From Oceaniovalibus guishaninsula JLT2003 (GTDB taxonomy: Bacteria; Pseudomonadota; Alphaproteobacteria; Rhodobacterales; Rhodobacteraceae): a stretch of 64,000 bases of DNA. Positions 1-64,000 of the stretch are shown here, piece after piece (positions within the stretch are counted from its first letter, which is position 1; every line of letters begins with the position of its first letter). The stretch spans positions 124,001-188,000 of the forward strand of contig NZ_AMGO01000007.1 in NCBI RefSeq assembly GCF_000299575.1. The letters run 5' to 3'. A model generated the notes under the pieces. That model did no database searches, was not told the origin of the DNA, and saw only the letters and a list, made by a program, of their open reading frames with translations. Made by a program: the position numbers and the translations under genes.

Positions 1-81
1 CGGATGCTGTCGGGCGATACCGTCACGGACGAGGCCCGCGCCGCCGCCCGCGCCCTTCTGGCCGCGCGCATCGCCGCCTGA
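1..81 (+). CDS. C-terminal end of an unknown protein (truncated by window start)
   Basis: An open frame runs from the first base to a TGA at 79-81 and gives 26 residues ending in an alanine-rich helix-like tail (ALLAARIAA). The high use of G/C at third codon positions fits real coding sequence. Nothing in the visible part identifies the family. It converges on the pcaD-like gene, whose stop is 39 bases away. Its last codons and stop fall inside a 26-base tandem duplication (71-122), so a second in-frame-looking stop context follows immediately. Confidence 0.45.
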   Translation, partial: RMLSGDTVTDEARAAARALLAARIAA

Positions 82-122
82 CCGGCGGCCCGGTCGTCGC
101 CGCCTGACGGGCGGCCCGGTCA
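71..122. repeat. 26-base tandem duplication spanning a stop codon
   Basis: Bases 71-96 and 97-122 are the same 26-base unit with 24 of 26 positions identical. Each copy contains the upstream gene's terminal codons and TGA followed by a GC-rich inverted segment (GGCGGCCCGG). The second copy reaches the stop codon of the convergent pcaD-like gene at 120-122. The palindromic part may act as a terminator hairpin for both genes; that role is inferred. Confidence 0.6.
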
Positions 123-914
123 ACGTGCCGCATGTCCGATTCGTGTCAGGAAATCCGTCAGCACGGCGGCGAACGCGTCGGGCCGCTCCACGCAGGGCAG
201 GTGCCCGGCGCCCCGGATCAGGTGAAACTGCGATCCGGGGATCAGGTCGGCGGTCTCGCGCACCAGATCGGGCGGCGTCGATCCGTCCTCGCTGCCCGCG
301 ATGGCCAGCGTCGGCAGGCGCAGCCCGCTGGTCGGCGTCATCAGGTCGGTGCCGCTGATCGCCGCCGAACAGCCCGCATAGCCCTGCGCCGGCGTCCCCG
401 TCAGCATGTTGCGCCACAACCGCATCCCGGGCGTGGCGCGGAACGGCTTGGAAAACCACCGCTCCATCACCGCATCGGCCAGCGGCTCCACCCCGCCGGC
501 CGCGACGGCGGCGATCCGTTCGCCCCAGATGGCGGGCGTGCCGATGCGTGCGGCGGTATTGCTCAGCACCAGCGCGCGGATCAGGTCCAGCCGCTTGGCC
601 GCCAGCCCCTGCGCGATCATCCCGCCGATGGACAGCCCGACGAACACGCAATCCCTGACCCCCAGATGGTCGATCAGCCGTTCCGCATCCGTGATCAGCC
701 CGCCCATCGAATAGGGCGCCGGCGGCGCGTCGGTCAGGCCGTGGCCCCGCATGTCGTAGCGGATCAGCCGCAGCCCCGGCGGCAGCAGCGGCAGCACTGC
801 ATCCCATAGCCGCAGATCCGTCCCCAGCGAGTTCGCGAAGACCACCGGCGCCCCCGCCGGATCGCCGTCGTCGCGGTAATGCACATGGATGTCGCCCAGC
901 GTCGCTATCTGCAT
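120..914 (-). CDS. pcaD: 3-oxoadipate enol-lactonase-like alpha/beta hydrolase
   Basis: This 264-residue protein has the length and layout of beta-ketoadipate enol-lactone hydrolase, which opens 3-oxoadipate enol-lactone to 3-oxoadipate in protocatechuate catabolism. Visible features are the N-terminal NSLGTDLRLWD segment typical of PcaD, the oxyanion/turn motif RGHG, the nucleophile elbow GLSIGG with Ser near residue 95, the acid in AGSEDGS near 211 and the catalytic His in GAGH near 238. The start follows GAGGGG. It is last in a minus-strand operon after an alpha/beta hydrolase and a dehydratase, with only 9 bases to the previous stop. No other pca genes are visible, so a broader esterase role is possible. 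Confidence 0.75.
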   Translation of the reverse strand: MQIATLGDIHVHYRDDGDPAGAPVVFANSLGTDLRLWDAVLPLLPPGLRLIRYDMRGHGLTDAPPAPYSMGGLITDAERLIDHLGVRDCVFVGLSIGGMIAQGLAAKRLDLIRALVLSNTAARIGTPAIWGERIAAVAAGGVEPLADAVMERWFSKPFRATPGMRLWRNMLTGTPAQGYAGCSAAISGTDLMTPTSGLRLPTLAIAGSEDGSTPPDLVRETADLIPGSQFHLIRGAGHLPCVERPDAFAAVLTDFLTRIGHAAR

Positions 915-923
915 CGCAGCCCC

Positions 924-1892
924 TCAATCCGCATGGGTGATCAGCGCGACGGTGAACGCGCAGGCATCGACATTGCCGCCCGTCGCCACGCAGATCACCG
1001 TGTCGCCCGTCACCGACTGGGGCCGGAACAGCGCGGCGGCCAGCGCCACCGCCCCCCCAGGTTCCAGCACCAGCTTGAGATGCGCGAAGGCCAGCGCCAT
1101 CGCCTGCATCGCCTCGTCGTCCGTCACCGCCATCCCTGGCCCGCACAGCCGTTGCAGGATCGGAAAGGTCAGCGCGCCCGGCTGCGGCGTCAGGATCGCG
1201 TCGCACCGGCTACCCGACAGCCGCCCGTTGCGCACGATCCGCCCCGCCGACAGCGACCGCGCCACATCGTCGAAGCCCGCGGGCTCGACCGTTCGCACCC
1301 GCAATCCGGGTGCCTCGGCCTCCAGCGCCAGCGCCACGCCCGACGCCAGCCCGCCGCCGCCGCAGCAGACCAGCACATCCGCCCGGCCGTCCCGGCCCGC
1401 TTCTTCCGCAATTTCCAGCCCCACCGTGCCTTGCCCGGCGATCACCTGCGGATCGTCGAAGGGCAGGATCAGCGTCAGGTCGCGCCGATGCGCCAGATCG
1501 GCGGCGATGGCGTCGCGGTCCTCGGTCGCGCGGTCGTAAAGCACCACCTCGCCGCCCAGCGCCCGCGTGCCGTCGATCTTGGATCGCGGCGCGTCGGCGG
1601 GCATGACGATCACCGCGGGCGCGTCGTGCATCCGCGCCGCCATCGCTACGCCCTGCGCGTGATTGCCCGACGAACAGGCCAGAACGCCGCGTCTGCGCGT
1701 CTTGGGATCCAGCGCCGACACCGCCGCCCATCCGCCCCGGAACTTGAAGCTGCCGGTCTGCTGCAACGATTCGGCCTTCACCAGCACGCGCCGCCCGGCG
1801 ATGGCGTCCAGCCGGGGCGACGACAGCATCGGCGTGCGCCGCACCACGCCCGCCGCGCGGTCCGCCGCCGCGCGGATCGCGTCGATGTTCAC
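924..1892 (-). CDS. Threonine dehydratase-like PLP enzyme (pyridoxal-phosphate-dependent)
   Basis: This 322-residue protein belongs to the fold-type II PLP enzymes that deaminate threonine or serine (or 3-hydroxyaspartate) to a 2-oxo acid and ammonia. The PLP lysine is in SFKFRGG (Lys near 50), the phosphate-binding loop is CGGGGLASG near 175, and a substrate motif SSGNHAQG is present. It lacks the C-terminal ACT regulatory domain of IlvA, so it resembles catabolic TdcB or hydroxyaspartate dehydratases. The GTG start at 1892 overlaps the upstream hydrolase stop by 4 bases (GTGA), which decides the start against the longer open frame. The exact substrate cannot be read from sequence. Confidence 0.8.
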   Translation of the reverse strand: MNIDAIRAAADRAAGVVRRTPMLSSPRLDAIAGRRVLVKAESLQQTGSFKFRGGWAAVSALDPKTRRRGVLACSSGNHAQGVAMAARMHDAPAVIVMPADAPRSKIDGTRALGGEVVLYDRATEDRDAIAADLAHRRDLTLILPFDDPQVIAGQGTVGLEIAEEAGRDGRADVLVCCGGGGLASGVALALEAEAPGLRVRTVEPAGFDDVARSLSAGRIVRNGRLSGSRCDAILTPQPGALTFPILQRLCGPGMAVTDDEAMQAMALAFAHLKLVLEPGGAVALAAALFRPQSVTGDTVICVATGGNVDACAFTVALITHAD

Positions 1893-2701
1893 AGCAGCGC
1901 CCGCCACGCCGCGATGGCGTCCAGCGCCTCGGGCTCGTCCAGAAACGGCACATGCCCGCGCCCCGGCACCTCGGCCACGATCATGTCGGGCCGGCGGCGG
2001 CGCATCTCGGCCAGCGTCTCGCGGCTCAGCAGGTCGGAATTGGCCCCCCGGATCGCCGCCAGCGGCAGCCCGTCCAGCGCGTCGAACAGCGGCCAGAGGT
2101 CGGGCACAGCCCCCTCGGCCACCGCCGCCGCCAGCCCCGGATCGTAATTGATCCGCAGCCCCTCCGGCCCCTCGACGTAATGATGCGCGACTTCCTGCCG
2201 CCAGCGGTCCTCGGGCACCCCCTCGAACCCCGCCATCAGCGTGGCGCGCGCCGCCGCCGCCTCGGCCAGCGTTTTCTGCACCGGGTTTTGCCCGACATAG
2301 CCCCGGATCGCCGCCATCCCGGCGGGCGCCAGTTCCGGCCCGATATCGTTCAGGCACACGCCCAGCAGCCTGTCCTTCGCCGTCGCCGCCAGGAACATCG
2401 CGATCAGTCCGCCGCGCGACGTGCCGATGATTGCCGCCCGCTCGATCCCCAGATGATCCAGCAGCGCCAGCACGTCGCCCGCCTCGACGGGCAGCGTATA
2501 GGTCTCGGGCGCGCCCCAGTCCGAACGGCCGCGCCCCCGGTAATCGGGCCGGATCACCCGGCAATCCGCCAGATGCGGCAGCAGATAGGCGAAATCGGTG
2601 GCGTTCCGCGTCAGCCCCGAAAGACACAGCAGCGGCATTCCGCCGCCCTGGTCCTCGTAATGTAGCGACAGCCCGTCTGGCGAGGTGAACCGCGCCATCA
2701 T
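1889..2701 (-). CDS. Alpha/beta fold hydrolase
   Basis: A 270-residue cytoplasmic alpha/beta hydrolase. The oxyanion-hole region is CLSGLTRN, the YRGRGRSD turn follows, the nucleophile elbow is GTSRGG (Ser near 95), and GRGHVPF near the C terminus supplies the catalytic His (about 250). Two tandem ATG codons (2701 and 2698) begin the protein, and a run of six G lies 3-8 bases upstream, so either can be used. It is first in a three-gene operon with the dehydratase (4-base overlap) and the pcaD-like gene. The pairing of two hydrolases with a PLP lyase suggests a small catabolic unit, but no substrate can be named. Confidence 0.75.
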   Translation of the reverse strand: MMARFTSPDGLSLHYEDQGGGMPLLCLSGLTRNATDFAYLLPHLADCRVIRPDYRGRGRSDWGAPETYTLPVEAGDVLALLDHLGIERAAIIGTSRGGLIAMFLAATAKDRLLGVCLNDIGPELAPAGMAAIRGYVGQNPVQKTLAEAAAARATLMAGFEGVPEDRWRQEVAHHYVEGPEGLRINYDPGLAAAVAEGAVPDLWPLFDALDGLPLAAIRGANSDLLSRETLAEMRRRRPDMIVAEVPGRGHVPFLDEPEALDAIAAWRALL

Positions 2702-2920
2702 CGCCCCCCGTCCGGGCCGCAAACGCCCGTTATCGCGTGAAGATCGTCCATGACGCCGACCCTGCCACAACCGCGCCGTCCCGAAAAGGGGCCGCCGAAC
2801 TGGCACCGAATTGGCGTCTGGCGGTTGTCATGCGCCCCCAAGGCCCCATCTGTTGACCGCGCAGGGCACCCGCCGAGGTTGGCGGCCCCGAAATTCATCC
2901 CCCACCCGAAAGGACATCGC

Positions 2921-3355
2921 ATGAGCCAGGCACAGCCCGGTGATACCGTTCGCCTGCACTATACCGGCACCCTGTCGGACGGCAGCAAGTTCGACAGCAG
3001 CGAAGGCCGCGAGCCGCTGGAATTCACGCTCGGATCCGGCCAGATCATCCCCGGCCTCGACGCCGCCGTCGCCGGCATGAAGACGGGCGAAACCAAGGTC
3101 GTCCGCATCGCCGCCGACGACGCCTATGGCCAGCGCGATCCCGCCCGCGTTCAGGCCGTGCCGCGCGAACACTTCCCCGACCACATCCCCACCGACCCCG
3201 GCACCCAGCTTCAGATGCAGACGCCCGACGGCCAGACCCTGCCCGTCACCATCGCCGACGCCTCCGAAGCCGAAGTCACCCTCGACGCCAACCACCCCCT
3301 CGCAGGCCAGGACCTGACCTTCGAGGTCGAACTGGTCGAGGTGAAGGCGGCGTAA
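2921..3355 (+). CDS. FKBP-type peptidyl-prolyl cis-trans isomerase, SlyD-like
   Basis: A 144-residue protein that catalyses proline cis-trans isomerisation and probably has chaperone activity. The N-terminal half holds FKBP motifs (VRLHYTGTLSDG, FDSS, PLEFTLGSGQIIPGLD, GMKTGE). An insert-in-flap (IF) segment of about 50 residues (AYGQRDP to ANHPLAG) interrupts the FKBP fold as in SlyD and archaeal FKBPs, and the final strand is LTFEVELVEV. No signal peptide and no C-terminal His-rich tail are seen, so it is predicted cytosolic and unlike enterobacterial SlyD lacks the metal tail. ATG at 2921 follows AAAGGA. It stands alone between two minus-strand groups. Confidence 0.88.
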   Translation: MSQAQPGDTVRLHYTGTLSDGSKFDSSEGREPLEFTLGSGQIIPGLDAAVAGMKTGETKVVRIAADDAYGQRDPARVQAVPREHFPDHIPTDPGTQLQMQTPDGQTLPVTIADASEAEVTLDANHPLAGQDLTFEVELVEVKAA

Positions 3356-3367
3356 GGTTTGCACAAA

Positions 3368-3394
3368 GTCGGGATCGCCAGCGGCGATCTCGAC
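3368..3394. terminator. Strong hairpin between convergent genes
   Basis: Bases 3368-3379 can pair with 3383-3394 in a 12-base-pair stem containing one G-U wobble and a three-base loop (AGC). It lies 13 bases after the FKBP stop and just before the stop of the convergent PUA/GIY-YIG gene. There is no T-run on either side, so it is hairpin-like rather than a textbook intrinsic terminator; bidirectional termination is inferred. Confidence 0.45.
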
Positions 3395-3404
3395 CGTTCA
3401 GACG

Positions 3405-4328
3405 TCAGGCTTCGATAGCGTCATCATTCCGAACCCCTGCAAACTCGGCGTCCTTGGCAATTCCGACTTTGACGGCTTCGACAAACAGTGCAGCCAAGTC
3501 CTTCATGTCGATGCCCGCGATGAACTCGGAATGATCCTTCGTACCGAAACCGCGCTTTCTCGCATGCTCGATGATATGATATTCCGCTGCCTGTGCAGCA
3601 TTGGGGCTGTGAAAGCCATATAGATGTCCTTTCAGAAGCGACCACGTCGCTTCGCCCTGCGATCGGCGGCGGAAGAGGTTCAGCGCGTCGATCCGGTCTT
3701 CATGCTTGCCGGAACCGACCTTGAAGGTCATGCCGTGACAATCGTGGATCACCGCAACATAGAGATCGCATCCCGGAACCTTGTATGGCGCCTTCTGAGG
3801 ACCTTCCTTCTGCATCCACGGCCGATTTTGAGCGATTGCGAAGATTTCCTGACCCGGCTGGCTCGTACCTTCAACCTGTTGTTGTACCCGCAAACCCTGA
3901 AAGCGCGCTATTTCGTCAGGCTGCATCTCGTGAATGGTTGCAGCGCCTTGTAATCCCAACTTCCGATGCCCCGGTATAAGCGCGTCGTTGGCTTCCTTAT
4001 CCATTACTCGCCAGCTTCGGCGGATCGTAATTCCGAAGGGCCATCGAAAATCGCCTCGGTCGTTGAAATCGACGTCCCGCGCCCGGCCGGGTAGATCCAA
4101 ATCCTCTGCCAAGACAGGCGCTCCGGCAATTTCGACTGCACCGCATACCCGGCCCCGAAGCATGCTGTCCGCCTCTGCCGCGTCCGATGTGAGATACACG
4201 ACGATATCGCCCCTTCTCACTTTCTTCAGCGCACTGTCTCGCGCACCCTTCTTACTGAAAAGTAACGCCTCGGTCGCCGGTTCGCCCGGACCTCCCCAAA
4301 CCTTCGTCCAGTAATAATTCGGCATCAT
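3405..4328 (-). CDS. Predicted PUA/EVE-like domain protein fused to a GIY-YIG-like (T5orf172-type) domain
   Basis: I do not recognise this 307-residue protein as a named family. Residues 3-110 (PNYYWTKVWGG, RRGDIVVYLTS, RGRVCGAVEI, WPFGITI) look like a PUA-superfamily fold such as EVE or ASCH, which reads modified nucleobases. Residues 187-270 resemble the GIY-YIG/T5orf172 pattern: DLYVAVIHD at 188 in place of GIY, FKVG at 202 in place of YIG, Arg212, and AEYHIIEHA with Glu249 and Glu254 as possible metal-binding acids. A base-reader joined to a nuclease-like fold suggests a restriction-type or repair role, but this is inference. Start is one of two tandem ATGs after GGAGGG. Codon use is less GC-rich than its neighbours, consistent with transfer. 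Confidence 0.6.
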   Translation of the reverse strand: MMPNYYWTKVWGGPGEPATEALLFSKKGARDSALKKVRRGDIVVYLTSDAAEADSMLRGRVCGAVEIAGAPVLAEDLDLPGRARDVDFNDRGDFRWPFGITIRRSWRVMDKEANDALIPGHRKLGLQGAATIHEMQPDEIARFQGLRVQQQVEGTSQPGQEIFAIAQNRPWMQKEGPQKAPYKVPGCDLYVAVIHDCHGMTFKVGSGKHEDRIDALNLFRRRSQGEATWSLLKGHLYGFHSPNAAQAAEYHIIEHARKRGFGTKDHSEFIAGIDMKDLAALFVEAVKVGIAKDAEFAGVRNDDAIEA

Positions 4329-4384
4329 CGCGCCCTCCGCGCGACACCGTCTTGGATAGGTGCTAAGAAACCGTTAATTTGCCC

Positions 4385-5170
4385 TCACAACCCCTCCGCC
4401 TGCGGCATCCCCAGCACGTGATAGCCGCCGTCCACGCGCACGATCTCGCCGGTCGTGCAGGCGCCCGCGTCGGAGGCCAGCCAGACGGCAGTGCCGCCCA
4501 CCGCCTCGAGCGTCGCGTTGGCGCGCAACGGCGCATTTTCGCCCGTGTGCTTGAAGGTCCGCCGCGCGCCGCCGATGGCCGCGCCTGCCAGCGTCTTCAT
4601 CGGGCCGGGGCTGATGGCGTTGACGCGGATGCCGTCCGGGCCGAGATCGTTGGCCAGATACCGCACCGCCGATTCCAGCGCCGCCTTGGCCACCCCCATC
4701 ACGTTGTAGAAGGGCGTCACGCGGTTGCTGCCCTGATAGGTCAGCGTCAGGATCGTGCCGCCATCCGTCATCAGCGGGGCTGCCCGCCGCGCCACGTCGA
4801 TCAGCGAATAGCAGCTTATCTCCAGCGACCGGCCGAAATTGGCGCGGCTGGTATTCACGAACCGCCCCGACAATTCGGCCTTGTCCGAAAACGCGATGGC
4901 ATGGACGACGATGTCCAGCCCGCCCCATTCCTGGCCGAGCCGGTCGAAAACCGCCTCCATCGACGCGTCGTCGGTCACGTCCGCATCCATCAGCAGCGTC
5001 GATCCCAGCGACGCGGCCAGCGGCTCCACCCGCTTGCCGAACGCCTCGCCCTGATAGGTGAAGGCCAGCGCCGCCCCCGCCTGCGACAGCGCCCTGGCGA
5101 TGCCCCACGCGATCGAGCGGTCGTTGGCGACCCCCATGACAAGGGCGCGCTTGCCCGCCAGTGCTTCCAT
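4385..5170 (-). CDS. fabI: Enoyl-[acyl-carrier-protein] reductase (NADH)
   Basis: A 261-residue short-chain dehydrogenase that reduces trans-2-enoyl-ACP in the last step of each fatty-acid elongation cycle. FabI-specific features are the altered nucleotide motif GVANDRSIAWG near 13-23, HAIAFSDK near 90, and the catalytic Tyr155-X6-Lys162 in YNVMGVAK. RVNAISPGPMKT follows as in the family. Its start is only 4 bases after the fabB stop, so the two genes are co-transcribed. In related genomes fabA, fabB and fabI form one run; here fabA is separated by an unrelated plus-strand gene. FabI is the target of triclosan-type inhibitors. Confidence 0.95.
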   Translation of the reverse strand: MEALAGKRALVMGVANDRSIAWGIARALSQAGAALAFTYQGEAFGKRVEPLAASLGSTLLMDADVTDDASMEAVFDRLGQEWGGLDIVVHAIAFSDKAELSGRFVNTSRANFGRSLEISCYSLIDVARRAAPLMTDGGTILTLTYQGSNRVTPFYNVMGVAKAALESAVRYLANDLGPDGIRVNAISPGPMKTLAGAAIGGARRTFKHTGENAPLRANATLEAVGGTAVWLASDAGACTTGEIVRVDGGYHVLGMPQAEGL

Positions 5171-5174
5171 GTGC

Positions 5175-6401
5175 CTAGTCCTTCAGCTTCGACAGCAGCA
5201 TCGACCCGTTCGTGCCGCCGAACCCGAACGAATTGGTCATCACGGTATCCAGCCCAGCATCGGCCACCGTCCGCGTCGCGATCTCACCGGGCCGGATCCC
5301 GTCGTCCAGGTTCTCGACATTGATCGACGGCGCGATAAAGTCGTCCTTCAGCATCAACAGGCAATAGACGGCCTCCTGCGCGCCGGTGGCGCCCTGGCTG
5401 TGGCCGGTCATCGACTTGGTCGAACTGATCGGCGGCTGGTCGTCGCCGAAGACGCGGCGCACGGCCTCGACCTCGCCCACATCGCCCACCGGCGTGCTGG
5501 TGCCGTGCGCGTTGATATAGCCCACGCGCCGCCCCTCGGGCAGCGTCTTCATCGCCAGCCGCATCGCCCGCTCGCCGCCTTCGCCCGACGGGGCCACCAT
5601 GTCGTGCCCGTCGCTGGTGGCGCCGAAGCCCGTGACCTCGGCATAGATATGGGCGCCGCGCGCTTGCGCGCGTTCCAGATCCTCCAGCACCACCATGCCG
5701 CCGCCGCCGGCGATGACGAACCCGTCGCGGTCGCGGTCGAAGGCGCGGCTGGCGCGTTCGGGCGTGTCGTTGAACTTGGACGACATCGCGCCCATCGCGT
5801 CGAAAAGGCACGACAGCGTCCAGTCCAGCTCCTCTCCGCCGCCCGCGAACATCACGTCCTGCGTGCCAAGCTGGATTTGCTGCGCCGCCATCCCGATGCA
5901 ATGCAGCGAGGTCGAACAGGCGCTGGTGATCGAGAAGTTCATCCCCTTGATGCGGAACGCCGTCGCCAGGTTGGCGCTGACGGTGGACGACATCGCCTTG
6001 GGCACCGCGAACGGCCCGATCCGCTTGGTGGCACCCGTCTGCAATACTGTCTGGTGCGCCGCGAAGATCGCACTGGTGGACGGCCCGCCCGATCCCGCGA
6101 TCAGCCCCGTCGAGGGGGTCGAGACCTCGGCCTCGGTCAGCCCCGCATCGGCGATGGCCTGCCCCATCGCGATATGGGCATAGGCCGCGCCCGGCCCCAT
6201 GAACCGCAGCGCGCGCTTGTCCACATGGTCGGCCACGTCGATTTTCAGCGTGCCCGCGACGCGGCTGCGAAACCCGTGCTCGGCCATCTCGGCCGACGCC
6301 TCGATCCCCGACCGCCCGGCCTTCAGCGCCTCCGCAACCTCGGCGGCATTGTTCCCGATGGGCGACACGATGCCCAGACCTGTGACGACGACGCGGCGCA
6401 T
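5175..6401 (-). CDS. fabB: 3-oxoacyl-[acyl-carrier-protein] synthase I
   Basis: A 408-residue condensing enzyme that elongates acyl-ACP with malonyl-ACP and is needed for unsaturated fatty acid synthesis. The Cys-His-His triad is complete: Cys162 in SACSTSLHC, His299 in NAHGTSTPVGD and His334 in KSMTGHSQGATG. The glycine-rich end SFGFGGTNGSM is also present. The start ATG at 6401 follows AAAGGAGCG, and the longer open frame upstream is not coding. It is followed by fabI 4 bases later. Its normal partner fabA lies 980 bases upstream on the same strand, beyond an inserted opposite-strand gene. Confidence 0.95.
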   Translation of the reverse strand: MRRVVVTGLGIVSPIGNNAAEVAEALKAGRSGIEASAEMAEHGFRSRVAGTLKIDVADHVDKRALRFMGPGAAYAHIAMGQAIADAGLTEAEVSTPSTGLIAGSGGPSTSAIFAAHQTVLQTGATKRIGPFAVPKAMSSTVSANLATAFRIKGMNFSITSACSTSLHCIGMAAQQIQLGTQDVMFAGGGEELDWTLSCLFDAMGAMSSKFNDTPERASRAFDRDRDGFVIAGGGGMVVLEDLERAQARGAHIYAEVTGFGATSDGHDMVAPSGEGGERAMRLAMKTLPEGRRVGYINAHGTSTPVGDVGEVEAVRRVFGDDQPPISSTKSMTGHSQGATGAQEAVYCLLMLKDDFIAPSINVENLDDGIRPGEIATRTVADAGLDTVMTNSFGFGGTNGSMLLSKLKD

Positions 6402-6530
6402 GAACGCTCCTTTGTTCTGTCGAACACGCTTGTAGAGGAACCGGCAAGACCGGGGCAAGCGGTCAGGCTTGCCCGTACCCGGCATGCGTCCTAGCGGTTG
6501 CAAAAGCGACAATGCGCGAGGATGCGAACG

Positions 6531-7373
6531 ATGAGAAAAAGGTTCCCCGAGGCGATCGGCTGGGCCGTGAGCGTGATCGTAATTGCTTCTGTGGGTGCCC
6601 TGATCTGGTGGAAGATCGGCGGCCTGGACGGGAACGGCCTCGACTGGACGCCCGTTTCGTCTCTGCTTTTCAACGAATGGGGCGATTTCCTTGCCGGTAT
6701 CTGCGGAACTCTGGCATTGATCTGGGTCGTGATCTCGACGCATCGGCAAGGAACGGAACTGGCAGGTCAGGCGAAGGAACTCGCGAACCAGACCTCCGCG
6801 CTCAATACGCTCGGCGAGGCGACCAAGGAGCAGTCCGTCACCCTGAAAAGGCAGATGCGTCATCTCGAAGGCCAGTCCGACGCGCTGCGCGATCAGGCCG
6901 ACGCATTGAAGCAGTCGCTTACGGGGCAACGGATCATCGACGAATGGAACGACCTCAAGCTCATCGCCGAAACGCTGCGCGAAATCCTTCCGACCGAGGG
7001 TTATCCGGCATGGACGACTTATGACGGAACGGCGTCGATCCCGATGACCTTTACCGGCGCGACGCGTGAAGAGATGAACGATTGGTCGGATTTCAGGTTT
7101 CTTCTGCGAACCGCCGGCGGTCTGAAACATCCCGTAGACAGGCTGAGGAAATGCAGGGCCGCCGGACTGCGCCCTGTCCTGACGAAGGGCAGCAGGTCGA
7201 AGATACGGCGCGCCGCCGCCCTGTGCGAGGATTTCCTCGCTCTGGTTGGGCGCCAGCCCGCTCACCGCCGCCATATCCTGAAAGAGGCGCAGGTGGACAA
7301 ATGGCTGGAGCACCTGAACGAGATCGCCGATCCGTTCTATTGGCCGAATGCGGGTGGTGGCAAGCGGACCTGA
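6531..7373 (+). CDS. Unknown membrane-anchored coiled-coil protein inserted between fabB and fabA
   Basis: I do not recognise this 280-residue protein. Two hydrophobic segments are visible: residues about 9-28 (WAVSVIVIASVGALIWW) and about 48-67 (WGDFLAGICGTLALIWVVIS). A stretch rich in Q, A, L, E and K follows (about 70-125, including ELAGQAKELANQTSAL) and should form a coiled coil. The C-terminal 150 residues are soluble with conserved-looking Trp and Arg. This two-TM plus coiled-coil layout is common in phage or island-borne proteins of unknown role. ATG at 6531 is preceded by GAGG at a long spacing; ATG 6522 and TTG 6498 are alternatives. Its stop lies 8 bases from the fabA stop. Base composition is lower in GC than fab genes, which suggests acquisition. 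Confidence 0.65.
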   Translation: MRKRFPEAIGWAVSVIVIASVGALIWWKIGGLDGNGLDWTPVSSLLFNEWGDFLAGICGTLALIWVVISTHRQGTELAGQAKELANQTSALNTLGEATKEQSVTLKRQMRHLEGQSDALRDQADALKQSLTGQRIIDEWNDLKLIAETLREILPTEGYPAWTTYDGTASIPMTFTGATREEMNDWSDFRFLLRTAGGLKHPVDRLRKCRAAGLRPVLTKGSRSKIRRAAALCEDFLALVGRQPAHRRHILKEAQVDKWLEHLNEIADPFYWPNAGGGKRT

Positions 7374-7381
7374 CGGGCGCC

Positions 7382-7894
7382 TCAACTCTCGCTCAATGCC
7401 ACCTTCATGTCCTTGACCTGATAGATCACCTCGCCGTCCGCCTCGACGCGGCCGTCGGCGACGCCCATGGTCAGGCGGCGGCTTTGCACGGCCTTGGTGA
7501 AATCGACGAAATAGCGCAGCATCTTGCGGTCGGGACGGACCATGCCGGTCAGCTTGACCTCGCCCACCCCCAGCGCATAGCCGCGCCCCTGCCAGCCGCG
7601 CCAGCCAAGGTTGAACCCCGTCAACTGCCACAGCCCGTCCAGCCCCAGGCATCCCGGCATGATCGGATTGCCCGGAAAGTGACACTCGAAGAACCACAAA
7701 TCCGGCGCGATGTCGAACTCGGCCACGACATGCCCCTTGCCATGCGCCCCGCCATCGCCCGAAATGTCGGTGATCCGGTCCATCATCAGCATCGGCGGCA
7801 GCGGCAATTGCGCGTTGCCGGGGCCGAACAGCTCGCCCCGCGCGCAGGCCAGCAGGTCGTCGCGGTCAAAGGCGGTGCGCAGTGTCTGCGGCAT
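7382..7894 (-). CDS. fabA: 3-hydroxydecanoyl-[acyl-carrier-protein] dehydratase/isomerase
   Basis: A 170-residue hot-dog-fold enzyme that dehydrates 3-hydroxydecanoyl-ACP and isomerises it to the cis-3 form, the branch point to unsaturated fatty acids. The active-site signature [16 protein letters not shown] carries His72 and Asp86. Length equals the family norm (about 171). ATG at 7894 follows GGAGGG. It faces away from irr, with 119 bases between the start codons that must hold both promoters. Iron-responsive Irr sitting next to fabA is a common arrangement in this group. The fabB and fabI genes that usually follow directly are displaced by an inserted plus-strand gene. Confidence 0.95.
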
Positions 7895-8013
7895 GGTCCC
7901 TCCGGGGCTGTGGCCGATCACGCACGGTTTACCACCCGGCATCCGGGCGGTGCAAGGCCGGGGCGGGCGGGAAGGGGGAATGGCCATTGAAACCGGGGCC
8001 TCCCCCCGGCTAT

Positions 8014-8463
8014 ATGGGACTTATGGACAGAACGCCGACCTCCCTCCCGCCCGATGCGGCCCGCAAGGGCGCTGCCTGGCTGCGCCGGTCCGATCTGCGC
8101 CCGACGCGGCAGCGCGTGGCGCTGGCGGCCCTTCTGGTGGGCGACGGGCAGGATCGCCACGTCACCGCCGAAAGCCTGCATGCCGCCAGCCGTTCGGCAG
8201 GCGAATCCGTCTCGCTGGCCACCGTCTACAACACCTTGCGCGCCTTCTGCGGCGCCGGGCTGATGCAGGAAGTCACGGTGGACGGCGCGCGCAGCTATTT
8301 CGACACCCGCATGGACGACCATCCGCATTTCTTCTGGGAAGACAGCGCGTCGCTCGTCGATGCGCCGGCGACCGAGATGCAGATCACCCGTCTACCCGCC
8401 CCGCCCGACGGGGCCGAAATCGTCGGCGTGGATGTCGTCATCCGCCTGCGCAAGAAGGATTGA
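8014..8463 (+). CDS. irr: Iron response regulator Irr (Fur family)
   Basis: A 149-residue Fur-superfamily regulator. The N-terminal winged helix is [14 protein letters not shown] to [19 protein letters not shown], and the dimerisation part contains [18 protein letters not shown]. The DxHPHFFxED stretch instead of the Fur HHDH zinc/iron site is the mark of Irr, which senses iron through haem status and represses or activates iron and haem genes in alphaproteobacteria. Two starts are possible, 8014 (MGLMDRTP) or 8023 (MDRTP); I give the longer. It is divergent from fabA and is followed 4 bases later by a MliC-like gene. Confidence 0.88.
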
Positions 8464-8467
8464 CCCG

Positions 8468-8824
8468 ATGAAGACCGCCCGCCTGATCGCGGCTTTCTGC
8501 CTGATCGCCGCCCCGGCCGCCGCCATGGCCGAAGCGACGCTTTCCATTCCCCTGACGCTCGGGCCCGACAGCCAGATCCTGACCTCGCGCTATTCCTGCG
8601 CCGGCGGCGATCCCTTCACGGTCCAGTATGTGAACACCGACGCCAACACCCTTGCGCTTATCCCGATCGACGGGGCAGGGCGGGTTTTCGTGAATGTCGT
8701 GTCCGGCTCGGGGTCGCGCTATGTCTCGGGGTCCCATGAATGGTGGGTGAAGGGCGACGACGCCACGCTGACCGACCAGTTGCAGGACGGCTCGGCGCAG
8801 GATTGCACGACCGTCTCCGAGTGA
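8468..8824 (+). CDS. MliC-family periplasmic lysozyme-inhibitor-like protein
   Basis: A 118-residue exported protein. Residues 1-22 are a signal peptide (KTARLIAAFCLIAAPAAAMAEA) without a lipobox. The mature part has the MliC/COG3895 pattern: an early Cys in SRYSCAGGDPF, VQYVNTD, then SGSGSRYVSGSHEWWVKGD with the Ser-Gly and Trp-Trp-x-Lys-Gly signature, and a late Cys in QDCTTV that should form a disulphide. MliC proteins inhibit C-type lysozymes in the periplasm. It starts 4 bases after irr and is probably co-transcribed with it, though a functional tie to iron is not evident. Confidence 0.8.
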   Translation: MKTARLIAAFCLIAAPAAAMAEATLSIPLTLGPDSQILTSRYSCAGGDPFTVQYVNTDANTLALIPIDGAGRVFVNVVSGSGSRYVSGSHEWWVKGDDATLTDQLQDGSAQDCTTVSE

Positions 8825-8918
8825 CGCCGCGGCGTTTTCCGGCGCAACCTTGATCCCGGTCAAGGCGGGCCCGCGCCGGCCGGCCTAGCCCTTCCCCGAA
8901 CCATAGGAGCGCCGTTTC

Positions 8919-9353
8919 ATGTTCAAGACTATTCTGGTTGCCGTCGACGGGTCCGACCATTCGCACAAGGCCGTTCGCTATGCCTGCGATCTGGCCAACA
9001 AATACGATGCCGCCCTGCATGTCGTGCATGTCCCCGAGATCGAGGTCAGCACCCTGACGCTGGGCGCCGCCGCCATGGACATCCTGCCGACCGAGGACCG
9101 GATCGAGGCGCTGGGCCGCCCCGTCGCCGACAAGGCGCGCGGCTGGGCCGAGGCCGCGGGCCGCACGCCCGATTCCGTCAGCATCCTGCGCGGCGACGCG
9201 GCGCAGGCGATCCTGGACGCCGTGGACGAAAAGGGCGCCGACCTGATGGTGTCGGGCCGTCGCGGCTTCGGCGGCCTGCGCGGCCTGCTGCAAGGGTCCG
9301 TCTCGCAAAAGCTCGCCTCCCACGCCACCTGCCCGGTGCTGACGGTCCGCTGA
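8919..9353 (+). CDS. Universal stress protein, UspA family
   Basis: A 144-residue single-domain USP. The N terminus FKTILVAVDGSDHSHKAV is the first strand and acidic ATP-contacting loop, and the C terminus SGRRGFGGLRGLLQGSVSQ matches the G-X2-G-X9-G(S) ATP-binding signature, so it is predicted to be the nucleotide-binding type. The end CPVLTVR is the dimer strand. ATG follows ATAGGAGCG. It is a monocistronic gene between the irr-mliC pair and a long non-coding gap. A GC-rich hairpin follows its stop. Confidence 0.92.
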   Translation: MFKTILVAVDGSDHSHKAVRYACDLANKYDAALHVVHVPEIEVSTLTLGAAAMDILPTEDRIEALGRPVADKARGWAEAAGRTPDSVSILRGDAAQAILDAVDEKGADLMVSGRRGFGGLRGLLQGSVSQKLASHATCPVLTVR

Positions 9354-9374
9354 CCGCTCGCTTGCCCCGCGGAC

Positions 9375-9399
9375 CGGCGGCCTGTCATACGGGCCGCCG
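9375..9399 (+). terminator. Hairpin after the universal stress gene
   Basis: CGGCGGCC at 9375-9382 pairs perfectly with GGCCGCCG at 9392-9399 around a 9-base loop, 22 bases after the usp stop. No T-run follows. Position and stem strength fit a terminator; this is inference. Confidence 0.45.
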
Positions 9400-9403
9400 T
9401 CCC

Positions 9404-9515
9404 ATCACGCGATCCACGGCGATCCTGCTACCCGATCCAGCGACAACCGCATCACGCGATCCCGCGGCGATCCTGCTACCCGATCCAGCGGCAATTCTAT
9501 CCCGCGACGAAGCGG
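9404..9515. repeat. Degenerate 47-48-base tandem repeat
   Basis: The unit starting ATCACGCGATCC at 9404 is repeated from 9451 with one inserted base and few substitutions, sharing the core CGATCCTGCTACCCGATCCAG. A third, more decayed copy appears to follow from about 9498 (CCCGCGACGAAGCGGCAAC). Sub-motifs of the form GATCCNGCGGCAA recur within each unit. The repeat is in the non-coding gap between usp and miaB. No function is evident. Confidence 0.6.
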
Positions 9516-10027
9516 CAACCGCCATTTGATCCAGCAGCGTCGTTGTCGCAGCCAGGGGTCCAGCGCATCGAAGGCAATCGACCCGTCGCCTGATCGAGGC
9601 CGAACCTGGCTGCCTAGCAGCCTTGGCCGTGCATATGCCGACCCGCCCACCTGCTTATGTCAGCCCGTTCTTTCAAACGCGTCGGTATGCGCCCCGTCAT
9701 GCTGCCGACGATGCCTTTACGCCAGAATACGCATCGATCCCCTGAACCGCTCTGTCAGCCGCGCCGCCGCCCCGTGCGGATCGCGGCGGATGACCTTGCG
9801 CGGTCTTCCGCAGCGGTCCGCGTTCCCGGCGCCGTACCGCGACCGGCGACAGGCCACGACCATCCTGATTGCACCTAAAGCACCCGACATGGCCCCTCCC
9901 TTCCCGATCACGCCCCTTAATATCCGAGATTCGCATTAACAAACCGTGCAGCGCCGGCTGTCGCCCCCCGCATTGCCCCGCCGCACCGAACCCGCTACAC
10001 CGCCACCCTGCACCGAAAGGGGGCGGC
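9516..10027. other. Long intergenic stretch without a convincing gene
   Basis: With the preceding repeat this forms a 674-base gap (9354-10027). Open frames exist on both strands (for example a 64-codon frame on the minus strand at 9717-9911), but none has a recognisable family, a good start signal or the codon bias of the neighbours. The last 100 bases must contain the miaB promoter. A degraded gene or a non-coding RNA is possible; nothing proves either. Confidence 0.4.
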
Positions 10028-11335
10028 ATGACCGGGACGCGCAAGCTTTTCATCAAGACCTATGGCTGTCAGATGAACGTCTATGACAGCGAACGGATGG
10101 CCGAGGCGCTGGCGCCGCAGGGCTATGTCGCGACCGGCAATGCCGAGGATGCCGACCTGATCCTGCTCAACACCTGCCACATCCGCGAAAAGGCGGCGGA
10201 AAAGACCTATCACGAACTGGGCCGCCTGCGACCGCTCAAGGCCGCCAATCCCGATCTGCGCATCGGCGTCGCGGGCTGCGTGGCCCAGGCCGAAGGGGCC
10301 GAGATCCTGCGCCGTCAACCGCTGGTCGATCTGGTCGTCGGCCCGCAAAGTTATCACCGCCTGCCCGAGCTGGAAGCGCGCGCGCGGGCGGGCCAGCCCG
10401 CCCTCGACACCGATTTCCCCGCGGAAGACAAGTTCGACCACCTCGCCGCCCGCCCCAGGGCTGCGCGCGGGCCGACCGCGTTCCTGACCGTGCAGGAAGG
10501 CTGCGACAAGTTCTGCGCCTTCTGCGTGGTCCCCTATACCCGCGGCGCCGAGGTCAGCCGGCCCGCCGCCCGCGTGCTGGCCGAGGCGCGCGATCTGGTG
10601 GCGCGCGGCGTGCGCGAGATCACGCTGCTGGGCCAGAACGTCAACGCCTATCACGGCCACGACGGCGGGCTGGCCGGGCTGGTCCGCGATCTGTCGCGGA
10701 TCGACGGTCTGGCGCGCATCCGCTATACCACCAGCCATCCCAACGACATGGACGACGCGCTGATCGCCGCGCATGGCGAGGTACCGGCGCTGATGCCCTA
10801 TCTGCACCTGCCCGTGCAATCGGGCAGCGACCGCATCCTTCGGGCGATGAACCGCAAGCATACCGCCGAAAGCTATGTCGCCCTCATCGCGCGCATTCGC
10901 GCCGCCCGTCCCGACATCCTGATCTCGGGCGATTTCATCGTCGGCTTTCCCGGCGAAACCGACGAGGATTTTCAGGCCACGCTGGATCTGGTGCGCGCGG
11001 TCGAATACGGGGCGTGCTATTCGTTCCGCTATTCGTCCCGCCCCGGAACGCCCGCCGCCGAAAGGGCGCAGGTCGATCCGGCCGTCGCGGACGCCCGGCT
11101 TCAGACGCTCCAGGCGCTTCTGCGCGACCAGCAGCGCGCCGTTCAGGACCGCATGGTCGGACGCGAGACGGACGTGCTGTTCGAAAAGCCGGGGCGCGAA
11201 CCGGGCCAGACGGTCGGCAAGTCCGAACACCTGCACCCGGTCTTCGTCGCGGATCCCGGCATCGCGCCGGGCGATCTGCGTCGCGTCCGCATCACCGCGA
11301 CGGCGACCAACTCGCTTGCGGGGGTGCCGGTCTGA
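10028..11335 (+). CDS. miaB: tRNA-2-methylthio-N6-dimethylallyladenosine synthase
   Basis: A 435-residue radical-SAM methylthiotransferase that adds the 2-methylthio group to i6A37 of tRNAs reading UNN codons. The N-terminal UPF0004 domain has the three cluster cysteines Cys14 (YGCQMN), Cys50 (NTCHIRE) and Cys84 (AGCVAQ). The radical-SAM motif is Cys159-X3-Cys163-X2-Cys166 in [27 protein letters not shown] and a C-terminal TRAM domain (about 370-435) complete the family layout. ATG at 10028 follows AAAGGGGGCGGC. It opens the miaB-phoH-ybeY-corC-lnt block found widely in alphaproteobacteria. Confidence 0.96.
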
Positions 11336-11349
11336 GCGTTCCGTGCGAC

Positions 11350-11390
11350 TTGTATGTTTGGGGCCGCGACCTGTACAAATTGTACGTTTC
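11350..11390 (+). promoter_or_regulatory. Triple half-site element, copy A (upstream of phoH)
   Basis: TTGTATGTTT at 11350-11359 is followed exactly 30 bases later by TTGTACGTTT at 11380-11389. The second copy is the right arm of a perfect palindrome GTACAA-A-TTGTAC (11373-11385). A second copy of the whole 41-base arrangement (34 of 41 identical, same 30-base spacing) lies at 42643-42683. It sits 87 bases before the phoH start and 15 after the miaB stop. Three regularly spaced half-sites suggest a DNA-binding protein operator; the factor is unknown. Confidence 0.5.
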
Positions 11391-11476
11391 GCCGCGTCGG
11401 TTCGCGGCTTGTGCATCCTTTTGCCGATCCCCACGTTGTCCCCGTAACCGCGGCTGAACCCAGAACGGAGCGCCAT

Positions 11477-12505
11477 TTGGCCATACGCCCCACCCTCGGC
11501 CCCATGGCCGCCCTGACCCAGCCCGAGCCCGGACCCCCCGCCGAAACCCTGCTCGATTTCCCCGACAACCGCCTTCTGATCGACCTTTGCGGTCAGTTCG
11601 ACGCCAATCTGGCGCGGATCGAACAGGCGCTCGACGTGCAGATCCTGCGGCGCGGCAACCACCTTGCGGTGATGGGCGACACCGCCGCCCGGTCCCGCGC
11701 GGCGGATGTTCTTTCGCTTCTTTATCAACGTCTTGAGCAGGGCAAGCCGGTCGAATCCGGCGATATCGACGGCGCCCTCCGCATGAACGCGACCCCTGCC
11801 GGTGACGGTTCCGACAACGGCAATCGGCCCGAACCCGTCAAGGGCGACGGGTCCGAGATCAAGACCCGCAAGAAGCTGGTCGAACCGCGCACCGACGCCC
11901 AGCGCGCCTATGTGCGCTCCCTCTATGCCCATGAACTTGCGTTCGGGATCGGCCCCGCGGGCACCGGCAAGACCTATCTCGCCGTGGCTGTCGGAGTGAA
12001 CATGTTCATCGGCGGCCAGGTCGATCGCATTATCCTGTCGCGCCCCGCCGTCGAGGCGGGCGAGCGTCTGGGCTTCCTGCCCGGCGACATGAAGGACAAG
12101 GTCGATCCCTACATGCAGCCGCTTTACGACGCGCTGAACGACTTTCTGCCGTCCAAGCAGGTCGCCCGCCTGATCGAGGAAAAGCAGATAGAAATCGCGC
12201 CTTTGGCCTTCATGCGCGGCCGGACCCTGTCCAACGCCTTTGTCGTTCTGGACGAGGCGCAGAACGCCACCGCCATGCAGATGAAGATGTTTCTGACCCG
12301 TCTGGGCCAGAACAGCCGCATGGTCGTCACCGGCGACCGCACCCAGGTCGATCTGCCGCGCGGCCAGCCTTCGGGACTGGCGGACGCCGAACGGTTGCTG
12401 AAGGGGATCGACAAGGTCGGCTTCAACTACTTCACCTCGCGCGATGTGGTGCGTCACCCCCTCGTCGCGCGCATCATCGAAGCCTACGAGGCTGCGGGCG
12501 AATGA
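11477..12505 (+). CDS. phoH: PhoH-like ATPase
   Basis: A 342-residue cytoplasmic P-loop ATPase of the PhoH/YbeZ family, thought to act in RNA metabolism with the neighbouring endoribonuclease YbeY. An N-terminal KH-like portion (LDFPDNRLLIDLCG, VQILRRGNHLAVMG) precedes the ATPase, with Walker A GPAGTGKT, the PhoH motif SRPAVEAGERLGFLPGD, Walker B VVLDEAQN and VTGDRTQVDLP. I place the start at TTG 11477 because GGAG lies 6 bases upstream; ATG 11504 is an alternative. The longer frame from 11354 runs through the operator-like repeat and is not credible. ybeY follows 66 bases later. Confidence 0.92.
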   Translation: MAIRPTLGPMAALTQPEPGPPAETLLDFPDNRLLIDLCGQFDANLARIEQALDVQILRRGNHLAVMGDTAARSRAADVLSLLYQRLEQGKPVESGDIDGALRMNATPAGDGSDNGNRPEPVKGDGSEIKTRKKLVEPRTDAQRAYVRSLYAHELAFGIGPAGTGKTYLAVAVGVNMFIGGQVDRIILSRPAVEAGERLGFLPGDMKDKVDPYMQPLYDALNDFLPSKQVARLIEEKQIEIAPLAFMRGRTLSNAFVVLDEAQNATAMQMKMFLTRLGQNSRMVVTGDRTQVDLPRGQPSGLADAERLLKGIDKVGFNYFTSRDVVRHPLVARIIEAYEAAGE

Positions 12506-12571
12506 TTTCCGCGCTCCGCAACCCCGGCTTGCCGTCCCGCCGCCGCCCTTCCAGGACGGCCTGACCAACCC

Positions 12572-13102
12572 ATGAACGGATCGAAATTGGCTTTGCGGAT
12601 CGACACGATGCTGGAATCGAAGGCCTGGCAGGGGCAGGGCCTCGACCGGCTGGCGACGAAGGCGGTGCGCGCGACGCTGACGCATCTGCGACTCGGCCCC
12701 GCATGGGAGGTCAGCGTTCTGGGCTGCGACGACGCCCGCATCGCCGCCCTGAACGCCGATTTCCGCGGCAAGGGACAGCCCACCAACGTGCTGTCCTGGC
12801 CCAGCGCGGACCGGGCCGCGCGGATCGAGGGGCAGACGCCCCCGTCGCCCGATCCCGCCTGGCCCGAGCTTGGCGACATCGCCATCGCCTGGGGCACCTG
12901 CCGCGCCGAGGCCGAGGCGGCGGGCCTGCCGCTGCGCGATCACGTCACGCATCTGCTGGTTCACGCGACGCTGCACCTGCTGGGCTACGATCACGAACGC
13001 GACGGCGATGCGGCGCTGATGGAACGGCTCGAGGCCGAGATACTTGCAACACTAGGTCTCAAGGACCCATATAGGGATCATGGTCCGGTGGGGCCTGTCT
13101 GA
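12572..13102 (+). CDS. ybeY: Endoribonuclease YbeY (rRNA maturation factor)
   Basis: A 176-residue metal-dependent endoribonuclease involved in 16S rRNA 3'-end maturation and ribosome quality control. The UPF0054 zinc-site motif is HATLHLLGYDH with His131, His135 and His141. Earlier conserved parts are LNADFRGKGQPTNVLSWP and LGDIAIAW. The C-terminal tail after the zinc site is short. It is embedded between phoH and corC, the same order as in Escherichia coli and most proteobacteria, supporting joint function. The start at 12572 has weak ribosome-site sequence, so translational coupling to phoH is limited. Confidence 0.93.
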   Translation: MNGSKLALRIDTMLESKAWQGQGLDRLATKAVRATLTHLRLGPAWEVSVLGCDDARIAALNADFRGKGQPTNVLSWPSADRAARIEGQTPPSPDPAWPELGDIAIAWGTCRAEAEAAGLPLRDHVTHLLVHATLHLLGYDHERDGDAALMERLEAEILATLGLKDPYRDHGPVGPV

Positions 13103-13115
13103 TCGGAAAGGGCCG

Positions 13116-14027
13116 ATGACCGAAGGCGAATTGGGCGCAGCGCGCGCCGAGGGGGGACAGCCCCCGAACGACGCTCAGGACGACGCCGAAGGCGACAGTC
13201 CCGAACGGGGCTTTTTCGGACGGATCATGAACGCGCTGATCCCGCCCGACGGCAACGGCGACCAGCCCGCGCAACCCGGCGATCACCCCATGCCGCGCAT
13301 GCCGCCCGGCCTGCTGAACCTGCGCCGGATGCGGGTCGAGGATGTGGCCATCCCCACGGTCGAGATCGTGGCCGTTCCCGTGGACATCTCCAAAGACGAC
13401 CTCGTCGCCGTGTTCCGCGACAGCGGCATGACGCGCCTGCCGGTCTATGACGGCACGCTCGACCATCCCGTCGGCATGGCGCATCTGAAGGATTTCGCGC
13501 TGCGCCACGGTTTCGGCCCCGCCCCCGGCACGGAAGAAGAACCGTTCGACCTGCGCGCGATCATGCGGCCGCTGATCTATTGCCCGCCCTCGATGCCCAT
13601 CGGCGTGTTGCTGCAACGGATGCAGACCGAACGCACGCATATGGCACTGGTGATCGACGAATACGGCGGCGTGGACGGCCTGCTGACCATCGAGGATCTG
13701 ATCGAGCAGGTCATCGGCCAGATCGAGGACGAGCACGACACCGACGAGGACAAGTTCTGGACCGAGGAGAAGGCCGGCGTCTATCTGGCGCAGGCCAAGA
13801 CCCCGCTGGACGAGTTCGAGGCCGAGATCGGCATGCGCCTGACCGACCCTGACGACGACGAGGAAATCGACACGCTGGGGGGCGTTATCGTGGTGATGAC
13901 CGGCCGCGTTCCCACGCGTGGCGAAGTGATCCCCCATCCCGCCGGTCCCGAATTCGAGATCGTGGATGCCGATCCGCGCCGGTTGAAGCGGCTTCGGGTG
14001 CGGATGCCGCAGACGGCGGGTGGCTGA
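13116..14027 (+). CDS. corC: Hemolysin/CorC-family CBS-domain protein
   Basis: A 303-residue cytoplasmic protein. It has an acidic, disordered N-terminal 60 residues, a CBS pair (about 75-200: VEDVAIPTVEIVAV, TRLPVYDGTLDHPVGMAHLKDF, MALVIDEYGGVDGLLTIEDLIEQVIG) and a C-terminal CorC_HlyC domain (LDEFEAEIG to RLKRLRVRMP). There are no membrane helices, so it is the short CorC type linked to magnesium/cobalt homeostasis rather than the membrane CNNM-like type. ATG at 13116 follows GGAAAGGG. It overlaps the next gene, lnt, by 8 bases. Its exact biochemical action is unsettled in the family. Confidence 0.9.
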   Translation: MTEGELGAARAEGGQPPNDAQDDAEGDSPERGFFGRIMNALIPPDGNGDQPAQPGDHPMPRMPPGLLNLRRMRVEDVAIPTVEIVAVPVDISKDDLVAVFRDSGMTRLPVYDGTLDHPVGMAHLKDFALRHGFGPAPGTEEEPFDLRAIMRPLIYCPPSMPIGVLLQRMQTERTHMALVIDEYGGVDGLLTIEDLIEQVIGQIEDEHDTDEDKFWTEEKAGVYLAQAKTPLDEFEAEIGMRLTDPDDDEEIDTLGGVIVVMTGRVPTRGEVIPHPAGPEFEIVDADPRRLKRLRVRMPQTAGG

Positions 14028-15540
14028 GGCGGCGATCGCGCGGCGCGTGTCGCGCGGCTGGACCGGCATCGGTGCCTGCCTCGGCGCGGGCGCCATGGCG
14101 GGCCTGGGGCAAGTGCCCTTCTCTCTGGTCGCCGTGTCCCTGGCGGGGCTGGCCGCGGCCTGCCTGCTGGTCTGCCGGGCGCCGTCATGGCGCGGGGCAG
14201 CGCTGGCCGGCTGGCTGATCGGCACGGGCCATTTCGCCATCACCCTGCACTGGATCGTTCAGCCCTTTTTCATCGACATCGCCCGGCATGGCTGGATGGC
14301 GCCCTTCGCGCTGCTGCTTTGCGCGGGCGGTTTCGCGCTGTTCTGGGCCGCCGCCGGGGCGCTGGCCCATGTGACGGCCCGCAGCCCTGCTGCGCGCGCG
14401 CTGGCCTTCGCCACGGCCATCGCGCTGGCGGAACTGGCGCGCAGCCATGTCCTGACCGGTTTCCCCTGGGCGCTGGTCGGCTATGTCTGGACGGAAACGC
14501 CCGCCGCGCAGATCGCCTCCCTTGCCGGATCCTTCGGGCTGACATGGATCACGCTGCTGCTGGCCGCCGCGATCGCCATCGCGGTCATGCGGGGCTGGAT
14601 CGCGGGCGCGCTGGCCTTCGCGGGCGCGCTGACGCTGCCGCTGGGCCTCGGGCTGGCGCTGCGTCCGCCGCCGGCGCCGCTGCCCGCCGATGCGCCGCTG
14701 ATCCGGCTGGTGCAGCCCAACGTCCCGCAGGCCGAAAAATGGGATCCGTCGAAGGCGCCCGGCCACTTCGACCGGATGCTGCGCCTGACCTCCGCGCCGG
14801 GTGCGGACGGTCCGCCCGACCTGATCGTCTGGCCCGAAACGGCGGTGACATGGCGGCTGGATCCCGCCGAACCCGGCCTGGCGCGGATGGCCGATGCGGC
14901 GGACGGAACGCCGTTGGCCTTCGGGGTCGAACGGACGGATGGCTGGCGGTTCTTCAACAGCCTTGCCGTCATCTCCGACGGTCGCATCGCCGATGTCTAC
15001 GACAAGCATCACCTCGTCCCCTTCGGCGAGTTCATTCCGCTGGGCGGCCTGCCGCGCCTGATCGGCCTGCGGGGCTATGACGCGCTTGACGGGTTCGGCT
15101 TCAGCGCCGGCCCCGGTCCCCGCCTGCTGGATCTGGGGCGGGCGGGCACCGCGCTGCCGCTGATCTGCTACGAGGCGATCTTTCCGCAGGACGTGGCCGC
15201 CGCCCCGGCGCGGCCCGACTGGCTGTTGCAGATCACCAACGACGCGTGGTTCGGCACCTTCTCGGGGCCCTACATGCATCTGGCGCAGGCGCGGATGCGC
15301 AGCATCGAACAGGGCCTGCCGATGGTGCGCGTCGCCAATACCGGCGTCTCGGCCCTGATCGACGTCGAGGGGCGGGTGCTGGCCGCGCTGCCCCTGGGCG
15401 AGGCGGGGCGCATCGACGCCCGCCTGCCGCCGCCGCGTCCGCCGACGATCTACGCGCGGACAGGGGATCTGCCGTGGCTGGCGGCGATGATCGCGCTACT
15501 GGCGGTCATGGTCGCCCTGCGCTGGCGAAGGCGATTGTAA
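14020..15540 (+). CDS. lnt: Apolipoprotein N-acyltransferase
   Basis: A 506-residue inner-membrane enzyme that N-acylates the lipid-modified cysteine of lipoproteins. About six N-terminal membrane segments (residues 10-215) precede the nitrilase-like periplasmic domain, and a C-terminal helix ([15 protein letters not shown]) closes it. The catalytic triad is Glu273 in WPETAV, Lys329 in [11 protein letters not shown] and Cys383 in LICYEAIFP. The GTG start at 14020 overlaps corC by 8 bases, indicating translational coupling. metK follows after a riboswitch-bearing leader. Confidence 0.95.
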
Positions 15541-15573
15541 ACGCGGCGTCTTGTCCGTAAGCGGGCGCATCGA

Positions 15574-15622
15574 CCCGCACAACGGCTTCCTGGCGTGCGG
15601 GCGCAACCCTGATACCGGAGCG
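15574..15622 (+). ncRNA. SAM/SAH riboswitch upstream of metK
   Basis: CCCGCAC (15574-15580) pairs with GTGCGGG (15595-15601). The loop between carries the nearly invariant AACGGCTTCCTGGC, which matches the SAM/SAH class core as I remember it. Downstream CCGGAGCG (15615-15622) holds the second pseudoknot strand, and its GGAG (15617-15620) is also the metK ribosome binding site, 8 bases before the ATG. Binding of SAM or SAH would fold the pseudoknot and hide the ribosome site, giving feedback on SAM synthesis. This class is known from Rhodobacterales, almost always before metK. Confidence 0.92.
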
Positions 15623-15628
15623 TTCCCC

Positions 15629-16807
15629 ATGACCCGCCAGAATTACGTCTTCACGTCGGAATCCGTGTCCGAAGGCCATCCCGACAAGGTCTGCGACCGC
15701 ATTTCCGATGCCGTCCTCGACGCCTTTCTGGCCGAAGAACCCGAGGCCCGCGTCGCCTGCGAGACGTTCGCCACGACGAATCGCGTGCTTATCGGCGGCG
15801 AGGTGGGGTTGTCCGACAGGGGCCGACTCGACGACTATATGGGCCGGATCGAGGCGATCGCCCGCGAGTGCATCCGCGACATCGGCTATGAGCAGGACAA
15901 GTTCCACCACGCGACCTGCGAGGTGACCAACCTGCTGCATCCGCAATCGGCCCATATCGCCCAGGGCGTGAACGCGCGCGGCAACAGGGACGAAGGCGCC
16001 GGCGACCAGGGCATCATGTTCGGCTTCGCCGTGGACGAGACGCCCGAACTGATGCCCGCGCCGATCCACTATGCCCATGCCGTGCTGCGCCGTCTGGCCG
16101 AGGCGCGCAAGTCGGGCGCCGAACCGACGCTGCGCCCCGACGCCAAGTCGCAACTGTCGCTGCGCTATGAAAACGGCCGCCCGGTCGGCGTCACCTCCAT
16201 CGTGCTGTCCACCCAGCACGCCGACGAGGCGCAGACCAGCGACGACATCCGCGCCATCGTCGAACCCTACATCCGCGAAGTCCTGCCGGACGGCTGGATC
16301 ACGCCCGAAACCGAATGGTGGGTCAATCCGACGGGCACCTTCGTCATCGGCGGGCCGGACGGCGACGCGGGGCTGACGGGGCGCAAGATCATCGTCGATA
16401 CCTATGGCGGCGCCGCCCCGCATGGCGGCGGCGCGTTTTCCGGCAAGGATCCGACCAAGGTGGACCGTTCGGCCGCCTATGCCGCGCGCTATCTGGCCAA
16501 GAATGTCGTCGCGGCGGGCATGGCGCGGCGCTGCCTAATCCAGCTTTCCTACGCCATCGGCGTGGCCCGGCCGCTGTCGATCTATGCCGACACCTTCGGC
16601 ACCGGCGAGGTCGAGCCGGCCGAGATCGAGCGCGCCGTCGCCCGCGCGATGGACCTGACCCCGCGCGGCATTCGCCAGCATCTGGGTCTCAACCGCCCGA
16701 TCTATCAGCGCACGGCGGCCTATGGCCATTTCGGCCGGCCGCCCGAAGACGATGGCGGCTTCAGCTGGGAACGCACCGATCTGGCCGGGGCGCTGAAGGC
16801 CGCGTGA
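15629..16807 (+). CDS. metK: S-adenosylmethionine synthetase
   Basis: A 392-residue enzyme that makes SAM from methionine and ATP. Family motifs are [16 protein letters not shown] at the N terminus (methionine and ATP contacts), [10 protein letters not shown], the P-loop-like [25 protein letters not shown] split over about 265-290, and [11 protein letters not shown]. Length is normal (about 385-395). The start at 15629 is fixed by the GGAG inside the SAM/SAH riboswitch; the frame extends upstream through the riboswitch but is not coding there. It is the last gene before the cobalamin island. Confidence 0.96.
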
Positions 16808-16813
16808 CCGTCA

Positions 16814-16842
16814 TTGACCGGCGGCCGGATTCTCTGGCATGG
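16814..16842 (+). promoter_or_regulatory. Possible promoter for the cbt B12-riboswitch transcript
   Basis: TTGACC at 16814-16819 is a good -35 match. GCATGG at 16837-16842, 17 bases later, is a weak -10 candidate. The B12 riboswitch begins just downstream. The minus-strand cob promoter near 32.9 kb has the same layout (TTGACA, then GCATGT). Prediction from spacing only. Confidence 0.35.
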
Positions 16843-17030
16843 GTGGGACGCGAAAGGTTCCGGCCCATGCCGGAGGAGACAAGGGAATGCAGTGCGGCCC
16901 GCGCGCCAAATCTGTAGCTGCCCCCGCAACTGTAAGCGGCGAGTAGGGCCGACGACGCCACTGGAGCGATCCGGGAAGGCCGGCCTGTCGCGATGACCCG
17001 CAAGCCAGGAGACCTGCCTGTCGCGACGAT
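16843..17030 (+). ncRNA. Cobalamin (B12) riboswitch upstream of cbtB
   Basis: The leader contains the ordered B12-aptamer landmarks: AAAGGTTCCGG near 16853, AAGGGAATGCAGTGCGG near 16880, the core CTGTAGCTGCCCCCGCAACTG (16912-16932 region), GCCACTGG near 16957, CCGGGAAGGC near 16971, and the B12 box AGCCAGGAGACCTGCC at 17003-17018. cbtB starts about 40 bases later after AAGGAA. Adenosylcobalamin binding is expected to lower expression of the downstream cobalt-uptake genes. Exact 5' and 3' limits are approximate. Confidence 0.92.
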
Positions 17031-17067
17031 GAAACCGCCCTCGGGTGAGAAGGCAAGGAACCAAGAC

Positions 17068-17241
17068 ATGAACGCCCATATCCAGACCGCCCCCGCCTCG
17101 CGCACCGGCACGCTTGCCGCCGCGACGTTCGCCATGCTGATCGGCCTCGGCCTCGTGGTGGTCACGGGCCACGTGCAGGCCGACACGCTGCACGACGCGG
17201 CGCACGACGTGCGCCACGCCACCGGCTTTCCCTGCCACTGA
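17068..17241 (+). CDS. cbtB: Cobalt transporter subunit CbtB
   Basis: A 57-residue membrane protein with one hydrophobic helix (about 16-36, AATFAMLIGLGLVVVTGHV) and a C-terminal metal-binding tail rich in His (DTLHDAAHDVRHATGFPCH). This is the CbtB pattern; with CbtA it forms a predicted cobalt uptake system found under B12 riboswitches. ATG at 17068 follows AAGGAACC. cbtA begins 4 bases after its stop. Uptake direction and substrate are known only by genomic association in the family. Confidence 0.88.
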   Translation: MNAHIQTAPASRTGTLAAATFAMLIGLGLVVVTGHVQADTLHDAAHDVRHATGFPCH

Positions 17242-17245
17242 CGCC

Positions 17246-17947
17246 ATGTTCACGCGGATGCTGGCCAGCGCGTTGTTCGCTGGCGTTGCCGCGGGGCTGA
17301 TCGCCGCCCTGCTGCAACTGTGGTTCGTGCAGCCCGTGCTACTGCATGCCGAACTCTACGAAACCGGGGCGCTGGTGCATTTCGGCAGCGCCTCGACCGT
17401 GCCGGCCCATCAGGATGTGGGCGGCATCGACCCGCTGCGCGACGGGCTCAGCGTGCTGTTCGCGATGCTGGTCTATTCGGGCTATGCGCTGATCCTCGTG
17501 CCGCTGATGGCGCTGGCGCAGGATCGCGGCGCGCGGATCGACGCGCGCAACGGCCTGATCTGGGGCCTGTGCGGCTTCGTCGCGGTGCATCTCGCGCCCG
17601 GCTTCACGCTGGCGCCCGAAGTGCCCGGTGTCGCGGCGGCCGATGTCGGCGCGCGCCAGATCTGGTGGTTCGCGACCGTGCTGGCGGCGGCGGCTGCGCT
17701 ATGGCTGATCGCCTTCGGCCGCAACTGGGGCACCTGGGCGGCGGCGATCGTGCTGCTGCTGGCGCCGCATGTCATCGGCGCGCCCGAACCCGATGTGCTG
17801 ACCGGCCCCGTCCCGACCGAGATCGGCGCGCTTTTCGCGGCGCGGGCCTTCGGCGTGGGCATGGCCGCCTGGGTCATGCTGGGCGGGTTCGCGGGCTATT
17901 TCTGGTCGCGCGAGATGCGCGCGGCCGATGCCGTCCCGGCAGAGTGA
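17246..17947 (+). CDS. cbtA: Cobalt transporter subunit CbtA
   Basis: A 233-residue integral membrane protein with about five hydrophobic segments (starting MLASALFAGVAAGLIAALLQLWFV). The early region has the CbtA feature QPVLLHAELYE, and VHLAPGFTLAPEVPG lies between helices. It is preceded by cbtB and a B12 riboswitch, the standard context for this predicted cobalt permease. It would supply cobalt for CobNST-dependent insertion into the corrin ring. A His-rich exported protein follows 10 bases later and is likely in the same transcript. Confidence 0.88.
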   Translation: MFTRMLASALFAGVAAGLIAALLQLWFVQPVLLHAELYETGALVHFGSASTVPAHQDVGGIDPLRDGLSVLFAMLVYSGYALILVPLMALAQDRGARIDARNGLIWGLCGFVAVHLAPGFTLAPEVPGVAAADVGARQIWWFATVLAAAAALWLIAFGRNWGTWAAAIVLLLAPHVIGAPEPDVLTGPVPTEIGALFAARAFGVGMAAWVMLGGFAGYFWSREMRAADAVPAE

Positions 17948-17957
17948 CCGGCGCGGC

Positions 17958-18437
17958 ATGGACCGGTCCATCCCCTTGCTGCTGATCGGGCTGGTTTTCG
18001 GCGGCGGCATCGGCTTCACCGTCGCCGCCGCCAACGGCGTGACGCTGGGCGGCCACGACCACGCCGACCCTGCCCACCACGCGGGGGCGGCATCGCACGA
18101 TCACGCCGCGCTTCTGTCGCTGCCCCAAGGCCCCGATGCCCCGACGCTGGACGTGAACCTGACGCGCGATCCCGTCGCCGGCTGGAACCTGCACATGCGG
18201 ACCGCCAATTTCGCCTTCGCCCCGCAAAGCGCCGGCCTGGCCCACCGAGCCGGGCAGGGGCACGCGCATGTCTATGTGAACGGCGCCAAGATCGGCCGCT
18301 TCTATGGCCCCTGGGTGCATCTCGACGCGCTGCCCGATGGCCCGGTCGAGGTTGCGGTGACGCTGAACGCCAACGATCACCGCGCGCTGGCGGTGAACGG
18401 CACGCCCGTCGCCCGCAGGCTGACCATCGACAACTAA
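17958..18437 (+). CDS. Histidine-rich exported protein in the cbt operon, predicted metal-binding
   Basis: A 159-residue protein with an N-terminal signal or anchor helix (PLLLIGLVFGGGIGFTVAAA), then a histidine cluster GGHDHADPAHHAGAASHDHA (about 31-50). The remainder is beta-rich, with GHAHVYVNGAKIGRFYGPWVHL as its most conserved-looking stretch. I do not know a family name with certainty. Position after cbtBA under a B12 riboswitch suggests it binds cobalt in the periplasm and hands it to CbtAB; this is inference. The stop overlaps the stop of the convergent DUF1636 gene by 4 bases. Confidence 0.65.
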   Translation: MDRSIPLLLIGLVFGGGIGFTVAAANGVTLGGHDHADPAHHAGAASHDHAALLSLPQGPDAPTLDVNLTRDPVAGWNLHMRTANFAFAPQSAGLAHRAGQGHAHVYVNGAKIGRFYGPWVHLDALPDGPVEVAVTLNANDHRALAVNGTPVARRLTIDN

Positions 18438-18757
18438 AGCGCCGAGATCCGCCCCAGCAGGCATCGGCGCAGCCGTCCGCAGGGGCGCGCATCCTCGATC
18501 CAGCCGGCGGGCGCGTCCAGATAAAGGCGCAAAGTCGCCACGATGTCCTCGGCGTCGCTTTCGGGCGCCACGCCCGCAAACAGATACGTCGCGCGCCCCT
18601 TGCCCTGCAACGCCATCGCCACCGGGTTGCCGCAGGCGTTCAGGCAGTCCTGCGCCACGATCCGCACCGGCAACCCCGCCGCGGCGATACGGTCGCGCAG
18701 GCGGTCCGCATCGGACCCCCGGCACGTCCCGCAAAGCCGCAGCACCGCGCCGCTCAT
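18434..18757 (-). CDS. DUF1636-family ferredoxin-like protein (distal copy)
   Basis: A 107-residue protein with the thioredoxin-like [2Fe-2S] ferredoxin cysteine pattern: CGTCRG near residue 10 and DCLNACGNP near 38. GRATYLFAGV is the conserved core of DUF1636 proteins, which occur in cobalamin loci and have no proven role. A late CGRLRRC adds two further cysteines. Its ATG overlaps the cobF stop by 4 bases, making it the last gene of the minus-strand cob operon. A second copy heads the same operon at 32.2-32.6 kb. Confidence 0.75.
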   Translation of the reverse strand: MSGAVLRLCGTCRGSDADRLRDRIAAAGLPVRIVAQDCLNACGNPVAMALQGKGRATYLFAGVAPESDAEDIVATLRLYLDAPAGWIEDARPCGRLRRCLLGRISAL

Positions 18758-19491
18758 CGCCTGCGCCGCATGAGGTATGTGTCCATGATCCAGCCGTGCC
18801 GCGCCCGCGCCGCATCGCGCATCCGGGCGATGCGCGGTCCCGCCTCGGCCAGCGGACCGTCATACAGGATCTGCTCGGGCATTCCCAGAAACGCCCCCCA
18901 CCAGATATGCACCCCGGTCGGATCCAGCGCCGTGAAACTGCATTCGCCATCCAGCATCACCGCGACGCTTTCCGCCCCTCCGGGCCAGCCATGATCGCGC
19001 AGGCGGCGGCCGGTGATCACGGTCACGGCCCCGCCCACCGTATTGAACGGGATTGCATGGGCGGCGGTCAGGGCCTGCAACGCGGTGATGCCCGGCACGA
19101 CGCGCAGGCGCGGCACGGGGCGCAGCCGCGCGGCGATCCGCAGTGTGCTGTCGTAAAGCCCCGGATCGCCCCAGACCAGCAGCGCGACCGGCCCACGGGG
19201 CGCTTCGGCGTCGATGACCCGCGCCCAGATCGCCGCGATCCGGTCGTGCCAGTCGCGCACACGGTCCAGATAGGGCAGGGCGTCGTCGCGCACCGGCATG
19301 TCGAATGCGGCGATCCGGCCTTTGGCCCCCGCATCGCGCAGGATCGCATGGCGCAGCGCGGCCAGGTCGTCCTTGCCCGGCCCCTTGCGCGGCACCAGGA
19401 TCAGCGCCGCGTCGCGCAGCGCGCGGCGGCCTTCCAGCGTGACGTGATCGGGGTTGCCGGTGCCGATGCCGATCAGCCAAAGCTCAGTCAT
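18754..19491 (-). CDS. cobF: Precorrin-6A synthase (deacetylating)
   Basis: A 245-residue SAM-dependent methylase that converts precorrin-5 to precorrin-6A by C1 methylation with loss of acetate in the aerobic B12 pathway. The tetrapyrrole-methylase N-terminal loop is ELWLIGIGTGNPDHVTLEG, followed by LLVWGDPGLYDSTLR and VVPGITALQAL. CobF has no counterpart in the anaerobic pathway, so with CobG it shows an oxygen-dependent route. The start overlaps cobA by 8 bases. Confidence 0.93.
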   Translation of the reverse strand: MTELWLIGIGTGNPDHVTLEGRRALRDAALILVPRKGPGKDDLAALRHAILRDAGAKGRIAAFDMPVRDDALPYLDRVRDWHDRIAAIWARVIDAEAPRGPVALLVWGDPGLYDSTLRIAARLRPVPRLRVVPGITALQALTAAHAIPFNTVGGAVTVITGRRLRDHGWPGGAESVAVMLDGECSFTALDPTGVHIWWGAFLGMPEQILYDGPLAEAGPRIARMRDAARARHGWIMDTYLMRRRR

Positions 19492-20212
19492 CGCCGCCCC
19501 CGGCCAGCGGCCCGTAAAGGATCAGCGCCGGCAGCCCGGCATCGTCCCGCGCCAGCAGGCCGGGCAGATCGCCGACCGTGCCGCGCCTCAGCCGCTGTTG
19601 CGGCGTGCCCACCGCCTCGGCCAGCAGGGCCGGGGTGCCGGGCGGAAGGCCGCGCGCGACAAGCGCCTCGGCCAGTGCGGCGAAGGTCCGCTTGCCCATG
19701 TAAACGACCGTGCAGGCCCCCGGATCGGCCAGCGCGGCGAGGTTCAGGTCGGCGGGCAGGCGGCCGTCGGCATCGTGGCCGGTGACGAACTGCACCCGCC
19801 GCGCCGTCATCCGCCGGGTCAGCGGAATGCCCGCCGCCGCCGCCGCCGCGCAGGCCGACGGCACGCCCGGCACGATCTCGAACGCGATGCCGGCCTCGCT
19901 CAGCGCCAGAACCTCCTCCTCCAGCCGCCCGAACAGCCCGCCATCGCCCGATTTCAGCCGCACCACGCGGCCGCCCTGCTGCGCGTAATCGACCAGCAGC
20001 CGCGACACATGCGCCTGCCGGGGCGAGGGCCGCCCGGCGCGCTTGCCCACGCCCACCAGATCGGCGCCCGCCCGCGCATGGGCCAGGATCGGGCCGGACG
20101 ACAGATCGTCGAAAAGCACCGCATCGGCGCGGCGCAGGCGGTCCACCGCCTTCAGCGTCAGCAATCCGGGGTCGCCCGGCCCGCTGCCGACGAAGCTGAC
20201 GAACCCGCTCAT
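19484..20212 (-). CDS. cobA: Uroporphyrinogen-III C-methyltransferase
   Basis: A 242-residue SUMT that methylates uroporphyrinogen III at C2 and C7 to precorrin-2, the entry to B12 synthesis. Motifs are VSFVGSGPGDPGLLTLKAV at the N terminus, RLKSGDGGLFGRLEEE, and IPLTRRMTARRVQFVTGH. It is a stand-alone methylase without the CysG oxidase part. The start overlaps the cobB stop by 4 bases (ATGA). Confidence 0.93.
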   Translation of the reverse strand: MSGFVSFVGSGPGDPGLLTLKAVDRLRRADAVLFDDLSSGPILAHARAGADLVGVGKRAGRPSPRQAHVSRLLVDYAQQGGRVVRLKSGDGGLFGRLEEEVLALSEAGIAFEIVPGVPSACAAAAAAGIPLTRRMTARRVQFVTGHDADGRLPADLNLAALADPGACTVVYMGKRTFAALAEALVARGLPPGTPALLAEAVGTPQQRLRRGTVGDLPGLLARDDAGLPALILYGPLAGGGDD

Positions 20213-21521
20213 GGCCGCTCGGCCGAAATCAGGTGGAAAAACGTGCCGCTGACGCTGCCGCGCCGCGACCCGGTCTCGGGCACGGGGTTGCCGTCGGCGT
20301 CGGTGACGCGGGCCAGCGGCGCGTCCGGCTGGTCGAGGATGGTCGAATAGTGAAACTCGTGCCCCCGCAGCGCAGCGCCCGTGCCGTGGCCGGGGATGGG
20401 CGCGTCCAGCACCGCGCGCCGGTATCCCAGATGGAACCGCCGCGTCTCATAGGACGTGACCAGTCCCAGCAGCCCCGCCATCCGGTGCGTCGCCCCGTCC
20501 TTGTCGATCAAGGCCTGCCCCAGCGCCATGTAACCGCCGCATTCGCCGTGAACGGGTTTCTGCGCCGCGAACCTTGTCAGTCCGTCGCGGAACCGTCCCG
20601 CGGCGGCCAGACGGCCGGCGTGAAGCTCGGGATAGCCGCCCGGAAGCCAGACCAGATCGGCGTCCGCATCCGGGGCTTCGTCTGCCAGGGGCGAGAACGG
20701 CACGATCTCGGCCCCCGCATCGCGCCACCCTTCGACCAGATGCGGATAGGTGAACGAAAACGCCGCGTCCCGCGCCAGGGCGATGCGCTGGCCGGGCGGC
20801 GGCGGCAACGCGCCCCCACCGGCGCGGCCCCCGCCATCGCCGCCGCCCGGATCACGCCCAGATCGACATGGCCGCGCAGGAACGCCGCGTATCCGGCGAT
20901 GGCGGCTTCCAGATCGGGATGCTCGACCGCCTGGATCAGCCCCAGATGCCGTTCGGGCAGGGTCAGGTCGCCGCGCCTTGGCAGCACGCCCAGCACCGCC
21001 AGCCCCGCCCGGTCCATCCCCGCCCGGATCAGCCGCTCGTGGCGCGCGCTGGCCACCCGGTTCAGGATCACCCCCGCGATGCGCAGATCCGGCATGTATC
21101 GCGCGAAACCCAGCGCCGTCGCCGCCGCCGATTGCGCCTGTCCGCTCACATCCAGCACCAGCACCACCGGCCAGCCCATGCGCATCGCCGTCTCGGCGCT
21201 GGATCCGAACCCCGACAGCCCCCGCGTCGCCACCCCGTCGAACAGCCCCATCGACCCTTCGGCGACGCACAGATCCGCCCCCGCCGACCGCCCGGCGATG
21301 GCCGACAGCAGCCGCTCGTCCATCGCCCAGCCATCGAGGTTGAAGGACGCCCGCCCGCTGGCCGCCAGGTGGAAGGCGGGGTCGATGTAATCCGGTCCCG
21401 ATTTGAAGGGCTGCACCACCAGCCCGTCCTCGACCAGCGCGCGCAGCAGGCCCAGCATCACCGTCGTCTTGCCGGTGCCCGATGCGGGGGCCGACACCAT
21501 CAGGCCGGGGGGCGGGGTCAT
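20209..21521 (-). pseudogene. cobB: Cobyrinate a,c-diamide synthase, frameshifted as given
   Basis: CobB amidates the a and c side chains of hydrogenobyrinate using glutamine and ATP. The N-terminal half reads from ATG 21521 ([20 protein letters not shown], then FKSGPDYIDP, AEGSMGLFDG) to about 20815. The C-terminal glutaminase half continues in another frame from PPPPGQRIALARD, with VWLPGGYPELH and the nucleophile HGECGGYMALG, to the stop at 20209. The total span of 1,313 bases is one short of a multiple of three. The break falls at a five-base C run (20813-20817), where one more base restores a normal 437-residue protein. Sequence error or true inactivation cannot be told apart here. The start overlaps cobM by 4 bases. 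Confidence 0.85.
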
Positions 21522-22318
21522 GCGGGGCTTCCGTCGTCGGTCCACCCGGCCCAGCGGCTGTCCCCGGTCTGCGGGCGATAGCGGCGGTCGTATCCGGCGG
21601 AGTAAAGCCTGCTTTCGCCGAACCCCTCGCCCGCCAGCGCGCGCCCCACCAGGATCAGCGCGGTGCGCGAGATGCCGGGATCCATCGCCTGCTCGATCGT
21701 GTCCAGCGTGGCGCGGACGATGCGTTCGTCCGGCCAGCTTGCCCGCCAGACGATCGCGACGGGACAATCGCCGCCATAATGCGGGGTCAGATCGGCCACC
21801 ACCGTCGCGAGGTTCTGGATAGACAGGTGGATCGCCAGCGTCGCGCCGGTCGCGGCGAAGGCGGCCAGCGTCTCGCCCTCGGGCATGGCCGAGGCGCGGC
21901 CGGGCGTGCGCGTCAGCACCACCGATTGCGCCAGCCCCGGCAGCGTCAGTTCCGTCCCCAGGCTGGCCGCAGCGGCGGCAAAGGCGGGCACGCCGGGCGT
22001 GACGGTATAGGGGATGCCCGACGCGCGCAGACGGCGCGCCTGTTCGCCCATCGCCGACCAGACCGACAGATCGCCCGAATGCAGCCGCGCCACGTCCTGC
22101 CCGGCCTCGTGCGCGGCCCCGATTTCGGCCATGATCGCGTCCAGATCCAGCGGCGCGGTATTCACGATGCGCGCGCCTTCAGGGCAATGCCCCAGCACCG
22201 CGCGCGGCACCAGCGATCCGGCATAAAGGCAGACCTGGCAGGCCGCGATCAGGTCGCGTCCGCGCAGCGTCAGAAGGTCGGGCGCACCGGGGCCCGCGCC
22301 GATGAAATGCACCGTCAA
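21518..22318 (-). CDS. cobM: Precorrin-4 C11-methyltransferase
   Basis: A 266-residue methylase that adds the C11 methyl to precorrin-4. Motifs are [43 protein letters not shown] and [21 protein letters not shown], all typical of CobM/CbiF. I choose TTG 22318 as start: it overlaps the cobE stop as TTGA and AGGAG lies about 7-11 bases upstream. The longer open frame in this phase is a shadow of cobE and cobL. It precedes cobB with an ATGA overlap. Confidence 0.92.
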
Positions 22319-22677
22319 GTTCCGTCTCCTTCCGCCAGCGCGCAGGTCGCCCTGCCGCTTTGCGACACCGCGCGCGGCCCCGTCAGCCGCGCGCCCCGTC
22401 CCGCCGCCGCCAGCGCCGCCGCCTCGGCCACGCTGCCGGTGCCGTGCGCCGCCCGGCTGGCGGCCCCGTGGGTCAGCGTCTCCTGCGCCGCCAAATCCGC
22501 CGCGTCCACCCCGATCAGCGGCAGATCCAGCCGTTCCGCGAGGGCCCGGATGGCCGGCGCGCGCACCTTGGCGGCGGCGGTGGCCAGCCGGTCGGGCGCG
22601 CCGCCGGCGCGGGCCAGCGCGTCCGCAAGGCACGCCACGCCTGCCCCCGACCGGAAACCAAAGCCCGCGACGATCAC
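22315..22677 (-). CDS. cobE: Cobalamin biosynthesis protein CobE (CbiG C-terminal-like)
   Basis: A 120-residue protein matching the C-terminal domain of CbiG. The start region [27 protein letters not shown], and a C-terminal [11 protein letters not shown] fit CobE, which is required in the aerobic pathway for a poorly defined step around precorrin-3B/4. I choose GTG 22677 because it overlaps the cobL stop as GTGA; ATG 22692 would give five more residues. The stop overlaps cobM as TTGA. Confidence 0.85.
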
Positions 22678-23870
22678 ACCACCCCCCGCCATTGCACGAT
22701 CGGATAGGATGCGCGCCATCCCCGCCGCGACCCCAAGGGCGCCGCCTGCGCCAGGTCGATCCGCAGCAGATCGCCGCCCAGCCGCGCCTGCGCGTCCGCC
22801 AACAGCGCCTCGCCCTCCAGCGTCACGGCATTGGCGACCAGCCGCGTGCCGGCCGCCAGCCGTCCGGCCAGATCGTCCAGCAGCGCGCGGGTCAGCCCGC
22901 CGCCGATGAACACCGCGTCGGGCGGCTTCAGCCCCTCTAGCGCGGCGGGGGCCCTGCCTTCGACCACGCAGAGCCGGTCCACGCCCAGCCGGTCGGCATT
23001 GGCGCGGATGCGCCGCGCGCGGTCGGCCCGCGCCTCGATGCTGACGGCATGCATCGCGGGATCGGCCAGCAGCCATTCGATCGCCACCGATCCCGACCCG
23101 CCGCCGATGTCCCACAGCCGCTCGCCCGGCCGCGGCGCCAGCGCCGACAGCGTCAGCGCCCGCACCGGCCGCTTGGTCATCTGCCCGTCGCTGTCGAAGA
23201 ACGAATCGTCGATGCCGCCGGTCCGGGGCAGGGGGGGGCCGTCGCCCGCCACCTCGACCCCCAGACAGACGGGATGCGCGAAATCGCCCCGCAGCGCATC
23301 GGCGCGGGCGGTCGTCACACGCTCGCGCGGACCGCCCAGCGCCTCCATCGCGTGCACCACGCTCGGACCGAAGCCCACCTCGGCCAGCCATGCGCAGATC
23401 TCGGCCACGGCCTCCCCGTCGCGCACCAGCACGATCAGCCGCCGCCCCGCCGCCAGATGCGGACGCAGCCGCGTGGCCGGCGCGGCATGCAGGCCCAGAC
23501 ACCGCACCGTTTCCAGCCCCCATCCCAGCCGCGCCGCCGCCAGCGAAAAGGCCGACGGCGCAGGCAATGCGCGCCATTCGCCGGGTTCCAGCATGGCGGC
23601 GATGGCCCGTCCCGCGCCGAACCAGAACGGATCGCCCGAGGCCAGCACGGCCACCCGCCGCCCGCGCAAGCCCAGCAGCACCGGCAACCCGTCCGCGAAG
23701 GGCACCGGCCAGACGATCCGTCGGGCGCCGATATCGGGCAGCAGCGCCAGATGGCGGGGCGGCCCCATGACGATCTCGGCCCTGTCCAGCGCGCGGTGGC
23801 TTGCGGGCGGCAGCCCGTCCGCGCCATCCTCGCCCAATCCAACGATGGTCAGCCACGGATCCTCAGCCAT
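22674..23870 (-). CDS. cobL: Precorrin-6Y C5,15-methyltransferase (decarboxylating)
   Basis: A 398-residue fusion of the CbiE-like and CbiT-like methylases that methylates C5 and C15 and decarboxylates the C12 acetate. The N-terminal half has [28 protein letters not shown] and [13 protein letters not shown]. The C-terminal half has [17 protein letters not shown] (SAM site), [11 protein letters not shown] and VFIGGGL. It is complete. Its start codon (23870-23868) overlaps the start codon of the divergent cobK (23869-23871), so its ribosome binding region must lie inside cobK; no strong Shine-Dalgarno is visible. The upstream operon gene is cobJ, about 720 bases away across cobK. Confidence 0.93.
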
Positions 23871-24621
23871 GCGTCCCAATGTCCTGATCCTCGGCGGCAC
23901 GACCGAAGGCACGGCGCTTGCCGCGGCGCTGGCGGGCGGCGGCATCGCGGGCACCGTGTCGCTGGCGGGGCGCGTCGCCAATCCGCGCGCGCAGGCCCTG
24001 CCGCAGCGCGTCGGCGGGTTCGGCGGCGTGGCGGGCCTTGCCGACTGGCTGCGTGCGCACCGCGTCACCCATGTCGTCGATGCGACGCATCCCTTCGCAG
24101 CGCAGATGCACCGCCATGCCGTTCTGGCCTGCGCCGATGCGGACGTGCCGCTGATCGCGCTGAGCCGCCCGCCCTGGCGGCAAACCCCCGAGGACCGCTG
24201 GATCCGCGTGCCCGACATGGCTGCCGCCGCCGCCGCGCTGGACGGTCCCGCAAGACGGGTGATGCTGGCCGTGGGCCGGATGCACCTTGCCGATTTCGCC
24301 GGCAATCCGCAGCATTTCTATCTGCTGCGCCTCGTCGATCCGCCGCAGGGTGCGCTGCCCTTCCCAAGGGTCCACGTTGTCGTGGATCGCGGCCCGTTCG
24401 ACGCCGCCGCCGATACCGCGCTGCTGCGCGACCGCGCCATCGACCTGATCGTTTCCAAGAACGCGGGCGGCACGGGTGCCTTTGCCAAGATCGAGGCCGC
24501 GCGCCGCCTGCGGCTGCCGGTGGTGATGATCGACCGCCCGGCCACCCCCGACAGGGCCGAAACGGCGCAAGTGCAGGGCGTGCTCGACTGGCTTCATGCC
24601 GGAACCGACCGGGGCGTATAG
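23869..24621 (+). CDS. cobK: Precorrin-6A reductase, antisense inside the cob operon
   Basis: A 250-residue NADPH-dependent reductase that converts precorrin-6A to precorrin-6B (dihydro form). Motifs are NVLILGGTTEGTALA, VVDATHPFAAQMHRHA, LLAVGRM-type strand (MLAVGRMHL), and VSKNAGGTGAFAKIEAARRL. It is the only cob gene of the region on the plus strand between cobJ and cobL. Its start codon shares CATG with cobL and its end overlaps the cobJ end by 28 bases. The visible upstream sequence is the cobL coding region, so any cobK promoter must lie there. Confidence 0.93.
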   Translation: MRPNVLILGGTTEGTALAAALAGGGIAGTVSLAGRVANPRAQALPQRVGGFGGVAGLADWLRAHRVTHVVDATHPFAAQMHRHAVLACADADVPLIALSRPPWRQTPEDRWIRVPDMAAAAAALDGPARRVMLAVGRMHLADFAGNPQHFYLLRLVDPPQGALPFPRVHVVVDRGPFDAAADTALLRDRAIDLIVSKNAGGTGAFAKIEAARRLRLPVVMIDRPATPDRAETAQVQGVLDWLHAGTDRGV

Positions 24622-25346
24622 ACCCAGGGGCCGCCCTCGCGCGCGACGATGCGCGTCGCCGACGATCCGACCAGCACGACCGTGCGCATGTCGGCCATGT
24701 CTTCGCGCGCCTCGGCCAGCGGCACGACGCGGATCGCCTCGTCGGGGGTGGTGACGGCGCGGGCGAAGATCACGACGCGCTCGGGCTCGCACAGGCCGCG
24801 CAGCAGGTCCAGCACCCGTCCGAACCCTTCGGGCCGCGCGCGCGAGCGGGGGTTGTAGAACGCCATGGCGAAATCTCCCTCGGCCGCCAGCGCCACCCGC
24901 CGCGCCACCAGCGCCCAGGGCTTGAGGTTGTCGCTGAGGTTGATCGCGCAGAAATCGTGGCCCAGCGGCGCGCCCGTCCGCGCCGCCGCCGCCAGCATCG
25001 CGGTGATGCCCGGCAGAACGCGGATGTCCAGATCGCGCCAGCCGGCCGGTCCCGCCTCGACCGCCTCGAACACGGCGGATGCCATGGCGAAGACCCCCGG
25101 ATCGCCCGAACTGACGACGACGACGCGCCGCCCGGCGGCGGCCATGCCCAGCGCATGACGCGCGCGATCCATCTCGACCCGGTTGTCGCTTTCGTGCAGC
25201 ACCAGCCCCGGACGCGGCGCGACGCGGCGGACATAGGGAATGTATCCGACGACATCGCTGGCCGCATCCAGCGCCGTGCGCACCTCGGGCGTCACCAGCC
25301 CGTCGCCGCCCGGCCCCAGCCCCGCGATGGCCAGCCACCCGGTCAC
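24594..25346 (-). CDS. cobJ: Precorrin-3B C17-methyltransferase
   Basis: A 250-residue methylase that methylates C17 and drives ring contraction of precorrin-3B to precorrin-4. Motifs are LAIAGLGPGGDGLVTPE, VSSGDPGVFAMASAVFE, LPGITAMLAAAAR and FYNPRSRARP, plus TPDEAIRVVPL. GTG 25346 overlaps the cobI stop as GTGA, which sets the start. Its 3' end overlaps the end of the opposite-strand cobK by 28 bases. Confidence 0.93.
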   Translation of the reverse strand: MTGWLAIAGLGPGGDGLVTPEVRTALDAASDVVGYIPYVRRVAPRPGLVLHESDNRVEMDRARHALGMAAAGRRVVVVSSGDPGVFAMASAVFEAVEAGPAGWRDLDIRVLPGITAMLAAAARTGAPLGHDFCAINLSDNLKPWALVARRVALAAEGDFAMAFYNPRSRARPEGFGRVLDLLRGLCEPERVVIFARAVTTPDEAIRVVPLAEAREDMADMRTVVLVGSSATRIVAREGGPWVYTPRSVPA

Positions 25347-26068
25347 GGCCGCCGCCCCCGCCCATGCACCAGCACGATGGAAAAATAGGGCACCGTCCGG
25401 CCGTCGAAATCGGCCAGCCGCGTCACGCTTTGCTCGGGCATGGCGGCGCATTGCACCAGCCAGGCGCGGTCGGTCATGCCGGCGCGGTCCAGCGCGCGGC
25501 GCACCCGGTCCAGGTTGCGGCCGATCTTCATCACCACGACCGCGTCCGCGCCGTCCATGCCGCGCACCAGATCGTCCTCGGGCAGCGTCGCCATCAGCAC
25601 GCACAGCACGTCGTCGCCCCAGGTGATCGGCTGGCCCGTCGCCGTCCAGGCGGCCGACATGCCGGTGATCGCCGGCACCGTCGCGACCGGCACGCGGCCC
25701 GTCAGCCGCACATGCAGATGCATGAACGAGCCGTAGAAGAACGGATCGCCCTCGCACAGCACGATCACATCCTCGCCCGCTTGGGCCAGGGCGGCCAGCC
25801 GGTCGGCAGCGTCCGCATAGAACGCCGACAGACAGGCGTTATAGCGCGGATCGTCCAGCGGAATCTCGGTCGTGACGGGGTATTCCATCGCGATCTCTGC
25901 CACGTCGGGGCGCAGCATGTCGGCGACGATGGCGCGCGCGCGGCCCGCCCGCCCCGCCTTGCGGAAGAACGCGACGTTGCGCGCGCCGCGCACCAGCCTG
26001 TCGGCGCGCACGCTCATCAGGTCGGGGTCGCCGGGGCCGAGGCCCACGCCATGCACCGTCCCGGTCAT
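25343..26068 (-). CDS. cobI: Precorrin-2 C20-methyltransferase
   Basis: A 241-residue methylase that makes precorrin-3A from precorrin-2. Motifs are VHGVGLGPGDPDLMSVRA, VLCEGDPFFYGSFMHL (the CobI/CbiL signature) and VPAITGMSAAW. ATG 26068 overlaps the cobH stop as ATGA. No interruption is seen. Confidence 0.94.
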   Translation of the reverse strand: MTGTVHGVGLGPGDPDLMSVRADRLVRGARNVAFFRKAGRAGRARAIVADMLRPDVAEIAMEYPVTTEIPLDDPRYNACLSAFYADAADRLAALAQAGEDVIVLCEGDPFFYGSFMHLHVRLTGRVPVATVPAITGMSAAWTATGQPITWGDDVLCVLMATLPEDDLVRGMDGADAVVVMKIGRNLDRVRRALDRAGMTDRAWLVQCAAMPEQSVTRLADFDGRTVPYFSIVLVHGRGRRP

Positions 26069-26694
26069 TCGGCGCGGCTCGCAAGGGCGTTGATCGCGGC
26101 GACGGTGATGGCGCTGCCGCCCAGCCGCCCCTCGACGATCAGGCAGGGGCAGGGCTGCGCGTCCCACAGCGCCTCCTTCGATTCGCGGGCGCCGACGAAC
26201 CCCACGGGGCAGCCGACGATGGCGGCGGGGCGGGGGCAGCCGGGATCGTCCAGCATTTCCAGCAGACGGAACAGCGCCGTCGGCGCGTTGCCGATGGCCA
26301 CCACCGCGCCGCCCAGCCGGGGGCGCCACAGCTCCAGCGCGGCAGCCGACCGCGTGGTGCCCAGACGCGCCGCCAGTTCGGGCACCGCTGGATCGCGCAG
26401 GGTGCAGACCACATCGTTGTGCGCGGGCAGGCGGCTGCGCGTCACCCCTTCGCTGACCATATGCGCGTCGCACAGGATCGGCGCGCCCGCTTGCAGCGCC
26501 CGCCGCGCCGCCGCCGCCATGCCGGGCGAAAAGCGCAGATGCCGTTCCAGCCCGACCATCCCCGCCGCATGGATCATCCGCACGGCGACGCCTTCCTCGT
26601 CGGGATCGAAGCGCCCCAGATCGGCCTCGGCCCGGATGATGGCGAAACTCTGCGCATAGATCGCCGCGCCGTCCGTTTCGTAGGAATATCGCAT
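26065..26694 (-). CDS. cobH: Precorrin-8X methylmutase
   Basis: A 209-residue enzyme that moves the C11 methyl to C12 to give hydrogenobyrinic acid. The catalytic His is in RMIHAAGMVG (about residue 39). PILCDAHMVSEGV, VAIGNAPTALF and VGCPVGFVGARESKEAL are characteristic. ATG 26694 is one base downstream of the cobG stop. The longer open frame upstream runs into cobG and is not used. Confidence 0.94.
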   Translation of the reverse strand: MRYSYETDGAAIYAQSFAIIRAEADLGRFDPDEEGVAVRMIHAAGMVGLERHLRFSPGMAAAARRALQAGAPILCDAHMVSEGVTRSRLPAHNDVVCTLRDPAVPELAARLGTTRSAAALELWRPRLGGAVVAIGNAPTALFRLLEMLDDPGCPRPAAIVGCPVGFVGARESKEALWDAQPCPCLIVEGRLGGSAITVAAINALASRAE

Positions 26695-26695
26695 G

Positions 26696-27860
26696 TCAGG
26701 CCCCGAACAGTTCCGCCAGCCGCGCGGCGGCGACGCCCCGGCGCTGCGGCACATCCCATGCCGCGCCGTCCGCCACAACGTCGAAGGCGCCGGCCCGCCC
26801 CACCAGCGTCAGATCGGCGGGGCCGGGATGCGCGCAGCCCTTGGCGCAGCCCGATACATGCGCCGTCATCCCGTCCGCCAGCAGCGGCGCGATGGCGCGC
26901 GCCGCCTCGCGCGTGACGGCCCGCGCCTGCGGACAGACGGGCGCCCCGATGCAGGCCCGCACCCGCAGCAGCGGATCGTGCGGATCGGTCAGCAGATCGT
27001 CGCAGCGCGGCATCGCCGCATCCGTCCCCGGCAGATACAGCAGGCGGAAGGGTGTCACCCGCACACCGTCCCGCCCCGCCGCATCGGCCACGGCGCGAAG
27101 CTGCGCCGCGGTGAACGTGCCGAAGGCCGCGCCGACGCCGATGCCCGACGCGCGCCGCCCCGGCCGCGCATCGGGCGCGGCGGGCGCGGGCAGGGCATCG
27201 CCCCGCAGGGCAGGGGGCGGCACCGCGCCCGCCGCCAGATGCCGCGCCATGCGCCCCCGCCCGTCCGCGCCGACGCCGCCCGAGGCCAGAAAACCAGCGT
27301 GCCGCCTCCAGCGCCAGCGCCGCCGCATCGCCGGGCGCCACCGCCACGCCGCGCGCCGCCCCGTCCAGCCGCAGCAGCAGGCCGCCCGCGCCGGTTTCGA
27401 TCCGCACGTCGCCGCTGACCCCCGCCAGGTGCCGCGCCCAGCCCGCGCCATCGACGACAAAGCCGAACTTGGCCGGCAACCCCGCCAGTCGCCCCAGCCC
27501 GGCCGCCAGCGTCTCGGCGATCCCGGCCAGAAGATCGCCCAGCGGCCCCTCGCGGAACGGATCGACGACGATGTTGCGCCGCGCCTCGACCGCCCCGTCC
27601 GCGTCCAGCAGCCCCAGCGCGTCCAGCCCGCGCAGCAGCGCCGGATGATCGGCGGCACGCACGCCGCGCAGTTGCAGGTTGGCGCGGCCCGTCGCCTCGA
27701 TCAGACCCGACCCATGCCGCTGCGCCAGATCCGCCAGCCCGCGCAGCGCGTCCGCCGAAAGCGCGCCGGCGCGGGGCCGCACCCGCACGACCAGCCCGTC
27801 GCCCGACGCCATCGGGCGATGCGCGCCGGGGCACCAGCCCCTGACGACAGGCCCGCTCAT
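26696..27860 (-). pseudogene. cobG: Precorrin-3B synthase, frameshifted as given
   Basis: CobG is the oxygen-using Fe-S and iron monooxygenase that forms precorrin-3B in the aerobic pathway. The N-terminal part from ATG 27860 (SGPVVRGWCPGAHRPM, TGRANLQLRGV, FGFVVDGAGW) ends near EAARWF at about 27295. The C-terminal part, with the cluster cysteines RACIGAPVCPQA and SGCAKGCAHPGPADLTLVG, continues in another frame to the stop at 26696. The 1,165-base span is one more than a multiple of three, and dropping one base from the AAAA run at 27290-27293 joins both halves as WFLASGG. The cysteines are intact, so an error or very recent event is more likely than long decay. Start overlaps cobN as ATGA. 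Confidence 0.85.
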
Positions 27861-30800
27861 GGCGCGTCCGCCATGTCGGCCAGGATGGCGTTGCGCCGCG
27901 ATCGCCAAAGCCCCGCCGCCCGCAATTGCGCGAAGCGGTCGCGCATCGCGGCCAGAGCGCCGGGATTGGCGTCGTGCAGGAACGCGGTCACATCCGCGTC
28001 CCCCAACGTCGCGTCATAATAAAGATCGAACAGATGCGCCGGCATGGCCCGCGCCAGATGCGCGAAGGCAGCCATGTTTTCCAGCGTCGCCGCGATCTCG
28101 GCCGCGCCGCGGAACCCGTGGCGGCGCATCCCCGCGATCCAGCCCGGATTGGCCGCGCGCGCCTGCACGACGCGGGCGATCTCCTCGGTCAGGGCGCGGG
28201 CGCGGGGCCGCGCGGGATCGGTGTTGTCGAAATGATAAAGCCGCCCCGCCCCGCCCGCCACCGCCTGCGCGGCGGCGAACCCCGCCTCGTGCCCGGCGTA
28301 ATCCTCGGCCAGCAGCAGGTCGGTCTCGGGCAGATCCTGCACATGCACGAACGCATCCGCCGCCGCCACCCGGTCGCGCAGACCGGCCTCGTCGCGCGAC
28401 GCGCCGTCGCCGTCCAGCGCCCAGGCCGATGCGGCGATCCATGCCTCGCCCGCGGCAACCCGCCCCTCGTCGCTGTAATCCGTCAGAACCGCGCCCATCC
28501 CCAGCCCGAAGCTGCCCGGCGCAGGCCCGAAGACGCGGGCGCCCGCGCCATGCACGTAAGGGTTCCAGTCGGGCGCCTCGTCGCGGGCGGCCAGCGCGCG
28601 CACCGCCTGCTGGAACAGCGCCGACAGCACCGGGAACACGTCGCGGAACAGCCCCGACACCCGCAGCGTCACGTCGATGCGCGGGCGGTCCATCTCGGCC
28701 AGCGGCAGCACCTCGATCCCCGACACCCTCTCGGATCTCGCATCCCAGACGGGCCGCACGCCCAGCAGCGCCAGCGCCATGGCGAAATCCTCGCCCGCCG
28801 TGCGCATCGTCGCCGATCCCCACAGATCGACGATCAGGCCGCGCGGCCAGTCGCCCTCGTCCTGAAGATGCCGGCGGATCAGCTCTTCCGCCAGCGCCAC
28901 GCCCTGCGCGTAAGCCGCCCGCGTCGGCACGCCGCGCGGATCGGTGGTATAAAGGTTGCGCCCCGTCGGCAGCACGTCGAGCCGTCCGCGATAGGGCGAT
29001 CCCGAAGGCCCCGCCGCGATCCGCCGCCCGTCCAGCGCATCCAGCAGCGCGCGCCGCTCGGCCCCCGCCGACAGGTCCGCGTCGAAGGCGGTCCGCACCG
29101 GCGGCGGCCGCCCCCAGACATGCAGCCCGTCGCCGAACTGGCTTTCCTTCACGTCGCAGACGAAACGGTCGATGCGGCCGATGGCCTGCGCCGGGCAGGC
29201 CGCACCGTCCAGGCCCAGATCGTCCTCCACCCCCAGCGCGCGCGCCTCGTCCCGAATATCGGCCGTCAGACGGTCGCGTCGGCGCGGATCCAGTCCGTCG
29301 GCGCTGGAAAACTCGTCCAGCAGCGATTCCAGCCGCGCCAGCCGCGCGGGCGTGCCCGAGACGCGCATCGGCGGCGGCACATGGCCCAGCGTCACCGCGC
29401 CGATGCGCCGCTTGGCCTGCGCGGCCTCGCCCGGATCGTTGACGATGAAGGGATAGATCACCGGCATCGCCCCGGTCAGCGCCTCGGGCCAGCAGGTCTC
29501 GGACAGGGCCACCGACTTGCCCGGCAGCCATTCCAGCGTTCCATGCGCGCCCACATGCACCAGCGCGTCGGCCTGATCGCGCAGCCACAGATAGAACGCC
29601 ACATAGGCGTGACGCGGCACGCGCGACAGATCGTGATACTCGCCGTCGCGCCGGGCGGGCGCGCCCCGCTCGGGTTGCAGCGCCAGGGTCGCCCGGCCCC
29701 GCCGCTTCGCGCGAAAGACGAAGCCGCCCCCGGCCGCATCCGCGTCGTCCTCGGGCGCGCCCCAGGCCGCTGCCAGATCGTCGCGCAACCCCTGCGGCAG
29801 ACGCGCCAGCGCGGCGCGATAGGCGTCCATCGGCCAGACGATCCGCGCCTGGGCCAGCGCCGCGCCATCGACGGGGGCGCCGTCGGTTTCATAGCCGGCA
29901 CCCGCCAGATCCGACAGGATCGCCCCGGCCGAGGCCAGCGGGTCCAGCCCGACCGCATGCGCCATGTTCCACGGTCGCCCCGGATAGGTGGACAGCACCA
30001 GCGCCACCCGCCGCGCGGCGCACGGCGTCGCGGCCAGCCGCTGCCATCCCGCCACCCGGTCGGCGATGGCGGCGATGCGGCCCTCGTGCGGGCGATGCGC
30101 GGCCAGCGCGACCTGCAAGTCGGGATCGCGCGCGCCCGGTTCCTTGAACGACGCGACCCCGGCCAGGATGCGGCCGTCCACCTCGGGCAGCACGACATGC
30201 ATCGCCAGATCGGCCGGCGACAGCCCCCGGTCCGATCCGGCCCAGGCATCGCGTGTGGCGGTGGACAGGGCGACCTGGAACACCGGCACGCCGCCCGCAT
30301 CCAGCGGCGACGCGCCGTCCGCGCCCCGGCCCGAAAACGACGTGGCGTTCACGATCGCGGCGGGCGCCAGATGCCGCACCTGCCGGGCCAGCCACGGCCC
30401 CGCGCCGGGCGCCTTCAGCGACGGCACGAACAGCCCCAGCGCGCGAAAGCCCCGGTCGCGCAGCGCCTGCATCAGCGCGGCGATGGGGGCGGTATCGGCC
30501 GCCACCAGCCAGGCGCGATAGAAGACGACCAGCGCCAGCGGCGCACCCCTCTCGCCCATCGCCGTGCGCGCGGGGCAGCAGACCCCGTCCTCGGGCGTCC
30601 AGGCCCCGACGAAGGGCAGCGCCTTCGACCCCGCGACCGGCCCCGCGTAAAGCCCCGCCGCCAGCGCCATCTGCGCCAGCGCCGCCTGCGCCGCCACCGC
30701 GCCGCCGGTATCGCACAGATGCGCCAGCCGCCGCAGGGTGGATACGGGCACCGTCGACATTGCGTCCAGCCGCGCATCGGGCCGCCCGTCCGCCGGCAGC

Positions 30801-31147
30801 ACCGCCAGCGCGATGCCGCGCGCCTGCGCCAGCGCGCGGATATGGGTCAGCCCATAGGGCCAATAGGGCATCCCCCCGATCAGCCGGATCAGGATGCCGC
30901 GCGCCCCGCTCAGCGTCCGTTCGACATAGGTATCGACCGACAGCGGATGCTTCAGCGCCGCGATGCTGGCCAGCCGCAGCGTCGGCATCCGCCCCTCGCG
31001 GCCGCCGCCGCGCATCCATCCCGCCGCGAAAGCGCCAAGGTCCGAATCCGAGAAGGACAGCACGACCAGATCCGCGGGCGACTGCCCCGGATCGGTCGGC
31101 GTCTCGGTCTCGTCCAGACCGTGGTTTTCACGGAAGACAACGTGCAT
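27857..31147 (-). CDS. cobN: Cobaltochelatase subunit CobN
   Basis: A 1,096-residue large subunit of the ATP-dependent cobaltochelatase, which inserts cobalt into hydrogenobyrinate a,c-diamide with CobS and CobT (not in this window). Recognisable blocks are GGMPYWPYG near 90, LSTYPGRPWNMAHAVGLD near 390, VHVGAHGTLEWLPGKSVALS near 535, and DLWGSATMRTAGEDFA near 790, followed by VFGPAPGSFGLGMGAVL. The reading frame is uninterrupted. It is shorter than the roughly 1,250-residue type but like CobN of other Rhodobacterales. It starts 3 bases after the cobW stop. Confidence 0.95.
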   Translation of the reverse strand: MHVVFRENHGLDETETPTDPGQSPADLVVLSFSDSDLGAFAAGWMRGGGREGRMPTLRLASIAALKHPLSVDTYVERTLSGARGILIRLIGGMPYWPYGLTHIRALAQARGIALAVLPADGRPDARLDAMSTVPVSTLRRLAHLCDTGGAVAAQAALAQMALAAGLYAGPVAGSKALPFVGAWTPEDGVCCPARTAMGERGAPLALVVFYRAWLVAADTAPIAALMQALRDRGFRALGLFVPSLKAPGAGPWLARQVRHLAPAAIVNATSFSGRGADGASPLDAGGVPVFQVALSTATRDAWAGSDRGLSPADLAMHVVLPEVDGRILAGVASFKEPGARDPDLQVALAAHRPHEGRIAAIADRVAGWQRLAATPCAARRVALVLSTYPGRPWNMAHAVGLDPLASAGAILSDLAGAGYETDGAPVDGAALAQARIVWPMDAYRAALARLPQGLRDDLAAAWGAPEDDADAAGGGFVFRAKRRGRATLALQPERGAPARRDGEYHDLSRVPRHAYVAFYLWLRDQADALVHVGAHGTLEWLPGKSVALSETCWPEALTGAMPVIYPFIVNDPGEAAQAKRRIGAVTLGHVPPPMRVSGTPARLARLESLLDEFSSADGLDPRRRDRLTADIRDEARALGVEDDLGLDGAACPAQAIGRIDRFVCDVKESQFGDGLHVWGRPPPVRTAFDADLSAGAERRALLDALDGRRIAAGPSGSPYRGRLDVLPTGRNLYTTDPRGVPTRAAYAQGVALAEELIRRHLQDEGDWPRGLIVDLWGSATMRTAGEDFAMALALLGVRPVWDARSERVSGIEVLPLAEMDRPRIDVTLRVSGLFRDVFPVLSALFQQAVRALAARDEAPDWNPYVHGAGARVFGPAPGSFGLGMGAVLTDYSDEGRVAAGEAWIAASAWALDGDGASRDEAGLRDRVAAADAFVHVQDLPETDLLLAEDYAGHEAGFAAAQAVAGGAGRLYHFDNTDPARPRARALTEEIARVVQARAANPGWIAGMRRHGFRGAAEIAATLENMAAFAHLARAMPAHLFDLYYDATLGDADVTAFLHDANPGALAAMRDRFAQLRAAGLWRSRRNAILADMADAP

Positions 31148-31150
31148 CGT

Positions 31151-32218
31151 CTATTCGGCGGGTTCGCGCTGCGGCACCAGCGCGGCACGGATCGCGCCCG
31201 CGTCCACATCGTCGTGCTCGGCGATGACGACCAGACGTCCGCGCCGGTCCTCGCCCGGCTTCCAGGGCCGGTCGTATTGATGCCGCACCCGCGCCCCCAC
31301 CGCCTGCACCAGCAGCCGCATCGGCTTGCCCGCGACGGCGGCATAGCCCTTAACGCGCAGGATGTTGCGGGTCCGCGCCAGCGTCTCGATCCGCGCGGCC
31401 AGGTCGGCCGGATCGGCCAGTTCGGGGATCTCGATCACCACGCTTTCGAAATCGTCGTGATCGTGATCGGCGGCACCGTCGTGATGCGACGGGCGCGCGG
31501 CGATGTCGTCCTCGGCGGCCTTGCCCAACCCCAGCACGATGCGCGGATCGACGGCGCCCTCGGCCACCTCGACGATGGGCAGCGGGCGCGGCGCCTCGGC
31601 CAGCACGACCTGCCGCGCGCGGGCCACGCCGTCCGGCCCGGCAAGATCGGGCTTGGTCAGCAGCACGATGTCGGCGCAGGCGATCTGGTCCTCGAACACC
31701 TCGGACAAGGGCGTTTCGTGGTCGAGGCTGTCATCGGCCAGCCGCTGCGCGTCCACCCGCGCCACGTCAGGCGCGAAGCGCCCCGCCGCCACCGCCTCGG
31801 CATCGGCCAGCGCGATCACGCCGTCCACGGTGATGCGCGACCGGATATCGGGCCAGTCGAACGCCTTTAGCAGCGGCTTGGGCAGCGCCAGGCCGCTGGT
31901 TTCGATCAGGATGTGGTCGGGGCGCGGAACCAGCGCCATCAGCGCCTCGATCGTGGGGATAAAATCGTCGGCCACGGTGCAGCAGATGCAGCCGTTGGCA
32001 AGCTCGACGATGTTCTCCTCGGGGCAGTCGGGGATGGCGCAGCCCTTCAGGATCTCGCCGTCCACGCCCACATCGCCGAATTCGTTGACGATCACCGCCA
32101 GCCGCCGGCCCTGCGGATCGGACATCAGATGCCGGATCAGCGTCGTCTTGCCCGATCCCAGAAATCCGGTGACGACGGTGACGGGCAGCTTTTCCAGCCC
32201 GGATTTGAAATCAGACAT
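31151..32218 (-). CDS. cobW: CobW-type GTPase metallochaperone
   Basis: A 355-residue G3E GTPase expected to deliver cobalt for chelation. Walker A is GFLGSGKTT (18-26), the metal-binding GCICC is at 76-80 and the CobW_C domain is near the end (TRNILRVKGYAAVAG, VVIAEHDDVD). A histidine/aspartate-rich linker around 240-255 (SHHDGAADHDHDD) may bind metal. Directly upstream of cobN, it overlaps the DUF1636 gene by 8 bases, so it belongs to the riboswitch-controlled operon. Confidence 0.94.
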   Translation of the reverse strand: MSDFKSGLEKLPVTVVTGFLGSGKTTLIRHLMSDPQGRRLAVIVNEFGDVGVDGEILKGCAIPDCPEENIVELANGCICCTVADDFIPTIEALMALVPRPDHILIETSGLALPKPLLKAFDWPDIRSRITVDGVIALADAEAVAAGRFAPDVARVDAQRLADDSLDHETPLSEVFEDQIACADIVLLTKPDLAGPDGVARARQVVLAEAPRPLPIVEVAEGAVDPRIVLGLGKAAEDDIAARPSHHDGAADHDHDDFESVVIEIPELADPADLAARIETLARTRNILRVKGYAAVAGKPMRLLVQAVGARVRHQYDRPWKPGEDRRGRLVVIAEHDDVDAGAIRAALVPQREPAE

Positions 32219-32618
32219 CGGCCTTCTCCTTCAAGGTGGGGGGTGGGACGCGCGCGATGCAGTTGCGCTTGAAATGGTCGGGCCGGGCGCGCCAGGGGAT
32301 CAGCCCGTCGGCGGTCGCGGCATAAAGCGCCGCCCCCTCCAGCAGCATCGCCACATCGCGATCCTCGTGCAGCGCGCCATAGACATAGGTCCAGCGTCCG
32401 GCCCCGCGCAAAGCCACAGTGCAGCCGCCTTCGCAATTCTGAAGGCACTCGACGCCCGTGACCGCCACCGAGGCGCCCGCCGCGCGCAGGTTGTCGTGCA
32501 GCGCCTGGCCGGGACGGCGCGCGTCGTCTGGCGCGTCCGTGCCGCGGCGGCACTTCACGCAGACAAGCAGCTCGACCGCATCTTCGGCATTCCCGGCATC
32601 GCACATGTCGCAGCCCAT
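32211..32618 (-). CDS. DUF1636-family ferredoxin-like protein (proximal copy)
   Basis: A protein of 131-135 residues with VCVKCRRG and VECLQNCEGGC, the cysteine pattern of a thioredoxin-like [2Fe-2S] ferredoxin, followed by RWTYVYGAL. It is the first gene after the minus-strand B12 riboswitch and is paralogous to the copy ending the operon. Two starts are possible, ATG 32618 (after CCAAGGCG) or ATG 32606. A longer frame to 32669 enters the leader. Function is unknown; a redox role in cobalt reduction or corrin handling is a guess. Confidence 0.75.
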   Translation of the reverse strand: MGCDMCDAGNAEDAVELLVCVKCRRGTDAPDDARRPGQALHDNLRAAGASVAVTGVECLQNCEGGCTVALRGAGRWTYVYGALHEDRDVAMLLEGAALYAATADGLIPWRARPDHFKRNCIARVPPPTLKEKADV

Positions 32619-32689
32619 CGCCTTGGACCGGGCCGGATGACGGGCGGTTGCAATCCATCCCCCCGACACCAGGGCACCCCGCCCGGTTT

Positions 32690-32872
32690 CGTCGTCGCCG
32701 ATGGCAGGTCTCCCGGCTTGCGAAGGTCAGGGATCCTGACGGTCGCCCGCCTTCCCGGCCTGTCGGCCAGTGGCATCGGGCGACCCCTTCGGTCACGGTC
32801 GCGGGGGCGGCTGCGCCCTGCCGGGCGGTCCCGGTCGCGCATTCCCTTTTCACCTGTTTACACAGGCACCAT
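32690..32872 (-). ncRNA. Cobalamin (B12) riboswitch heading the cob operon
   Basis: Read on the minus strand, this leader shows AGGTGAAAAGGGAATGCG near 32852, CGCAGCCGCCCCCGCG near 32812, GCCACTGG near 32775, CCGGGAAGGCGGG near 32757 and the B12 box AGCCGGGAGACCTGCC at 32718-32703. It lies about 70 bases before the DUF1636 start. It is expected to switch off the 14-gene cob operon when cobalamin is plentiful. Ends are approximate. Confidence 0.92.
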
Positions 32873-32881
32873 CGGAATGCG

Positions 32882-32910
32882 ACATGCGGCCCAACGACCG
32901 AACTTGTCAA
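32882..32910 (-). promoter_or_regulatory. Predicted promoter of the cob operon
   Basis: On the minus strand TTGACA (32910-32905) is a perfect -35 box. After 17 bases GCATGT (32887-32882) is a weak -10. The riboswitch begins about 10 bases further on, which matches a start site near 32875. The -35 box lies only 16 bases from the cobO start on the other strand. Confidence 0.45.
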
Positions 32911-32925
32911 GCGCAAGGCCCCGCC

Positions 32926-33534
32926 ATGGATGACACGACCGCCCGCCATAACGAGAAGATGAAGCGCATCAAGGCCGCGCGCGACGAGATGATGAAGTCG
33001 AAGACCGAGGAAAAGGGCCTGATCGTCGTCCATACCGGCAAGGGCAAGGGCAAGTCGTCGGCCGCGTTCGGCATGGTCATGCGCTGCATCGCTCATTCCA
33101 TGCCCTGCGCCGTCGTGCAGTTCATCAAGGGCGACTGGGAAACGGGCGAGAGGACGCTTCTGCGTGACCGCTTCGCCGAGGAATGCCGCTTTTTCGTTTC
33201 GGGCGAGGGGTTCACATGGGAAACGCAGGACCGCGACCGCGACATCGCCCGCGCGCGGGACGGCTGGCGCATCGCCAAGGACCAGATCCGCGACCCCGCC
33301 ATCCGCTTCGTCCTGCTGGACGAGATCAACATCGCGCTGCGCTACGATTACCTCGACATCGACGAGGTGGTGGATTTCCTGCTGACCGAAAAGCCGCCCA
33401 TGACCCATGTCGTGCTGACCGGCCGCAACGCGAAGCCCGAACTGATCGAGGCCGCCGACCTCGTGACCGAGTTCGAGGTGGTCAAGCACCCGTTCCGCGA
33501 CGGGATCAAGGCGCAGAAGGGGATCGAGTTCTGA
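32926..33534 (+). CDS. cobO: Cob(I)yrinic acid a,c-diamide adenosyltransferase
   Basis: A 202-residue CobA/CobO-type ATP:corrinoid adenosyltransferase. The nucleotide loop is HTGKGKGKSSAAFG (about 36-49), QFIKGDWETGER and VLLDEINIALRYDYLD follow, and VLTGRNAKPELIEAADLVTE is the family C-terminal block. It attaches the 5'-deoxyadenosyl group to the corrinoid. ATG 32926 is preceded by AAGG. It diverges from the riboswitch-led cob operon and is followed by cobQ, 27 bases later. The longer upstream frame overlaps the riboswitch and is not coding. Confidence 0.94.
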   Translation: MDDTTARHNEKMKRIKAARDEMMKSKTEEKGLIVVHTGKGKGKSSAAFGMVMRCIAHSMPCAVVQFIKGDWETGERTLLRDRFAEECRFFVSGEGFTWETQDRDRDIARARDGWRIAKDQIRDPAIRFVLLDEINIALRYDYLDIDEVVDFLLTEKPPMTHVVLTGRNAKPELIEAADLVTEFEVVKHPFRDGIKAQKGIEF

Positions 33535-33561
33535 CGCACCGCGGGTCCGGGGGCTGACGCC

Positions 33562-35035
33562 GTGGCGCGCGCGCTGATGATCCAGGGCACCGGGTCGAAT
33601 GTCGGCAAGTCGCTGCTGGTGGCGGGGCTGTGCCGCGCGGCGCGCCTGCGCGGGCTGTCCGTCGCGCCCTTCAAGCCGCAGAACATGTCCAACAACGCCG
33701 CCGTGACCGGGGATGGCGGCGAGATCGGGCGCGCGCAGGCGTTGCAGGCGCTGGCCTGCGGATTGGCCCCGCATACCGACATGAACCCCCTCCTGCTCAA
33801 GCCCGAAACCGAGACGGGCGCGCAGGTCGTCGTGCAAGGCCGCCGCGTGGCCAGCCTGCGCGCCCGCGACTACGCCGAGATGAAGCCTGCCTTGATGGCC
33901 CCGGTGCTGGAAAGCTTCGCCCGCCTGCGCGCCCGGCACGATCTGGTCCTGGTCGAGGGCGCCGGCAGCCCGGCCGAGGTGAACCTGCGACAAGGCGACA
34001 TCGCCAATATGGGATTCGCCGCCGCCGCCGACGTGCCGGTGATCCTTGCGGGCGACATCGACCGGGGCGGCGTCATCGCGCAGATCGTCGGCACGCAGGC
34101 GGTGCTGGACGCCGCCGATGCCGCCCGCGTCGCGGGCTTCGTCGTCAACCGCTTCCGCGGCGATCCGCGCCTTTTCGACGACGGCTATGCGATGATCGGG
34201 GCGCGCACCGGCTGGCGCGGCTACGGCGTCGTGCCGTGGTTCGCGGATGCGTGGAAACTGCCCGCCGAAGACGCGCAGGACATCGCCGCGCGCGCCGGCG
34301 GACGCGGCCAGGGGGCGGGGCAGGGGCAGGGGGGGGCTTCACATCGTCTGCCTGCGCCTGTCGCGGATCGCCAATTTCGACGATCTCGATCCGCTAACGC
34401 AGGAACCGGGCGTGCGCCTGACGATGCTCGGGGCGGGCCGCGCGCTGCCCGGCGATACCGACATCGCGATCCTGCCCGGCACCAAATCGACCCGCGGCGA
34501 CCTGGCCTTCCTGCGCGCGCAGGGATGGGACGGCGATCTGGCCGCGCATCTGCGGCGCGGCGGCCATATCCTGGGCATTTGCGGCGGGTATCAGATGCTG
34601 GGGCGCAAGGTCGCGGATCCACTGGGGCTGGAAGGGCCGGCGGGCGACACGCCCGGTCTGGGATTTCTGGATGTCGGGACGACGATGATGCCGCGCAAGG
34701 ATCTGACCGAACGCCGCGCCGTCCATGCCGCCACCGGCACGCCCTTTCGCGGCTATGAAATCCATATCGGCCGCACCGAAGGCCCCGACCGCGCACGGCC
34801 CTTCGCGCATGTGGACGGCGCGCCCGAAGGATCGGTCGGCGCCGATGGCCGCGTGGCGGGCAGCTATCTGCACGGCATGTTCCGCGACGACGCCTTCCGC
34901 GCCGCGTGGCTTGCGGGCTTCGGCACGCCGTCGCGGGGCGGCTACGAGGCCGGCGTCGATGCCACGCTCGACGCGCTGGCCCGGCATCTCGAATCGCATC
35001 TCGACGTGGCGGCCCTGATCGCCGCCGCGCGCTGA
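33562..35035 (+). pseudogene. cobQ: Cobyric acid synthase, frameshifted as given
   Basis: CobQ amidates the b, d, e and g side chains of adenosylcobyrinate a,c-diamide. The first part from GTG 33562 ([41 protein letters not shown]) runs to about 34330. The second part, in another frame, starts [20 protein letters not shown] and has the glutaminase nucleophile [14 protein letters not shown] and [11 protein letters not shown], and ends at 35035. The span is one base more than a multiple of three. The break is at a run of eight G (34329-34336); with seven G the protein reads through as normal. Catalytic motifs are intact on both sides. Error versus mutation is open. Confidence 0.85.
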
Positions 35036-35072
35036 GGCAGGGTCGGAATGGGTATTTGTGGAAAGATGAAAG

Positions 35073-35723
35073 CTAGGCCAGGGCCTCGATCAGGCCGGGC
35101 AGCGTCGTCCAGTCGTCGAAGGCGGCGTCGTGCGGCGTCTCGGCCAGCGGCGCATGCAGATAGCCGCGCGTGAACAGCGCGAAGGGCATCCCCGCCGCGC
35201 GCGCGGTCTGCGCGTCCACCTCGCTGTCGCCGACGAAGATGCACCGATCCGCGTGCAGGTCGCGCATCGCCGCGCGCAAGGGGGCGGGGTCGGGCTTGCG
35301 CTGCGGCAGGCTGTCGCCGCCGACGATCGCGCCGAAGCGGTCGGCGATGCAGAAATGCGCCAGCACCGCGCGGGTGGGGGCGATGGGCTTGTTGGTGCAA
35401 AGTCCCAGCGGGTGGCCCGCCCGCGCCAGCCTGTCCAGCGCCGCCAACGCGCCCGCATAGGGTCGCGTCAGATCGACCGCGCGTTCGTATCTGTCCAGGA
35501 ACGCCGCCAGCAGCCGCGCATGCAGCGCGTCGTCGCGGCCCAGCCCCGCTTCGGCCATCGCGCGCCGGATCAGCGCCGGGGCGCCGTCGCCGATGAAATC
35601 GCGCATGCGCGCCAGGCTCAGCGTCCGGCCGCCCGCTTCCGCCAGCACCGCATTGCAGGCCGCATGGATGTCGGGCGCACTGTCGATCAGCGTGCCGTCG
35701 AGGTCGAAGATCGCCGCGATCAT
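35073..35723 (-). CDS. HAD-family phosphatase, phosphoglycolate phosphatase-like
   Basis: A 216-residue HAD hydrolase of the Gph type. The nucleophile motif is FDLDGTLIDS at residues 6-15, motif II LCTNKP, the lysine/motif III region RKPDP, and motif IV IFVGDSEVDAQTA, with a four-helix cap between. It would dephosphorylate 2-phosphoglycolate or a similar small metabolite. ATG 35723 (MIAAIFDLDG) is preceded by GGGCGGC; longer starts read through the intergenic region. It converges with cobQ and diverges from the potA-like gene. Confidence 0.82.
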   Translation of the reverse strand: MIAAIFDLDGTLIDSAPDIHAACNAVLAEAGGRTLSLARMRDFIGDGAPALIRRAMAEAGLGRDDALHARLLAAFLDRYERAVDLTRPYAGALAALDRLARAGHPLGLCTNKPIAPTRAVLAHFCIADRFGAIVGGDSLPQRKPDPAPLRAAMRDLHADRCIFVGDSEVDAQTARAAGMPFALFTRGYLHAPLAETPHDAAFDDWTTLPGLIEALA

Positions 35724-35850
35724 GCCGCCCACTAGCCTGCCCGGCCGCGGCGCGAAAGGACGATCCGGCAAACCGGTTGCGTTCCGGGCGGGGGTCTGTT
35801 TTGCTTTGCGCATGGCGGCACTCAAGATCGCCCCGCAACAGGGAGCCTCG

Positions 35851-36951
35851 ATGCTCAAGGCCAGGGACGACCAGCACGCCTTCGTCGCGTTCGAACGGGT
35901 GCAGAAAAGCTATGACGGCGAAAACCTCGTCGTGAAGGATCTGAACCTCGACATCGCGCGGGGCGAATTTCTGACGATGCTCGGGCCGTCGGGGTCCGGC
36001 AAGACCACCTGCCTGATGATGCTGGCGGGGTTCGAGACCGCCACCCACGGCGAGATTCGGCTTGACGGGCGCGAGATCAACAACATCCCGCCGCACAAGC
36101 GCGGCATCGGCATGGTGTTCCAGAACTACGCGCTTTTTCCGCATATGAGCGTGGCCGAGAACCTGTCCTTCCCGCTCGAGGTCCGCAAGATCGGCAAGTC
36201 TGACCGCGAGGCGAAGATCAAGCGCGCGCTCGACATGGTGCAGATGGGCGATTTCGCCGGTCGCCGCCCCGCCCAGCTTTCGGGCGGCCAGCAGCAGCGC
36301 ATCGCGCTGGCCCGCGCGCTGGTGTTCGAACCGGAACTGGTGCTGATGGACGAACCGCTCGGCGCGCTCGACAAGCAGTTGCGCGAGACGCTGCAATTCG
36401 AGATCACCAATCTGGCGCACCAGCTTGGCATCACCACGGTCTATGTCACCCACGACCAGACCGAGGCGCTGACCATGTCCGACCGCGTCGCCGTCTTCGA
36501 CGACGGGCGCATCCAGCAGCTCGCCCCGCCGGACGAGCTCTACGAACAGCCGCAGAACAGCTTCGTCGCGCAGTTCATCGGCGAAAACAATACCCTGACC
36601 GGCACCGTGTCGAAGATCGACGCCAGGACCTGCGTCGTGCGCCTCGACAGCGGCGAGGAGATCGACGCCGTGCCCGTCAACGTGACCGAGGTGGGCGAGA
36701 CGACGCTGATCAGCATCCGCCCCGAACGGGTGGAGATCGACCCGCAGCTCGGCCCGAACGCCCACACGCTTCAGGCCGAGGTGCTGGAATTCATCTACAT
36801 GGGCGACGTGTTCCGCACGCGCCTGCGGGTGGCGGGGCGCGACGATTTCATCGTCAAGACCCGCAACCGCGCCGATCAGGTGCGCCTGAACCCCGGACAG
36901 CAGGTCAGCATCGGCTGGCTGCCGCAGGATTGTCGCGCGCTCGACCGCTAG
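35851..36951 (+). CDS. ABC transporter ATP-binding protein, spermidine/putrescine type
   Basis: A 366-residue PotA-like ATPase. Walker A GPSGSGKTT near 44, Q-loop VFQNYALFPHM, signature LSGGQQQR, Walker B LVLMDEPLGALDK and the switch VYVTHDQTEALT are all present, and a TOBE_2 domain covers about 280-365. It energises import by the following binding protein and two permeases. ATG 35851 follows AGGGAGC; 35812 is a possible upstream start. It is first in the operon 35.85-41.0 kb. The substrate is inferred only from similarity to polyamine importers. Confidence 0.88.
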   Translation: MLKARDDQHAFVAFERVQKSYDGENLVVKDLNLDIARGEFLTMLGPSGSGKTTCLMMLAGFETATHGEIRLDGREINNIPPHKRGIGMVFQNYALFPHMSVAENLSFPLEVRKIGKSDREAKIKRALDMVQMGDFAGRRPAQLSGGQQQRIALARALVFEPELVLMDEPLGALDKQLRETLQFEITNLAHQLGITTVYVTHDQTEALTMSDRVAVFDDGRIQQLAPPDELYEQPQNSFVAQFIGENNTLTGTVSKIDARTCVVRLDSGEEIDAVPVNVTEVGETTLISIRPERVEIDPQLGPNAHTLQAEVLEFIYMGDVFRTRLRVAGRDDFIVKTRNRADQVRLNPGQQVSIGWLPQDCRALDR

Positions 36952-37022
36952 CCGCATACCCATCGCCCCGGCCCGGCGGCGACGGCGACAACAAGAACGG
37001 GCATGACAACAAGGAGAACGAC

Positions 37023-38135
37023 ATGAAACGCACGACTTCGATGCTTCTGGCAAGCGCCGCGCTGGCCGCGTCCCCCGCACTGGCGCAGGACATGGCCGAC
37101 GAGATGACGATCGTCAGCTGGGGCGGTGCCTATCAGAACAGCCAGCTCAAGGCCTATGTCGAGCCGTATCAGGAAATGCACCCCGAGGTTAAGGTCGTCT
37201 GGGACGAGTCCTCGGCCGAGGCGGTGGCCAAGCTGCGCGCCCAGAACGAGGCGGGCAACCTGACCTGGGATCTGGTCGACGTCACCGCCGCCGACGCCAT
37301 GCGCCTATGCGACGAAGGGCTGGCGATGGAGATCGACCCCGACGAATTGCTGGCCGAAGCCCCCGACGGCACCCCCGCATCCGAGGATTTCGGCGAGGAG
37401 ATGCTGGTCAGCGACTGTTTCATCCCCCAGATCGCCTATTCCTACACGTTCGGCTATCGCACGGACGTTGACGAATGGAACGGCGAGGTTCCCACGGAAA
37501 TCTGCGACGTTTTCGACCTCGAGAAGTTTCCGGGCAAGCGCAGCCTTGAAAAGCGGCCGCACAACAACCTCGAATGGGCGCTGATGTGCAGCGGCGTTCC
37601 GATGGACGAAGTCTATGACAAGCTCGAGACGGACGAGGGCATCCAGATGGCGCTCGACAAGCTCGACACCATCAAGGACGAAACCGTCTGGTGGACCTCT
37701 GGCGCCGAAACGCCGCAGCTTCTGGCCGATGGCGAAGTCGTGTTCGGCTCCAGCTATAACGGCCGTCTGTTCAGCGTGATCGTGGAGCAGGATCAGCCGG
37801 TCGACATGATGTGGGATGCGCAGGCCTATGACCTCGACGGCTGGGTGATCCCCGAAGGGCTGGACGAACCGACGCTCGCCCGCGTCAAGGATTTCCTTTA
37901 TTTCGCCACCGACACGCAGCGTCTGGCGGATCAGGCGAAATACATCTCCTATGGTCCGGCGCGCAAATCCTCGGCTCCGATGGTCAGCCAGCATGCCGAT
38001 CTTGGCATCGACATGGCGCCGCACATGCCGACGAACCCCGACAATGCCAGCAACGCCTTCGTGATCAACTATGAATGGTGGGCGGATTACCGTGACGATC
38101 TGGATGCCCGCTTCCAGTCGTGGCTGGCCCAGTAA
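37023..38135 (+). CDS. Periplasmic binding protein of polyamine-type ABC transporter
   Basis: A 370-residue exported protein. Residues 1-21 form a signal peptide ending SPALAQ. The mature start MTIVSWGGAYQNSQLKAYVE is the PotD/PotF-type first strand, and FGSSYNGRLFSV and FVINYEWWADYRDDL occur later. It belongs to the bacterial extracellular solute-binding family 1-like group that binds polyamines and similar cations. ATG 37023 follows AAGGAGAACGAC. The binding-site aromatic residues cannot be assigned to one substrate by eye. Confidence 0.87.
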   Translation: MKRTTSMLLASAALAASPALAQDMADEMTIVSWGGAYQNSQLKAYVEPYQEMHPEVKVVWDESSAEAVAKLRAQNEAGNLTWDLVDVTAADAMRLCDEGLAMEIDPDELLAEAPDGTPASEDFGEEMLVSDCFIPQIAYSYTFGYRTDVDEWNGEVPTEICDVFDLEKFPGKRSLEKRPHNNLEWALMCSGVPMDEVYDKLETDEGIQMALDKLDTIKDETVWWTSGAETPQLLADGEVVFGSSYNGRLFSVIVEQDQPVDMMWDAQAYDLDGWVIPEGLDEPTLARVKDFLYFATDTQRLADQAKYISYGPARKSSAPMVSQHADLGIDMAPHMPTNPDNASNAFVINYEWWADYRDDLDARFQSWLAQ

Positions 38136-38186
38136 ACCGGACGGCAGGGGCGGCTTCGGCCGCCCCTTCACCCGCAGGAGGCGCAG

Positions 38187-38477
38187 ATGCCCAAAGGCTA
38201 CATCATCGGCCACATCACCGTCACGGACCCCGACGCTTACCGCGAATATGTCGAACGTGACACGCCGATCCTGACGGCCCTGGGCGGCCGCTTCATCGTG
38301 CGGGGGGGCGCGTCCGAAACCCCCGAAGGCCAGTCGCAGAACCGCCATGTGGTGATCGAGTTCGACAGCTACGCCGCCGCCCGCGCCGCCTATGACGACC
38401 CTGCCTATCAGGAAGTCGCCGACATCCGCCGCCGCACCGCCGACAGCACCATCATCCTGGTCGAGGGCACCGAATGA
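38187..38477 (+). CDS. DUF1330 domain protein within the ABC transporter operon
   Basis: A 96-residue protein of the dimeric ferredoxin-like-barrel DUF1330 family: KGYIIGHITVTDPDAYREYV at the start, GGRFIVRGG, HVVIEFDSYAAARAAYDDPAYQEV and SIILVEG. Ribosome site AGGAGGCGCAG precedes the ATG at 38187. It sits between the binding protein and the first permease, and its stop overlaps the permease start by 4 bases, so it is translated with the transporter. Its job is unknown; a small enzyme acting on the imported compound is plausible. Confidence 0.82.
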   Translation: MPKGYIIGHITVTDPDAYREYVERDTPILTALGGRFIVRGGASETPEGQSQNRHVVIEFDSYAAARAAYDDPAYQEVADIRRRTADSTIILVEGTE

Positions 38478-40141
38478 GCCGATCCAGCGTCACCGGCCCC
38501 GACGCCTTCACCGGCACCACGCCCGACACGGCCCTGCGCACGGCGGATGCCGAACAGAAGGGCGCGATGCTGGCCGCGGACGGGACGCCGCTCAAGCGGT
38601 CTCTGAACCGTGCGCTTCGGGCGCAGAAGCTGCGGGCGCTGGCGCTGATCGCGCCGCTGCTGCTGTTCGTCGTCATCACCTTCATCGCGCCCATCGCCGA
38701 CATGCTGTTCCGCTCGGTCGAGAATCAGATCGTCGTCGAAACGCTTCCCCGCACGGTCGCCACGCTGGACGAATGGGACGGCGACGGCCTTCCGGACGAC
38801 GCGACGTTTCAGGCCCTGTCCGTCGATCTGTCCGTCGCGGCCGAGCTGAAGACCCATACCCGCCTAGGCAGCCGCCTGAATTATGAAAACACCGGCCTGT
38901 CGTCGCTTTTCCGCAAGTCGGGCCGCGGCGTGGACGAGATCGGCGAGGGTTATCTCGACCAGTTCGTCGCCGTGAACCCCGCTTGGGAGGATCCGCTGGT
39001 CTGGGCCGAGCTGATGGGCGATCCCGCCTGGCTGGCCCAGGCGCGCGAGGCCGACGGCGCCGGCCCCCGGTTCGAACTGGCGGCCGGCATCGACGAGATC
39101 CTGCCGCGCACCGCCGATGCCTATACCGCCTTCGCCGACATCGTGCAGACGGTCGACAACGACAATCCGGCCGACGAAGAACCCTGGGCCATTGTCTATC
39201 AGATGCTCTATCTCGACCTGATGGATGCGCCGCAGATCGACGGCCCCCCGCTTCTGGCCGAAGCCGCGGCCGCCGTGCCGGGTTTCGCCACATTCCCCGC
39301 GCGCGAAGGCTTTGCCGAAATCGACGACGGCTGGACCGACCCCGCGACATGGCGCACGATCAAGACCTTTTCCGGCCCCTATACGTCGGGCTATTTCCTG
39401 ACCGCCGCCGATCTGCGCCTGACCCCCGACGGCATCCAGCGCGAACCCGAAGAGACGCGCATCTACGCCACGTTGTTCGGGCGCACGATGTTCATGTCGC
39501 TGACCATCATGGGCTGCTGCATCCTGCTGGGCTATCCCATCGCGTTCCTTCTGTCGAACCTGCCGATGCGCACCTCGAACATCCTGCTGATCCTGGTGCT
39601 GCTGCCCTTCTGGACCTCGCTTCTGGTGCGGACCTCGGCATGGAAGGTGCTGCTTCAGGAACAGGGCGTCATCAACGACATCCTCGTCTGGATCGGCCTC
39701 GTATCCGACGGCAACCGGCTGGCGCTCATCAACAATCAGGCCGGCACGATCATCGCCATGACGCATATCCTGTTGCCCTTCATGATCCTGCCGCTCTATT
39801 CGGTGATGAAGACCATCCCGCCCAGCTACATGCGCGCCGCCAAATCTTTGGGCGCGACCGACTGGACGGCGTTCTGGCGCGTCTATTTCCCGCAATCGGT
39901 GCCGGGCATCGGGGCGGGATGCATCCTCGTCTTCATCCTGTCCATAGGCTACTACATCACCCCCGAACTGGTCGGCGGCACGACGGGCACGTTCATCTCG
40001 AACCGGATCGCCTATCACATCAGCCAGTCGCTCAACTGGGGCCTCGCCGCGGCGCTGGGCACGATCCTGCTGGCCTTCGTGCTGGCGCTCTACTGGATCT
40101 ACGACCGCATCGTCGGCATCGACAACGTCAGCCTGGGATAG
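38474..40141 (+). CDS. ABC transporter permease with a large extra segment (PotB-like)
   Basis: A 555-residue inner-membrane permease. After a soluble N terminus, the first membrane helix is about 56-78 (LALIAPLLLFVVITFIAPIA). Residues about 80-330 are hydrophilic and acidic, about 250 residues more than in a usual PotB of 285-300. The remaining helices run from SLTIMGCCILLGYPIAFLL near 340 to the end, including the coupling region EAA-like RAAKSLGATDWTAFWRVYFP. The insert is placed between helix 1 and helix 2 and is predicted periplasmic. The start overlaps the DUF1330 gene. Confidence 0.87.
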   Translation: MSRSSVTGPDAFTGTTPDTALRTADAEQKGAMLAADGTPLKRSLNRALRAQKLRALALIAPLLLFVVITFIAPIADMLFRSVENQIVVETLPRTVATLDEWDGDGLPDDATFQALSVDLSVAAELKTHTRLGSRLNYENTGLSSLFRKSGRGVDEIGEGYLDQFVAVNPAWEDPLVWAELMGDPAWLAQAREADGAGPRFELAAGIDEILPRTADAYTAFADIVQTVDNDNPADEEPWAIVYQMLYLDLMDAPQIDGPPLLAEAAAAVPGFATFPAREGFAEIDDGWTDPATWRTIKTFSGPYTSGYFLTAADLRLTPDGIQREPEETRIYATLFGRTMFMSLTIMGCCILLGYPIAFLLSNLPMRTSNILLILVLLPFWTSLLVRTSAWKVLLQEQGVINDILVWIGLVSDGNRLALINNQAGTIIAMTHILLPFMILPLYSVMKTIPPSYMRAAKSLGATDWTAFWRVYFPQSVPGIGAGCILVFILSIGYYITPELVGGTTGTFISNRIAYHISQSLNWGLAAALGTILLAFVLALYWIYDRIVGIDNVSLG

Positions 40142-40150
40142 GAGAGACAG

Positions 40151-41002
40151 ATGGGCCTTCCCCCCTATGCCAGCACCGGCCAGAAAATCTGGCACTACAC
40201 GTTCCTCGTCATCTGCGGGTTGATCTTCTTCTTCCTGATCGCACCCATCGTCACGATCATCCCGCTATCCTTCAACGCCGAGAATTTCTTTACCTTCACC
40301 CCCGGTATGCTGGCCTTCGACCCGGACGCCTATTCGCTCAAGCATTACCGGGACTTCTTCACCAATCCCGACTGGCAGCAGGCGCTGGCCAATTCCGTCC
40401 GCATCGCGCCGGTGGCGACGCTGCTGTCGGTGACGCTGGGCACGCTGGCGGCGGTGGGCCTGTCGCAATCGCACGTGCCGTTCCGCCGGCTGATCATGGC
40501 GATCCTGATCTCGCCCATGATCGTCCCGCTGATCATCTCGGCCGCCGGGATGTATTTTTTTTACAGCCGCATCGGGTTGCAGGGCACCTATCTGGGCGTC
40601 GTGCTGGCCCATGCGGCGCTGGGCATCCCCTTCGTCATCATCACCGTGACGGCGACGCTGGTGGGCTTCGACCGCTCGCTGACCCGTGCCTCGGCCAATC
40701 TGGGGGCGGGGCCGGTGCGCACCTTCTTCCGGGTGCAGATGCCGCTGATCCTGCCCGGCGTCATCTCGGGCGGGCTGTTCGCCTTCATCACGTCCTTCGA
40801 CGAGGTGGTCGTCGTGCTGTTCGTCGGATCCGCGGCGCAAAAGACTTTGCCGTGGCAGATGTTCATAGGGTTGCGCGAACAGATATCGCCCACCATATTG
40901 GCCGTAGCGACGATCCTTGTCGTGATCTCCATCGCGCTGCTGACCGTGGTGGAACTTCTGCGGCGCCGATCCGAACGCCTGCGCGGCCTCTCGCCCGCGT
41001 GA
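40151..41002 (+). CDS. ABC transporter permease (PotC-like)
   Basis: A 283-residue permease with six predicted helices (first FLVICGLIFFFLIAPIVTII) and the coupling loop LTRASANLGAGPVRTFFRVQMP. It is the second permease of the polyamine-type importer and starts 9 bases after the first permease, following GGAGAGACAG. A run of eight T (40555-40562) is in frame and codes YFFY. It ends the operon. Confidence 0.9.
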   Translation: MGLPPYASTGQKIWHYTFLVICGLIFFFLIAPIVTIIPLSFNAENFFTFTPGMLAFDPDAYSLKHYRDFFTNPDWQQALANSVRIAPVATLLSVTLGTLAAVGLSQSHVPFRRLIMAILISPMIVPLIISAAGMYFFYSRIGLQGTYLGVVLAHAALGIPFVIITVTATLVGFDRSLTRASANLGAGPVRTFFRVQMPLILPGVISGGLFAFITSFDEVVVVLFVGSAAQKTLPWQMFIGLREQISPTILAVATILVVISIALLTVVELLRRRSERLRGLSPA

Positions 41003-41143
41003 TCGTCGGAAACCGTACCAACTCGCTTCTGTAATCGAATATTGCCAATATGTTAGCTGACGACAGTATCCGCACGCTTTCCGGGCGCGGGTGCCAGGGG
41101 TTCGGCGCGCGCCCTTGCCCACCAACGATCCGGCGGGCCTGTC

Positions 41144-41923
41144 GTGCCACAGAACGTTTCTTCCAGCGACTCGGACCTGACGCGGAACCTGATCCTTCAT
41201 GATCTTCCGCCCTCGACGCTGGGCGTTCTGAAAGCCCACCTCGAACCCGTCGAACTGACGCGCCGGATGCCGCTGGAACTGGCCGGCCGGCCCATCGACC
41301 ATGCCTATTTCCCCATCACCGGCGTCGCCTCGACCGTGGCGCGCGGCGTCGGCGATCACCGGATCGAGGTTTCGCTTTACGGCCGCGACGGCATGTCGGG
41401 CGCCGCCGTCCTTCTGGGCGCCGACCGCACCCCGAACGAAACCTACATGCAGGTGCCCGGCCGGGGCTTCCGCATGCCGTCCGACACCCTGCGCCGCGCG
41501 GCGTCCGAATGCGCCGCCCTGCGCGAACGGATGCTGCTTTATGTTCAGGCCTCCATCGTCCAGATGTCGCAGACCGCGCTGTCGAACGGTCGCAACACGC
41601 TGGAAGAACGGCTCGCCCGCTGGCTGCTCATGTGCCACGACCGGACCGAGGACGACGTTCTGACGCTCACCCACGATTTCATCTCGGTCATGCTGGGCGT
41701 CCGGCGGCCCGGCGTCACCGTGGCGCTTCAGACACTGGAACGCCGCGGCCTGATCCGTGCCATGCGCGGCCGGATCCGGGTCGAGGATCGCGACGGTCTG
41801 GAACAGGCCGCCGCCGGCAGCTACGGCCGCGCCGAACGCGAATACATGCGCCTCATGCGATTCGAGGGATCATTTCGAGAGGCAAGTCAACCCGGAAGCA
41901 GGCGCCCCGATCCGTCGGAATGA
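41144..41923 (+). CDS. Crp/Fnr-family transcriptional regulator
   Basis: A 259-residue regulator. An N-terminal cyclic-nucleotide-like jelly roll (LEPVELTRRMPLELAGRP, DHAYFPITGVAS, GRDGMSGAAVLLG) leads through a dimer helix to a winged helix (HDFISVMLGVRRPGVTVALQTLERRGLIR). It has no Fnr-type cysteine cluster and no clear cAMP-binding Arg-Ser pair, so its signal is unknown. GTG 41144 is the only start giving the full domain and has a weak ribosome site. The last 71 bases overlap the end of the convergent HisKA_2 kinase gene, so the two may interfere with each other's transcription. Confidence 0.85.
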   Translation: MPQNVSSSDSDLTRNLILHDLPPSTLGVLKAHLEPVELTRRMPLELAGRPIDHAYFPITGVASTVARGVGDHRIEVSLYGRDGMSGAAVLLGADRTPNETYMQVPGRGFRMPSDTLRRAASECAALRERMLLYVQASIVQMSQTALSNGRNTLEERLARWLLMCHDRTEDDVLTLTHDFISVMLGVRRPGVTVALQTLERRGLIRAMRGRIRVEDRDGLEQAAAGSYGRAEREYMRLMRFEGSFREASQPGSRRPDPSE

Positions 41924-42530
41924 CGCCGATGGTTCCGTCAAGCTCTTCCAGGATCGCCTGCACGATCTTCAGCCCCATCCCGTTGCAGGACGCGATGTCG
42001 AACCCCTCGGGCAGCCCCGCGCCGTCGTCCATCACCGACAGCATCAGCCGCCGCGCCCCGACCGGAAGGATCGAGACGACGATGTTCACCTTGCCGCCAT
42101 CCTCGCGCCCGTGCTTGGCCGCGTTCAGCACCAGTTCGTTCACCAGCACCACCAGCTTGATCGCCACCGACGCGCGCACCACCACGGGCCGCGACCGCAG
42201 GCTCAGCACCGTGCCGGCCGCCGACCCCATTACCGACCCCAGCTCGTCCAGCAGCGCGCCCAGATCCAGCGGCCCCCGGTCGTTCAGCCGCGCCAGATGC
42301 ATGTGGAACCGCGACATCGCCTTCAGTCGGGTTTCCGCCTCGACCAGCGCCGCCCGCGCCTCGCTGTCGGCAACCTCGCGCCGCTTCATCGCCAGCATGC
42401 TCGCCGCCAGTTGCAGGCCGTTGGCGATCCGGTGATCGACCTCGCCCCGTTCGCGCGCCTGTTCCGCCAACCTGGCGTGACAGGCTTCCAACTCGGCTTC
42501 CAAATTTCGGGCGACGCTCGAATGCGGCAT
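41853..42530 (-). CDS. Sensor-less HisKA_2-type histidine kinase
   Basis: A 225-residue soluble kinase. A short coiled coil (AELEACHARLAEQARERG) is followed by the phosphoacceptor EVDHRIANGLQLAASML (His near 33), with the HisKA_2 pattern related to HWE kinases, and an HATPase domain with NELVLNAAKHG, DDGAGLPEGF and GMGLKIVQAIL. It has no sensor or membrane segment, so input must come from another protein; this family often acts in the general stress response of alphaproteobacteria. ATG 42530 follows GGAGGGACGCAG. Its end overlaps the Crp-like gene by 71 bases. Confidence 0.85.
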   Translation of the reverse strand: MPHSSVARNLEAELEACHARLAEQARERGEVDHRIANGLQLAASMLAMKRREVADSEARAALVEAETRLKAMSRFHMHLARLNDRGPLDLGALLDELGSVMGSAAGTVLSLRSRPVVVRASVAIKLVVLVNELVLNAAKHGREDGGKVNIVVSILPVGARRLMLSVMDDGAGLPEGFDIASCNGMGLKIVQAILEELDGTIGVIPTDRGACFRVDLPLEMIPRIA

Positions 42531-42642
42531 CTGCGTCCCTCCAGACAACGGGCCAGATTGATACAACGTTAATGATTAGCTAGCCGTCTCCTCAACGGCG
42601 AGTAAAGTACGAAATCGAACGGACAGGCCATATGCTGCCGAG

Positions 42643-42683
42643 TTGTACGTTTCGGGCGTTGAGATGTACAAATTGTACGTTTC
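42643..42683 (+). promoter_or_regulatory. Triple half-site element, copy B (upstream of the HisKA_2 kinase)
   Basis: TTGTACGTTT at 42643-42652 and again at 42673-42682, exactly 30 bases apart, with the perfect palindrome GTACAA-A-TTGTAC at 42666-42678. It matches copy A near phoH at 34 of 41 positions, including an unbroken 19-base identity. It lies 113 bases upstream of the kinase start (minus strand) and touches the stop of the AEC transporter. Probably an operator of an unknown regulator. Confidence 0.5.
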
Positions 42684-43611
42684 AGGGCAGGATCAGCAGC
42701 CAGATCCACACCGTGCCGATGCTCAGCACCGTGGCGATCAGCACCGCCGACGCTGCCACGCGCCGGGCCGCGCCATACATGTTGGCAAAGATATAGCTGT
42801 TGACCCCAGGCGCCATCGCCCCCGTCAGAACCGCCGCGCGCAATTGTTCTACAGAGAGCTTCATCGCCGTTCCCAGCCCGAATGCAACCGTCGGATGCAG
42901 GATCAGCGATACCCCGCAAACCCACAGGATGACACGCATATCCCCCTCGGGCCGATAACGAACCAGCACCCCGCCCAGCCCGAACAGGGCGGCCGGAAGG
43001 GCCGCGCGAACGATCAGATCCAGCGCATCCGCGACGATGCCGGGCAGGGGCAGCCCTGTCAGGTTCACCGCCAGCCCCAGCGCGATCCCGATCACCAGCG
43101 CATTGCGAAACATGGCCCGCAACACCTTGATCGGCAACGATTTCAGCGGCTCGTCCCCCGACCGGACCAGCTCCATCGCGGTGACGCCCACCAGATAGCA
43201 GAACGGCGCATGCATCGCGATGATGGCATAGTTGTATTGCAGCGTCCCGTCGCCGAAAGCGCGTTCCGTGATCGGCAGACCCAGCAGCACCGAGTTGGAA
43301 AAAAGCCCGCAAAATCCGATGGCTACGCTGTCCGCCCACGACCGCCCGAAGATCAGCCGCCCCCCCAGCAGCCCCGCCACGAACCCCGACGCCGCCCCCA
43401 GATAGAAGCTGGCCAGCAACGGCGCCGGAAACCCGGCCTGTAGATCCAGCGTCGCGATGGACTGGAACAAAAGGCAGGGAATGGCGAAGTTCTGCGTGAA
43501 CTTCATCAGCCCGTCCACCCCGCTGTCGCTGAAAAACCCTTTCCAGACAGCAAGGTAGCCGAAACCGATCACCAGAAAGACCGGCAGGATGACGTCCAGA
43601 AGCGCGCTCAA
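42682..43611 (-). CDS. AEC-family transporter (auxin-efflux-carrier-like)
   Basis: A 309-residue membrane protein with about ten hydrophobic segments. The start LLDVILPVFLVIGFGYLAV and two halves each with a helix-breaking Asn/Pro-rich motif are typical of AEC permeases that move small carboxylates. The TTG start at 43611 overlaps the stop of the upstream MBL gene as TTGA. Substrate unknown. It closes the minus operon that includes tatD, holB, tmk and dac. Confidence 0.82.
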   Translation of the reverse strand: MSALLDVILPVFLVIGFGYLAVWKGFFSDSGVDGLMKFTQNFAIPCLLFQSIATLDLQAGFPAPLLASFYLGAASGFVAGLLGGRLIFGRSWADSVAIGFCGLFSNSVLLGLPITERAFGDGTLQYNYAIIAMHAPFCYLVGVTAMELVRSGDEPLKSLPIKVLRAMFRNALVIGIALGLAVNLTGLPLPGIVADALDLIVRAALPAALFGLGGVLVRYRPEGDMRVILWVCGVSLILHPTVAFGLGTAMKLSVEQLRAAVLTGAMAPGVNSYIFANMYGAARRVAASAVLIATVLSIGTVWIWLLILP

Positions 43612-44417
43612 TCGGCAGGCGCGGGCAGGGTCAGCACCATTCCGTCGAAGGCAGGCTCCACCCCCTCCGGCAACTCGTCCAGCAGCGTCCGGTAATCCAG
43701 ATCGACATGCATGTTCGTCACGACTGCCCGCTCCGGTTCGACCCGCGCGATCCAGTCCAGGGTCTGCGCCAGATGCGAATGGGTCGGATGCGGCTTGCGC
43801 CGCAGCGCGTCGATGACCAGAATATCCAGGCCTTCCAGCGCTTTCCAGGCCGCGTCCGTCATCGTCGCGACATCGGGCAGATAGACCAGCCCGCCGATCC
43901 GAAACCCCAGCGCGTCGATTCCGCCATGTCCGACCGTGAAAGGCGCGGCCACGATTTCGCCACCCTTGCCGCTTACGCGCACCGGCCCGGCAATCTCGTT
44001 CATTTGCAGGATGGGGGGATAGGACGACCCTTCCGGCGTGACGAAAACGTAATCGAACCGTTGTTCCAATGCCTTACGGGTAAAATGGTCGGCCCAGACC
44101 GCCAGCCGCTCGCCCGTGTTGAAGACGATCATCCGCAGATCGTCGATCCCATGGCAATGATCGGCATGCGAATGGGTGAAAAGCACCGCATCCAGCACCC
44201 CCACCCCCGCATCCAGCAGTTGCGCGCGCAAATCCGGCGACGCGTCGATCAACACCCGCGTCGTGCCGTCGGGGCCGATTCGTTCCACCAGCATCGAACA
44301 GCGGCGGCGAAGGTTGCGCGGCTCGGCCGGGTCGCAATCGCCCCACAGCCCGCCCAGCCGCGGCACCCCGCCCGACGATCCGCATCCCAGGACGGTAAAG
44401 CGCAGCGTGTCGGTCAT
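43608..44417 (-). CDS. MBL-fold metallo-hydrolase, PhnP-like
   Basis: A 269-residue metallo-beta-lactamase-fold hydrolase. The N terminus LRFTVLGCGSSGGVPRLGG and the metal motif THSHADHCHGIDDL identify the PhnP/PqqB-like branch that cleaves cyclic phosphates. Later ligands are in VGHGGID, YLPDVATM and HPTHSHLAQT. It starts at ATG 44417, overlapping the tatD stop as ATGA. In alphaproteobacteria this gene routinely follows tatD, so phosphonate metabolism is not implied. Confidence 0.85.
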   Translation of the reverse strand: MTDTLRFTVLGCGSSGGVPRLGGLWGDCDPAEPRNLRRRCSMLVERIGPDGTTRVLIDASPDLRAQLLDAGVGVLDAVLFTHSHADHCHGIDDLRMIVFNTGERLAVWADHFTRKALEQRFDYVFVTPEGSSYPPILQMNEIAGPVRVSGKGGEIVAAPFTVGHGGIDALGFRIGGLVYLPDVATMTDAAWKALEGLDILVIDALRRKPHPTHSHLAQTLDWIARVEPERAVVTNMHVDLDYRTLLDELPEGVEPAFDGMVLTLPAPAD

Positions 44418-45208
44418 GCGGGCCGCCACGCGGCTGCCTTGTTGAAAAGACGGTCGAAATTGGCTTCGGTCGCTGCCGCAAGCGCGGCCAGGTCGAGCCC
44501 CAGATGCTCGGCCACGATCCCGGCGGTCAGCATGGTGAAGGCAGGTTCGTTGCGTTTGCCGCGATGGGGCGGCGGGGCCAGATAGGGGCTATCCGTCTCG
44601 ACCAGCAGCCGATCGCGTGGCGCGGCGGCGAAAATGTCGCGCAAGACCCCCGATTTCGGGAACGCCGCGATGCCCGAGATCGAAAGGTAGAATCCGAGGT
44701 CCAGCGCCGCGCGCGCCAGCGCCTCCGACGAGGAGAAACAATGCATCACGCAGGAAAACGCCCCCGCGTCATGCTCGTCGGTCAGGATCCGCGCGATGTC
44801 GTCGTCGGCGTCGCGCGCATGGACAATCAGCGGCAACCCGGTGCGGCGCGCGGCCTCGATATGGATGCGCAGGCTTTCCTTCTGCGCCTCGGCGCTGTCC
44901 GACGTATAGTGGTAGTCCAGCCCCGTCTCGCCGATCCCGACCATCTTGGGATGCGACGCAAGTTCGACAAGCTGGTCCACGCCGGCCATCGGATCCTTGG
45001 CGACGCTCATCGGATGGGTCGCTGCGGCCCAGAAGACCGGATCGTAAGCCTCGCTGATTGCACGGATTTTCGGGGCGTCGTGCAGGCGGGTGCAGATCGT
45101 CACCATCCGCCGCACCCCGGCATCCACGGCGCGCGCAACCACATCGTCCCGAATGCCGTCGAAATCGGGGAAGTCGAGGTGACAATGGCTGTCGGTCAAA
45201 GTGATCAT
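44414..45208 (-). CDS. TatD-family metal-dependent DNase/hydrolase
   Basis: A 264-residue TIM-barrel hydrolase. Metal ligands are seen in TDSHCHLDFPDF, IGETGLDYHY, LIVHARDADDDI, VMHCFSSS and LLVETDSPYLAPPPHRGKRNEP. TatD proteins have 3'-5' exonuclease activity and roles in DNA repair. It follows holB with 15 bases between and overlaps the MBL gene. Order tmk-holB-tatD-MBL is conserved in the class. Confidence 0.92.
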   Translation of the reverse strand: MITLTDSHCHLDFPDFDGIRDDVVARAVDAGVRRMVTICTRLHDAPKIRAISEAYDPVFWAAATHPMSVAKDPMAGVDQLVELASHPKMVGIGETGLDYHYTSDSAEAQKESLRIHIEAARRTGLPLIVHARDADDDIARILTDEHDAGAFSCVMHCFSSSEALARAALDLGFYLSISGIAAFPKSGVLRDIFAAAPRDRLLVETDSPYLAPPPHRGKRNEPAFTMLTAGIVAEHLGLDLAALAAATEANFDRLFNKAAAWRPA

Positions 45209-45223
45209 AGAATGCCTTGCGGA

Positions 45224-46318
45224 TCAGGTCCGCAGGATCGCGCGGCCGGTCTCGTCCATCGTCAGGATCGTATCGAGGATGAGCGCCGAAGGGTCAAGGT
45301 TGACCGCCGTGCCATGCGCCAGCCGCCCGGCGATCTGCGGCTGCACCTGCGCCCAGGCCCGCCCGGCGGCGGCATCGGGTGCGAACCGTTTCAGCATCCC
45401 CGCCTCGCCCCGCGCAGCTTCGGCGTCGGGCGCGATCCCCGCCCCCTGCCGCGCCAACCGCGCCAGAAGCAGGTCGATCAGCCGCACCAGCGCATCGAAG
45501 CGCGCCGCGTTGGCGGCCCCGGCAAGGCCATCGGCCAGTTTCAGCAGCCGGGGGCGGTCTATTCCGTCGTCAGCGAAAAGCGCCACGAGGTCGGCATAGA
45601 TGGCCGGTCCGTCCTCTTGCAGCAGCCGCGCCGCTTCGCCCACCGACCCGGCGGCAAGCTGCGCCAGAACCGGACCGTCGCCGCCCGGATCGAGACCGGC
45701 CGCCTTCAGCGCATCGGCCATGTCGGATGCGTTCAGCGGCCCGCATCGCAGCACCCGGCAGCGCGAGCGGATTGTCGGAAGTAGGCGGGCAGGGGCATGG
45801 CTGACCAGAAAGAAGACCGTATCGGCAGGCGGTTCTTCCAGCAGCTTGAGGATGGCGTTGGCAGCCTGCACGTTCAACTGATCGGCGCTGTCCACGATGA
45901 CCGCGCGGCGTCCCCCATCGGCGCTGGACATCTGTAAAAAGGATTTAAGCGCGCGGGCACGGTCCACCGTGATATCGCGGCGCAGCGTCCCGGTGCGGGG
46001 ATCCGCGCCCGGCCGCAGCAGGAAAAGCCGAGGTTCCGACAAGGCGGCGATGCGCGATGCGACCGGATGATCGTCAGCGATGTCGAGGGTTTCGGCGGAT
46101 TGCGGGGCCGCCAGCAGGAAGCGCGCCAGCCGCCAGGCAAACGTGGCCTTGCCGACGCCGCGCGGCCCGGTGATCAGCCAGGCATGGTGCAGCCGATCCC
46201 CGATGAAGGCCGACAGGAACGCGCGTTCGGCGGTTTGCTGGCCCAGCAACCGGACGGTGTGGCGCGGATGGGGCACACCGGCGACACGGTCGGGTTCGTA
46301 TTCGACGGGATCAGCCAA
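45224..46318 (-). CDS. holB: DNA polymerase III subunit delta'
   Basis: A 364-residue clamp-loader subunit. The AAA+ core has GPRGVGKATFAWRLARFLL (modified Walker A), RAVIVDSADQLNVQAANAILKLLEEPP and SHAPARLLPTIRSRC with the SRC motif. The zinc-binding cysteine cluster of typical clamp loaders is not evident. I choose TTG 46318, which overlaps the tmk stop by 8 bases; the longer frame upstream is a shadow of tmk. It acts with the tau/gamma and delta subunits to load the sliding clamp. Confidence 0.9.
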   Translation of the reverse strand: MADPVEYEPDRVAGVPHPRHTVRLLGQQTAERAFLSAFIGDRLHHAWLITGPRGVGKATFAWRLARFLLAAPQSAETLDIADDHPVASRIAALSEPRLFLLRPGADPRTGTLRRDITVDRARALKSFLQMSSADGGRRAVIVDSADQLNVQAANAILKLLEEPPADTVFFLVSHAPARLLPTIRSRCRVLRCGPLNASDMADALKAAGLDPGGDGPVLAQLAAGSVGEAARLLQEDGPAIYADLVALFADDGIDRPRLLKLADGLAGAANAARFDALVRLIDLLLARLARQGAGIAPDAEAARGEAGMLKRFAPDAAAGRAWAQVQPQIAGRLAHGTAVNLDPSALILDTILTMDETGRAILRT

Positions 46319-46937
46319 GGCTTCGACCCCGGAAAGCGGCAAACACGTCCTGCGCGATAGCATCGGCCGGGCGGTTGCCGTCGATGACCACGATGCGCCG
46401 GGGATGACACTTTGCGAGGTCGAGGAAAGCCGCGCGCATGCGGGTCTGCATCGCGGCGCCCATGCTTTCGAACCGCGATTCGCCGCCGCGCGCATCAGCA
46501 CGGGAAAGGGCCGCGACCGGATCCATGTCCACCAGGAAGGTCAGGTCAGGCTCGGTGCCGATCGTCAGTTCGTGCAGCCGATCCACGGTTTGCCGCAGAT
46601 CGCCGCGTGTGGTGCCCTGATAGACGCGGGTGCTGTCGGCGAAGCGGTCGCAGATGACGGTCGCGCCGCGATCCAGCGCCGGCCAGACGACGCGCTCCAG
46701 GTGGTCGCGGCGGGCGGCGGTGAACAGCAGCAGTTCCGTCTCGGCGGACCAGCGTTCGGCAGGGCCGTTCAGCACCAGCCGGCGGATCTGCTCGGCCCCG
46801 TCCGATCCGCCCGGTTCGCGCGTCAGCACAACGTCGCGCCCGGTCCGGCGCAGCGCGTCGGACAAAAGGCGGGCCTGCGTCGTCTTGCCCGATCCGTCGA
46901 TGCCCTCGAAGCTGACGAACAGGCCGCGGCCGCTCAC
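46311..46937 (-). CDS. tmk: Thymidylate kinase
   Basis: A 208-residue kinase that phosphorylates dTMP to dTDP. The P-loop is FEGIDGSGKTTQAR, then the DR(Y/F) motif ICDRFADSTRVYQG and the LID region RGGESRFES. ATG 46937 lies within the end of the upstream dac gene (4-base overlap). It is followed by holB, the usual neighbour. Confidence 0.95.
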   Translation of the reverse strand: MSGRGLFVSFEGIDGSGKTTQARLLSDALRRTGRDVVLTREPGGSDGAEQIRRLVLNGPAERWSAETELLLFTAARRDHLERVVWPALDRGATVICDRFADSTRVYQGTTRGDLRQTVDRLHELTIGTEPDLTFLVDMDPVAALSRADARGGESRFESMGAAMQTRMRAAFLDLAKCHPRRIVVIDGNRPADAIAQDVFAAFRGRSLG

Positions 46938-48124
46938 TCGGCCGGGACCGCGGGCGTCTCGGCGGGCGCGTCGGCGGCACGGTCCCGCAGCGCGCGCGCC
47001 ATCAGAACCTCGGCCGCCGTGCGCAGATGCGGCACGAACCCGCCGACCGGCACGGCGTTCTCGGCCAGCAGCGGCACTGTCGTATCGGGCAGCCCGGCCA
47101 GGCTGATGGTCAGCGTGCCGACTTCCTGACCGGCCTCCAGCGGAGCGGGCAGGGGGTCGAGATAGGTCGCCTCGGCGCTGATGCCGCCCTGTTCCAGCGC
47201 GGGGATCAGCAGGGCCGCGTCGCGCGCCGCGACCAGGCCGACGCTGTCGCTTTCGCCCAGCCAGACGGACGCCGTGGCGATGGGCTGCCCCTGCCTGACG
47301 ACCTGTTTCTGCACGAACTGGCGGAAGGCCCAGTTGACGATGCTTTCGGCTTCCTCGGCGCGGGCCGTGTCGGTGGGCAGGCCGGTAATGACGAAGATGA
47401 TCCGCCGGTCGCCCTGCGCGGCCGATCCGACAAGACCGTAACCGGCTTCCTGCGTGTGCCCGGTCTTCAGCCCGTCGGCCCCGATGCCAAGCTTGAGCAG
47501 CGGGTTGCGGTTGAAGCGGTTCTGCGGCGCGCGGTTGTCCCAGGCGAATTCCTTTTCCGCGAAATAGCCGTAATATTCGGGAAATTCTGTGATCAGCCGC
47601 GTCGCGAGAAGCCCCAAATCGTGCATCGACATGCGGTGTTCGGGGGCAGGCCAGCCGGTCGAGTTGACGAAGTGCGAATCGTTCATGCCGAGATCGGCGG
47701 CGCGCTGGTTCATCATCCGCGCGAACGCTTCCTCGGATCCGGCCAGCCCCTCGGCCACCACGACGCAGGCATCGTTGCCCGACATGACGACGATGCCCTG
47801 GATCAGCTCCTCGACGGTGGGGCGGTCGCGTTCGTTGAGGAACATGGTCGATCCGCCCATCGCGCGCGCGGTGGACGAGACGCCGAACCGCGTGTCCATG
47901 TCCACGCGTCCGTCGCGCAACGCCTCGAACAGCATGTTCAGCGTCATCAGCTTGGACATCGACGCGGGCGGCAAGGGCGTTTCGGCGTTCTTGGCCAGCA
48001 GAACGGTATCCGTCGTCAGGTCATAGACCCAAGCGGCGGAAGCGCGCGTTTCGAACGCGGCCTGCGCGGGCAGCACGGCCAGCATCAGCGCCAGAACTGG
48101 CGCCAGGGCAAGGCGGAGGATCAT
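46934..48124 (-). CDS. D-alanyl-D-alanine carboxypeptidase (PBP5/6-type)
   Basis: A 396-residue penicillin-binding protein of the S11 family that trims the terminal D-Ala of peptidoglycan. A signal peptide (LRLALAPVLALMLAVLPAQAAF) leads to the active serine in PASMSKLMTLN (SxxK), the SGN motif in VMSGNDACV and the KTG motif in LKTGHTQEAGYG. A PBP5_C-like beta domain (about 290-370) precedes an Ala/Pro-rich tail without a clear amphipathic anchor. It starts 51 bases after the lipoprotein gene and overlaps tmk by 4 bases. Confidence 0.92.
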   Translation of the reverse strand: MILRLALAPVLALMLAVLPAQAAFETRASAAWVYDLTTDTVLLAKNAETPLPPASMSKLMTLNMLFEALRDGRVDMDTRFGVSSTARAMGGSTMFLNERDRPTVEELIQGIVVMSGNDACVVVAEGLAGSEEAFARMMNQRAADLGMNDSHFVNSTGWPAPEHRMSMHDLGLLATRLITEFPEYYGYFAEKEFAWDNRAPQNRFNRNPLLKLGIGADGLKTGHTQEAGYGLVGSAAQGDRRIIFVITGLPTDTARAEEAESIVNWAFRQFVQKQVVRQGQPIATASVWLGESDSVGLVAARDAALLIPALEQGGISAEATYLDPLPAPLEAGQEVGTLTISLAGLPDTTVPLLAENAVPVGGFVPHLRTAAEVLMARALRDRAADAPAETPAVPAE

Positions 48125-48175
48125 GGCGTTTCCTTTCGCGATCGGAATGGTTGGGTCTGCCCGCAGGGTCGCGGA

Positions 48176-48667
48176 TTAGCCTTCATCGTCGGCCAGGGTT
48201 TCGGTGGTGACGGTATCGGTCGAAACCTCGGCAGGATCAGGCGCTTCGCGGCGCAAGGCGGTGACAATCAGCGGCGCGGGCGCGCCGGCCAGCATTCCCA
48301 GCGCATCGGCGGCGTCCGAACTGACCTGGAAGGGCGGGCCGGGATTTTCCCGTTCGCGCCGGAAAAGGGCGCCGTTCACCGATTTGCCCGTTTCGGTATT
48401 GCGGATCACCACCCGTTCGGGCGTGGCGACGCCCGGATAGGCAACCCAGGTGCCGCCAAGGGACGGCCGCCCGTCCCAAAGGCCCTGCGCTTCCGCGCGA
48501 AAGACATCGGGCGCTTCCACATCGACGGATTGGGTCGCGGCCGTCGCGCGCGGGGTGTCGGCGATTTGCGCGCTGTTTCCGACCGGTTGACAACCCGCGG
48601 CAAGCAGCACGATACCCAGGCCGGCAGCCCATGCCTTGCGTCTCGCGCCCCTGCTCTCATCCGTCAT
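48176..48667 (-). CDS. Lipoprotein with RlpA-like double-psi-barrel features
   Basis: A 163-residue protein with an N-terminal signal and lipobox LLAAGC (Cys near 26). The remainder has TWVAYPGVATPERVVIRNTE, TGKSVNGALFRRE and FQVSSDAADALGM, which recall the barrel of RlpA (strand-NxxTG and SxxAAxxLGM). The peptidoglycan-binding SPOR domain is absent. Gene order with dac suggests an envelope role near septal peptidoglycan. ATG 48667 is used; 48682 is an alternative. It diverges from the symporter module. Confidence 0.65.
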   Translation of the reverse strand: MTDESRGARRKAWAAGLGIVLLAAGCQPVGNSAQIADTPRATAATQSVDVEAPDVFRAEAQGLWDGRPSLGGTWVAYPGVATPERVVIRNTETGKSVNGALFRRERENPGPPFQVSSDAADALGMLAGAPAPLIVTALRREAPDPAEVSTDTVTTETLADDEG

Positions 48668-48864
48668 CGGTCGTCCCCGCAACTTTCACCCGCCGCATGT
48701 CTTACATCGCCCCGTCCACCGCGAAAAGCGGATCCGGGCGGGCGAATTGCGGCGAAAGGCGCGCAGTTCCCTGCCCATATGCGCGTTAGCGTTCACGAGC
48801 GTTGCAACGATTCGTGAAGGGTGCTTTGACCGAAGCACCAACATATCGGGAGGAGACCGGCCCT

Positions 48865-49140
48865 ATGGCTGACACCCACACAAGAGCCCGCACAGACGGG
48901 TCAGGATACTGGAAGGCGAACCTGCGCCTCATCTATATCTGCCTCGCCATCTGGGCGCTGGTCAGCTTCGGCTTCGGCATCCTGCTGCGCCCGCTGCTGT
49001 CGGGCATCCGCATCGGCGGGACGGATCTGGGCTTCTGGTTCGCGCAGCAGGGCAGCATCCTGGTCTTCCTCGCGCTGATCTTCTTCTACGCCTGGCGCAT
49101 GAACAAGCTCGACCGCGATTTCGGCGTCGAGGAGGAATAA
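48865..49140 (+). CDS. DUF4212 small subunit of a sodium:solute symporter
   Basis: A 91-residue membrane protein with two helices (LRLIYICLAIWALVSFGFGIL and GSILVFLALIFFYAWRM) and the DUF4212 features YWKANLRL, GFWFAQQGS and MNKLDRDFGVEE. It is the accessory subunit encoded with VC_2705-type symporters. ATG 48865 follows GGGAGGAGACC. The symporter starts 6 bases after its stop. Confidence 0.9.
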   Translation: MADTHTRARTDGSGYWKANLRLIYICLAIWALVSFGFGILLRPLLSGIRIGGTDLGFWFAQQGSILVFLALIFFYAWRMNKLDRDFGVEEE

Positions 49141-49146
49141 GGCATC

Positions 49147-50925
49147 ATGGATCAGTATACCCTCAACCTGCTGGTCGTGGGCGCCAGTTTCGCGCTTTAT
49201 ATAGGCATCGCCATCTGGGCGCGGGCCGGAACCACGGCCGAATTCTATGCCGCCGGACGCGGCGTGCATCCGGTAATGAACGGCATGGCGACCGCCGCCG
49301 ACTGGATGTCGGCCGCGTCGTTCATTTCGCTCGCCGGCATCGTCGCCTTCGCGGGCTATCCGGCCAGCGCCTATCTGATGGGCTGGACGGGCGGCTATGT
49401 GCTGCTGGCGCTGCTGCTGGCGCCCTATCTGCGCAAATTCGGCAAGTTCACCGTGCCCGAATTCATCGGCGACCGGTTCTACAGTTCGGGCGCGCGTCTG
49501 GTGGCGGTGATCTGCCTCATCATCGCGTCCACCACCTATGTCATCGGGCAGATGACCGGCGCGGGCGTCGCCTTTTCGCGCTTTCTGGAAGTGTCGAACG
49601 AAACGGGGCTCTATATCGGCGCGGCCATCGTCTTCATGTATGCGGTTCTGGGCGGCATGAAGGGCATCACCTATACGCAGGTGGCGCAGTATGTCGTTCT
49701 GATCGTCGCCTATACGATCCCGGCGATCTTCATCTCGCTGCAACTGACCGGCAATCCGCTGCCGCCGCTGGGCCTGTTCAGCGACTACACCCCGACCGGA
49801 GAGCCGTTGCTGTCGCGGCTGAACGAAGTGGTGCAGGAGCTGGGCTTCACCTCCTATACTGGGCAGGACGGATCGCCGCTGGCGGTGATGAACATGGTGC
49901 TGTTCACGCTGTCGCTGATGATCGGCACGGCAGGCCTGCCGCACGTCATCATCCGCTTCTTCACCGTGCCGCGCGTGGCCGATGCGCGGTGGTCGGCGGG
50001 ATGGGCGCTGGTCTTCATCGCGCTGCTTTACCTGACCTGCCCCGCCGTGGGCGCGATGGCGCGGCTGAACATCGTCGATACGATCTATCCCAACGGCGTC
50101 TCGGCCGAGCCCATCGCCTATGACGAGCGGCCCGACTGGATCCGCAACTGGGAAGTCACCGGCCTCATCAACTACGAGGACAAGAACGGCGACGGCCGGA
50201 TCGAATACTACAACGAAGCCAACCCCGCCTTTGCCGAAGCGGCCGCTGCGCGCGGCTGGGAGGGCAACGAGCTGACCGTCAACAACGACATCCTGGTGCT
50301 GGCCAACCCCGAGATCGCGCAGCTTCCCGGCTGGGTCATCGCGCTGATCGCGGCGGGGGGTCTCGCGGCGGCGCTGTCCACGGCGGCGGGGCTGCTGCTT
50401 GCGATCTCGTCGGCGGTCAGCCACGACCTGATCAAGGCGTCGATCAATCCCAACATCTCGGAAAAGGGGGAATTGCTGGCCGCCCGGATCTCGATGGCGG
50501 TGGCGATCGCGGTGGCGACGTGGCTGGGCCTGAACCCGCCGGGCTTTGCGGCGCAGACCGTGGCACTGGCCTTCGGGATCGCGGCGGCGACGATCTTCCC
50601 GGCCTTGATGATGGGCATCTTTTCCACGCGCATCAACAATTCGGGCGCCGTGGCGGGGATGCTGACCGGCCTGATCTTCACGGTGGTCTACATCTTCCTG
50701 CACAAGGGCTGGTTCTTCATCCCCGGCACCAACCAGTTCGAGGATACGCTGACCGGGTCGCTGCTGGGCATCCAGTCCACGGCCATCGGCGCGGTGGGGG
50801 CGATCCTGAACTTCATCGTCGCCTTCATCGTGGCGCGCAGCACCAGCCCGACGCCCGAGCATATCAAGGAGCTGGTCGAAAGCGTCCGCGTTCCGCGCGG
50901 CGCCGGGGCGGCGACGGCCCACTGA
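49147..50925 (+). CDS. Sodium:solute symporter, acetate/organic-acid type (VC_2705 subfamily)
   Basis: A 592-residue membrane transporter of the SSS family with about 13 helices. Motifs include the substrate/sodium region AADWMSAASFISLAGIVAFAG, YVIGQMTGAGV and a late AALSTAAGLLLAISSAVSHD. Between helices a soluble stretch carries an EF-hand-like loop DKNGDGRIEYYN at 345-356 (position 12 is Asn instead of Glu). With DUF4212 it forms the two-part transporter proposed to import acetate or related monocarboxylates. The downstream genes for a cNMP/CBS nucleotidyltransferase and a PAS-exonuclease follow in the same direction. Confidence 0.9.
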   Translation: MDQYTLNLLVVGASFALYIGIAIWARAGTTAEFYAAGRGVHPVMNGMATAADWMSAASFISLAGIVAFAGYPASAYLMGWTGGYVLLALLLAPYLRKFGKFTVPEFIGDRFYSSGARLVAVICLIIASTTYVIGQMTGAGVAFSRFLEVSNETGLYIGAAIVFMYAVLGGMKGITYTQVAQYVVLIVAYTIPAIFISLQLTGNPLPPLGLFSDYTPTGEPLLSRLNEVVQELGFTSYTGQDGSPLAVMNMVLFTLSLMIGTAGLPHVIIRFFTVPRVADARWSAGWALVFIALLYLTCPAVGAMARLNIVDTIYPNGVSAEPIAYDERPDWIRNWEVTGLINYEDKNGDGRIEYYNEANPAFAEAAAARGWEGNELTVNNDILVLANPEIAQLPGWVIALIAAGGLAAALSTAAGLLLAISSAVSHDLIKASINPNISEKGELLAARISMAVAIAVATWLGLNPPGFAAQTVALAFGIAAATIFPALMMGIFSTRINNSGAVAGMLTGLIFTVVYIFLHKGWFFIPGTNQFEDTLTGSLLGIQSTAIGAVGAILNFIVAFIVARSTSPTPEHIKELVESVRVPRGAGAATAH

Positions 50926-50986
50926 CCCAACGATCCCGTCCCCATCCGCCCCGGCGGGTGGGGACCGCAATAGCGGACCGTCCACG

Positions 50987-52792
50987 ATGACCATGCGCGA
51001 TTTTCTTGCCGATGTGCCGCCGTGGAACCGTCTGCCCGAAGACCGCCTGGCCGATGTCGCCTCGTCGTTCGAGACGCGGCAATTCGCGCCCGGCGATACC
51101 GTTTTCCGCATAGGCGAGCCGCTTGACGGACTTTACGTGCTGCGATCCGGCGCGGTCGAGGTGACGGATGCCTCTGGCGCGCGGCTGTCGTCGCTGACCG
51201 CAGGCAATACGTTCGGCGAACGCGGATTGATCCGCGACGGCCTTGCCGCCACCACCGTCCATGCGATTGCGCCGACGAAACTGTTGCTGCTGCCCGCCGC
51301 CCGGTTCAGGGCGTTGACGGACGGCGATCCGGCCCTGCATGCCTTTTTCAGCCGCCAGCGCGGCGCGCCCGTTCGCCGGCCGGCCTTGGCCGAGACGCGG
51401 GTCGAAACGCTGATGACCGCCCGACCCCGGACGATCGCCCCCGATCTGCCGCTTTGCGACGCCGCGCGGCTGATGCGGGACGACCGCATTTCATCGCTGA
51501 TGGTGGTTGAGGACGGCACTTTGCAAGGCATCCTGACGGTGCGCGACGTGTCCAACCGCGTCGTGGCCGAACGGCTGGATGCCCAGTCCCCCGTCGCGCG
51601 CGTGATGACGCGCGATCCCGTGACCCTGCCGCCCGATGCCATCGGGTCGGACGTGCTGCATCTGATGATGGAGCGCGGCATCGGCCATGTGCCCATCGTC
51701 GGGGCGGGCGGTCTTGTCGGGATCGTCACCCAGACCGACCTGACCCGGTTTCAGGCCGATACCTCGGCCCAGATCATCGGCGATGCCGCCCATGCGCCCG
51801 ATACCGAGGCGCTGGCCCGGATCACCGCCCGTATCCCCCAGCTTCTTGCGCAGCTTGTCGCGGCGGGCAGCCGGCACGACACGGTGACGCGGCTGATCAC
51901 CGACGTTGCCGATGCCGTCACACGCCGCCTGCTGGCCTTGGCCGAGGCCCGGCTGGGCCCGCCCCCGGTGCCTTATCTGTGGCTTGCCTGCGGCAGCCAG
52001 GGCCGGCAGGAACAGACGGGCCGGTCGGATCAGGACAACGTGCTGATGCTGTCCGACGACGCGACCGATGCCGACGATTCGTGGTTCGCGGAACTGGCGC
52101 GGTTCGTATCCGAAGGGCTGGACCGCTGCGGCTATGTCTTCTGTCCGGGCGACATGATGGCGACCAACCCGCGCTGGCGTCAGCCGGTGCGCGTCTGGCG
52201 GCGCTATTTCCAGGGGTGGATCGCCACGCCGGATCCGATGGCGCAGATGCTGGCCTCGGTCATGTTCGACCTGCGCCCCATCGGCGGCGACCGCAGCCTG
52301 TTCGCCGGACTTCAGGCCGAAACGCTGGAGGCGGCATCGCGCAATTCGATCTTCGTGGCGCATATGGTGTCCAATTCGCTGTCGCATGCGCCGCCGCTGA
52401 ACATCTGGCGCGGGCTTGCCACGGTGCGGTCGGGCGAACACCGTGCCCGGATCGACCTGAAGATGAACGGCGTCGTTCCGGTCGTCGACCTGGGCCGTAT
52501 CTATGCCTTGCGCGGGCGGATCGGCGATGTGGGCACCCGCGCGCGGATCGCCGCCGCGCGCGAGGCGGGGGTCATTTCCGACAGCGGGGGGCGCGATCTT
52601 CTGGATGCCTACGACCTGATCGCCGCGACACGGCTGGATCATCAGGCGGCGCAGGTCAGGGCCGGGCAGGCGCCTGACAACTTCATGGCGCCCGCCGATC
52701 TGAGCGAGTTCGAGCGCAGCCATCTGCGCGATGCCTTTGTCGTGGTCCGCACGATGCAGGCCGCGGCGGCGCAGGGAAGGGGCATCCCGTGA
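50987..52792 (+). CDS. cNMP-binding, CBS-pair, DUF294 nucleotidyltransferase-like signalling protein
   Basis: A 601-residue soluble protein. Residues about 10-120 are a cyclic-nucleotide-binding fold (FAPGDTVFRIGEPLDGLYVLRSG, GNTFGERGLI). Residues about 137-260 are a CBS pair (VETLMTARPRTIAPD, VARVMTRDPVTLPP, GHVPIVGAGGLVGIVTQTD). The DUF294 nucleotidyltransferase-like part has the GlnD-type motif ACGSQGRQEQTGRSDQDN near 330, with two acids that could bind metal. A helical DUF294_C domain follows to the end. It might transfer a nucleotide to a protein or small molecule in response to adenylates. It is 61 bases after the symporter and 19 bases before the next gene. Activity is unproven. Confidence 0.88.
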   Translation: MTMRDFLADVPPWNRLPEDRLADVASSFETRQFAPGDTVFRIGEPLDGLYVLRSGAVEVTDASGARLSSLTAGNTFGERGLIRDGLAATTVHAIAPTKLLLLPAARFRALTDGDPALHAFFSRQRGAPVRRPALAETRVETLMTARPRTIAPDLPLCDAARLMRDDRISSLMVVEDGTLQGILTVRDVSNRVVAERLDAQSPVARVMTRDPVTLPPDAIGSDVLHLMMERGIGHVPIVGAGGLVGIVTQTDLTRFQADTSAQIIGDAAHAPDTEALARITARIPQLLAQLVAAGSRHDTVTRLITDVADAVTRRLLALAEARLGPPPVPYLWLACGSQGRQEQTGRSDQDNVLMLSDDATDADDSWFAELARFVSEGLDRCGYVFCPGDMMATNPRWRQPVRVWRRYFQGWIATPDPMAQMLASVMFDLRPIGGDRSLFAGLQAETLEAASRNSIFVAHMVSNSLSHAPPLNIWRGLATVRSGEHRARIDLKMNGVVPVVDLGRIYALRGRIGDVGTRARIAAAREAGVISDSGGRDLLDAYDLIAATRLDHQAAQVRAGQAPDNFMAPADLSEFERSHLRDAFVVVRTMQAAAAQGRGIP

Positions 52793-52811
52793 CGCTGCCG
52801 ACGGCGCCCCG

Positions 52812-53330
52812 ATGATACTGGAGCTTGTCGCCGTGATCACGGCAGGCGTCGGGGCGGGCGGCGTCGTGCTGCTGGTGCGGCGGATCGTGCCGCCTCTGCC
52901 GCGCTGGCTGATGCCCGTGGTCGCCGGCGCCGCGATGCTGGCCGTGTCGATTTCGCTGGAATATTCGTGGTTTCCACGGACCGAGGCCGCCCTCCCGCAA
53001 GGAGTGGAGGTGGCGAGCCAGCGGCAGAACCGCGCCTTCTGGCGGCCCTGGACCTATGCGGTGCCCTTCGTCGATGGCTTCATCGCGGTGGACCGGGCCG
53101 GCATTCTGCGCAACGATGCGGCCGAGGGGCAACGCCTGGCGAACCTCTATGTTTTCGGTCGCTGGACGCCGACCCGCCGGATGCGGGCGGTCTTCGATTG
53201 CGCGGGTCGGCGGCGCGCCGATCTGACCTCTGCCGACGCGATGGGCGAGGACGGGATCGTCGCCGAACACGCCTGGCGCAGCCTTGCGCCCGACGATGCG
53301 GTGGCGGCAGCGGTCTGCGAAGGGGGATGA
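52812..53330 (+). CDS. Small membrane protein of unknown function in the symporter/exonuclease cluster
   Basis: A 172-residue protein. Two hydrophobic segments (LVAVITAGVGAGGVVLLV and WLMPVVAGAAMLAVSISL) lie within the first 50 residues, followed by EYSWFPRTEAALPQGV, FWRPWTYAVPFVDGF and DCAGRRRADLT. I do not recognise a named family with certainty. It is tightly packed between the CBS/DUF294 gene and the PAS-exonuclease gene, with 1 base to the latter, so it probably works with them, perhaps as a membrane partner. Confidence 0.7.
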   Translation: MILELVAVITAGVGAGGVVLLVRRIVPPLPRWLMPVVAGAAMLAVSISLEYSWFPRTEAALPQGVEVASQRQNRAFWRPWTYAVPFVDGFIAVDRAGILRNDAAEGQRLANLYVFGRWTPTRRMRAVFDCAGRRRADLTSADAMGEDGIVAEHAWRSLAPDDAVAAAVCEGG

Positions 53331-53331
53331 C

Positions 53332-54741
53332 ATGCGCGCGGGCTTGCGGCTGAGGATTTTCGCCTTCTTCCTTCTGGTCGCCGCCGCCTCGATCGCCGCG
53401 GTTGGGCTGGGTGCCTGGCTCGCTTGGCGCCGAATGCCCGAGGCTTTGCCGGCGCTGCTGTCGGCCGGCGCGATGTCGGCATTCGGGATCGCGCTGGTCA
53501 CGATGCTGGTCTGGCTGCTGTTCGACGAACATGTGGCGAAAGGCGTCACGCGGCTGGCGGCAGGGCTGCGCGCGCGGGCGCATGGCGGGGTGGTCGCGGA
53601 TCTGGATTCGGGGCCGGTCCGGCATCTGGGGGATCTGGGGCCCGCCGCCGCCGCGATCTGCGCGCAGCTTGCCCAGGCCGAGGCGCGCGCCGCGACCCGC
53701 CTTGCGGACCAGACGCGCAGGATGGCAGCCGACAACGCCCATCTGGCCGCGATCCTGTCCGAGATCCCCGTGGCCATCATGGTAGTGGACGAACGGGACC
53801 GCATCCGCCTTTACGACCGTCAATGCGTCCATGTCCTCGGCCATGTCTCGGCGCTGTGTCTGGGCCGGTCGGTCCATGACTGGTTCGACCGCGATTCCCT
53901 GCGCGCGGCGCTGGAGTTGCTGGACGAACGCAGCTTTGCCGATGTCGATCTGCTGCTGCGCGACGGCCGGACGGTCGTGGCGACGCGGATCCGGCCCGCG
54001 GCGCAGGGGCGCGGCTATATGCTGGCGATGGAGGTGGAGGACGACGTCGTCGCCGAACGACCGCTGGTGTTCGAGTTCGACGTCAATGCCGGCCATCTGC
54101 GCGGCAGCGTCGGCGAAACGCCGCTGTCGGAACTCGCCTGCGTGATCTTCGACACCGAGACCACCGGCCTCGATACCGCGCGGGACGAGATCGTGCAGAT
54201 CGGCGCGGTGCGGGTGCTGAACGGGACGGTCGTGCCGGGCGAAAGGTTCGACATGCTGGTCAATCCCGGCCGCCCCATTCCCCCCCTGTCTGCCCGCGTT
54301 CACGGCATAACGGACGACATGGTCCGCGACGCGGCCGATGTCGAAACCGCCCTGCGGCGTTTCCATGATTTCGCCCGCGATGCGGTGCTGGTGGCGCATA
54401 ATGCGCCGTTCGATCTGGCCTTCCTGCGCCGGCGCGAGGAGGGGCTGGGCCTGGCCTTCGACAACCCGGTGCTCGACACGGTGCTTCTGTCGGCGGCCCT
54501 GTTCGGACAGGCCGAAACGCATACTTTGGACGCCATCGCCGAGCGTCTGAACGTGCGCATCGACGGTTCTGCCCGGCATACGGCCTTGGGCGATGCGATC
54601 GCGACGGCCACTGTCCTGCTGCGACTGATCCCGATGCTGGAAGCGCAGAATATCCGCACCTTCGGCGACGCGGTGACGGCCATGCGCCGTCACGAACGCC
54701 TGCTGCCCGACGCAAACCGCCAGGCCGACGCCAAGGCGTGA
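53332..54741 (+). CDS. Membrane PAS-domain protein with a DnaQ-type (DEDDh) exonuclease domain
   Basis: A 469-residue protein laid out like a sensor kinase. Two helices at about 9-32 and 40-64 are followed by a HAMP-like helical linker (to about 130) and a PAS domain (about 140-240: LAAILSEIPVAIMVVDERDRI, GRSVHDWFDRD). The output domain is a 3'-5' exonuclease of the DNA polymerase III epsilon type, with all metal and catalytic residues: Asp274 and Glu276 in FDTETTGLD, Asp361 in HNAPFDLAFL, His416 and Asp421 in HTALGDA. ATG 53332 follows AGGGGGATGAC. It would degrade RNA, DNA or a short nucleotide signal at the membrane; which one is unknown. Confidence 0.87.
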   Translation: MRAGLRLRIFAFFLLVAAASIAAVGLGAWLAWRRMPEALPALLSAGAMSAFGIALVTMLVWLLFDEHVAKGVTRLAAGLRARAHGGVVADLDSGPVRHLGDLGPAAAAICAQLAQAEARAATRLADQTRRMAADNAHLAAILSEIPVAIMVVDERDRIRLYDRQCVHVLGHVSALCLGRSVHDWFDRDSLRAALELLDERSFADVDLLLRDGRTVVATRIRPAAQGRGYMLAMEVEDDVVAERPLVFEFDVNAGHLRGSVGETPLSELACVIFDTETTGLDTARDEIVQIGAVRVLNGTVVPGERFDMLVNPGRPIPPLSARVHGITDDMVRDAADVETALRRFHDFARDAVLVAHNAPFDLAFLRRREEGLGLAFDNPVLDTVLLSAALFGQAETHTLDAIAERLNVRIDGSARHTALGDAIATATVLLRLIPMLEAQNIRTFGDAVTAMRRHERLLPDANRQADAKA

Positions 54742-55659
54742 CTAGAAGCGATCCACCGGCAGCTTGAGGTAGCGGTGGCCGTCGGCTTCGGCATCCGGCA
54801 AGCGCCCGCCGCGCAGATTGATCTGCAACGCGGCCAGCATCCGGTCGGGCAGGGGCAGCGTCGCGTCGCGCTCCTTCCGGCGGCGGATCCAGTCGGCGCG
54901 ATCCGTGCCCTCGCGCACATGGATGTTGTTGGCGCGATGGTCTGCCACGCTCGCCTCCCATTCGGGGCGGTGCCGGTCGGACGTGCCGTAATCGTGCCCC
55001 ACGAACAGACGCGTGTCGTCGGGCAGGGTCAGGATGTTCTGAATGGACTCCCACAACTCGGCCGCATTACCCCCCGGAAAGTCCGTGCGCGACGTGCCCG
55101 AATCGGGCTGCATCAGCGTGTCATGCGTGAAGGCCGCATCGCCGCAGACGAAGCTGACAGAGCCCAGCGTATGGCCGGGCGACAGCATCACGCGCAGCGC
55201 CAGCGCACCCAGGAGCAGCGTCTCGCCATCCTCCAGCAGGCGGTCGAAGTCGCGATCCGGGTCGAACAGTGTCGGCGCGTTGTAAATCCCGGCCCAGATG
55301 CCGGCGATCTGGCGCACCTTTGCGCCGATGGCGTTGGGGGCGCCCGTCCGCTGCCGAAGCAGCGCCGAAGCCATGACGTGATCGGCATGAGGATGTGTGT
55401 CGAGGATCCAGCGCACCGATAGACCGTTATCGGCGACGACCTTCAGCACCTGATCGCAGCTTTCGGTCGAAAACGCATAGCTGCCCGGATCGAAATCCCA
55501 CACGACGTCGATCAGCGCCGCCTCGCGCGATCCGGGGTCGGCGCAGACATACTGGATCGACCCGGTATCGGGTTCGTAGATGCCCCAGACATCCGGGCTG
55601 TTTCCACCGCGCGAGGGCGATTTGCGGATGACGGGCTGCTTCAGGTCGTCGTCGGACAT
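54742..55659 (-). CDS. MBL-fold hydrolase, glyoxalase-II/persulfide-dioxygenase-like
   Basis: A 305-residue metallo-hydrolase. Metal ligands lie in LDTHPHADHVMASALL (about 117), LSPGHTLGSVSFVCGD, FTHDTLMQPDSGTSRTDFPGG and FVGHDYGT. The motif order fits the glyoxalase II / ETHE1-like branch acting on thioesters or persulfides. ATG 55659 follows AGAGGTG. Its stop codon abuts the stop of the convergent PAS-exonuclease gene with no space. A longer upstream frame overlapping the tad-like genes is not coding. Confidence 0.82.
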   Translation of the reverse strand: MSDDDLKQPVIRKSPSRGGNSPDVWGIYEPDTGSIQYVCADPGSREAALIDVVWDFDPGSYAFSTESCDQVLKVVADNGLSVRWILDTHPHADHVMASALLRQRTGAPNAIGAKVRQIAGIWAGIYNAPTLFDPDRDFDRLLEDGETLLLGALALRVMLSPGHTLGSVSFVCGDAAFTHDTLMQPDSGTSRTDFPGGNAAELWESIQNILTLPDDTRLFVGHDYGTSDRHRPEWEASVADHRANNIHVREGTDRADWIRRRKERDATLPLPDRMLAALQINLRGGRLPDAEADGHRYLKLPVDRF

Positions 55660-55836
55660 CGGGCACCTCTCGGTCTTCGTTCCCGCTCGAAGATGGCCGC
55701 CCGGCGACGGTTTTGCCAGCCTGTCCCGGCGTGAACGGGACGAAGGGGCGGTTTCGGCTCTCGGTCGCCATAATTGCGCCGCATTGGGGTGGACATATCG
55801 GAGTTCAGCGGACTTTTCCGCGAAAGGGAAGGCGGC

Positions 55837-56403
55837 ATGTCTTTTCGGCCAGTCGATCACCAGGCGCCCCGGCGCCCCGGCCCGGTCCGCAGGTTCCTGC
55901 GGGACCGCGACGGATCGGCGACGGTCGAGTTCGTGATCCTGTTTCCGGTCTTCATGACGCTCATGCTGGTCGCCATCGAAAGCGGCGTGACCATGACGCG
56001 GCAGATGCTGCTGGAACACGGCGTGGACAGGGCCGTGCGCGAGATCCGGCTGAACATGGTACCGGCGCCGACCGTCGCGGAACTGAAGAAAAGCATCTGC
56101 CGGAACGTCAGCGTGATGAGCAATTGCATGGCCGACGTGAAGGTCGAGATGGTCCGCGTCGATCCACGCGACTGGCGCCCCTTGCCGACCACGCCCGATT
56201 GTGTCGACCGCGGCGACCCCGACCGCGGCGACCGCACCGTGGTCTTCGGAAAGTCGAACCAGCTGATGCTGTTGCGCGTCTGCGCGCTGTTCGATCCGAT
56301 CCTGCCCGGATCGTTGCTGGGCCAGAAACTGGTGACGTCCCAAGGGGCGGGTTTTGCCGTGGTCACGCTTTCCGCATTCGTGCTCGAACCGACGGAGACC
56401 TGA
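55837..56403 (+). CDS. TadE-like pilus/envelope assembly protein
   Basis: A 188-residue protein. A basic cytoplasmic start leads to the prepilin-like segment RDGSATVEFVILFPVFMTLM, with the conserved Glu in the hydrophobic stretch, as in TadE minor pilins. Cys pairs (SICRNVS, SNCMADV, PDCVDR, RVCALF) suggest disulphides in the periplasm. ATG 55837 follows GAAAGGGAAGG; 55774 is possible. The next gene starts one base after its stop. No other tad/cpa genes are in the window. Confidence 0.78.
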   Translation: MSFRPVDHQAPRRPGPVRRFLRDRDGSATVEFVILFPVFMTLMLVAIESGVTMTRQMLLEHGVDRAVREIRLNMVPAPTVAELKKSICRNVSVMSNCMADVKVEMVRVDPRDWRPLPTTPDCVDRGDPDRGDRTVVFGKSNQLMLLRVCALFDPILPGSLLGQKLVTSQGAGFAVVTLSAFVLEPTET

Positions 56404-56404
56404 C

Positions 56405-58111
56405 ATGGGACAGGCATGGCGATTGTTGACGGCGGCGCTCGGCCGGTTCGGTCGGTCCACCGATGGCGGCTTCACGATCTTCTCGCTTTACATGTTCGTC
56501 CTGATGCTGATTGTCGGCGGTCTGGGCGTCGATTTCATGCGGGTAGAGCGTGACCGGGTCCGGTTGCAGGCGGCGCTCGACCGCGCGGTGCTTGCCGCCG
56601 CAGCGATCGACCAGAAGCGCGACCCCGAAACCGTGCTGCGCGACTACATGGCCAAGGCCGGGATGGAACAGCATCTGACCGAGGTGAAGGTCGCCAGCGC
56701 GCTGGGCGCAAGGCAGGTTTCGGCGACGGCCAAGCTGATGGAGCGGACCTTCTTCCTCGGGTTGGTCGGTCTCGACACGCTGCCGGTTGTCGCCACGACG
56801 ACGGCCGAGGAAGCTGTGGATTATCTCGAGGTCGCGCTGGTCCTCGACGTTTCGGGGTCCATGCGGGGGTCGCGGATCAACGACCTGCAAAATGCCGCGC
56901 GAAAATTCGTCGAGCTTGTGATGCCGGAAAACCAGGTCGACCCGGCCGATGGCCTGACCGCGATCTCCATCGTGCCCTATGCCACGACCGTCAATGTCGG
57001 ACGCGACCTGCTGTCGCGGTTCACGGTCAATCGGTTTCACGGCTATTCGAACTGCGTCTTCTTCAAGCCCGAAGTCTTCGCAAAACTCGCCCTGCCGCCG
57101 TCGGACGCCATCGACCAGTTGGAACATGTGGCGCTGTCGGGGTCCGATCTGGAACCGCATCCCTCCGGCGGGGGACTTTACAGGATCGCCACGCCGACCT
57201 GCCCCCGCGCGGCGCCGACCGGCGGGACAGAAAAGAACGCGATCCTGCCCTGGGCCACTGCTCGGGCGCCGCTGCTGGCCGCGATAAACGGGCTGACGGC
57301 CGATGGCCGGACGGGCATCGACATCGGCTTCAGATGGGGAACGGCCCTGGTCGATCCCAGCGTGCGCAGCGCCGTCACCGATACTGTCGCCAAAGATGGC
57401 CGGGCGACGCTGCTCAAGGGTTTTCCGCTTTCCTACGATCCCAAGAACGTGTCGAAGGTCGTCGTGCTGATGACCGATGGCGAAATGGTGTCGGACAAGA
57501 ACCTGAGAAAGGAGCTTCGCGGCGGCGCATCGAACATCTTCTACGATCCCAAGACGAACCGTCATTCGCTGCTGCTGCGGGGCAAGAAGGTCGTGCGCCT
57601 CAAGAAAGGCAATCAGGACGACACCCAGCCCGATCTCTGGTATCATATCGAGGCGGGCAAGGGGCCGGTCGATTACCCGGACACGGCCTTGGGCGACAAA
57701 TGGCGTTGGACGAACACGGATAACGGCACGGGTCCGCATAATGGGCTGAACCGCCTCGATCATCCCGATGTTTTCGACCGCCTGCACCTGGCCAGCGTAA
57801 AGGCGATGGTGTTCGAACCCAACAAGTCCTTTTTCTCCAGCGATGAATGGACCATCTACGGGTCCCCTGATGTCAGCTATAACGACAACACGAAAGCGAA
57901 GGCGCGGCTGTTGCAGCTTTGTTCCCTGGCAAGAAATCAGGGCATTGCAGTCTACACCATCGCAATGAATGCACCCAGCAAGGATGCCCAAACGCTGATG
58001 TCCGATTGTGCGTCCAAGCCCGGCTATTATTTCGACGTGAAGGACCGCGAGATCGAGGAGGCATTTTCCGTCATCGGCCGCCGGATCGCCGAATTGCGGC
58101 TGACCAGATGA
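56405..58111 (+). CDS. TadG-like protein with von Willebrand factor A domain
   Basis: A 568-residue protein. Residues about 17-50 form the TadG/Flp-like anchor (DGGFTIFSLYMFVLMLIVGGLGVDFMRVE). A VWA domain begins near 140, with the MIDAS motif LVLDVSGSMRGSR and later VVVLMTDGEM. A segment with TNRHSLLLRGKKVVRLKKG and DNTKAKARLLQLCSLARN continues to the C terminus. TadG-type proteins help anchor Flp pili or secreted structures. It overlaps the following gene by 4 bases (ATGA). Confidence 0.82.
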   Translation: MGQAWRLLTAALGRFGRSTDGGFTIFSLYMFVLMLIVGGLGVDFMRVERDRVRLQAALDRAVLAAAAIDQKRDPETVLRDYMAKAGMEQHLTEVKVASALGARQVSATAKLMERTFFLGLVGLDTLPVVATTTAEEAVDYLEVALVLDVSGSMRGSRINDLQNAARKFVELVMPENQVDPADGLTAISIVPYATTVNVGRDLLSRFTVNRFHGYSNCVFFKPEVFAKLALPPSDAIDQLEHVALSGSDLEPHPSGGGLYRIATPTCPRAAPTGGTEKNAILPWATARAPLLAAINGLTADGRTGIDIGFRWGTALVDPSVRSAVTDTVAKDGRATLLKGFPLSYDPKNVSKVVVLMTDGEMVSDKNLRKELRGGASNIFYDPKTNRHSLLLRGKKVVRLKKGNQDDTQPDLWYHIEAGKGPVDYPDTALGDKWRWTNTDNGTGPHNGLNRLDHPDVFDRLHLASVKAMVFEPNKSFFSSDEWTIYGSPDVSYNDNTKAKARLLQLCSLARNQGIAVYTIAMNAPSKDAQTLMSDCASKPGYYFDVKDREIEEAFSVIGRRIAELRLTR

Positions 58112-58674
58112 TGACCGGGTTTCTGCGCGACGAATCCGGGACGCTGTCGCTTGAGGCGGTGATCGTCTTTCCGCTGCTGATCTGGGCGACGCTTGGCATG
58201 TATGTGTTCTTCGACGCCTTTCGCAGCAGTTCCGACAGCGAACGCGCAGCCTATGCCATTTCCGACATGCTGAGCCGCGAGAAAAGCTATGTGACGCCGG
58301 AATACCTCACTGCGCTTCACAACGTGCAGAAGGTTCTGTCGAATGCCCGGTTCGACACCCGCATCCGAACATCGGTCATCGGATGGAACAAGGCCGCGGC
58401 GGATTACCAGTTGCGTTGGTCCAAAACCAGCGGATCGCTCGGCGCCCTGCAACAATCCGACCTGCAAGCGGCCACGCTGCGCGCCCGGTTGCCGCTGATC
58501 GCGGATGGCGACCAGATGATTCTGCTGGAAACCTTCACCGATTACAGTCCGCCGGTGAATTTTGGGCTGGACCCGATGACGCTGGAAAACTTCGTCGTCG
58601 TCCGGCCCAGGCAAACCGCACGGCTTTGCTGGAACTCGCAGAACGACGGGACGTCCGCGACCGAGACCTGTTGA
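58108..58674 (+). CDS. TadE/TadF-like minor pilin protein
   Basis: A 188-residue protein whose N terminus FLRDESGTLSLEAVIVFPLLIWATLGMYVFF has the pilin-like Glu-containing hydrophobic segment. The rest is a soluble periplasmic domain with few cysteines. ATG 58108 overlaps the VWA gene stop; ATG 58111 is equally possible. Together with the two genes upstream it forms a TadE-TadG-TadF-like trio. tRNA-Gly follows on the opposite strand. Confidence 0.75.
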   Translation: MMTGFLRDESGTLSLEAVIVFPLLIWATLGMYVFFDAFRSSSDSERAAYAISDMLSREKSYVTPEYLTALHNVQKVLSNARFDTRIRTSVIGWNKAAADYQLRWSKTSGSLGALQQSDLQAATLRARLPLIADGDQMILLETFTDYSPPVNFGLDPMTLENFVVVRPRQTARLCWNSQNDGTSATETC

Positions 58675-58684
58675 GGGAACCAAA

Positions 58685-58759
58685 TGGAGCGGGCGATGAG
58701 ATTCGAACTCACGACCCTAACCTTGGCAAGGTTATGCTCTACCCCTGAGCTACGCCCGC
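58685..58759 (-). tRNA. tRNA-Gly (anticodon GCC)
   Basis: Read on the minus strand, the acceptor GCGGGCG pairs with CGCCCGC, the D-arm is GCTCAGGGGTAGAGC, the anticodon arm is TAACCTTGCCAAGGTTA with GCC, and the T-arm is GTGAGTTCGAATCTCAT. A discriminator T and encoded CCA end the molecule at 58685. The cloverleaf is complete. Confidence 0.96.
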
Positions 58760-58861
58760 ATCCTTTTGGTGGGGGCGATGTACAATCCTCCATCGGCGGC
58801 TGCAAGGGGGATCTGAGCGACCGCGCCGGAAAACCGATGCAGCGCGGGACCGTATAGTAGA

Positions 58862-59896
58862 CTAGGCCTGCCCCGGCGCGGCCAGCCGGTCGAGGATGGA
58901 TTGGCGCGTGATCTGGCCGATCACGGCACCGTCCTCGACGACGCCCATCGGCGCGTCGGTTTCCGCCATTTCCGTCATGACCTTGCGGATCACGGTATCG
59001 GCCCCGACCGTCAGCGCGGGCTCGGGGCCTTCGACGCGGCGCATCACGTCGCGCGCCGTCAGAACGCCCAGCGGGTTCATATGCGCCACGAATTCGGCGA
59101 CGTATTCGCTGGCGGGGGCCTGATAGATGTCGCGCGGTGTGCCGTGCTGAACGATGCGACCGCCTTCCATGATGGCGATACGGTCGCCCAGTTTGAAGGC
59201 TTCGTCCAGATCGTGACTGACGAAGATCACCGTCCGCCCCAGCTTTCGCTGAAGATCGACCAGTTCGTCCTGCAACCTTGTGCGGATCAGCGGGTCGAGC
59301 GCCGAAAACGGCTCGTCCATCAGCAGGATCGGCGCGTCGGTGGCGAAGGCCCGTGCCAGCCCCACGCGCTGCTGCATCCCGCCCGACAGATCGCCCACCT
59401 TGCGGTCGGCCCAATCCGCCAGCCCCACCAGGTCGAGCTGTTCGAGAACCTTCTCGCGCCGGGCGCTTTTCTTCATGCCGCCCAGTTCCAGCCCCAACCC
59501 GACATTCTGCGCGACCGTGCGCCAGGGCAGCAGGCCGAATTGCTGAAAGACCATCGCGATATGCGACAGTCGCAGGCGCAGCAGCGTCTGCCGGTCGGCA
59601 TGGGTCACGCTGACCTCGCGCCCGTTCTCGCGCACCCGCACCTCGCCCCGCGTTACGGGGTTGAGGCCGTTGACCGCGCGCAGCAAGGTCGATTTCCCCG
59701 ATCCCGACAGGCCCATCAGAACCAGCATCTCGCCCTTGGGGACGGCCAGCGAACAATCGTGCACGCCGAGGACCTGGCCGGTTTCCTGCTGGATTTCCGC
59801 CCGGTCCTTCCCGGCATCCATCAGCGGCAGCGCGCGGCCCGGATCGTCGCCGAAGACGATGGACACCCGGTCGAATATGACGGCGGGGTCGCTCAT
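58862..59896 (-). CDS. choV: Choline/glycine-betaine ABC transporter ATP-binding protein
   Basis: A 344-residue ProV/ChoV-type ATPase. The QAT-family front segment MDAGKDRAEIQQETG precedes Walker A GLSGSGKSTLLRAVNG, the Q-loop FQQFGLLPWRT, the signature LSGGMQQRVGLARAF, Walker B ILLMDEPFSALDP and the switch SHDLDEA. A short C-terminal CBS-like region (VLTARDVMRRVE to GVVEDGAVIGQITRQ) probably senses ionic strength or adenylates. ATG 59896 overlaps choW as ATGA. Confidence 0.9.
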   Translation of the reverse strand: MSDPAVIFDRVSIVFGDDPGRALPLMDAGKDRAEIQQETGQVLGVHDCSLAVPKGEMLVLMGLSGSGKSTLLRAVNGLNPVTRGEVRVRENGREVSVTHADRQTLLRLRLSHIAMVFQQFGLLPWRTVAQNVGLGLELGGMKKSARREKVLEQLDLVGLADWADRKVGDLSGGMQQRVGLARAFATDAPILLMDEPFSALDPLIRTRLQDELVDLQRKLGRTVIFVSHDLDEAFKLGDRIAIMEGGRIVQHGTPRDIYQAPASEYVAEFVAHMNPLGVLTARDVMRRVEGPEPALTVGADTVIRKVMTEMAETDAPMGVVEDGAVIGQITRQSILDRLAAPGQA

Positions 59897-60792
59897 TGCT
59901 TGCGGTCCGGCACGCGCAGCATGCGGTCCAGCATGATCGCGACAACGACGATCACAAAGCCGCTCTCGAACCCCAAGGCCGTGTTGACGGAGTTCAGCGC
60001 GCGCACCACGGGCACGCCCAGACCGTCCGCGCCGACCAGCGCCGCGATGACGACCATCGACAGCGACAGCATGATGGTCTGGTTCAGCCCGGCCATGATC
60101 TGGGGCGTCGCGCTTGGCAGTTCGACCTTCCACAAAAGCTGCTTGCGGGTGGCACCGAAGGCCTGCGCCGCCTCGACCAGCGGGCGGGGGGTCGAGGCGA
60201 TGCCGAGTTGCGTCAGCCTTATGGGGGCGGGCAGCACGAAGATGACGGTGGCGATCAGGCCCGGCACCATGCCGATGCCGAAAAAGACGATGGCCGGGAT
60301 GAGATAGACAAAGGTCGGCAGCGTCTGCATGAGATCCAGAACCGGACGCATCCATGAATACAGGCGCGGCCTATGGGCCACGGCGATGCCGATCGGAACG
60401 CCGACGCCCATGCAGACCACGCAGGCGCTGATGACCAGCGTCAGGCTTTCGGTCGTCTCCTCCCAATACCCCTGATTGATGATGAACAGAAATCCCAGCA
60501 CCACCAGCAGGCAGGTTGTCCAGCGCCGCTGCAAGACCCAGGTCAGCGCGGTCAGAACGGCGATGACGACGACTGGATGCCACGAGACCGGATAGAGCGG
60601 CACATAGCCGTCCGCGCCCGTCAGCCAGCCGATGCCGGGAGGAAGCTGAAGAACGGCCAGCAGGCCGGCGATCAGCGCCTCCATGAAGATCGAGATGGAA
60701 TCGAAGGCCGCGGCACCTGAATCCTGAAGCCAGTCGAACAGGGTGCGGGCGGTCCTGCCCACGGGGATCTTGTTCTCGGTCAGCCAGTCCAT
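59893..60792 (-). CDS. choW: Choline/glycine-betaine ABC transporter permease
   Basis: A 299-residue inner-membrane permease with six to seven helices and the coupling motif VEAAQAFGATRKQLLWKVELP. The N terminus MDWLTENKIPVGRTARTLFD matches ProW/ChoW proteins. ATG 60792 is chosen; upstream codons of the longer frame are not coding. It precedes choV with a 4-base overlap. The matching binding protein choX lies 1.5 kb upstream on the same strand, beyond thpR and an opposite-strand gene. Confidence 0.9.
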   Translation of the reverse strand: MDWLTENKIPVGRTARTLFDWLQDSGAAAFDSISIFMEALIAGLLAVLQLPPGIGWLTGADGYVPLYPVSWHPVVVIAVLTALTWVLQRRWTTCLLVVLGFLFIINQGYWEETTESLTLVISACVVCMGVGVPIGIAVAHRPRLYSWMRPVLDLMQTLPTFVYLIPAIVFFGIGMVPGLIATVIFVLPAPIRLTQLGIASTPRPLVEAAQAFGATRKQLLWKVELPSATPQIMAGLNQTIMLSLSMVVIAALVGADGLGVPVVRALNSVNTALGFESGFVIVVVAIMLDRMLRVPDRKQ

Positions 60793-60906
60793 CCGCGCAG
60801 AATGACGGCAGCGGCGCGGGATGTGAAGCCATAAGCGCCCGCGGTTGATGACAGGACGCGACCGCGTGCTATCCTTGTCCCCGACCACGCATCGAAGGAG
60901 ACAGCC

Positions 60907-61695
60907 ATGACGACACGCCGCATGTTTCTAGCCGCTGGGGCGGCTGTCTTGGGCGCAAGTTCCCTTCCGCCCCGGCGAGCGCTGGCGCAGGACGGGCAGG
61001 GCGGGGATACCTACGAAACGGATAGCGGCGAGATTGTCGTTCACCCCGTCGAACATGCCAGTTTCGTCATGGAAACGCCCGCCGGGACGATTTTCGTCGA
61101 TCCGGTCGGCGATGCGGCGCGGTACGACAGGTTCGGCACACCGGACCTGATCCTGATCACGCACGAACATTCCGATCATTACGACCCCGACACGCTGACG
61201 ACCCTGTCAAACCTCGCAACGCAAATCGTCGCCAATATCGCCGTTTACGACATGCTGCCCGAGGCGCTGAAGGTCGGGGCGCAGAAGCTGGCCAACGGCG
61301 ACAGCACCGACGTGCTGGGCATGACCGTCGAGGCCGTTCCGGCCTACAACATCACCGAAGGCCGGCTCGACTTCCATCCCGAGGGGCGCGACAATGGCTA
61401 TGTCCTGAACATCGACGGCCGCCGCGTCTATGTGGCCGGCGACACCGAAGGCACGGACGAGATGCGCGCGCTGGATGACATCTTCATCGCGTTCGTGCCG
61501 ATGAACCTGCCCTTCACGATGGATGCCGAACAGGCGGCGGATGCGGTGGCCGAGTTCGCGCCGCAATACGTCTATCCCTACCACTATCGCGGCCGTGACA
61601 GCGGAACGCAGGATCCGCAGGAATTCGCGCGGATGCTGGCCGACAGGAACAGCGAGGTCGAGGTGCGGCAGGCCGATTGGTATGCCGGCGGCTGA
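60907..61695 (+). CDS. Tat-exported MBL-fold hydrolase, UlaG-like
   Basis: A 262-residue protein. The signal TTRRMFLAAGAAVLGASS carries twin arginines, so export by Tat, with the metal already bound, is predicted. The mature domain has DLILITHEHSDHYDPDTL (metal ligands near 80), AYNITEGRLDFHPEGRDNGYVL and YVAGDTEGTDEM, and ends with YPYHYRGRDSG, the pattern of the UlaG/L-ascorbate-6-phosphate-lactonase-like branch. It lies backwards between choW and thpR. Substrate unknown. Confidence 0.85.
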   Translation: MTTRRMFLAAGAAVLGASSLPPRRALAQDGQGGDTYETDSGEIVVHPVEHASFVMETPAGTIFVDPVGDAARYDRFGTPDLILITHEHSDHYDPDTLTTLSNLATQIVANIAVYDMLPEALKVGAQKLANGDSTDVLGMTVEAVPAYNITEGRLDFHPEGRDNGYVLNIDGRRVYVAGDTEGTDEMRALDDIFIAFVPMNLPFTMDAEQAADAVAEFAPQYVYPYHYRGRDSGTQDPQEFARMLADRNSEVEVRQADWYAGG

Positions 61696-61710
61696 CGGGC
61701 GGTTCGGGGC

Positions 61711-62262
61711 TTAGATCGTGCGTTCGGGATAGCAGGCCAGAATGTCGTATCGGGGGCCGTCCGGCATCAGCGTGGACTGAACCAGCGACAGGCCATCGGC
61801 AGCGAAAGGACCGAAGGCCGTGTCGCCCCTTGCGGCAAGGAAACGGCCGAGCCGCGCCAAATCGTCGGGCGGCATGTGCCGTGTAAAGCGCGCCAGCGTC
61901 ACATGCGGGACGAAGCGCCGGTGGGGCAGATCGGCACCCGCCCGTCGCACCAGCGTGGCGACTTTGGCCTGCAAGGCGATCAGGGGCGGGCCGCCGTCGA
62001 TGACGGCATGCAGCGATCGCGGTGCATCCTGCGGGCCGAACAGGTCCAGCCCTGCCACGCGCAAGCCGAAGGTCGGCGGCGGAAGCATGTCCAGCGCCAT
62101 GTCGATTTCGGCCAGCAGGTCACGCTGCGCGTCGGCGAGGAACGCCAGCGTCAGATGCATGTCGTCCGCCGGAACGTGCCGGCCCACCGGCAGCAGGCCG
62201 GCGATCCGGTCCAGATGGTCCCGCGCGTCTTCGGGCAGGTCGATCGCGACGAAGACGCGCAT
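61711..62262 (-). CDS. thpR: RNA 2',3'-cyclic phosphodiesterase
   Basis: A 183-residue 2H phosphoesterase. The two catalytic motifs are HLTLAF (His36) and HVTLARF (His120), with MRVFVAIDLPEDARDHL at the start. ThpR opens 2',3'-cyclic phosphates or ligates tRNA halves. It follows choX by 9 bases and may be co-transcribed with it, though no functional link to choline is known. Confidence 0.9.
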   Translation of the reverse strand: MRVFVAIDLPEDARDHLDRIAGLLPVGRHVPADDMHLTLAFLADAQRDLLAEIDMALDMLPPPTFGLRVAGLDLFGPQDAPRSLHAVIDGGPPLIALQAKVATLVRRAGADLPHRRFVPHVTLARFTRHMPPDDLARLGRFLAARGDTAFGPFAADGLSLVQSTLMPDGPRYDILACYPERTI

Positions 62263-62271
62263 TGCCTTGCG

Positions 62272-63195
62272 TCAGACGCCCAGACTGTCGCGCACCGCCG
62301 CAAGACCGTCGTCGCCGCCTTCGGTCGTGACGCCGTCCAGCCAGCCGTCCAGCACGTCGGGATTGGCCTTGAGCCACGCCTGTGCCGCGGCGCGCGGTCC
62401 CTTTCCTTCATCCAGGATCGCGGCCATGACCTCGTTCTCGAGTTGCAGGGTGAATTCGAGGTTGTTCAGGAACTGCCCGATATTCGGACATTGCTCGGCA
62501 AACCCTTGCGACGTGTTCGTATAGACGGTCGCCCCGCCCAGATTGGGGCCGAACCAGTCGTCGCCGCCTTCAAGATAGGTCAGGTCGAACGCGGCGTTCA
62601 TCGGATGCGGCTCCCACCCAAGGAAGACGACAGGCTGATCCCGGCGATCGGCGCGCGCCACTTGCGCCAGCATGCCCTGTTCGGAACTTTCCACGATCTC
62701 GAAATCGCCCAGACCGAAGGCGTCGGCGGCGATCATCTCGATGATCAGGCGGTTTCCGTCATTGCCGGGCTCGATGCCATAAATCTTGCTGTCGAGGGCG
62801 TCGCTATGTGCCGCCAGATCTTCGAAACCGTCGATACCCAGCTCTGCCGCCGCCGCGTTGGCGGCCAGCGTGTATTTCGCGCCTTCCAGGTTGGCGCGGA
62901 CAGTGTCGACGGTGCCGGCTTCGCGGTAGGGGGCGATGTCGGCTTCCATCGTGGGCATCCAGTTGCCCAGAAACACGTCAACGTCGCCCGAGGCGAGCGA
63001 CGTATAGGTCACGGGCACCGACAGCACTTTGATGTCGGTCTCGTATCCCAGCGCGTCCAGCACCGTCGCCGCGACGGCGGTGGTGGCGGTGATGTCCGTC
63101 CAGCCGACATCGGAAAAGACGATCTCCTCGCAATCGGCGGCGGCGGTGCCTGTGCCGGCAGCAAGCGCCAAAGCGGCAATCGTTGAGCGCAGCAT
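62272..63195 (-). CDS. choX: Choline-binding periplasmic protein of ABC transporter
   Basis: A 307-residue exported protein. The signal peptide is LRSTIAALALAAGTGTAAA. The mature domain has the ProX/ChoX features VFSDVGWTDITATTAVA, DVFLGNWMPTMEAD and GPNLGGATVYTNTSQGFAEQCPN, with Trp and Tyr residues expected to form the aromatic box around the quaternary amine. ATG 63195 follows GGAAGGAAACC; 63255 is less likely. It belongs with choW and choV, from which it is separated by thpR and an opposite-strand gene. Confidence 0.88.
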   Translation of the reverse strand: MLRSTIAALALAAGTGTAAADCEEIVFSDVGWTDITATTAVAATVLDALGYETDIKVLSVPVTYTSLASGDVDVFLGNWMPTMEADIAPYREAGTVDTVRANLEGAKYTLAANAAAAELGIDGFEDLAAHSDALDSKIYGIEPGNDGNRLIIEMIAADAFGLGDFEIVESSEQGMLAQVARADRRDQPVVFLGWEPHPMNAAFDLTYLEGGDDWFGPNLGGATVYTNTSQGFAEQCPNIGQFLNNLEFTLQLENEVMAAILDEGKGPRAAAQAWLKANPDVLDGWLDGVTTEGGDDGLAAVRDSLGV

Positions 63196-63285
63196 ATGGT
63201 TTCCTTCCCTGTTCATGATTGCCGGCAAAGGTAACAGCAGGCTTGATCGGGTCAACTGCCGGGGGTTTCAGGGGCAGGGCGCCAG

Positions 63286-64000
63286 TCAACCGGCCGGCAG
63301 CGTCCGGTCGCGGCGGATGGTGTAGACAATCGCGGCCAGCGACAGCAGCGATGTGACGGCCATCAGCTCCAGCAGCGGAATGGCCCCGCCGCCGCGTTCC
63401 AGCATCGTGGCGGCGAGGGCCGACAGCGCTGCCCCTCCGGCAATGGTGATTGCGCCGCCAAGCCCGCTGGCAGTTCCCGCAAGCTGCGGTCGCACCGACA
63501 GCATTCCGGCCGTCGCGTTGGGCAGCACCAGGCCGTTGCCCAGCCCCACGAAAACCATGAACCCGAAGAAGGTTTCCGCCGTTCCGAACCCTGCCAGAAA
63601 GACCGCGATCGCGGCCACCATTCCCGCGGATGTCACCAGCGTGCCCGCCAGGATCATCGGATTGATGCCCAGCCGCGCGGAATAACGCCCCGACAGGCCG
63701 TTGCCGATCAGATAGCCGATGGCCGGCGCGCCGAAATAGGCGCCCAGCATCGCCGGCGACAGGCCGTAGACGCGGCTGCCGACGAAGGGCGCGCCCCCCA
63801 GATAGGCGAAGAACGCGCCGCTGGAAAAGGTCGCCGTCGCGCAATACCCCCAGAAGCGTCGCGATCTCAGAAGCCCCGGATAGTCGGCGATCTGGCTGCG
63901 GAACGACACCCGCCGGATCGTCGCCGTTTCACCCATGTCGCGCCAGATCAGCCAGAACGCCACGACCCCGAGCAGTCCCAGTGCGGCAAAGTTCGCCTTC
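63286..64000 (-). CDS. MFS efflux transporter, Bcr/CflA-like (truncated by window end)
   Basis: The C-terminal half of a major facilitator, about 238 residues, open to the last base of the window, so the start is beyond it. About six helices are visible, with AYLGGAPFVGSRVYGLSPAMLGAYF, the typical Bcr/CflA segment LGNGLVLPNATAGMLSVRPQLAGTASGL and a last helix near IPLLELMAVTSLLSLAAIVYTI. Such proteins expel drugs or metabolites. A GTG at 63963 is an internal codon, not the start. Confidence 0.8.
   Translation of the reverse strand, partial: KANFAALGLLGVVAFWLIWRDMGETATIRRVSFRSQIADYPGLLRSRRFWGYCATATFSSGAFFAYLGGAPFVGSRVYGLSPAMLGAYFGAPAIGYLIGNGLSGRYSARLGINPMILAGTLVTSAGMVAAIAVFLAGFGTAETFFGFMVFVGLGNGLVLPNATAGMLSVRPQLAGTASGLGGAITIAGGAALSALAATMLERGGGAIPLLELMAVTSLLSLAAIVYTIRRDRTLPAG

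What the first reader, a model, noticed from the sequence alone, without database searches (positions are those of the whole stretch)
48865..54741. Candidate nucleotide-signalling module: symporter + cNMP/CBS/DUF294 nucleotidyltransferase + membrane PAS-exonuclease
Five plus-strand genes in a row link an organic-acid symporter (with DUF4212) to a soluble protein holding cNMP, CBS and GlnD-like nucleotidyltransferase parts, a small membrane protein, and a membrane PAS protein that ends in a DnaQ-type exonuclease. A writer-like nucleotidyltransferase and an eraser-like exonuclease next to a sensor and a transporter suggest a control loop using a nucleotide tag or short oligonucleotide. The neighbourhood of these families is known in proteobacteria, but the working of the module has not, to my knowledge, been described.
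Basis: partly seen in the sequence, partly recalled or inferred. Interest (0 to 1): 0.75.

Follow-up and report, generated by a model that had tools for sequence, protein, structure and literature searches.

The report
Symporter operon with paired writer–eraser enzymes
The five genes form a real, widely conserved bacterial unit that couples a sodium-driven importer, probably of acetate-like acids, to two enzymes that look able to attach and remove a nucleotide tag, which may be how the cell switches such importers on and off.

Summary
The five genes are real. All five recur in 39 of 40 fetched family loci and 76 of 80 named loci. Genes 3 and 4 occur in the same 62 of 120 family genomes. Relatives mostly carry acetyl-CoA synthetase and adenylate kinase upstream, so acetate-type uptake is likely; the window's copy lacks both.

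The core is wider: a GlnE-like nucleotidyltransferase (DUF294) with a DnaQ-type exonuclease beside it in 86 of 100 phylum loci and fused to it in 4 of 29 class loci. Of those 86 pairs, 60 lie near an SSS or BCCT sodium symporter gene.

Published Pseudomonas work already describes such an operon, its link to actP, and a pyruvate defect of the exonuclease mutant but not of its partner: what a writer/eraser pair acting on the symporter predicts. Nucleotidylation by the DUF294 protein had also been suggested in print. No tag is shown, and RNase T, a related exonuclease, failed to remove AMP from a protein in one paper. A double mutant would decide. Conservation: solid. Mechanism: about 0.4.

The parts
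48865..49140 (+). Gene 1: DUF4212 / TIGR03647, small subunit of a sodium:solute symporter
   Evidence: Pfam PF13937 1.9e-34, NCBIfam TIGR03647 8.5e-34
49147..50925 (+). Gene 2: VC_2705-family sodium/solute symporter (SSS/SLC5)
   Evidence: NCBIfam TIGR03648 817 bits against cut-off 321
50987..52792 (+). Gene 3: cNMP-like / CBS / CBS / DUF294 nucleotidyltransferase / DUF294_C
   Evidence: Pfam; AlphaFold pLDDT 89.9; Foldseek first hit GlnE 1v4a, E 2.7e-9, TM-score 0.41 by query and 0.55 by target
51077..51319 (+). cNMP-binding-like domain; usual phosphate-cassette arginine absent
   Evidence: Pfam PF00027 5.4e-18
51401..51754 (+). CBS pair with GxxTxxD motifs (GILTVRD, GIVTQTD)
51992..52036 (+). 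Nucleotidyltransferase active-site motif GSxxRxE...DQD
   Evidence: G, S and R kept in 140 of 140 aligned homologues, each Asp in 139 of 140 (L215 lacks both)
52349..52771 (+). DUF294_C helical domain (GlnD/GlnE-type clan)
   Evidence: Pfam PF10335 5.9e-43; clan statement from PMC3710099 passages
52812..53330 (+). Gene 4 (P0004): small membrane protein with two hydrophobic stretches (read from the sequence), an EYxW motif and two invariant cysteines; goes with the symporter
   Evidence: no family in Pfam, NCBIfam, PADLOC; alignment A6 of 16 rows; symporter within 1.5 kb upstream in 16 of 16 non-alpha loci
53332..54741 (+). Gene 5: membrane sensor-exonuclease
53770..54033 (+). PAS-like fold in gene 5
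   Evidence: sub-threshold Pfam hit; AlphaFold secondary structure
54142..54618 (+). DEDDh (DnaQ-type) 3'-5' exonuclease domain, residues D274 E276 D361 H416 D421
   Evidence: PF00929 4.4e-38; Foldseek to PolC, DinG, epsilon, RNase T, TREX; residues

Best explanation
A five-gene operon for uptake of acetate or a similar short carboxylate (pyruvate, lactate, propionate), with a built-in local switch. Shown by sequence: DUF4212 plus a VC_2705-type symporter; gene 4 goes with that symporter in other lineages; genes 3 and 5 belong to a wide, tightly linked family of pairs made of a GlnE-like nucleotidyltransferase and a DEDDh exonuclease, often found near SSS or BCCT sodium symporter genes. Inferred: the nucleotidyltransferase attaches a nucleotide (most simply AMP) to the neighbouring symporter or a close partner and lowers its activity, under control of adenine nucleotides read by its CBS pair; the membrane-bound PAS exonuclease removes the nucleotide and restores transport when its sensor part signals. 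Chemically, removing a 5'-NMP from a protein hydroxyl is the phosphodiester cut that a 3'-5' exonuclease makes, with the protein in the place of the rest of the strand (reasoned, not shown).
For: Linkage: exonuclease on the same strand within 2.6 kb in 86 of 100 phylum DUF294 loci; only 5 other exonuclease hits over 40 bits in the 1.1 Mb of those regions; single-ORF fusions in 4 of 29 class loci; distances of the two proteins correlate (Mantel r 0.91 over 86, 0 of 999 permutations as high; shared ancestry alone could give this). Symporter link: 60 of 86 pairs have an SSF/DUF4212 or BCCT gene in the fetched region of about 11.5 kb; 34 of 51 listed DUF294 places in 30 genomes lie within 6 kb of SSF or BCCT against 2.6% expected, and several genomes have paralogues beside different symporters, e.g. 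G576, G349, G593, G583. Fold: both halves of GlnE (1v4a, 3k7d) and the Rab AMPylase DrrA (6yx5, rank 31) among the 50 listed hits; the other listed hits shown are to CBS and cyclic-nucleotide domains or proteins that hold them. Acetate context: acs in 35 of 40 and adk in 39 of 40 family loci. Genetics in P. putida KT2440 (PMC9927547, section 8 read): deleting the exonuclease gene pp_0353 slows growth on pyruvate, as does deleting actP-I; deleting pp_0354 does not. Loss of an eraser hurts, loss of the writer does not.
Against: No activity, tag or target is shown. I could not compare PP_0353/PP_0354 with the window proteins; the match rests on the papers' domain names. RNase T, also a DEDDh exonuclease, did not remove AMP from a SelO-modified protein (PMC12663964, passages). 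GlnE removes its own tag (same passages), so a separate eraser is not required by the fold. The P. putida mutants grew normally on 20 mM acetate, the P. fluorescens Pflu5625 mutant had negligible effect on acetate, and the PAO1 PA3234 (actP) mutant had no defect on propionate. The third exonuclease acid is Glu in 53 of 126 homologues and L221 has lost all five residues. 26 of 86 pairs had neither symporter family found in the region, and 14 of 100 DUF294 loci had no exonuclease there (four of these lie at contig ends).
Confidence: 0.4

Rival explanations
1. RNA-level control: the exonuclease trims or degrades RNA (mRNA of transporter or carbon genes, or tRNA ends) and the nucleotidyltransferase adds nucleotides to RNA; together they tune expression of the uptake genes.
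For: Exonuclease fold hits include RNase T; the authors of PMC9927547 speculate that PP_0353 degrades mRNA; polymerase-beta-type enzymes include RNA tailers (recalled).
Against: The listed transferase folds near the nucleotidyltransferase are protein AMPylases; a general RNA role does not explain why paralogous pairs sit beside different sodium symporters or why the exonuclease is membrane-bound in the family sample.
Confidence: 0.2
2. Nucleotide messenger loop: the DUF294 enzyme makes a small di- or oligonucleotide, sensed by cNMP/CBS domains or a partner, and the exonuclease destroys it.
For: Polymerase-beta-fold and DEDDh enzymes both occur in messenger making and clearing (recalled); CBS and cNMP-like domains are present.
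Against: No cyclic-oligonucleotide synthase among the 50 structure hits listed of 1546; PADLOC hits of gene 3 fall in its cNMP part only; the cassette arginine for cyclic nucleotides is not conserved; the four fusions and L014 show no cNMP domain in Pfam.
Confidence: 0.12
3. GlnE-like writer that also removes its own tag; the exonuclease has a separate job and is kept in the operon only because both are needed on the same carbon sources (co-regulation by CrbR/ErdR or its like).
For: GlnE does both reactions (passage in PMC12663964); acs, actP and Pflu5625 share a CrbR motif (PMC5715377 passages); only the exonuclease mutant has a phenotype.
Against: Fusion into one protein in 4 of 29 class loci points to a shared substrate or complex; the pair is also linked to BCCT transporters, outside acetate metabolism.
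Confidence: 0.15
4. Part of an anti-phage system (the exonuclease resembles a PADLOC candidate, PDC-S48).
For: PDC-S48 and DEDDh models match gene 5.
Against: The match covers the common exonuclease domain only; the neighbourhood is metabolic and stable across the family.
Confidence: 0.02

Closest known systems
P. putida PP_0354/PP_0353 operon and P. aeruginosa PA3232-PA3235 (MxtR/ErdR = CrbS/CrbR regulon)
   Same: A CBS-domain protein followed by an RNase_T-family exonuclease; the PAO1 homologues lie next to actP and yjcH; ErdR binds the pp_0354 promoter, pp_0354 is up on acetate (PMC9927547, PMC8402216), PA3232-PA3235 are up on propionate (PMC9765439); passages only
   Different: Here the symporter is the DUF4212/VC_2705 type, gene 4 is added, and the exonuclease carries a membrane PAS part; in what I read the Pseudomonas papers propose no writer/eraser cycle. 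That PP_0354 is a DUF294 protein is my inference, not compared here
GlnE / GlnD (glutamine synthetase adenylyl- and PII uridylyl-transferases)
   Same: Nucleotidyltransferase fold, GRxE...DxD motif (GlnD/GlnE motif recalled), helical C-terminal domain of the same Pfam clan
   Different: One transferase domain, CBS and cNMP-like sensors, a separate DEDDh enzyme as partner
DrrA/SidM AMPylase and its eraser SidD
   Same: Fold of the writer (6yx5) and a separate eraser enzyme
   Different: SidD is a phosphatase fold (PMC12663964 passage); here the candidate eraser is a DEDDh exonuclease
RNase Z as deAMPylase (SelO substrates)
   Same: A nuclease that removes AMP from proteins (PMC12663964, passages)
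   Different: Different nuclease fold; RNase T, the DEDDh enzyme tested there, was inactive
CrbS-type sensor kinase regulon
   Same: Outside the Alphaproteobacteria gene 4 follows the symporter, and in 9 of 16 loci a PAS/HisKA/HATPase/REC kinase comes next
   Different: In the window the place after gene 4 is held by the sensor-exonuclease, not a kinase. 'CrbS-type' is by architecture and recall; no named CrbS was compared

Membership tests
DUF294 nucleotidyltransferases | DUF294 and DUF294_C domains above Pfam cut-off | tested here: met
   166.5 and 146.6 bits against 21 and 22.5
GlnE/GlnD-type protein nucleotidyltransferases | Fold and active-site motif | tested here: met
   Foldseek 1v4a E 2.7e-9 and 3k7d E 8.6e-9, TM-scores about 0.4 by query since other domains are not covered; GSxxR in 140 of 140, each Asp of DxD in 139 of 140
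GlnE/GlnD-type protein nucleotidyltransferases | Transfers NMP to a protein | not testable with these tools
   needs purified enzyme
Cyclic-oligonucleotide synthases (CD-NTases) | CD-NTase among nearest structures | tested here: not met
   none among the 50 listed of 1546 matches; the rest of the list was not seen
cAMP-binding (CRP/PKA-like) domains | Phosphate-binding cassette GE...R(A/S), recalled | tested here: not met
   GE is present but no arginine at that place in the window; some family rows have an arginine one place off, most other rows lack GE or arginine
CBS adenosine-nucleotide sensors | GxxTxxD motif in both CBS repeats, recalled | tested here: met
   GILTVRD and GIVTQTD in the window; first motif kept in nearly all of 52 rows, second in fewer
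DEDDh exonucleases | Five catalytic residues | tested here: met
   all five in the window; of 126 pair exonucleases 71 exact, 53 with Glu for the third acid
VC_2705-family symporters | TIGR03648 above cut-off with TIGR03647 partner | tested here: met
VC_2705-family symporters | Acetate-type substrate | not testable with these tools
   only context: acs/adk neighbours in relatives
Histidine kinases (for the longer relatives of gene 5) | DHp/CA core with phospho-acceptor histidine | tested here: inconclusive
   profile match to kinase cores, probability 65.8%, E 5.7e-5, 208 columns, acceptor region reads RRP (control 0.3%); the window protein lacks this core

The most novel reading that the evidence does not exclude
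A general, unrecognised class of transporter switch: each sodium-coupled LeuT-fold symporter (SSS, BCCT) that carries it has its own dedicated nucleotidyltransferase and DEDDh 'exonuclease', which write and erase a nucleotide on the symporter; the exonuclease is a protein de-nucleotidylase, and in Rhodobacterales it has become the output of a membrane sensor built on a histidine-kinase-like frame.
Probability: 0.25. Interest if true: 0.9.

Novelty: new variant of a known kind. Interest (0 to 1): 0.62.

Why it matters
DUF294 proteins are common in the phylum (285 of 398 sampled genomes over the Pfam cut-off, a figure that may include GlnD matches), and I found no reported substrate in the papers seen. 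That most of the sampled, higher-scoring ones sit with an exonuclease, and most such pairs near a sodium symporter gene, turns 'unknown signalling protein' into a specific, cheap genetic test. If the tag is real, it would be a post-translational on/off control of nutrient importers and a new type of eraser enzyme.

Tried and rejected
Rejected: defence system (PADLOC match only to the exonuclease domain); cAMP control as the main input (cassette arginine not kept); chance neighbours. Looked for a CrbS-like kinase in the window's genome: only partial matches of 23-32% identity, mostly to the kinase core. acs lies about 112 kb away on the same contig and the only good adk match (50% identity) is on another contig. 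Literature searches: in the held open-access library only; the novelty statements rest on these. Fusions: the tree needs three changes but one origin is not ruled out, so I do not claim independent fusions.

Limits of the counts: the 40 family loci (of 61 other gene-4 loci) are the best-scoring ones; the 29 class loci are the best-scoring of the 190 genomes; the 100 phylum loci (of about 150 listed, own family left out) were taken from the higher-scoring matches, not at random, and some genomes give more than one locus. 'SSF/DUF4212' includes weak hits (for example 21 and 10 bits in L201) and genes on either strand. SSF matches are often split in two, so the SSF background is overstated. The symporter model was built from the window type and may miss distant SSS members. 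The SSF Pfam model was not among the families listed for the CrbS-like protein of L232.
Full report
Observation. They encode a DUF4212 small symporter subunit, a VC_2705-family sodium symporter, a protein with cNMP-like, two CBS, DUF294 and DUF294_C domains, a 172-residue membrane protein without any family, and a membrane protein ending in a DEDDh exonuclease. The PAS part of gene 5 is weak by sequence but the model shows a PAS-like order of elements (pLDDT 90.3, pTM 0.86). The DUF294 protein models well too (pLDDT 89.9, pTM 0.66).

Conservation in the family. Gene 4 has an orthologue in 62 of 120 genomes of the window's family; strong gene 3 matches (E 1e-130 or better) occur in 62 of 120, the same 62. 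One of these, G211, has an internal stop in gene 3, and one, G306, has only a piece of gene 4 at a contig end. I fetched the 40 best of the 61 other loci: 39 of 40 hold all five genes on one strand, and the remaining one ends at a contig edge. In 80 named loci all five are present in 76; two are cut by contig ends; two (L311, L319) hold DUF294 and exonuclease but neither symporter nor gene 4. A genome of the same genus as the window (G254) has neither gene 3 nor gene 4 orthologue, so these two come and go together.

Operon context. In the relatives the unit is longer. Acetyl-CoA synthetase lies upstream in 35 of 40 and adenylate kinase in 39 of 40 fetched family loci; the five without acs have less than 4.5 kb held upstream of the DUF294 domain. 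Among the 80 named loci, acs is found in 50 and adk in 56; 18 lack acs although at least 5.5 kb upstream is held. The window's copy stands alone: its acs is about 112 kb away and the only good adk match is on another contig. Acetyl-CoA synthetase yields AMP and adenylate kinase recycles it (established biochemistry), so the longer operon reads as uptake plus activation of acetate or a close relative.

The DUF294-exonuclease pair is the wide core. In a phylum sample of 398 genomes I fetched 100 of the listed DUF294 loci. In 86 of 100 an exonuclease follows on the same strand within 2.6 kb; only 5 further exonuclease hits over 40 bits lie in the 1.1 Mb of these regions. Of the 14 without one, L146, L165, L186 and L188 lie at contig ends, and L192-L194 have longer DUF294 frames of which the one scanned, L192, is Cache-PAS-DUF294. 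Among the 29 best class loci 25 hold the exonuclease near DUF294, on either side or strand, and in 4 of 29 both are one protein with the order exonuclease-CBS-DUF294-DUF294_C. Distances between the two proteins correlate across 86 loci (Mantel r 0.91), which common descent alone could also give.

The pair keeps company with sodium symporters. In 41 of 86 paired loci an SSS symporter or DUF4212 hit is in the fetched region of about 11.5 kb, in 21 of 86 a BCCT transporter, in 60 of 86 at least one. SSS and BCCT share the LeuT fold and are, in the main, ion-coupled (recalled). The background is low: 178 SSF and 91 BCCT matches in 30 genomes of about 121 Mb (summed by me). Of the 51 DUF294 places listed for these 30 genomes, 34 lie within 6 kb and 41 within 15 kb of an SSF or BCCT gene, where 2.6% are expected within 6 kb. 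Several genomes hold paralogues beside different symporters (G576, G349, G593, G583: one SSF and one BCCT each; G453, G665 and G634 likewise, with further copies farther from any). This is what one would expect of a dedicated regulator for each transporter. 26 of 86 had neither family in the region, which counts against an absolute rule.

Gene 4 belongs to the importer. Its relatives occur in 33 of 396 phylum genomes. I examined 30 of the 33 loci: in all 16 outside the Alphaproteobacteria a symporter hit lies within 1.5 kb upstream on the same strand, and in 9 of these a match to the CrbS-like kinase follows (domains PAS, HisKA, HATPase, REC shown for one, L232; ORFs). An acetyl-CoA synthetase lies beside it in L232 and, by reading, in L234. 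In all 14 alphaproteobacterial loci DUF294 lies upstream of gene 4, in 11 the sensor-exonuclease comes after it, in two the exonuclease comes before it, and in one (L326) none was found. So in the Rhodobacterales the sensor-exonuclease holds the place that a sensor kinase often holds elsewhere. The alignment of 16 rows shows two invariant cysteines and an invariant EYxW.

The sensor part of gene 5. In 40 of 40 family loci the exonuclease has an N-terminal part of about 200 residues or more with two or three hydrophobic stretches, while 84 of 86 phylum exonucleases show none. Some family members and two other loci (L203, L217) are longer. In these a PAS-like part (weak Pfam hits) is followed by some 240 residues that align with histidine-kinase cores over 208 columns (probability 65.8%, E 5.7e-5; control alignment 0.3%), the acceptor region reading RRP. 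A lone receiver-domain gene precedes the long form in L069 and L203. I read the window protein as a shortened form of such a pseudo-kinase-exonuclease. This step is inference.

Mechanism. The nucleotidyltransferase motif is intact: G, S and R are kept in 140 of 140, each Asp in 139 of 140 homologues; L215 lacks both. Its first structural match is the N-terminal half of GlnE (1v4a), with the C-terminal adenylylating half (3k7d) third and the Rab AMPylase DrrA at rank 31; TM-scores are about 0.4 by query because these do not cover the CBS and cNMP-like parts, which give most of the other hits. These are protein-modifying enzymes; no cyclic-oligonucleotide synthase is in the 50 hits listed of 1546. 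The CBS repeats keep the GxxTxxD motif that binds adenine nucleotides in other CBS proteins (recalled), whereas the cNMP-like domain has no conserved cassette arginine; some family rows have one a place off. The exonuclease has all five DEDDh residues in the window, but in 53 of 126 homologues, none of them in the family sample, the third acid is Glu (HYRRIERDFL against HNAPFDMAFL). I take this conserved change as a hint that the activity is not plain proofreading; it could equally mean a weaker enzyme. The model is a nucleotide written onto the symporter or a partner by gene 3 and erased by gene 5.

Published genetics fit this best. In P. putida KT2440, PP_0354 (CBS protein) and PP_0353 (RNase_T family) form an operon; ErdR binds the promoter; the homologues in PAO1 lie beside actP and yjcH; deleting PP_0353 delays growth on pyruvate and is complemented, deleting actP-I also slows it, deleting PP_0354 has no effect; none of the three affects growth on 20 mM acetate (PMC9927547, passages and section 8). 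The authors speculate on mRNA decay. In P. fluorescens Pflu5625, with cAMP-binding, CBS and nucleotidyltransferase domains, is in the CrbS/R regulon, its deletion has a negligible effect on acetate, and it is described as predicted to act by nucleotidylation in response to cAMP or other molecules (PMC5715377, passages). In P. aeruginosa PA3232-PA3235 are up about 16-fold on propionate, but the PA3234 mutant has no growth defect on it and PA3233-PA3235 fall twofold when propionate is added (PMC9765439, passages). I could not compare these named proteins with the window's; the link rests on domain names and gene order. If the DUF294 protein is an inhibitory writer, its loss alone should be silent and loss of the eraser should look like loss of the transporter: this is the published pattern, and the double mutant, which I did not see reported, is the decisive experiment.

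Against. In what I read nobody has shown a tag. RNase T, a DEDDh exonuclease, did not deAMPylate a SelO substrate in the study that found RNase Z to be a deAMPylase (PMC12663964, passages). RNA-level and co-regulation rivals remain open. I hold the conserved unit as established by the sequence evidence, and the writer/eraser cycle on the symporter at about 0.4.

Novelty. In the held library DUF294 is named in 15 papers (listing; two of them opened for passages) and DUF4212 in none; searches for PP_0353 and for combined terms listed no title or abstract on a DUF294-exonuclease writer/eraser pair, on the fusions, or on the BCCT link. The P. putida operon, its co-location with actP in PAO1 and the idea of nucleotidylation by the DUF294 protein were already in print. 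I therefore call it a new variant of a known kind (protein nucleotidylation control), with a bolder reading given as the novel case.

Noticed in passing
L192-L194 (about 4950-7620): Long DUF294 proteins without an exonuclease beside them; the one scanned (L192) has Cache and PAS sensor parts instead of CBS domains: a second, membrane-sensor type of DUF294 enzyme.
   Followed up: partly
L069:6863-7291 with 7305-9386; L203:6581-6970 with 6983-9094: A lone receiver-domain gene directly before a long PAS, pseudo-kinase-like exonuclease: a histidine-kinase frame with an exonuclease as output.
   Followed up: partly
53 of 126 pair exonucleases, e.g. L144, L162: The third catalytic acid of the DEDDh set is Glu in a large part of the pair exonucleases; L221's copy has lost all five residues.
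   Followed up: partly
window 54742-56475 (-), convergent with gene 5: An ORF that reads like a metallo-beta-lactamase-fold hydrolase (HPHADH motif), its stop codon touching that of gene 5; not scanned.
   Followed up: no
window 55774-58674 (+), tRNA-Gly at 58685-58759: Three ORFs that read like TadE/TadG-type pilus proteins next to a tRNA-Gly gene (for the tRNA); not scanned.
   Followed up: no
L137, L218, L219: Split SSF hits with a DUF4212 hit on the opposite strand near DUF294, a variant symporter type not examined.
   Followed up: no
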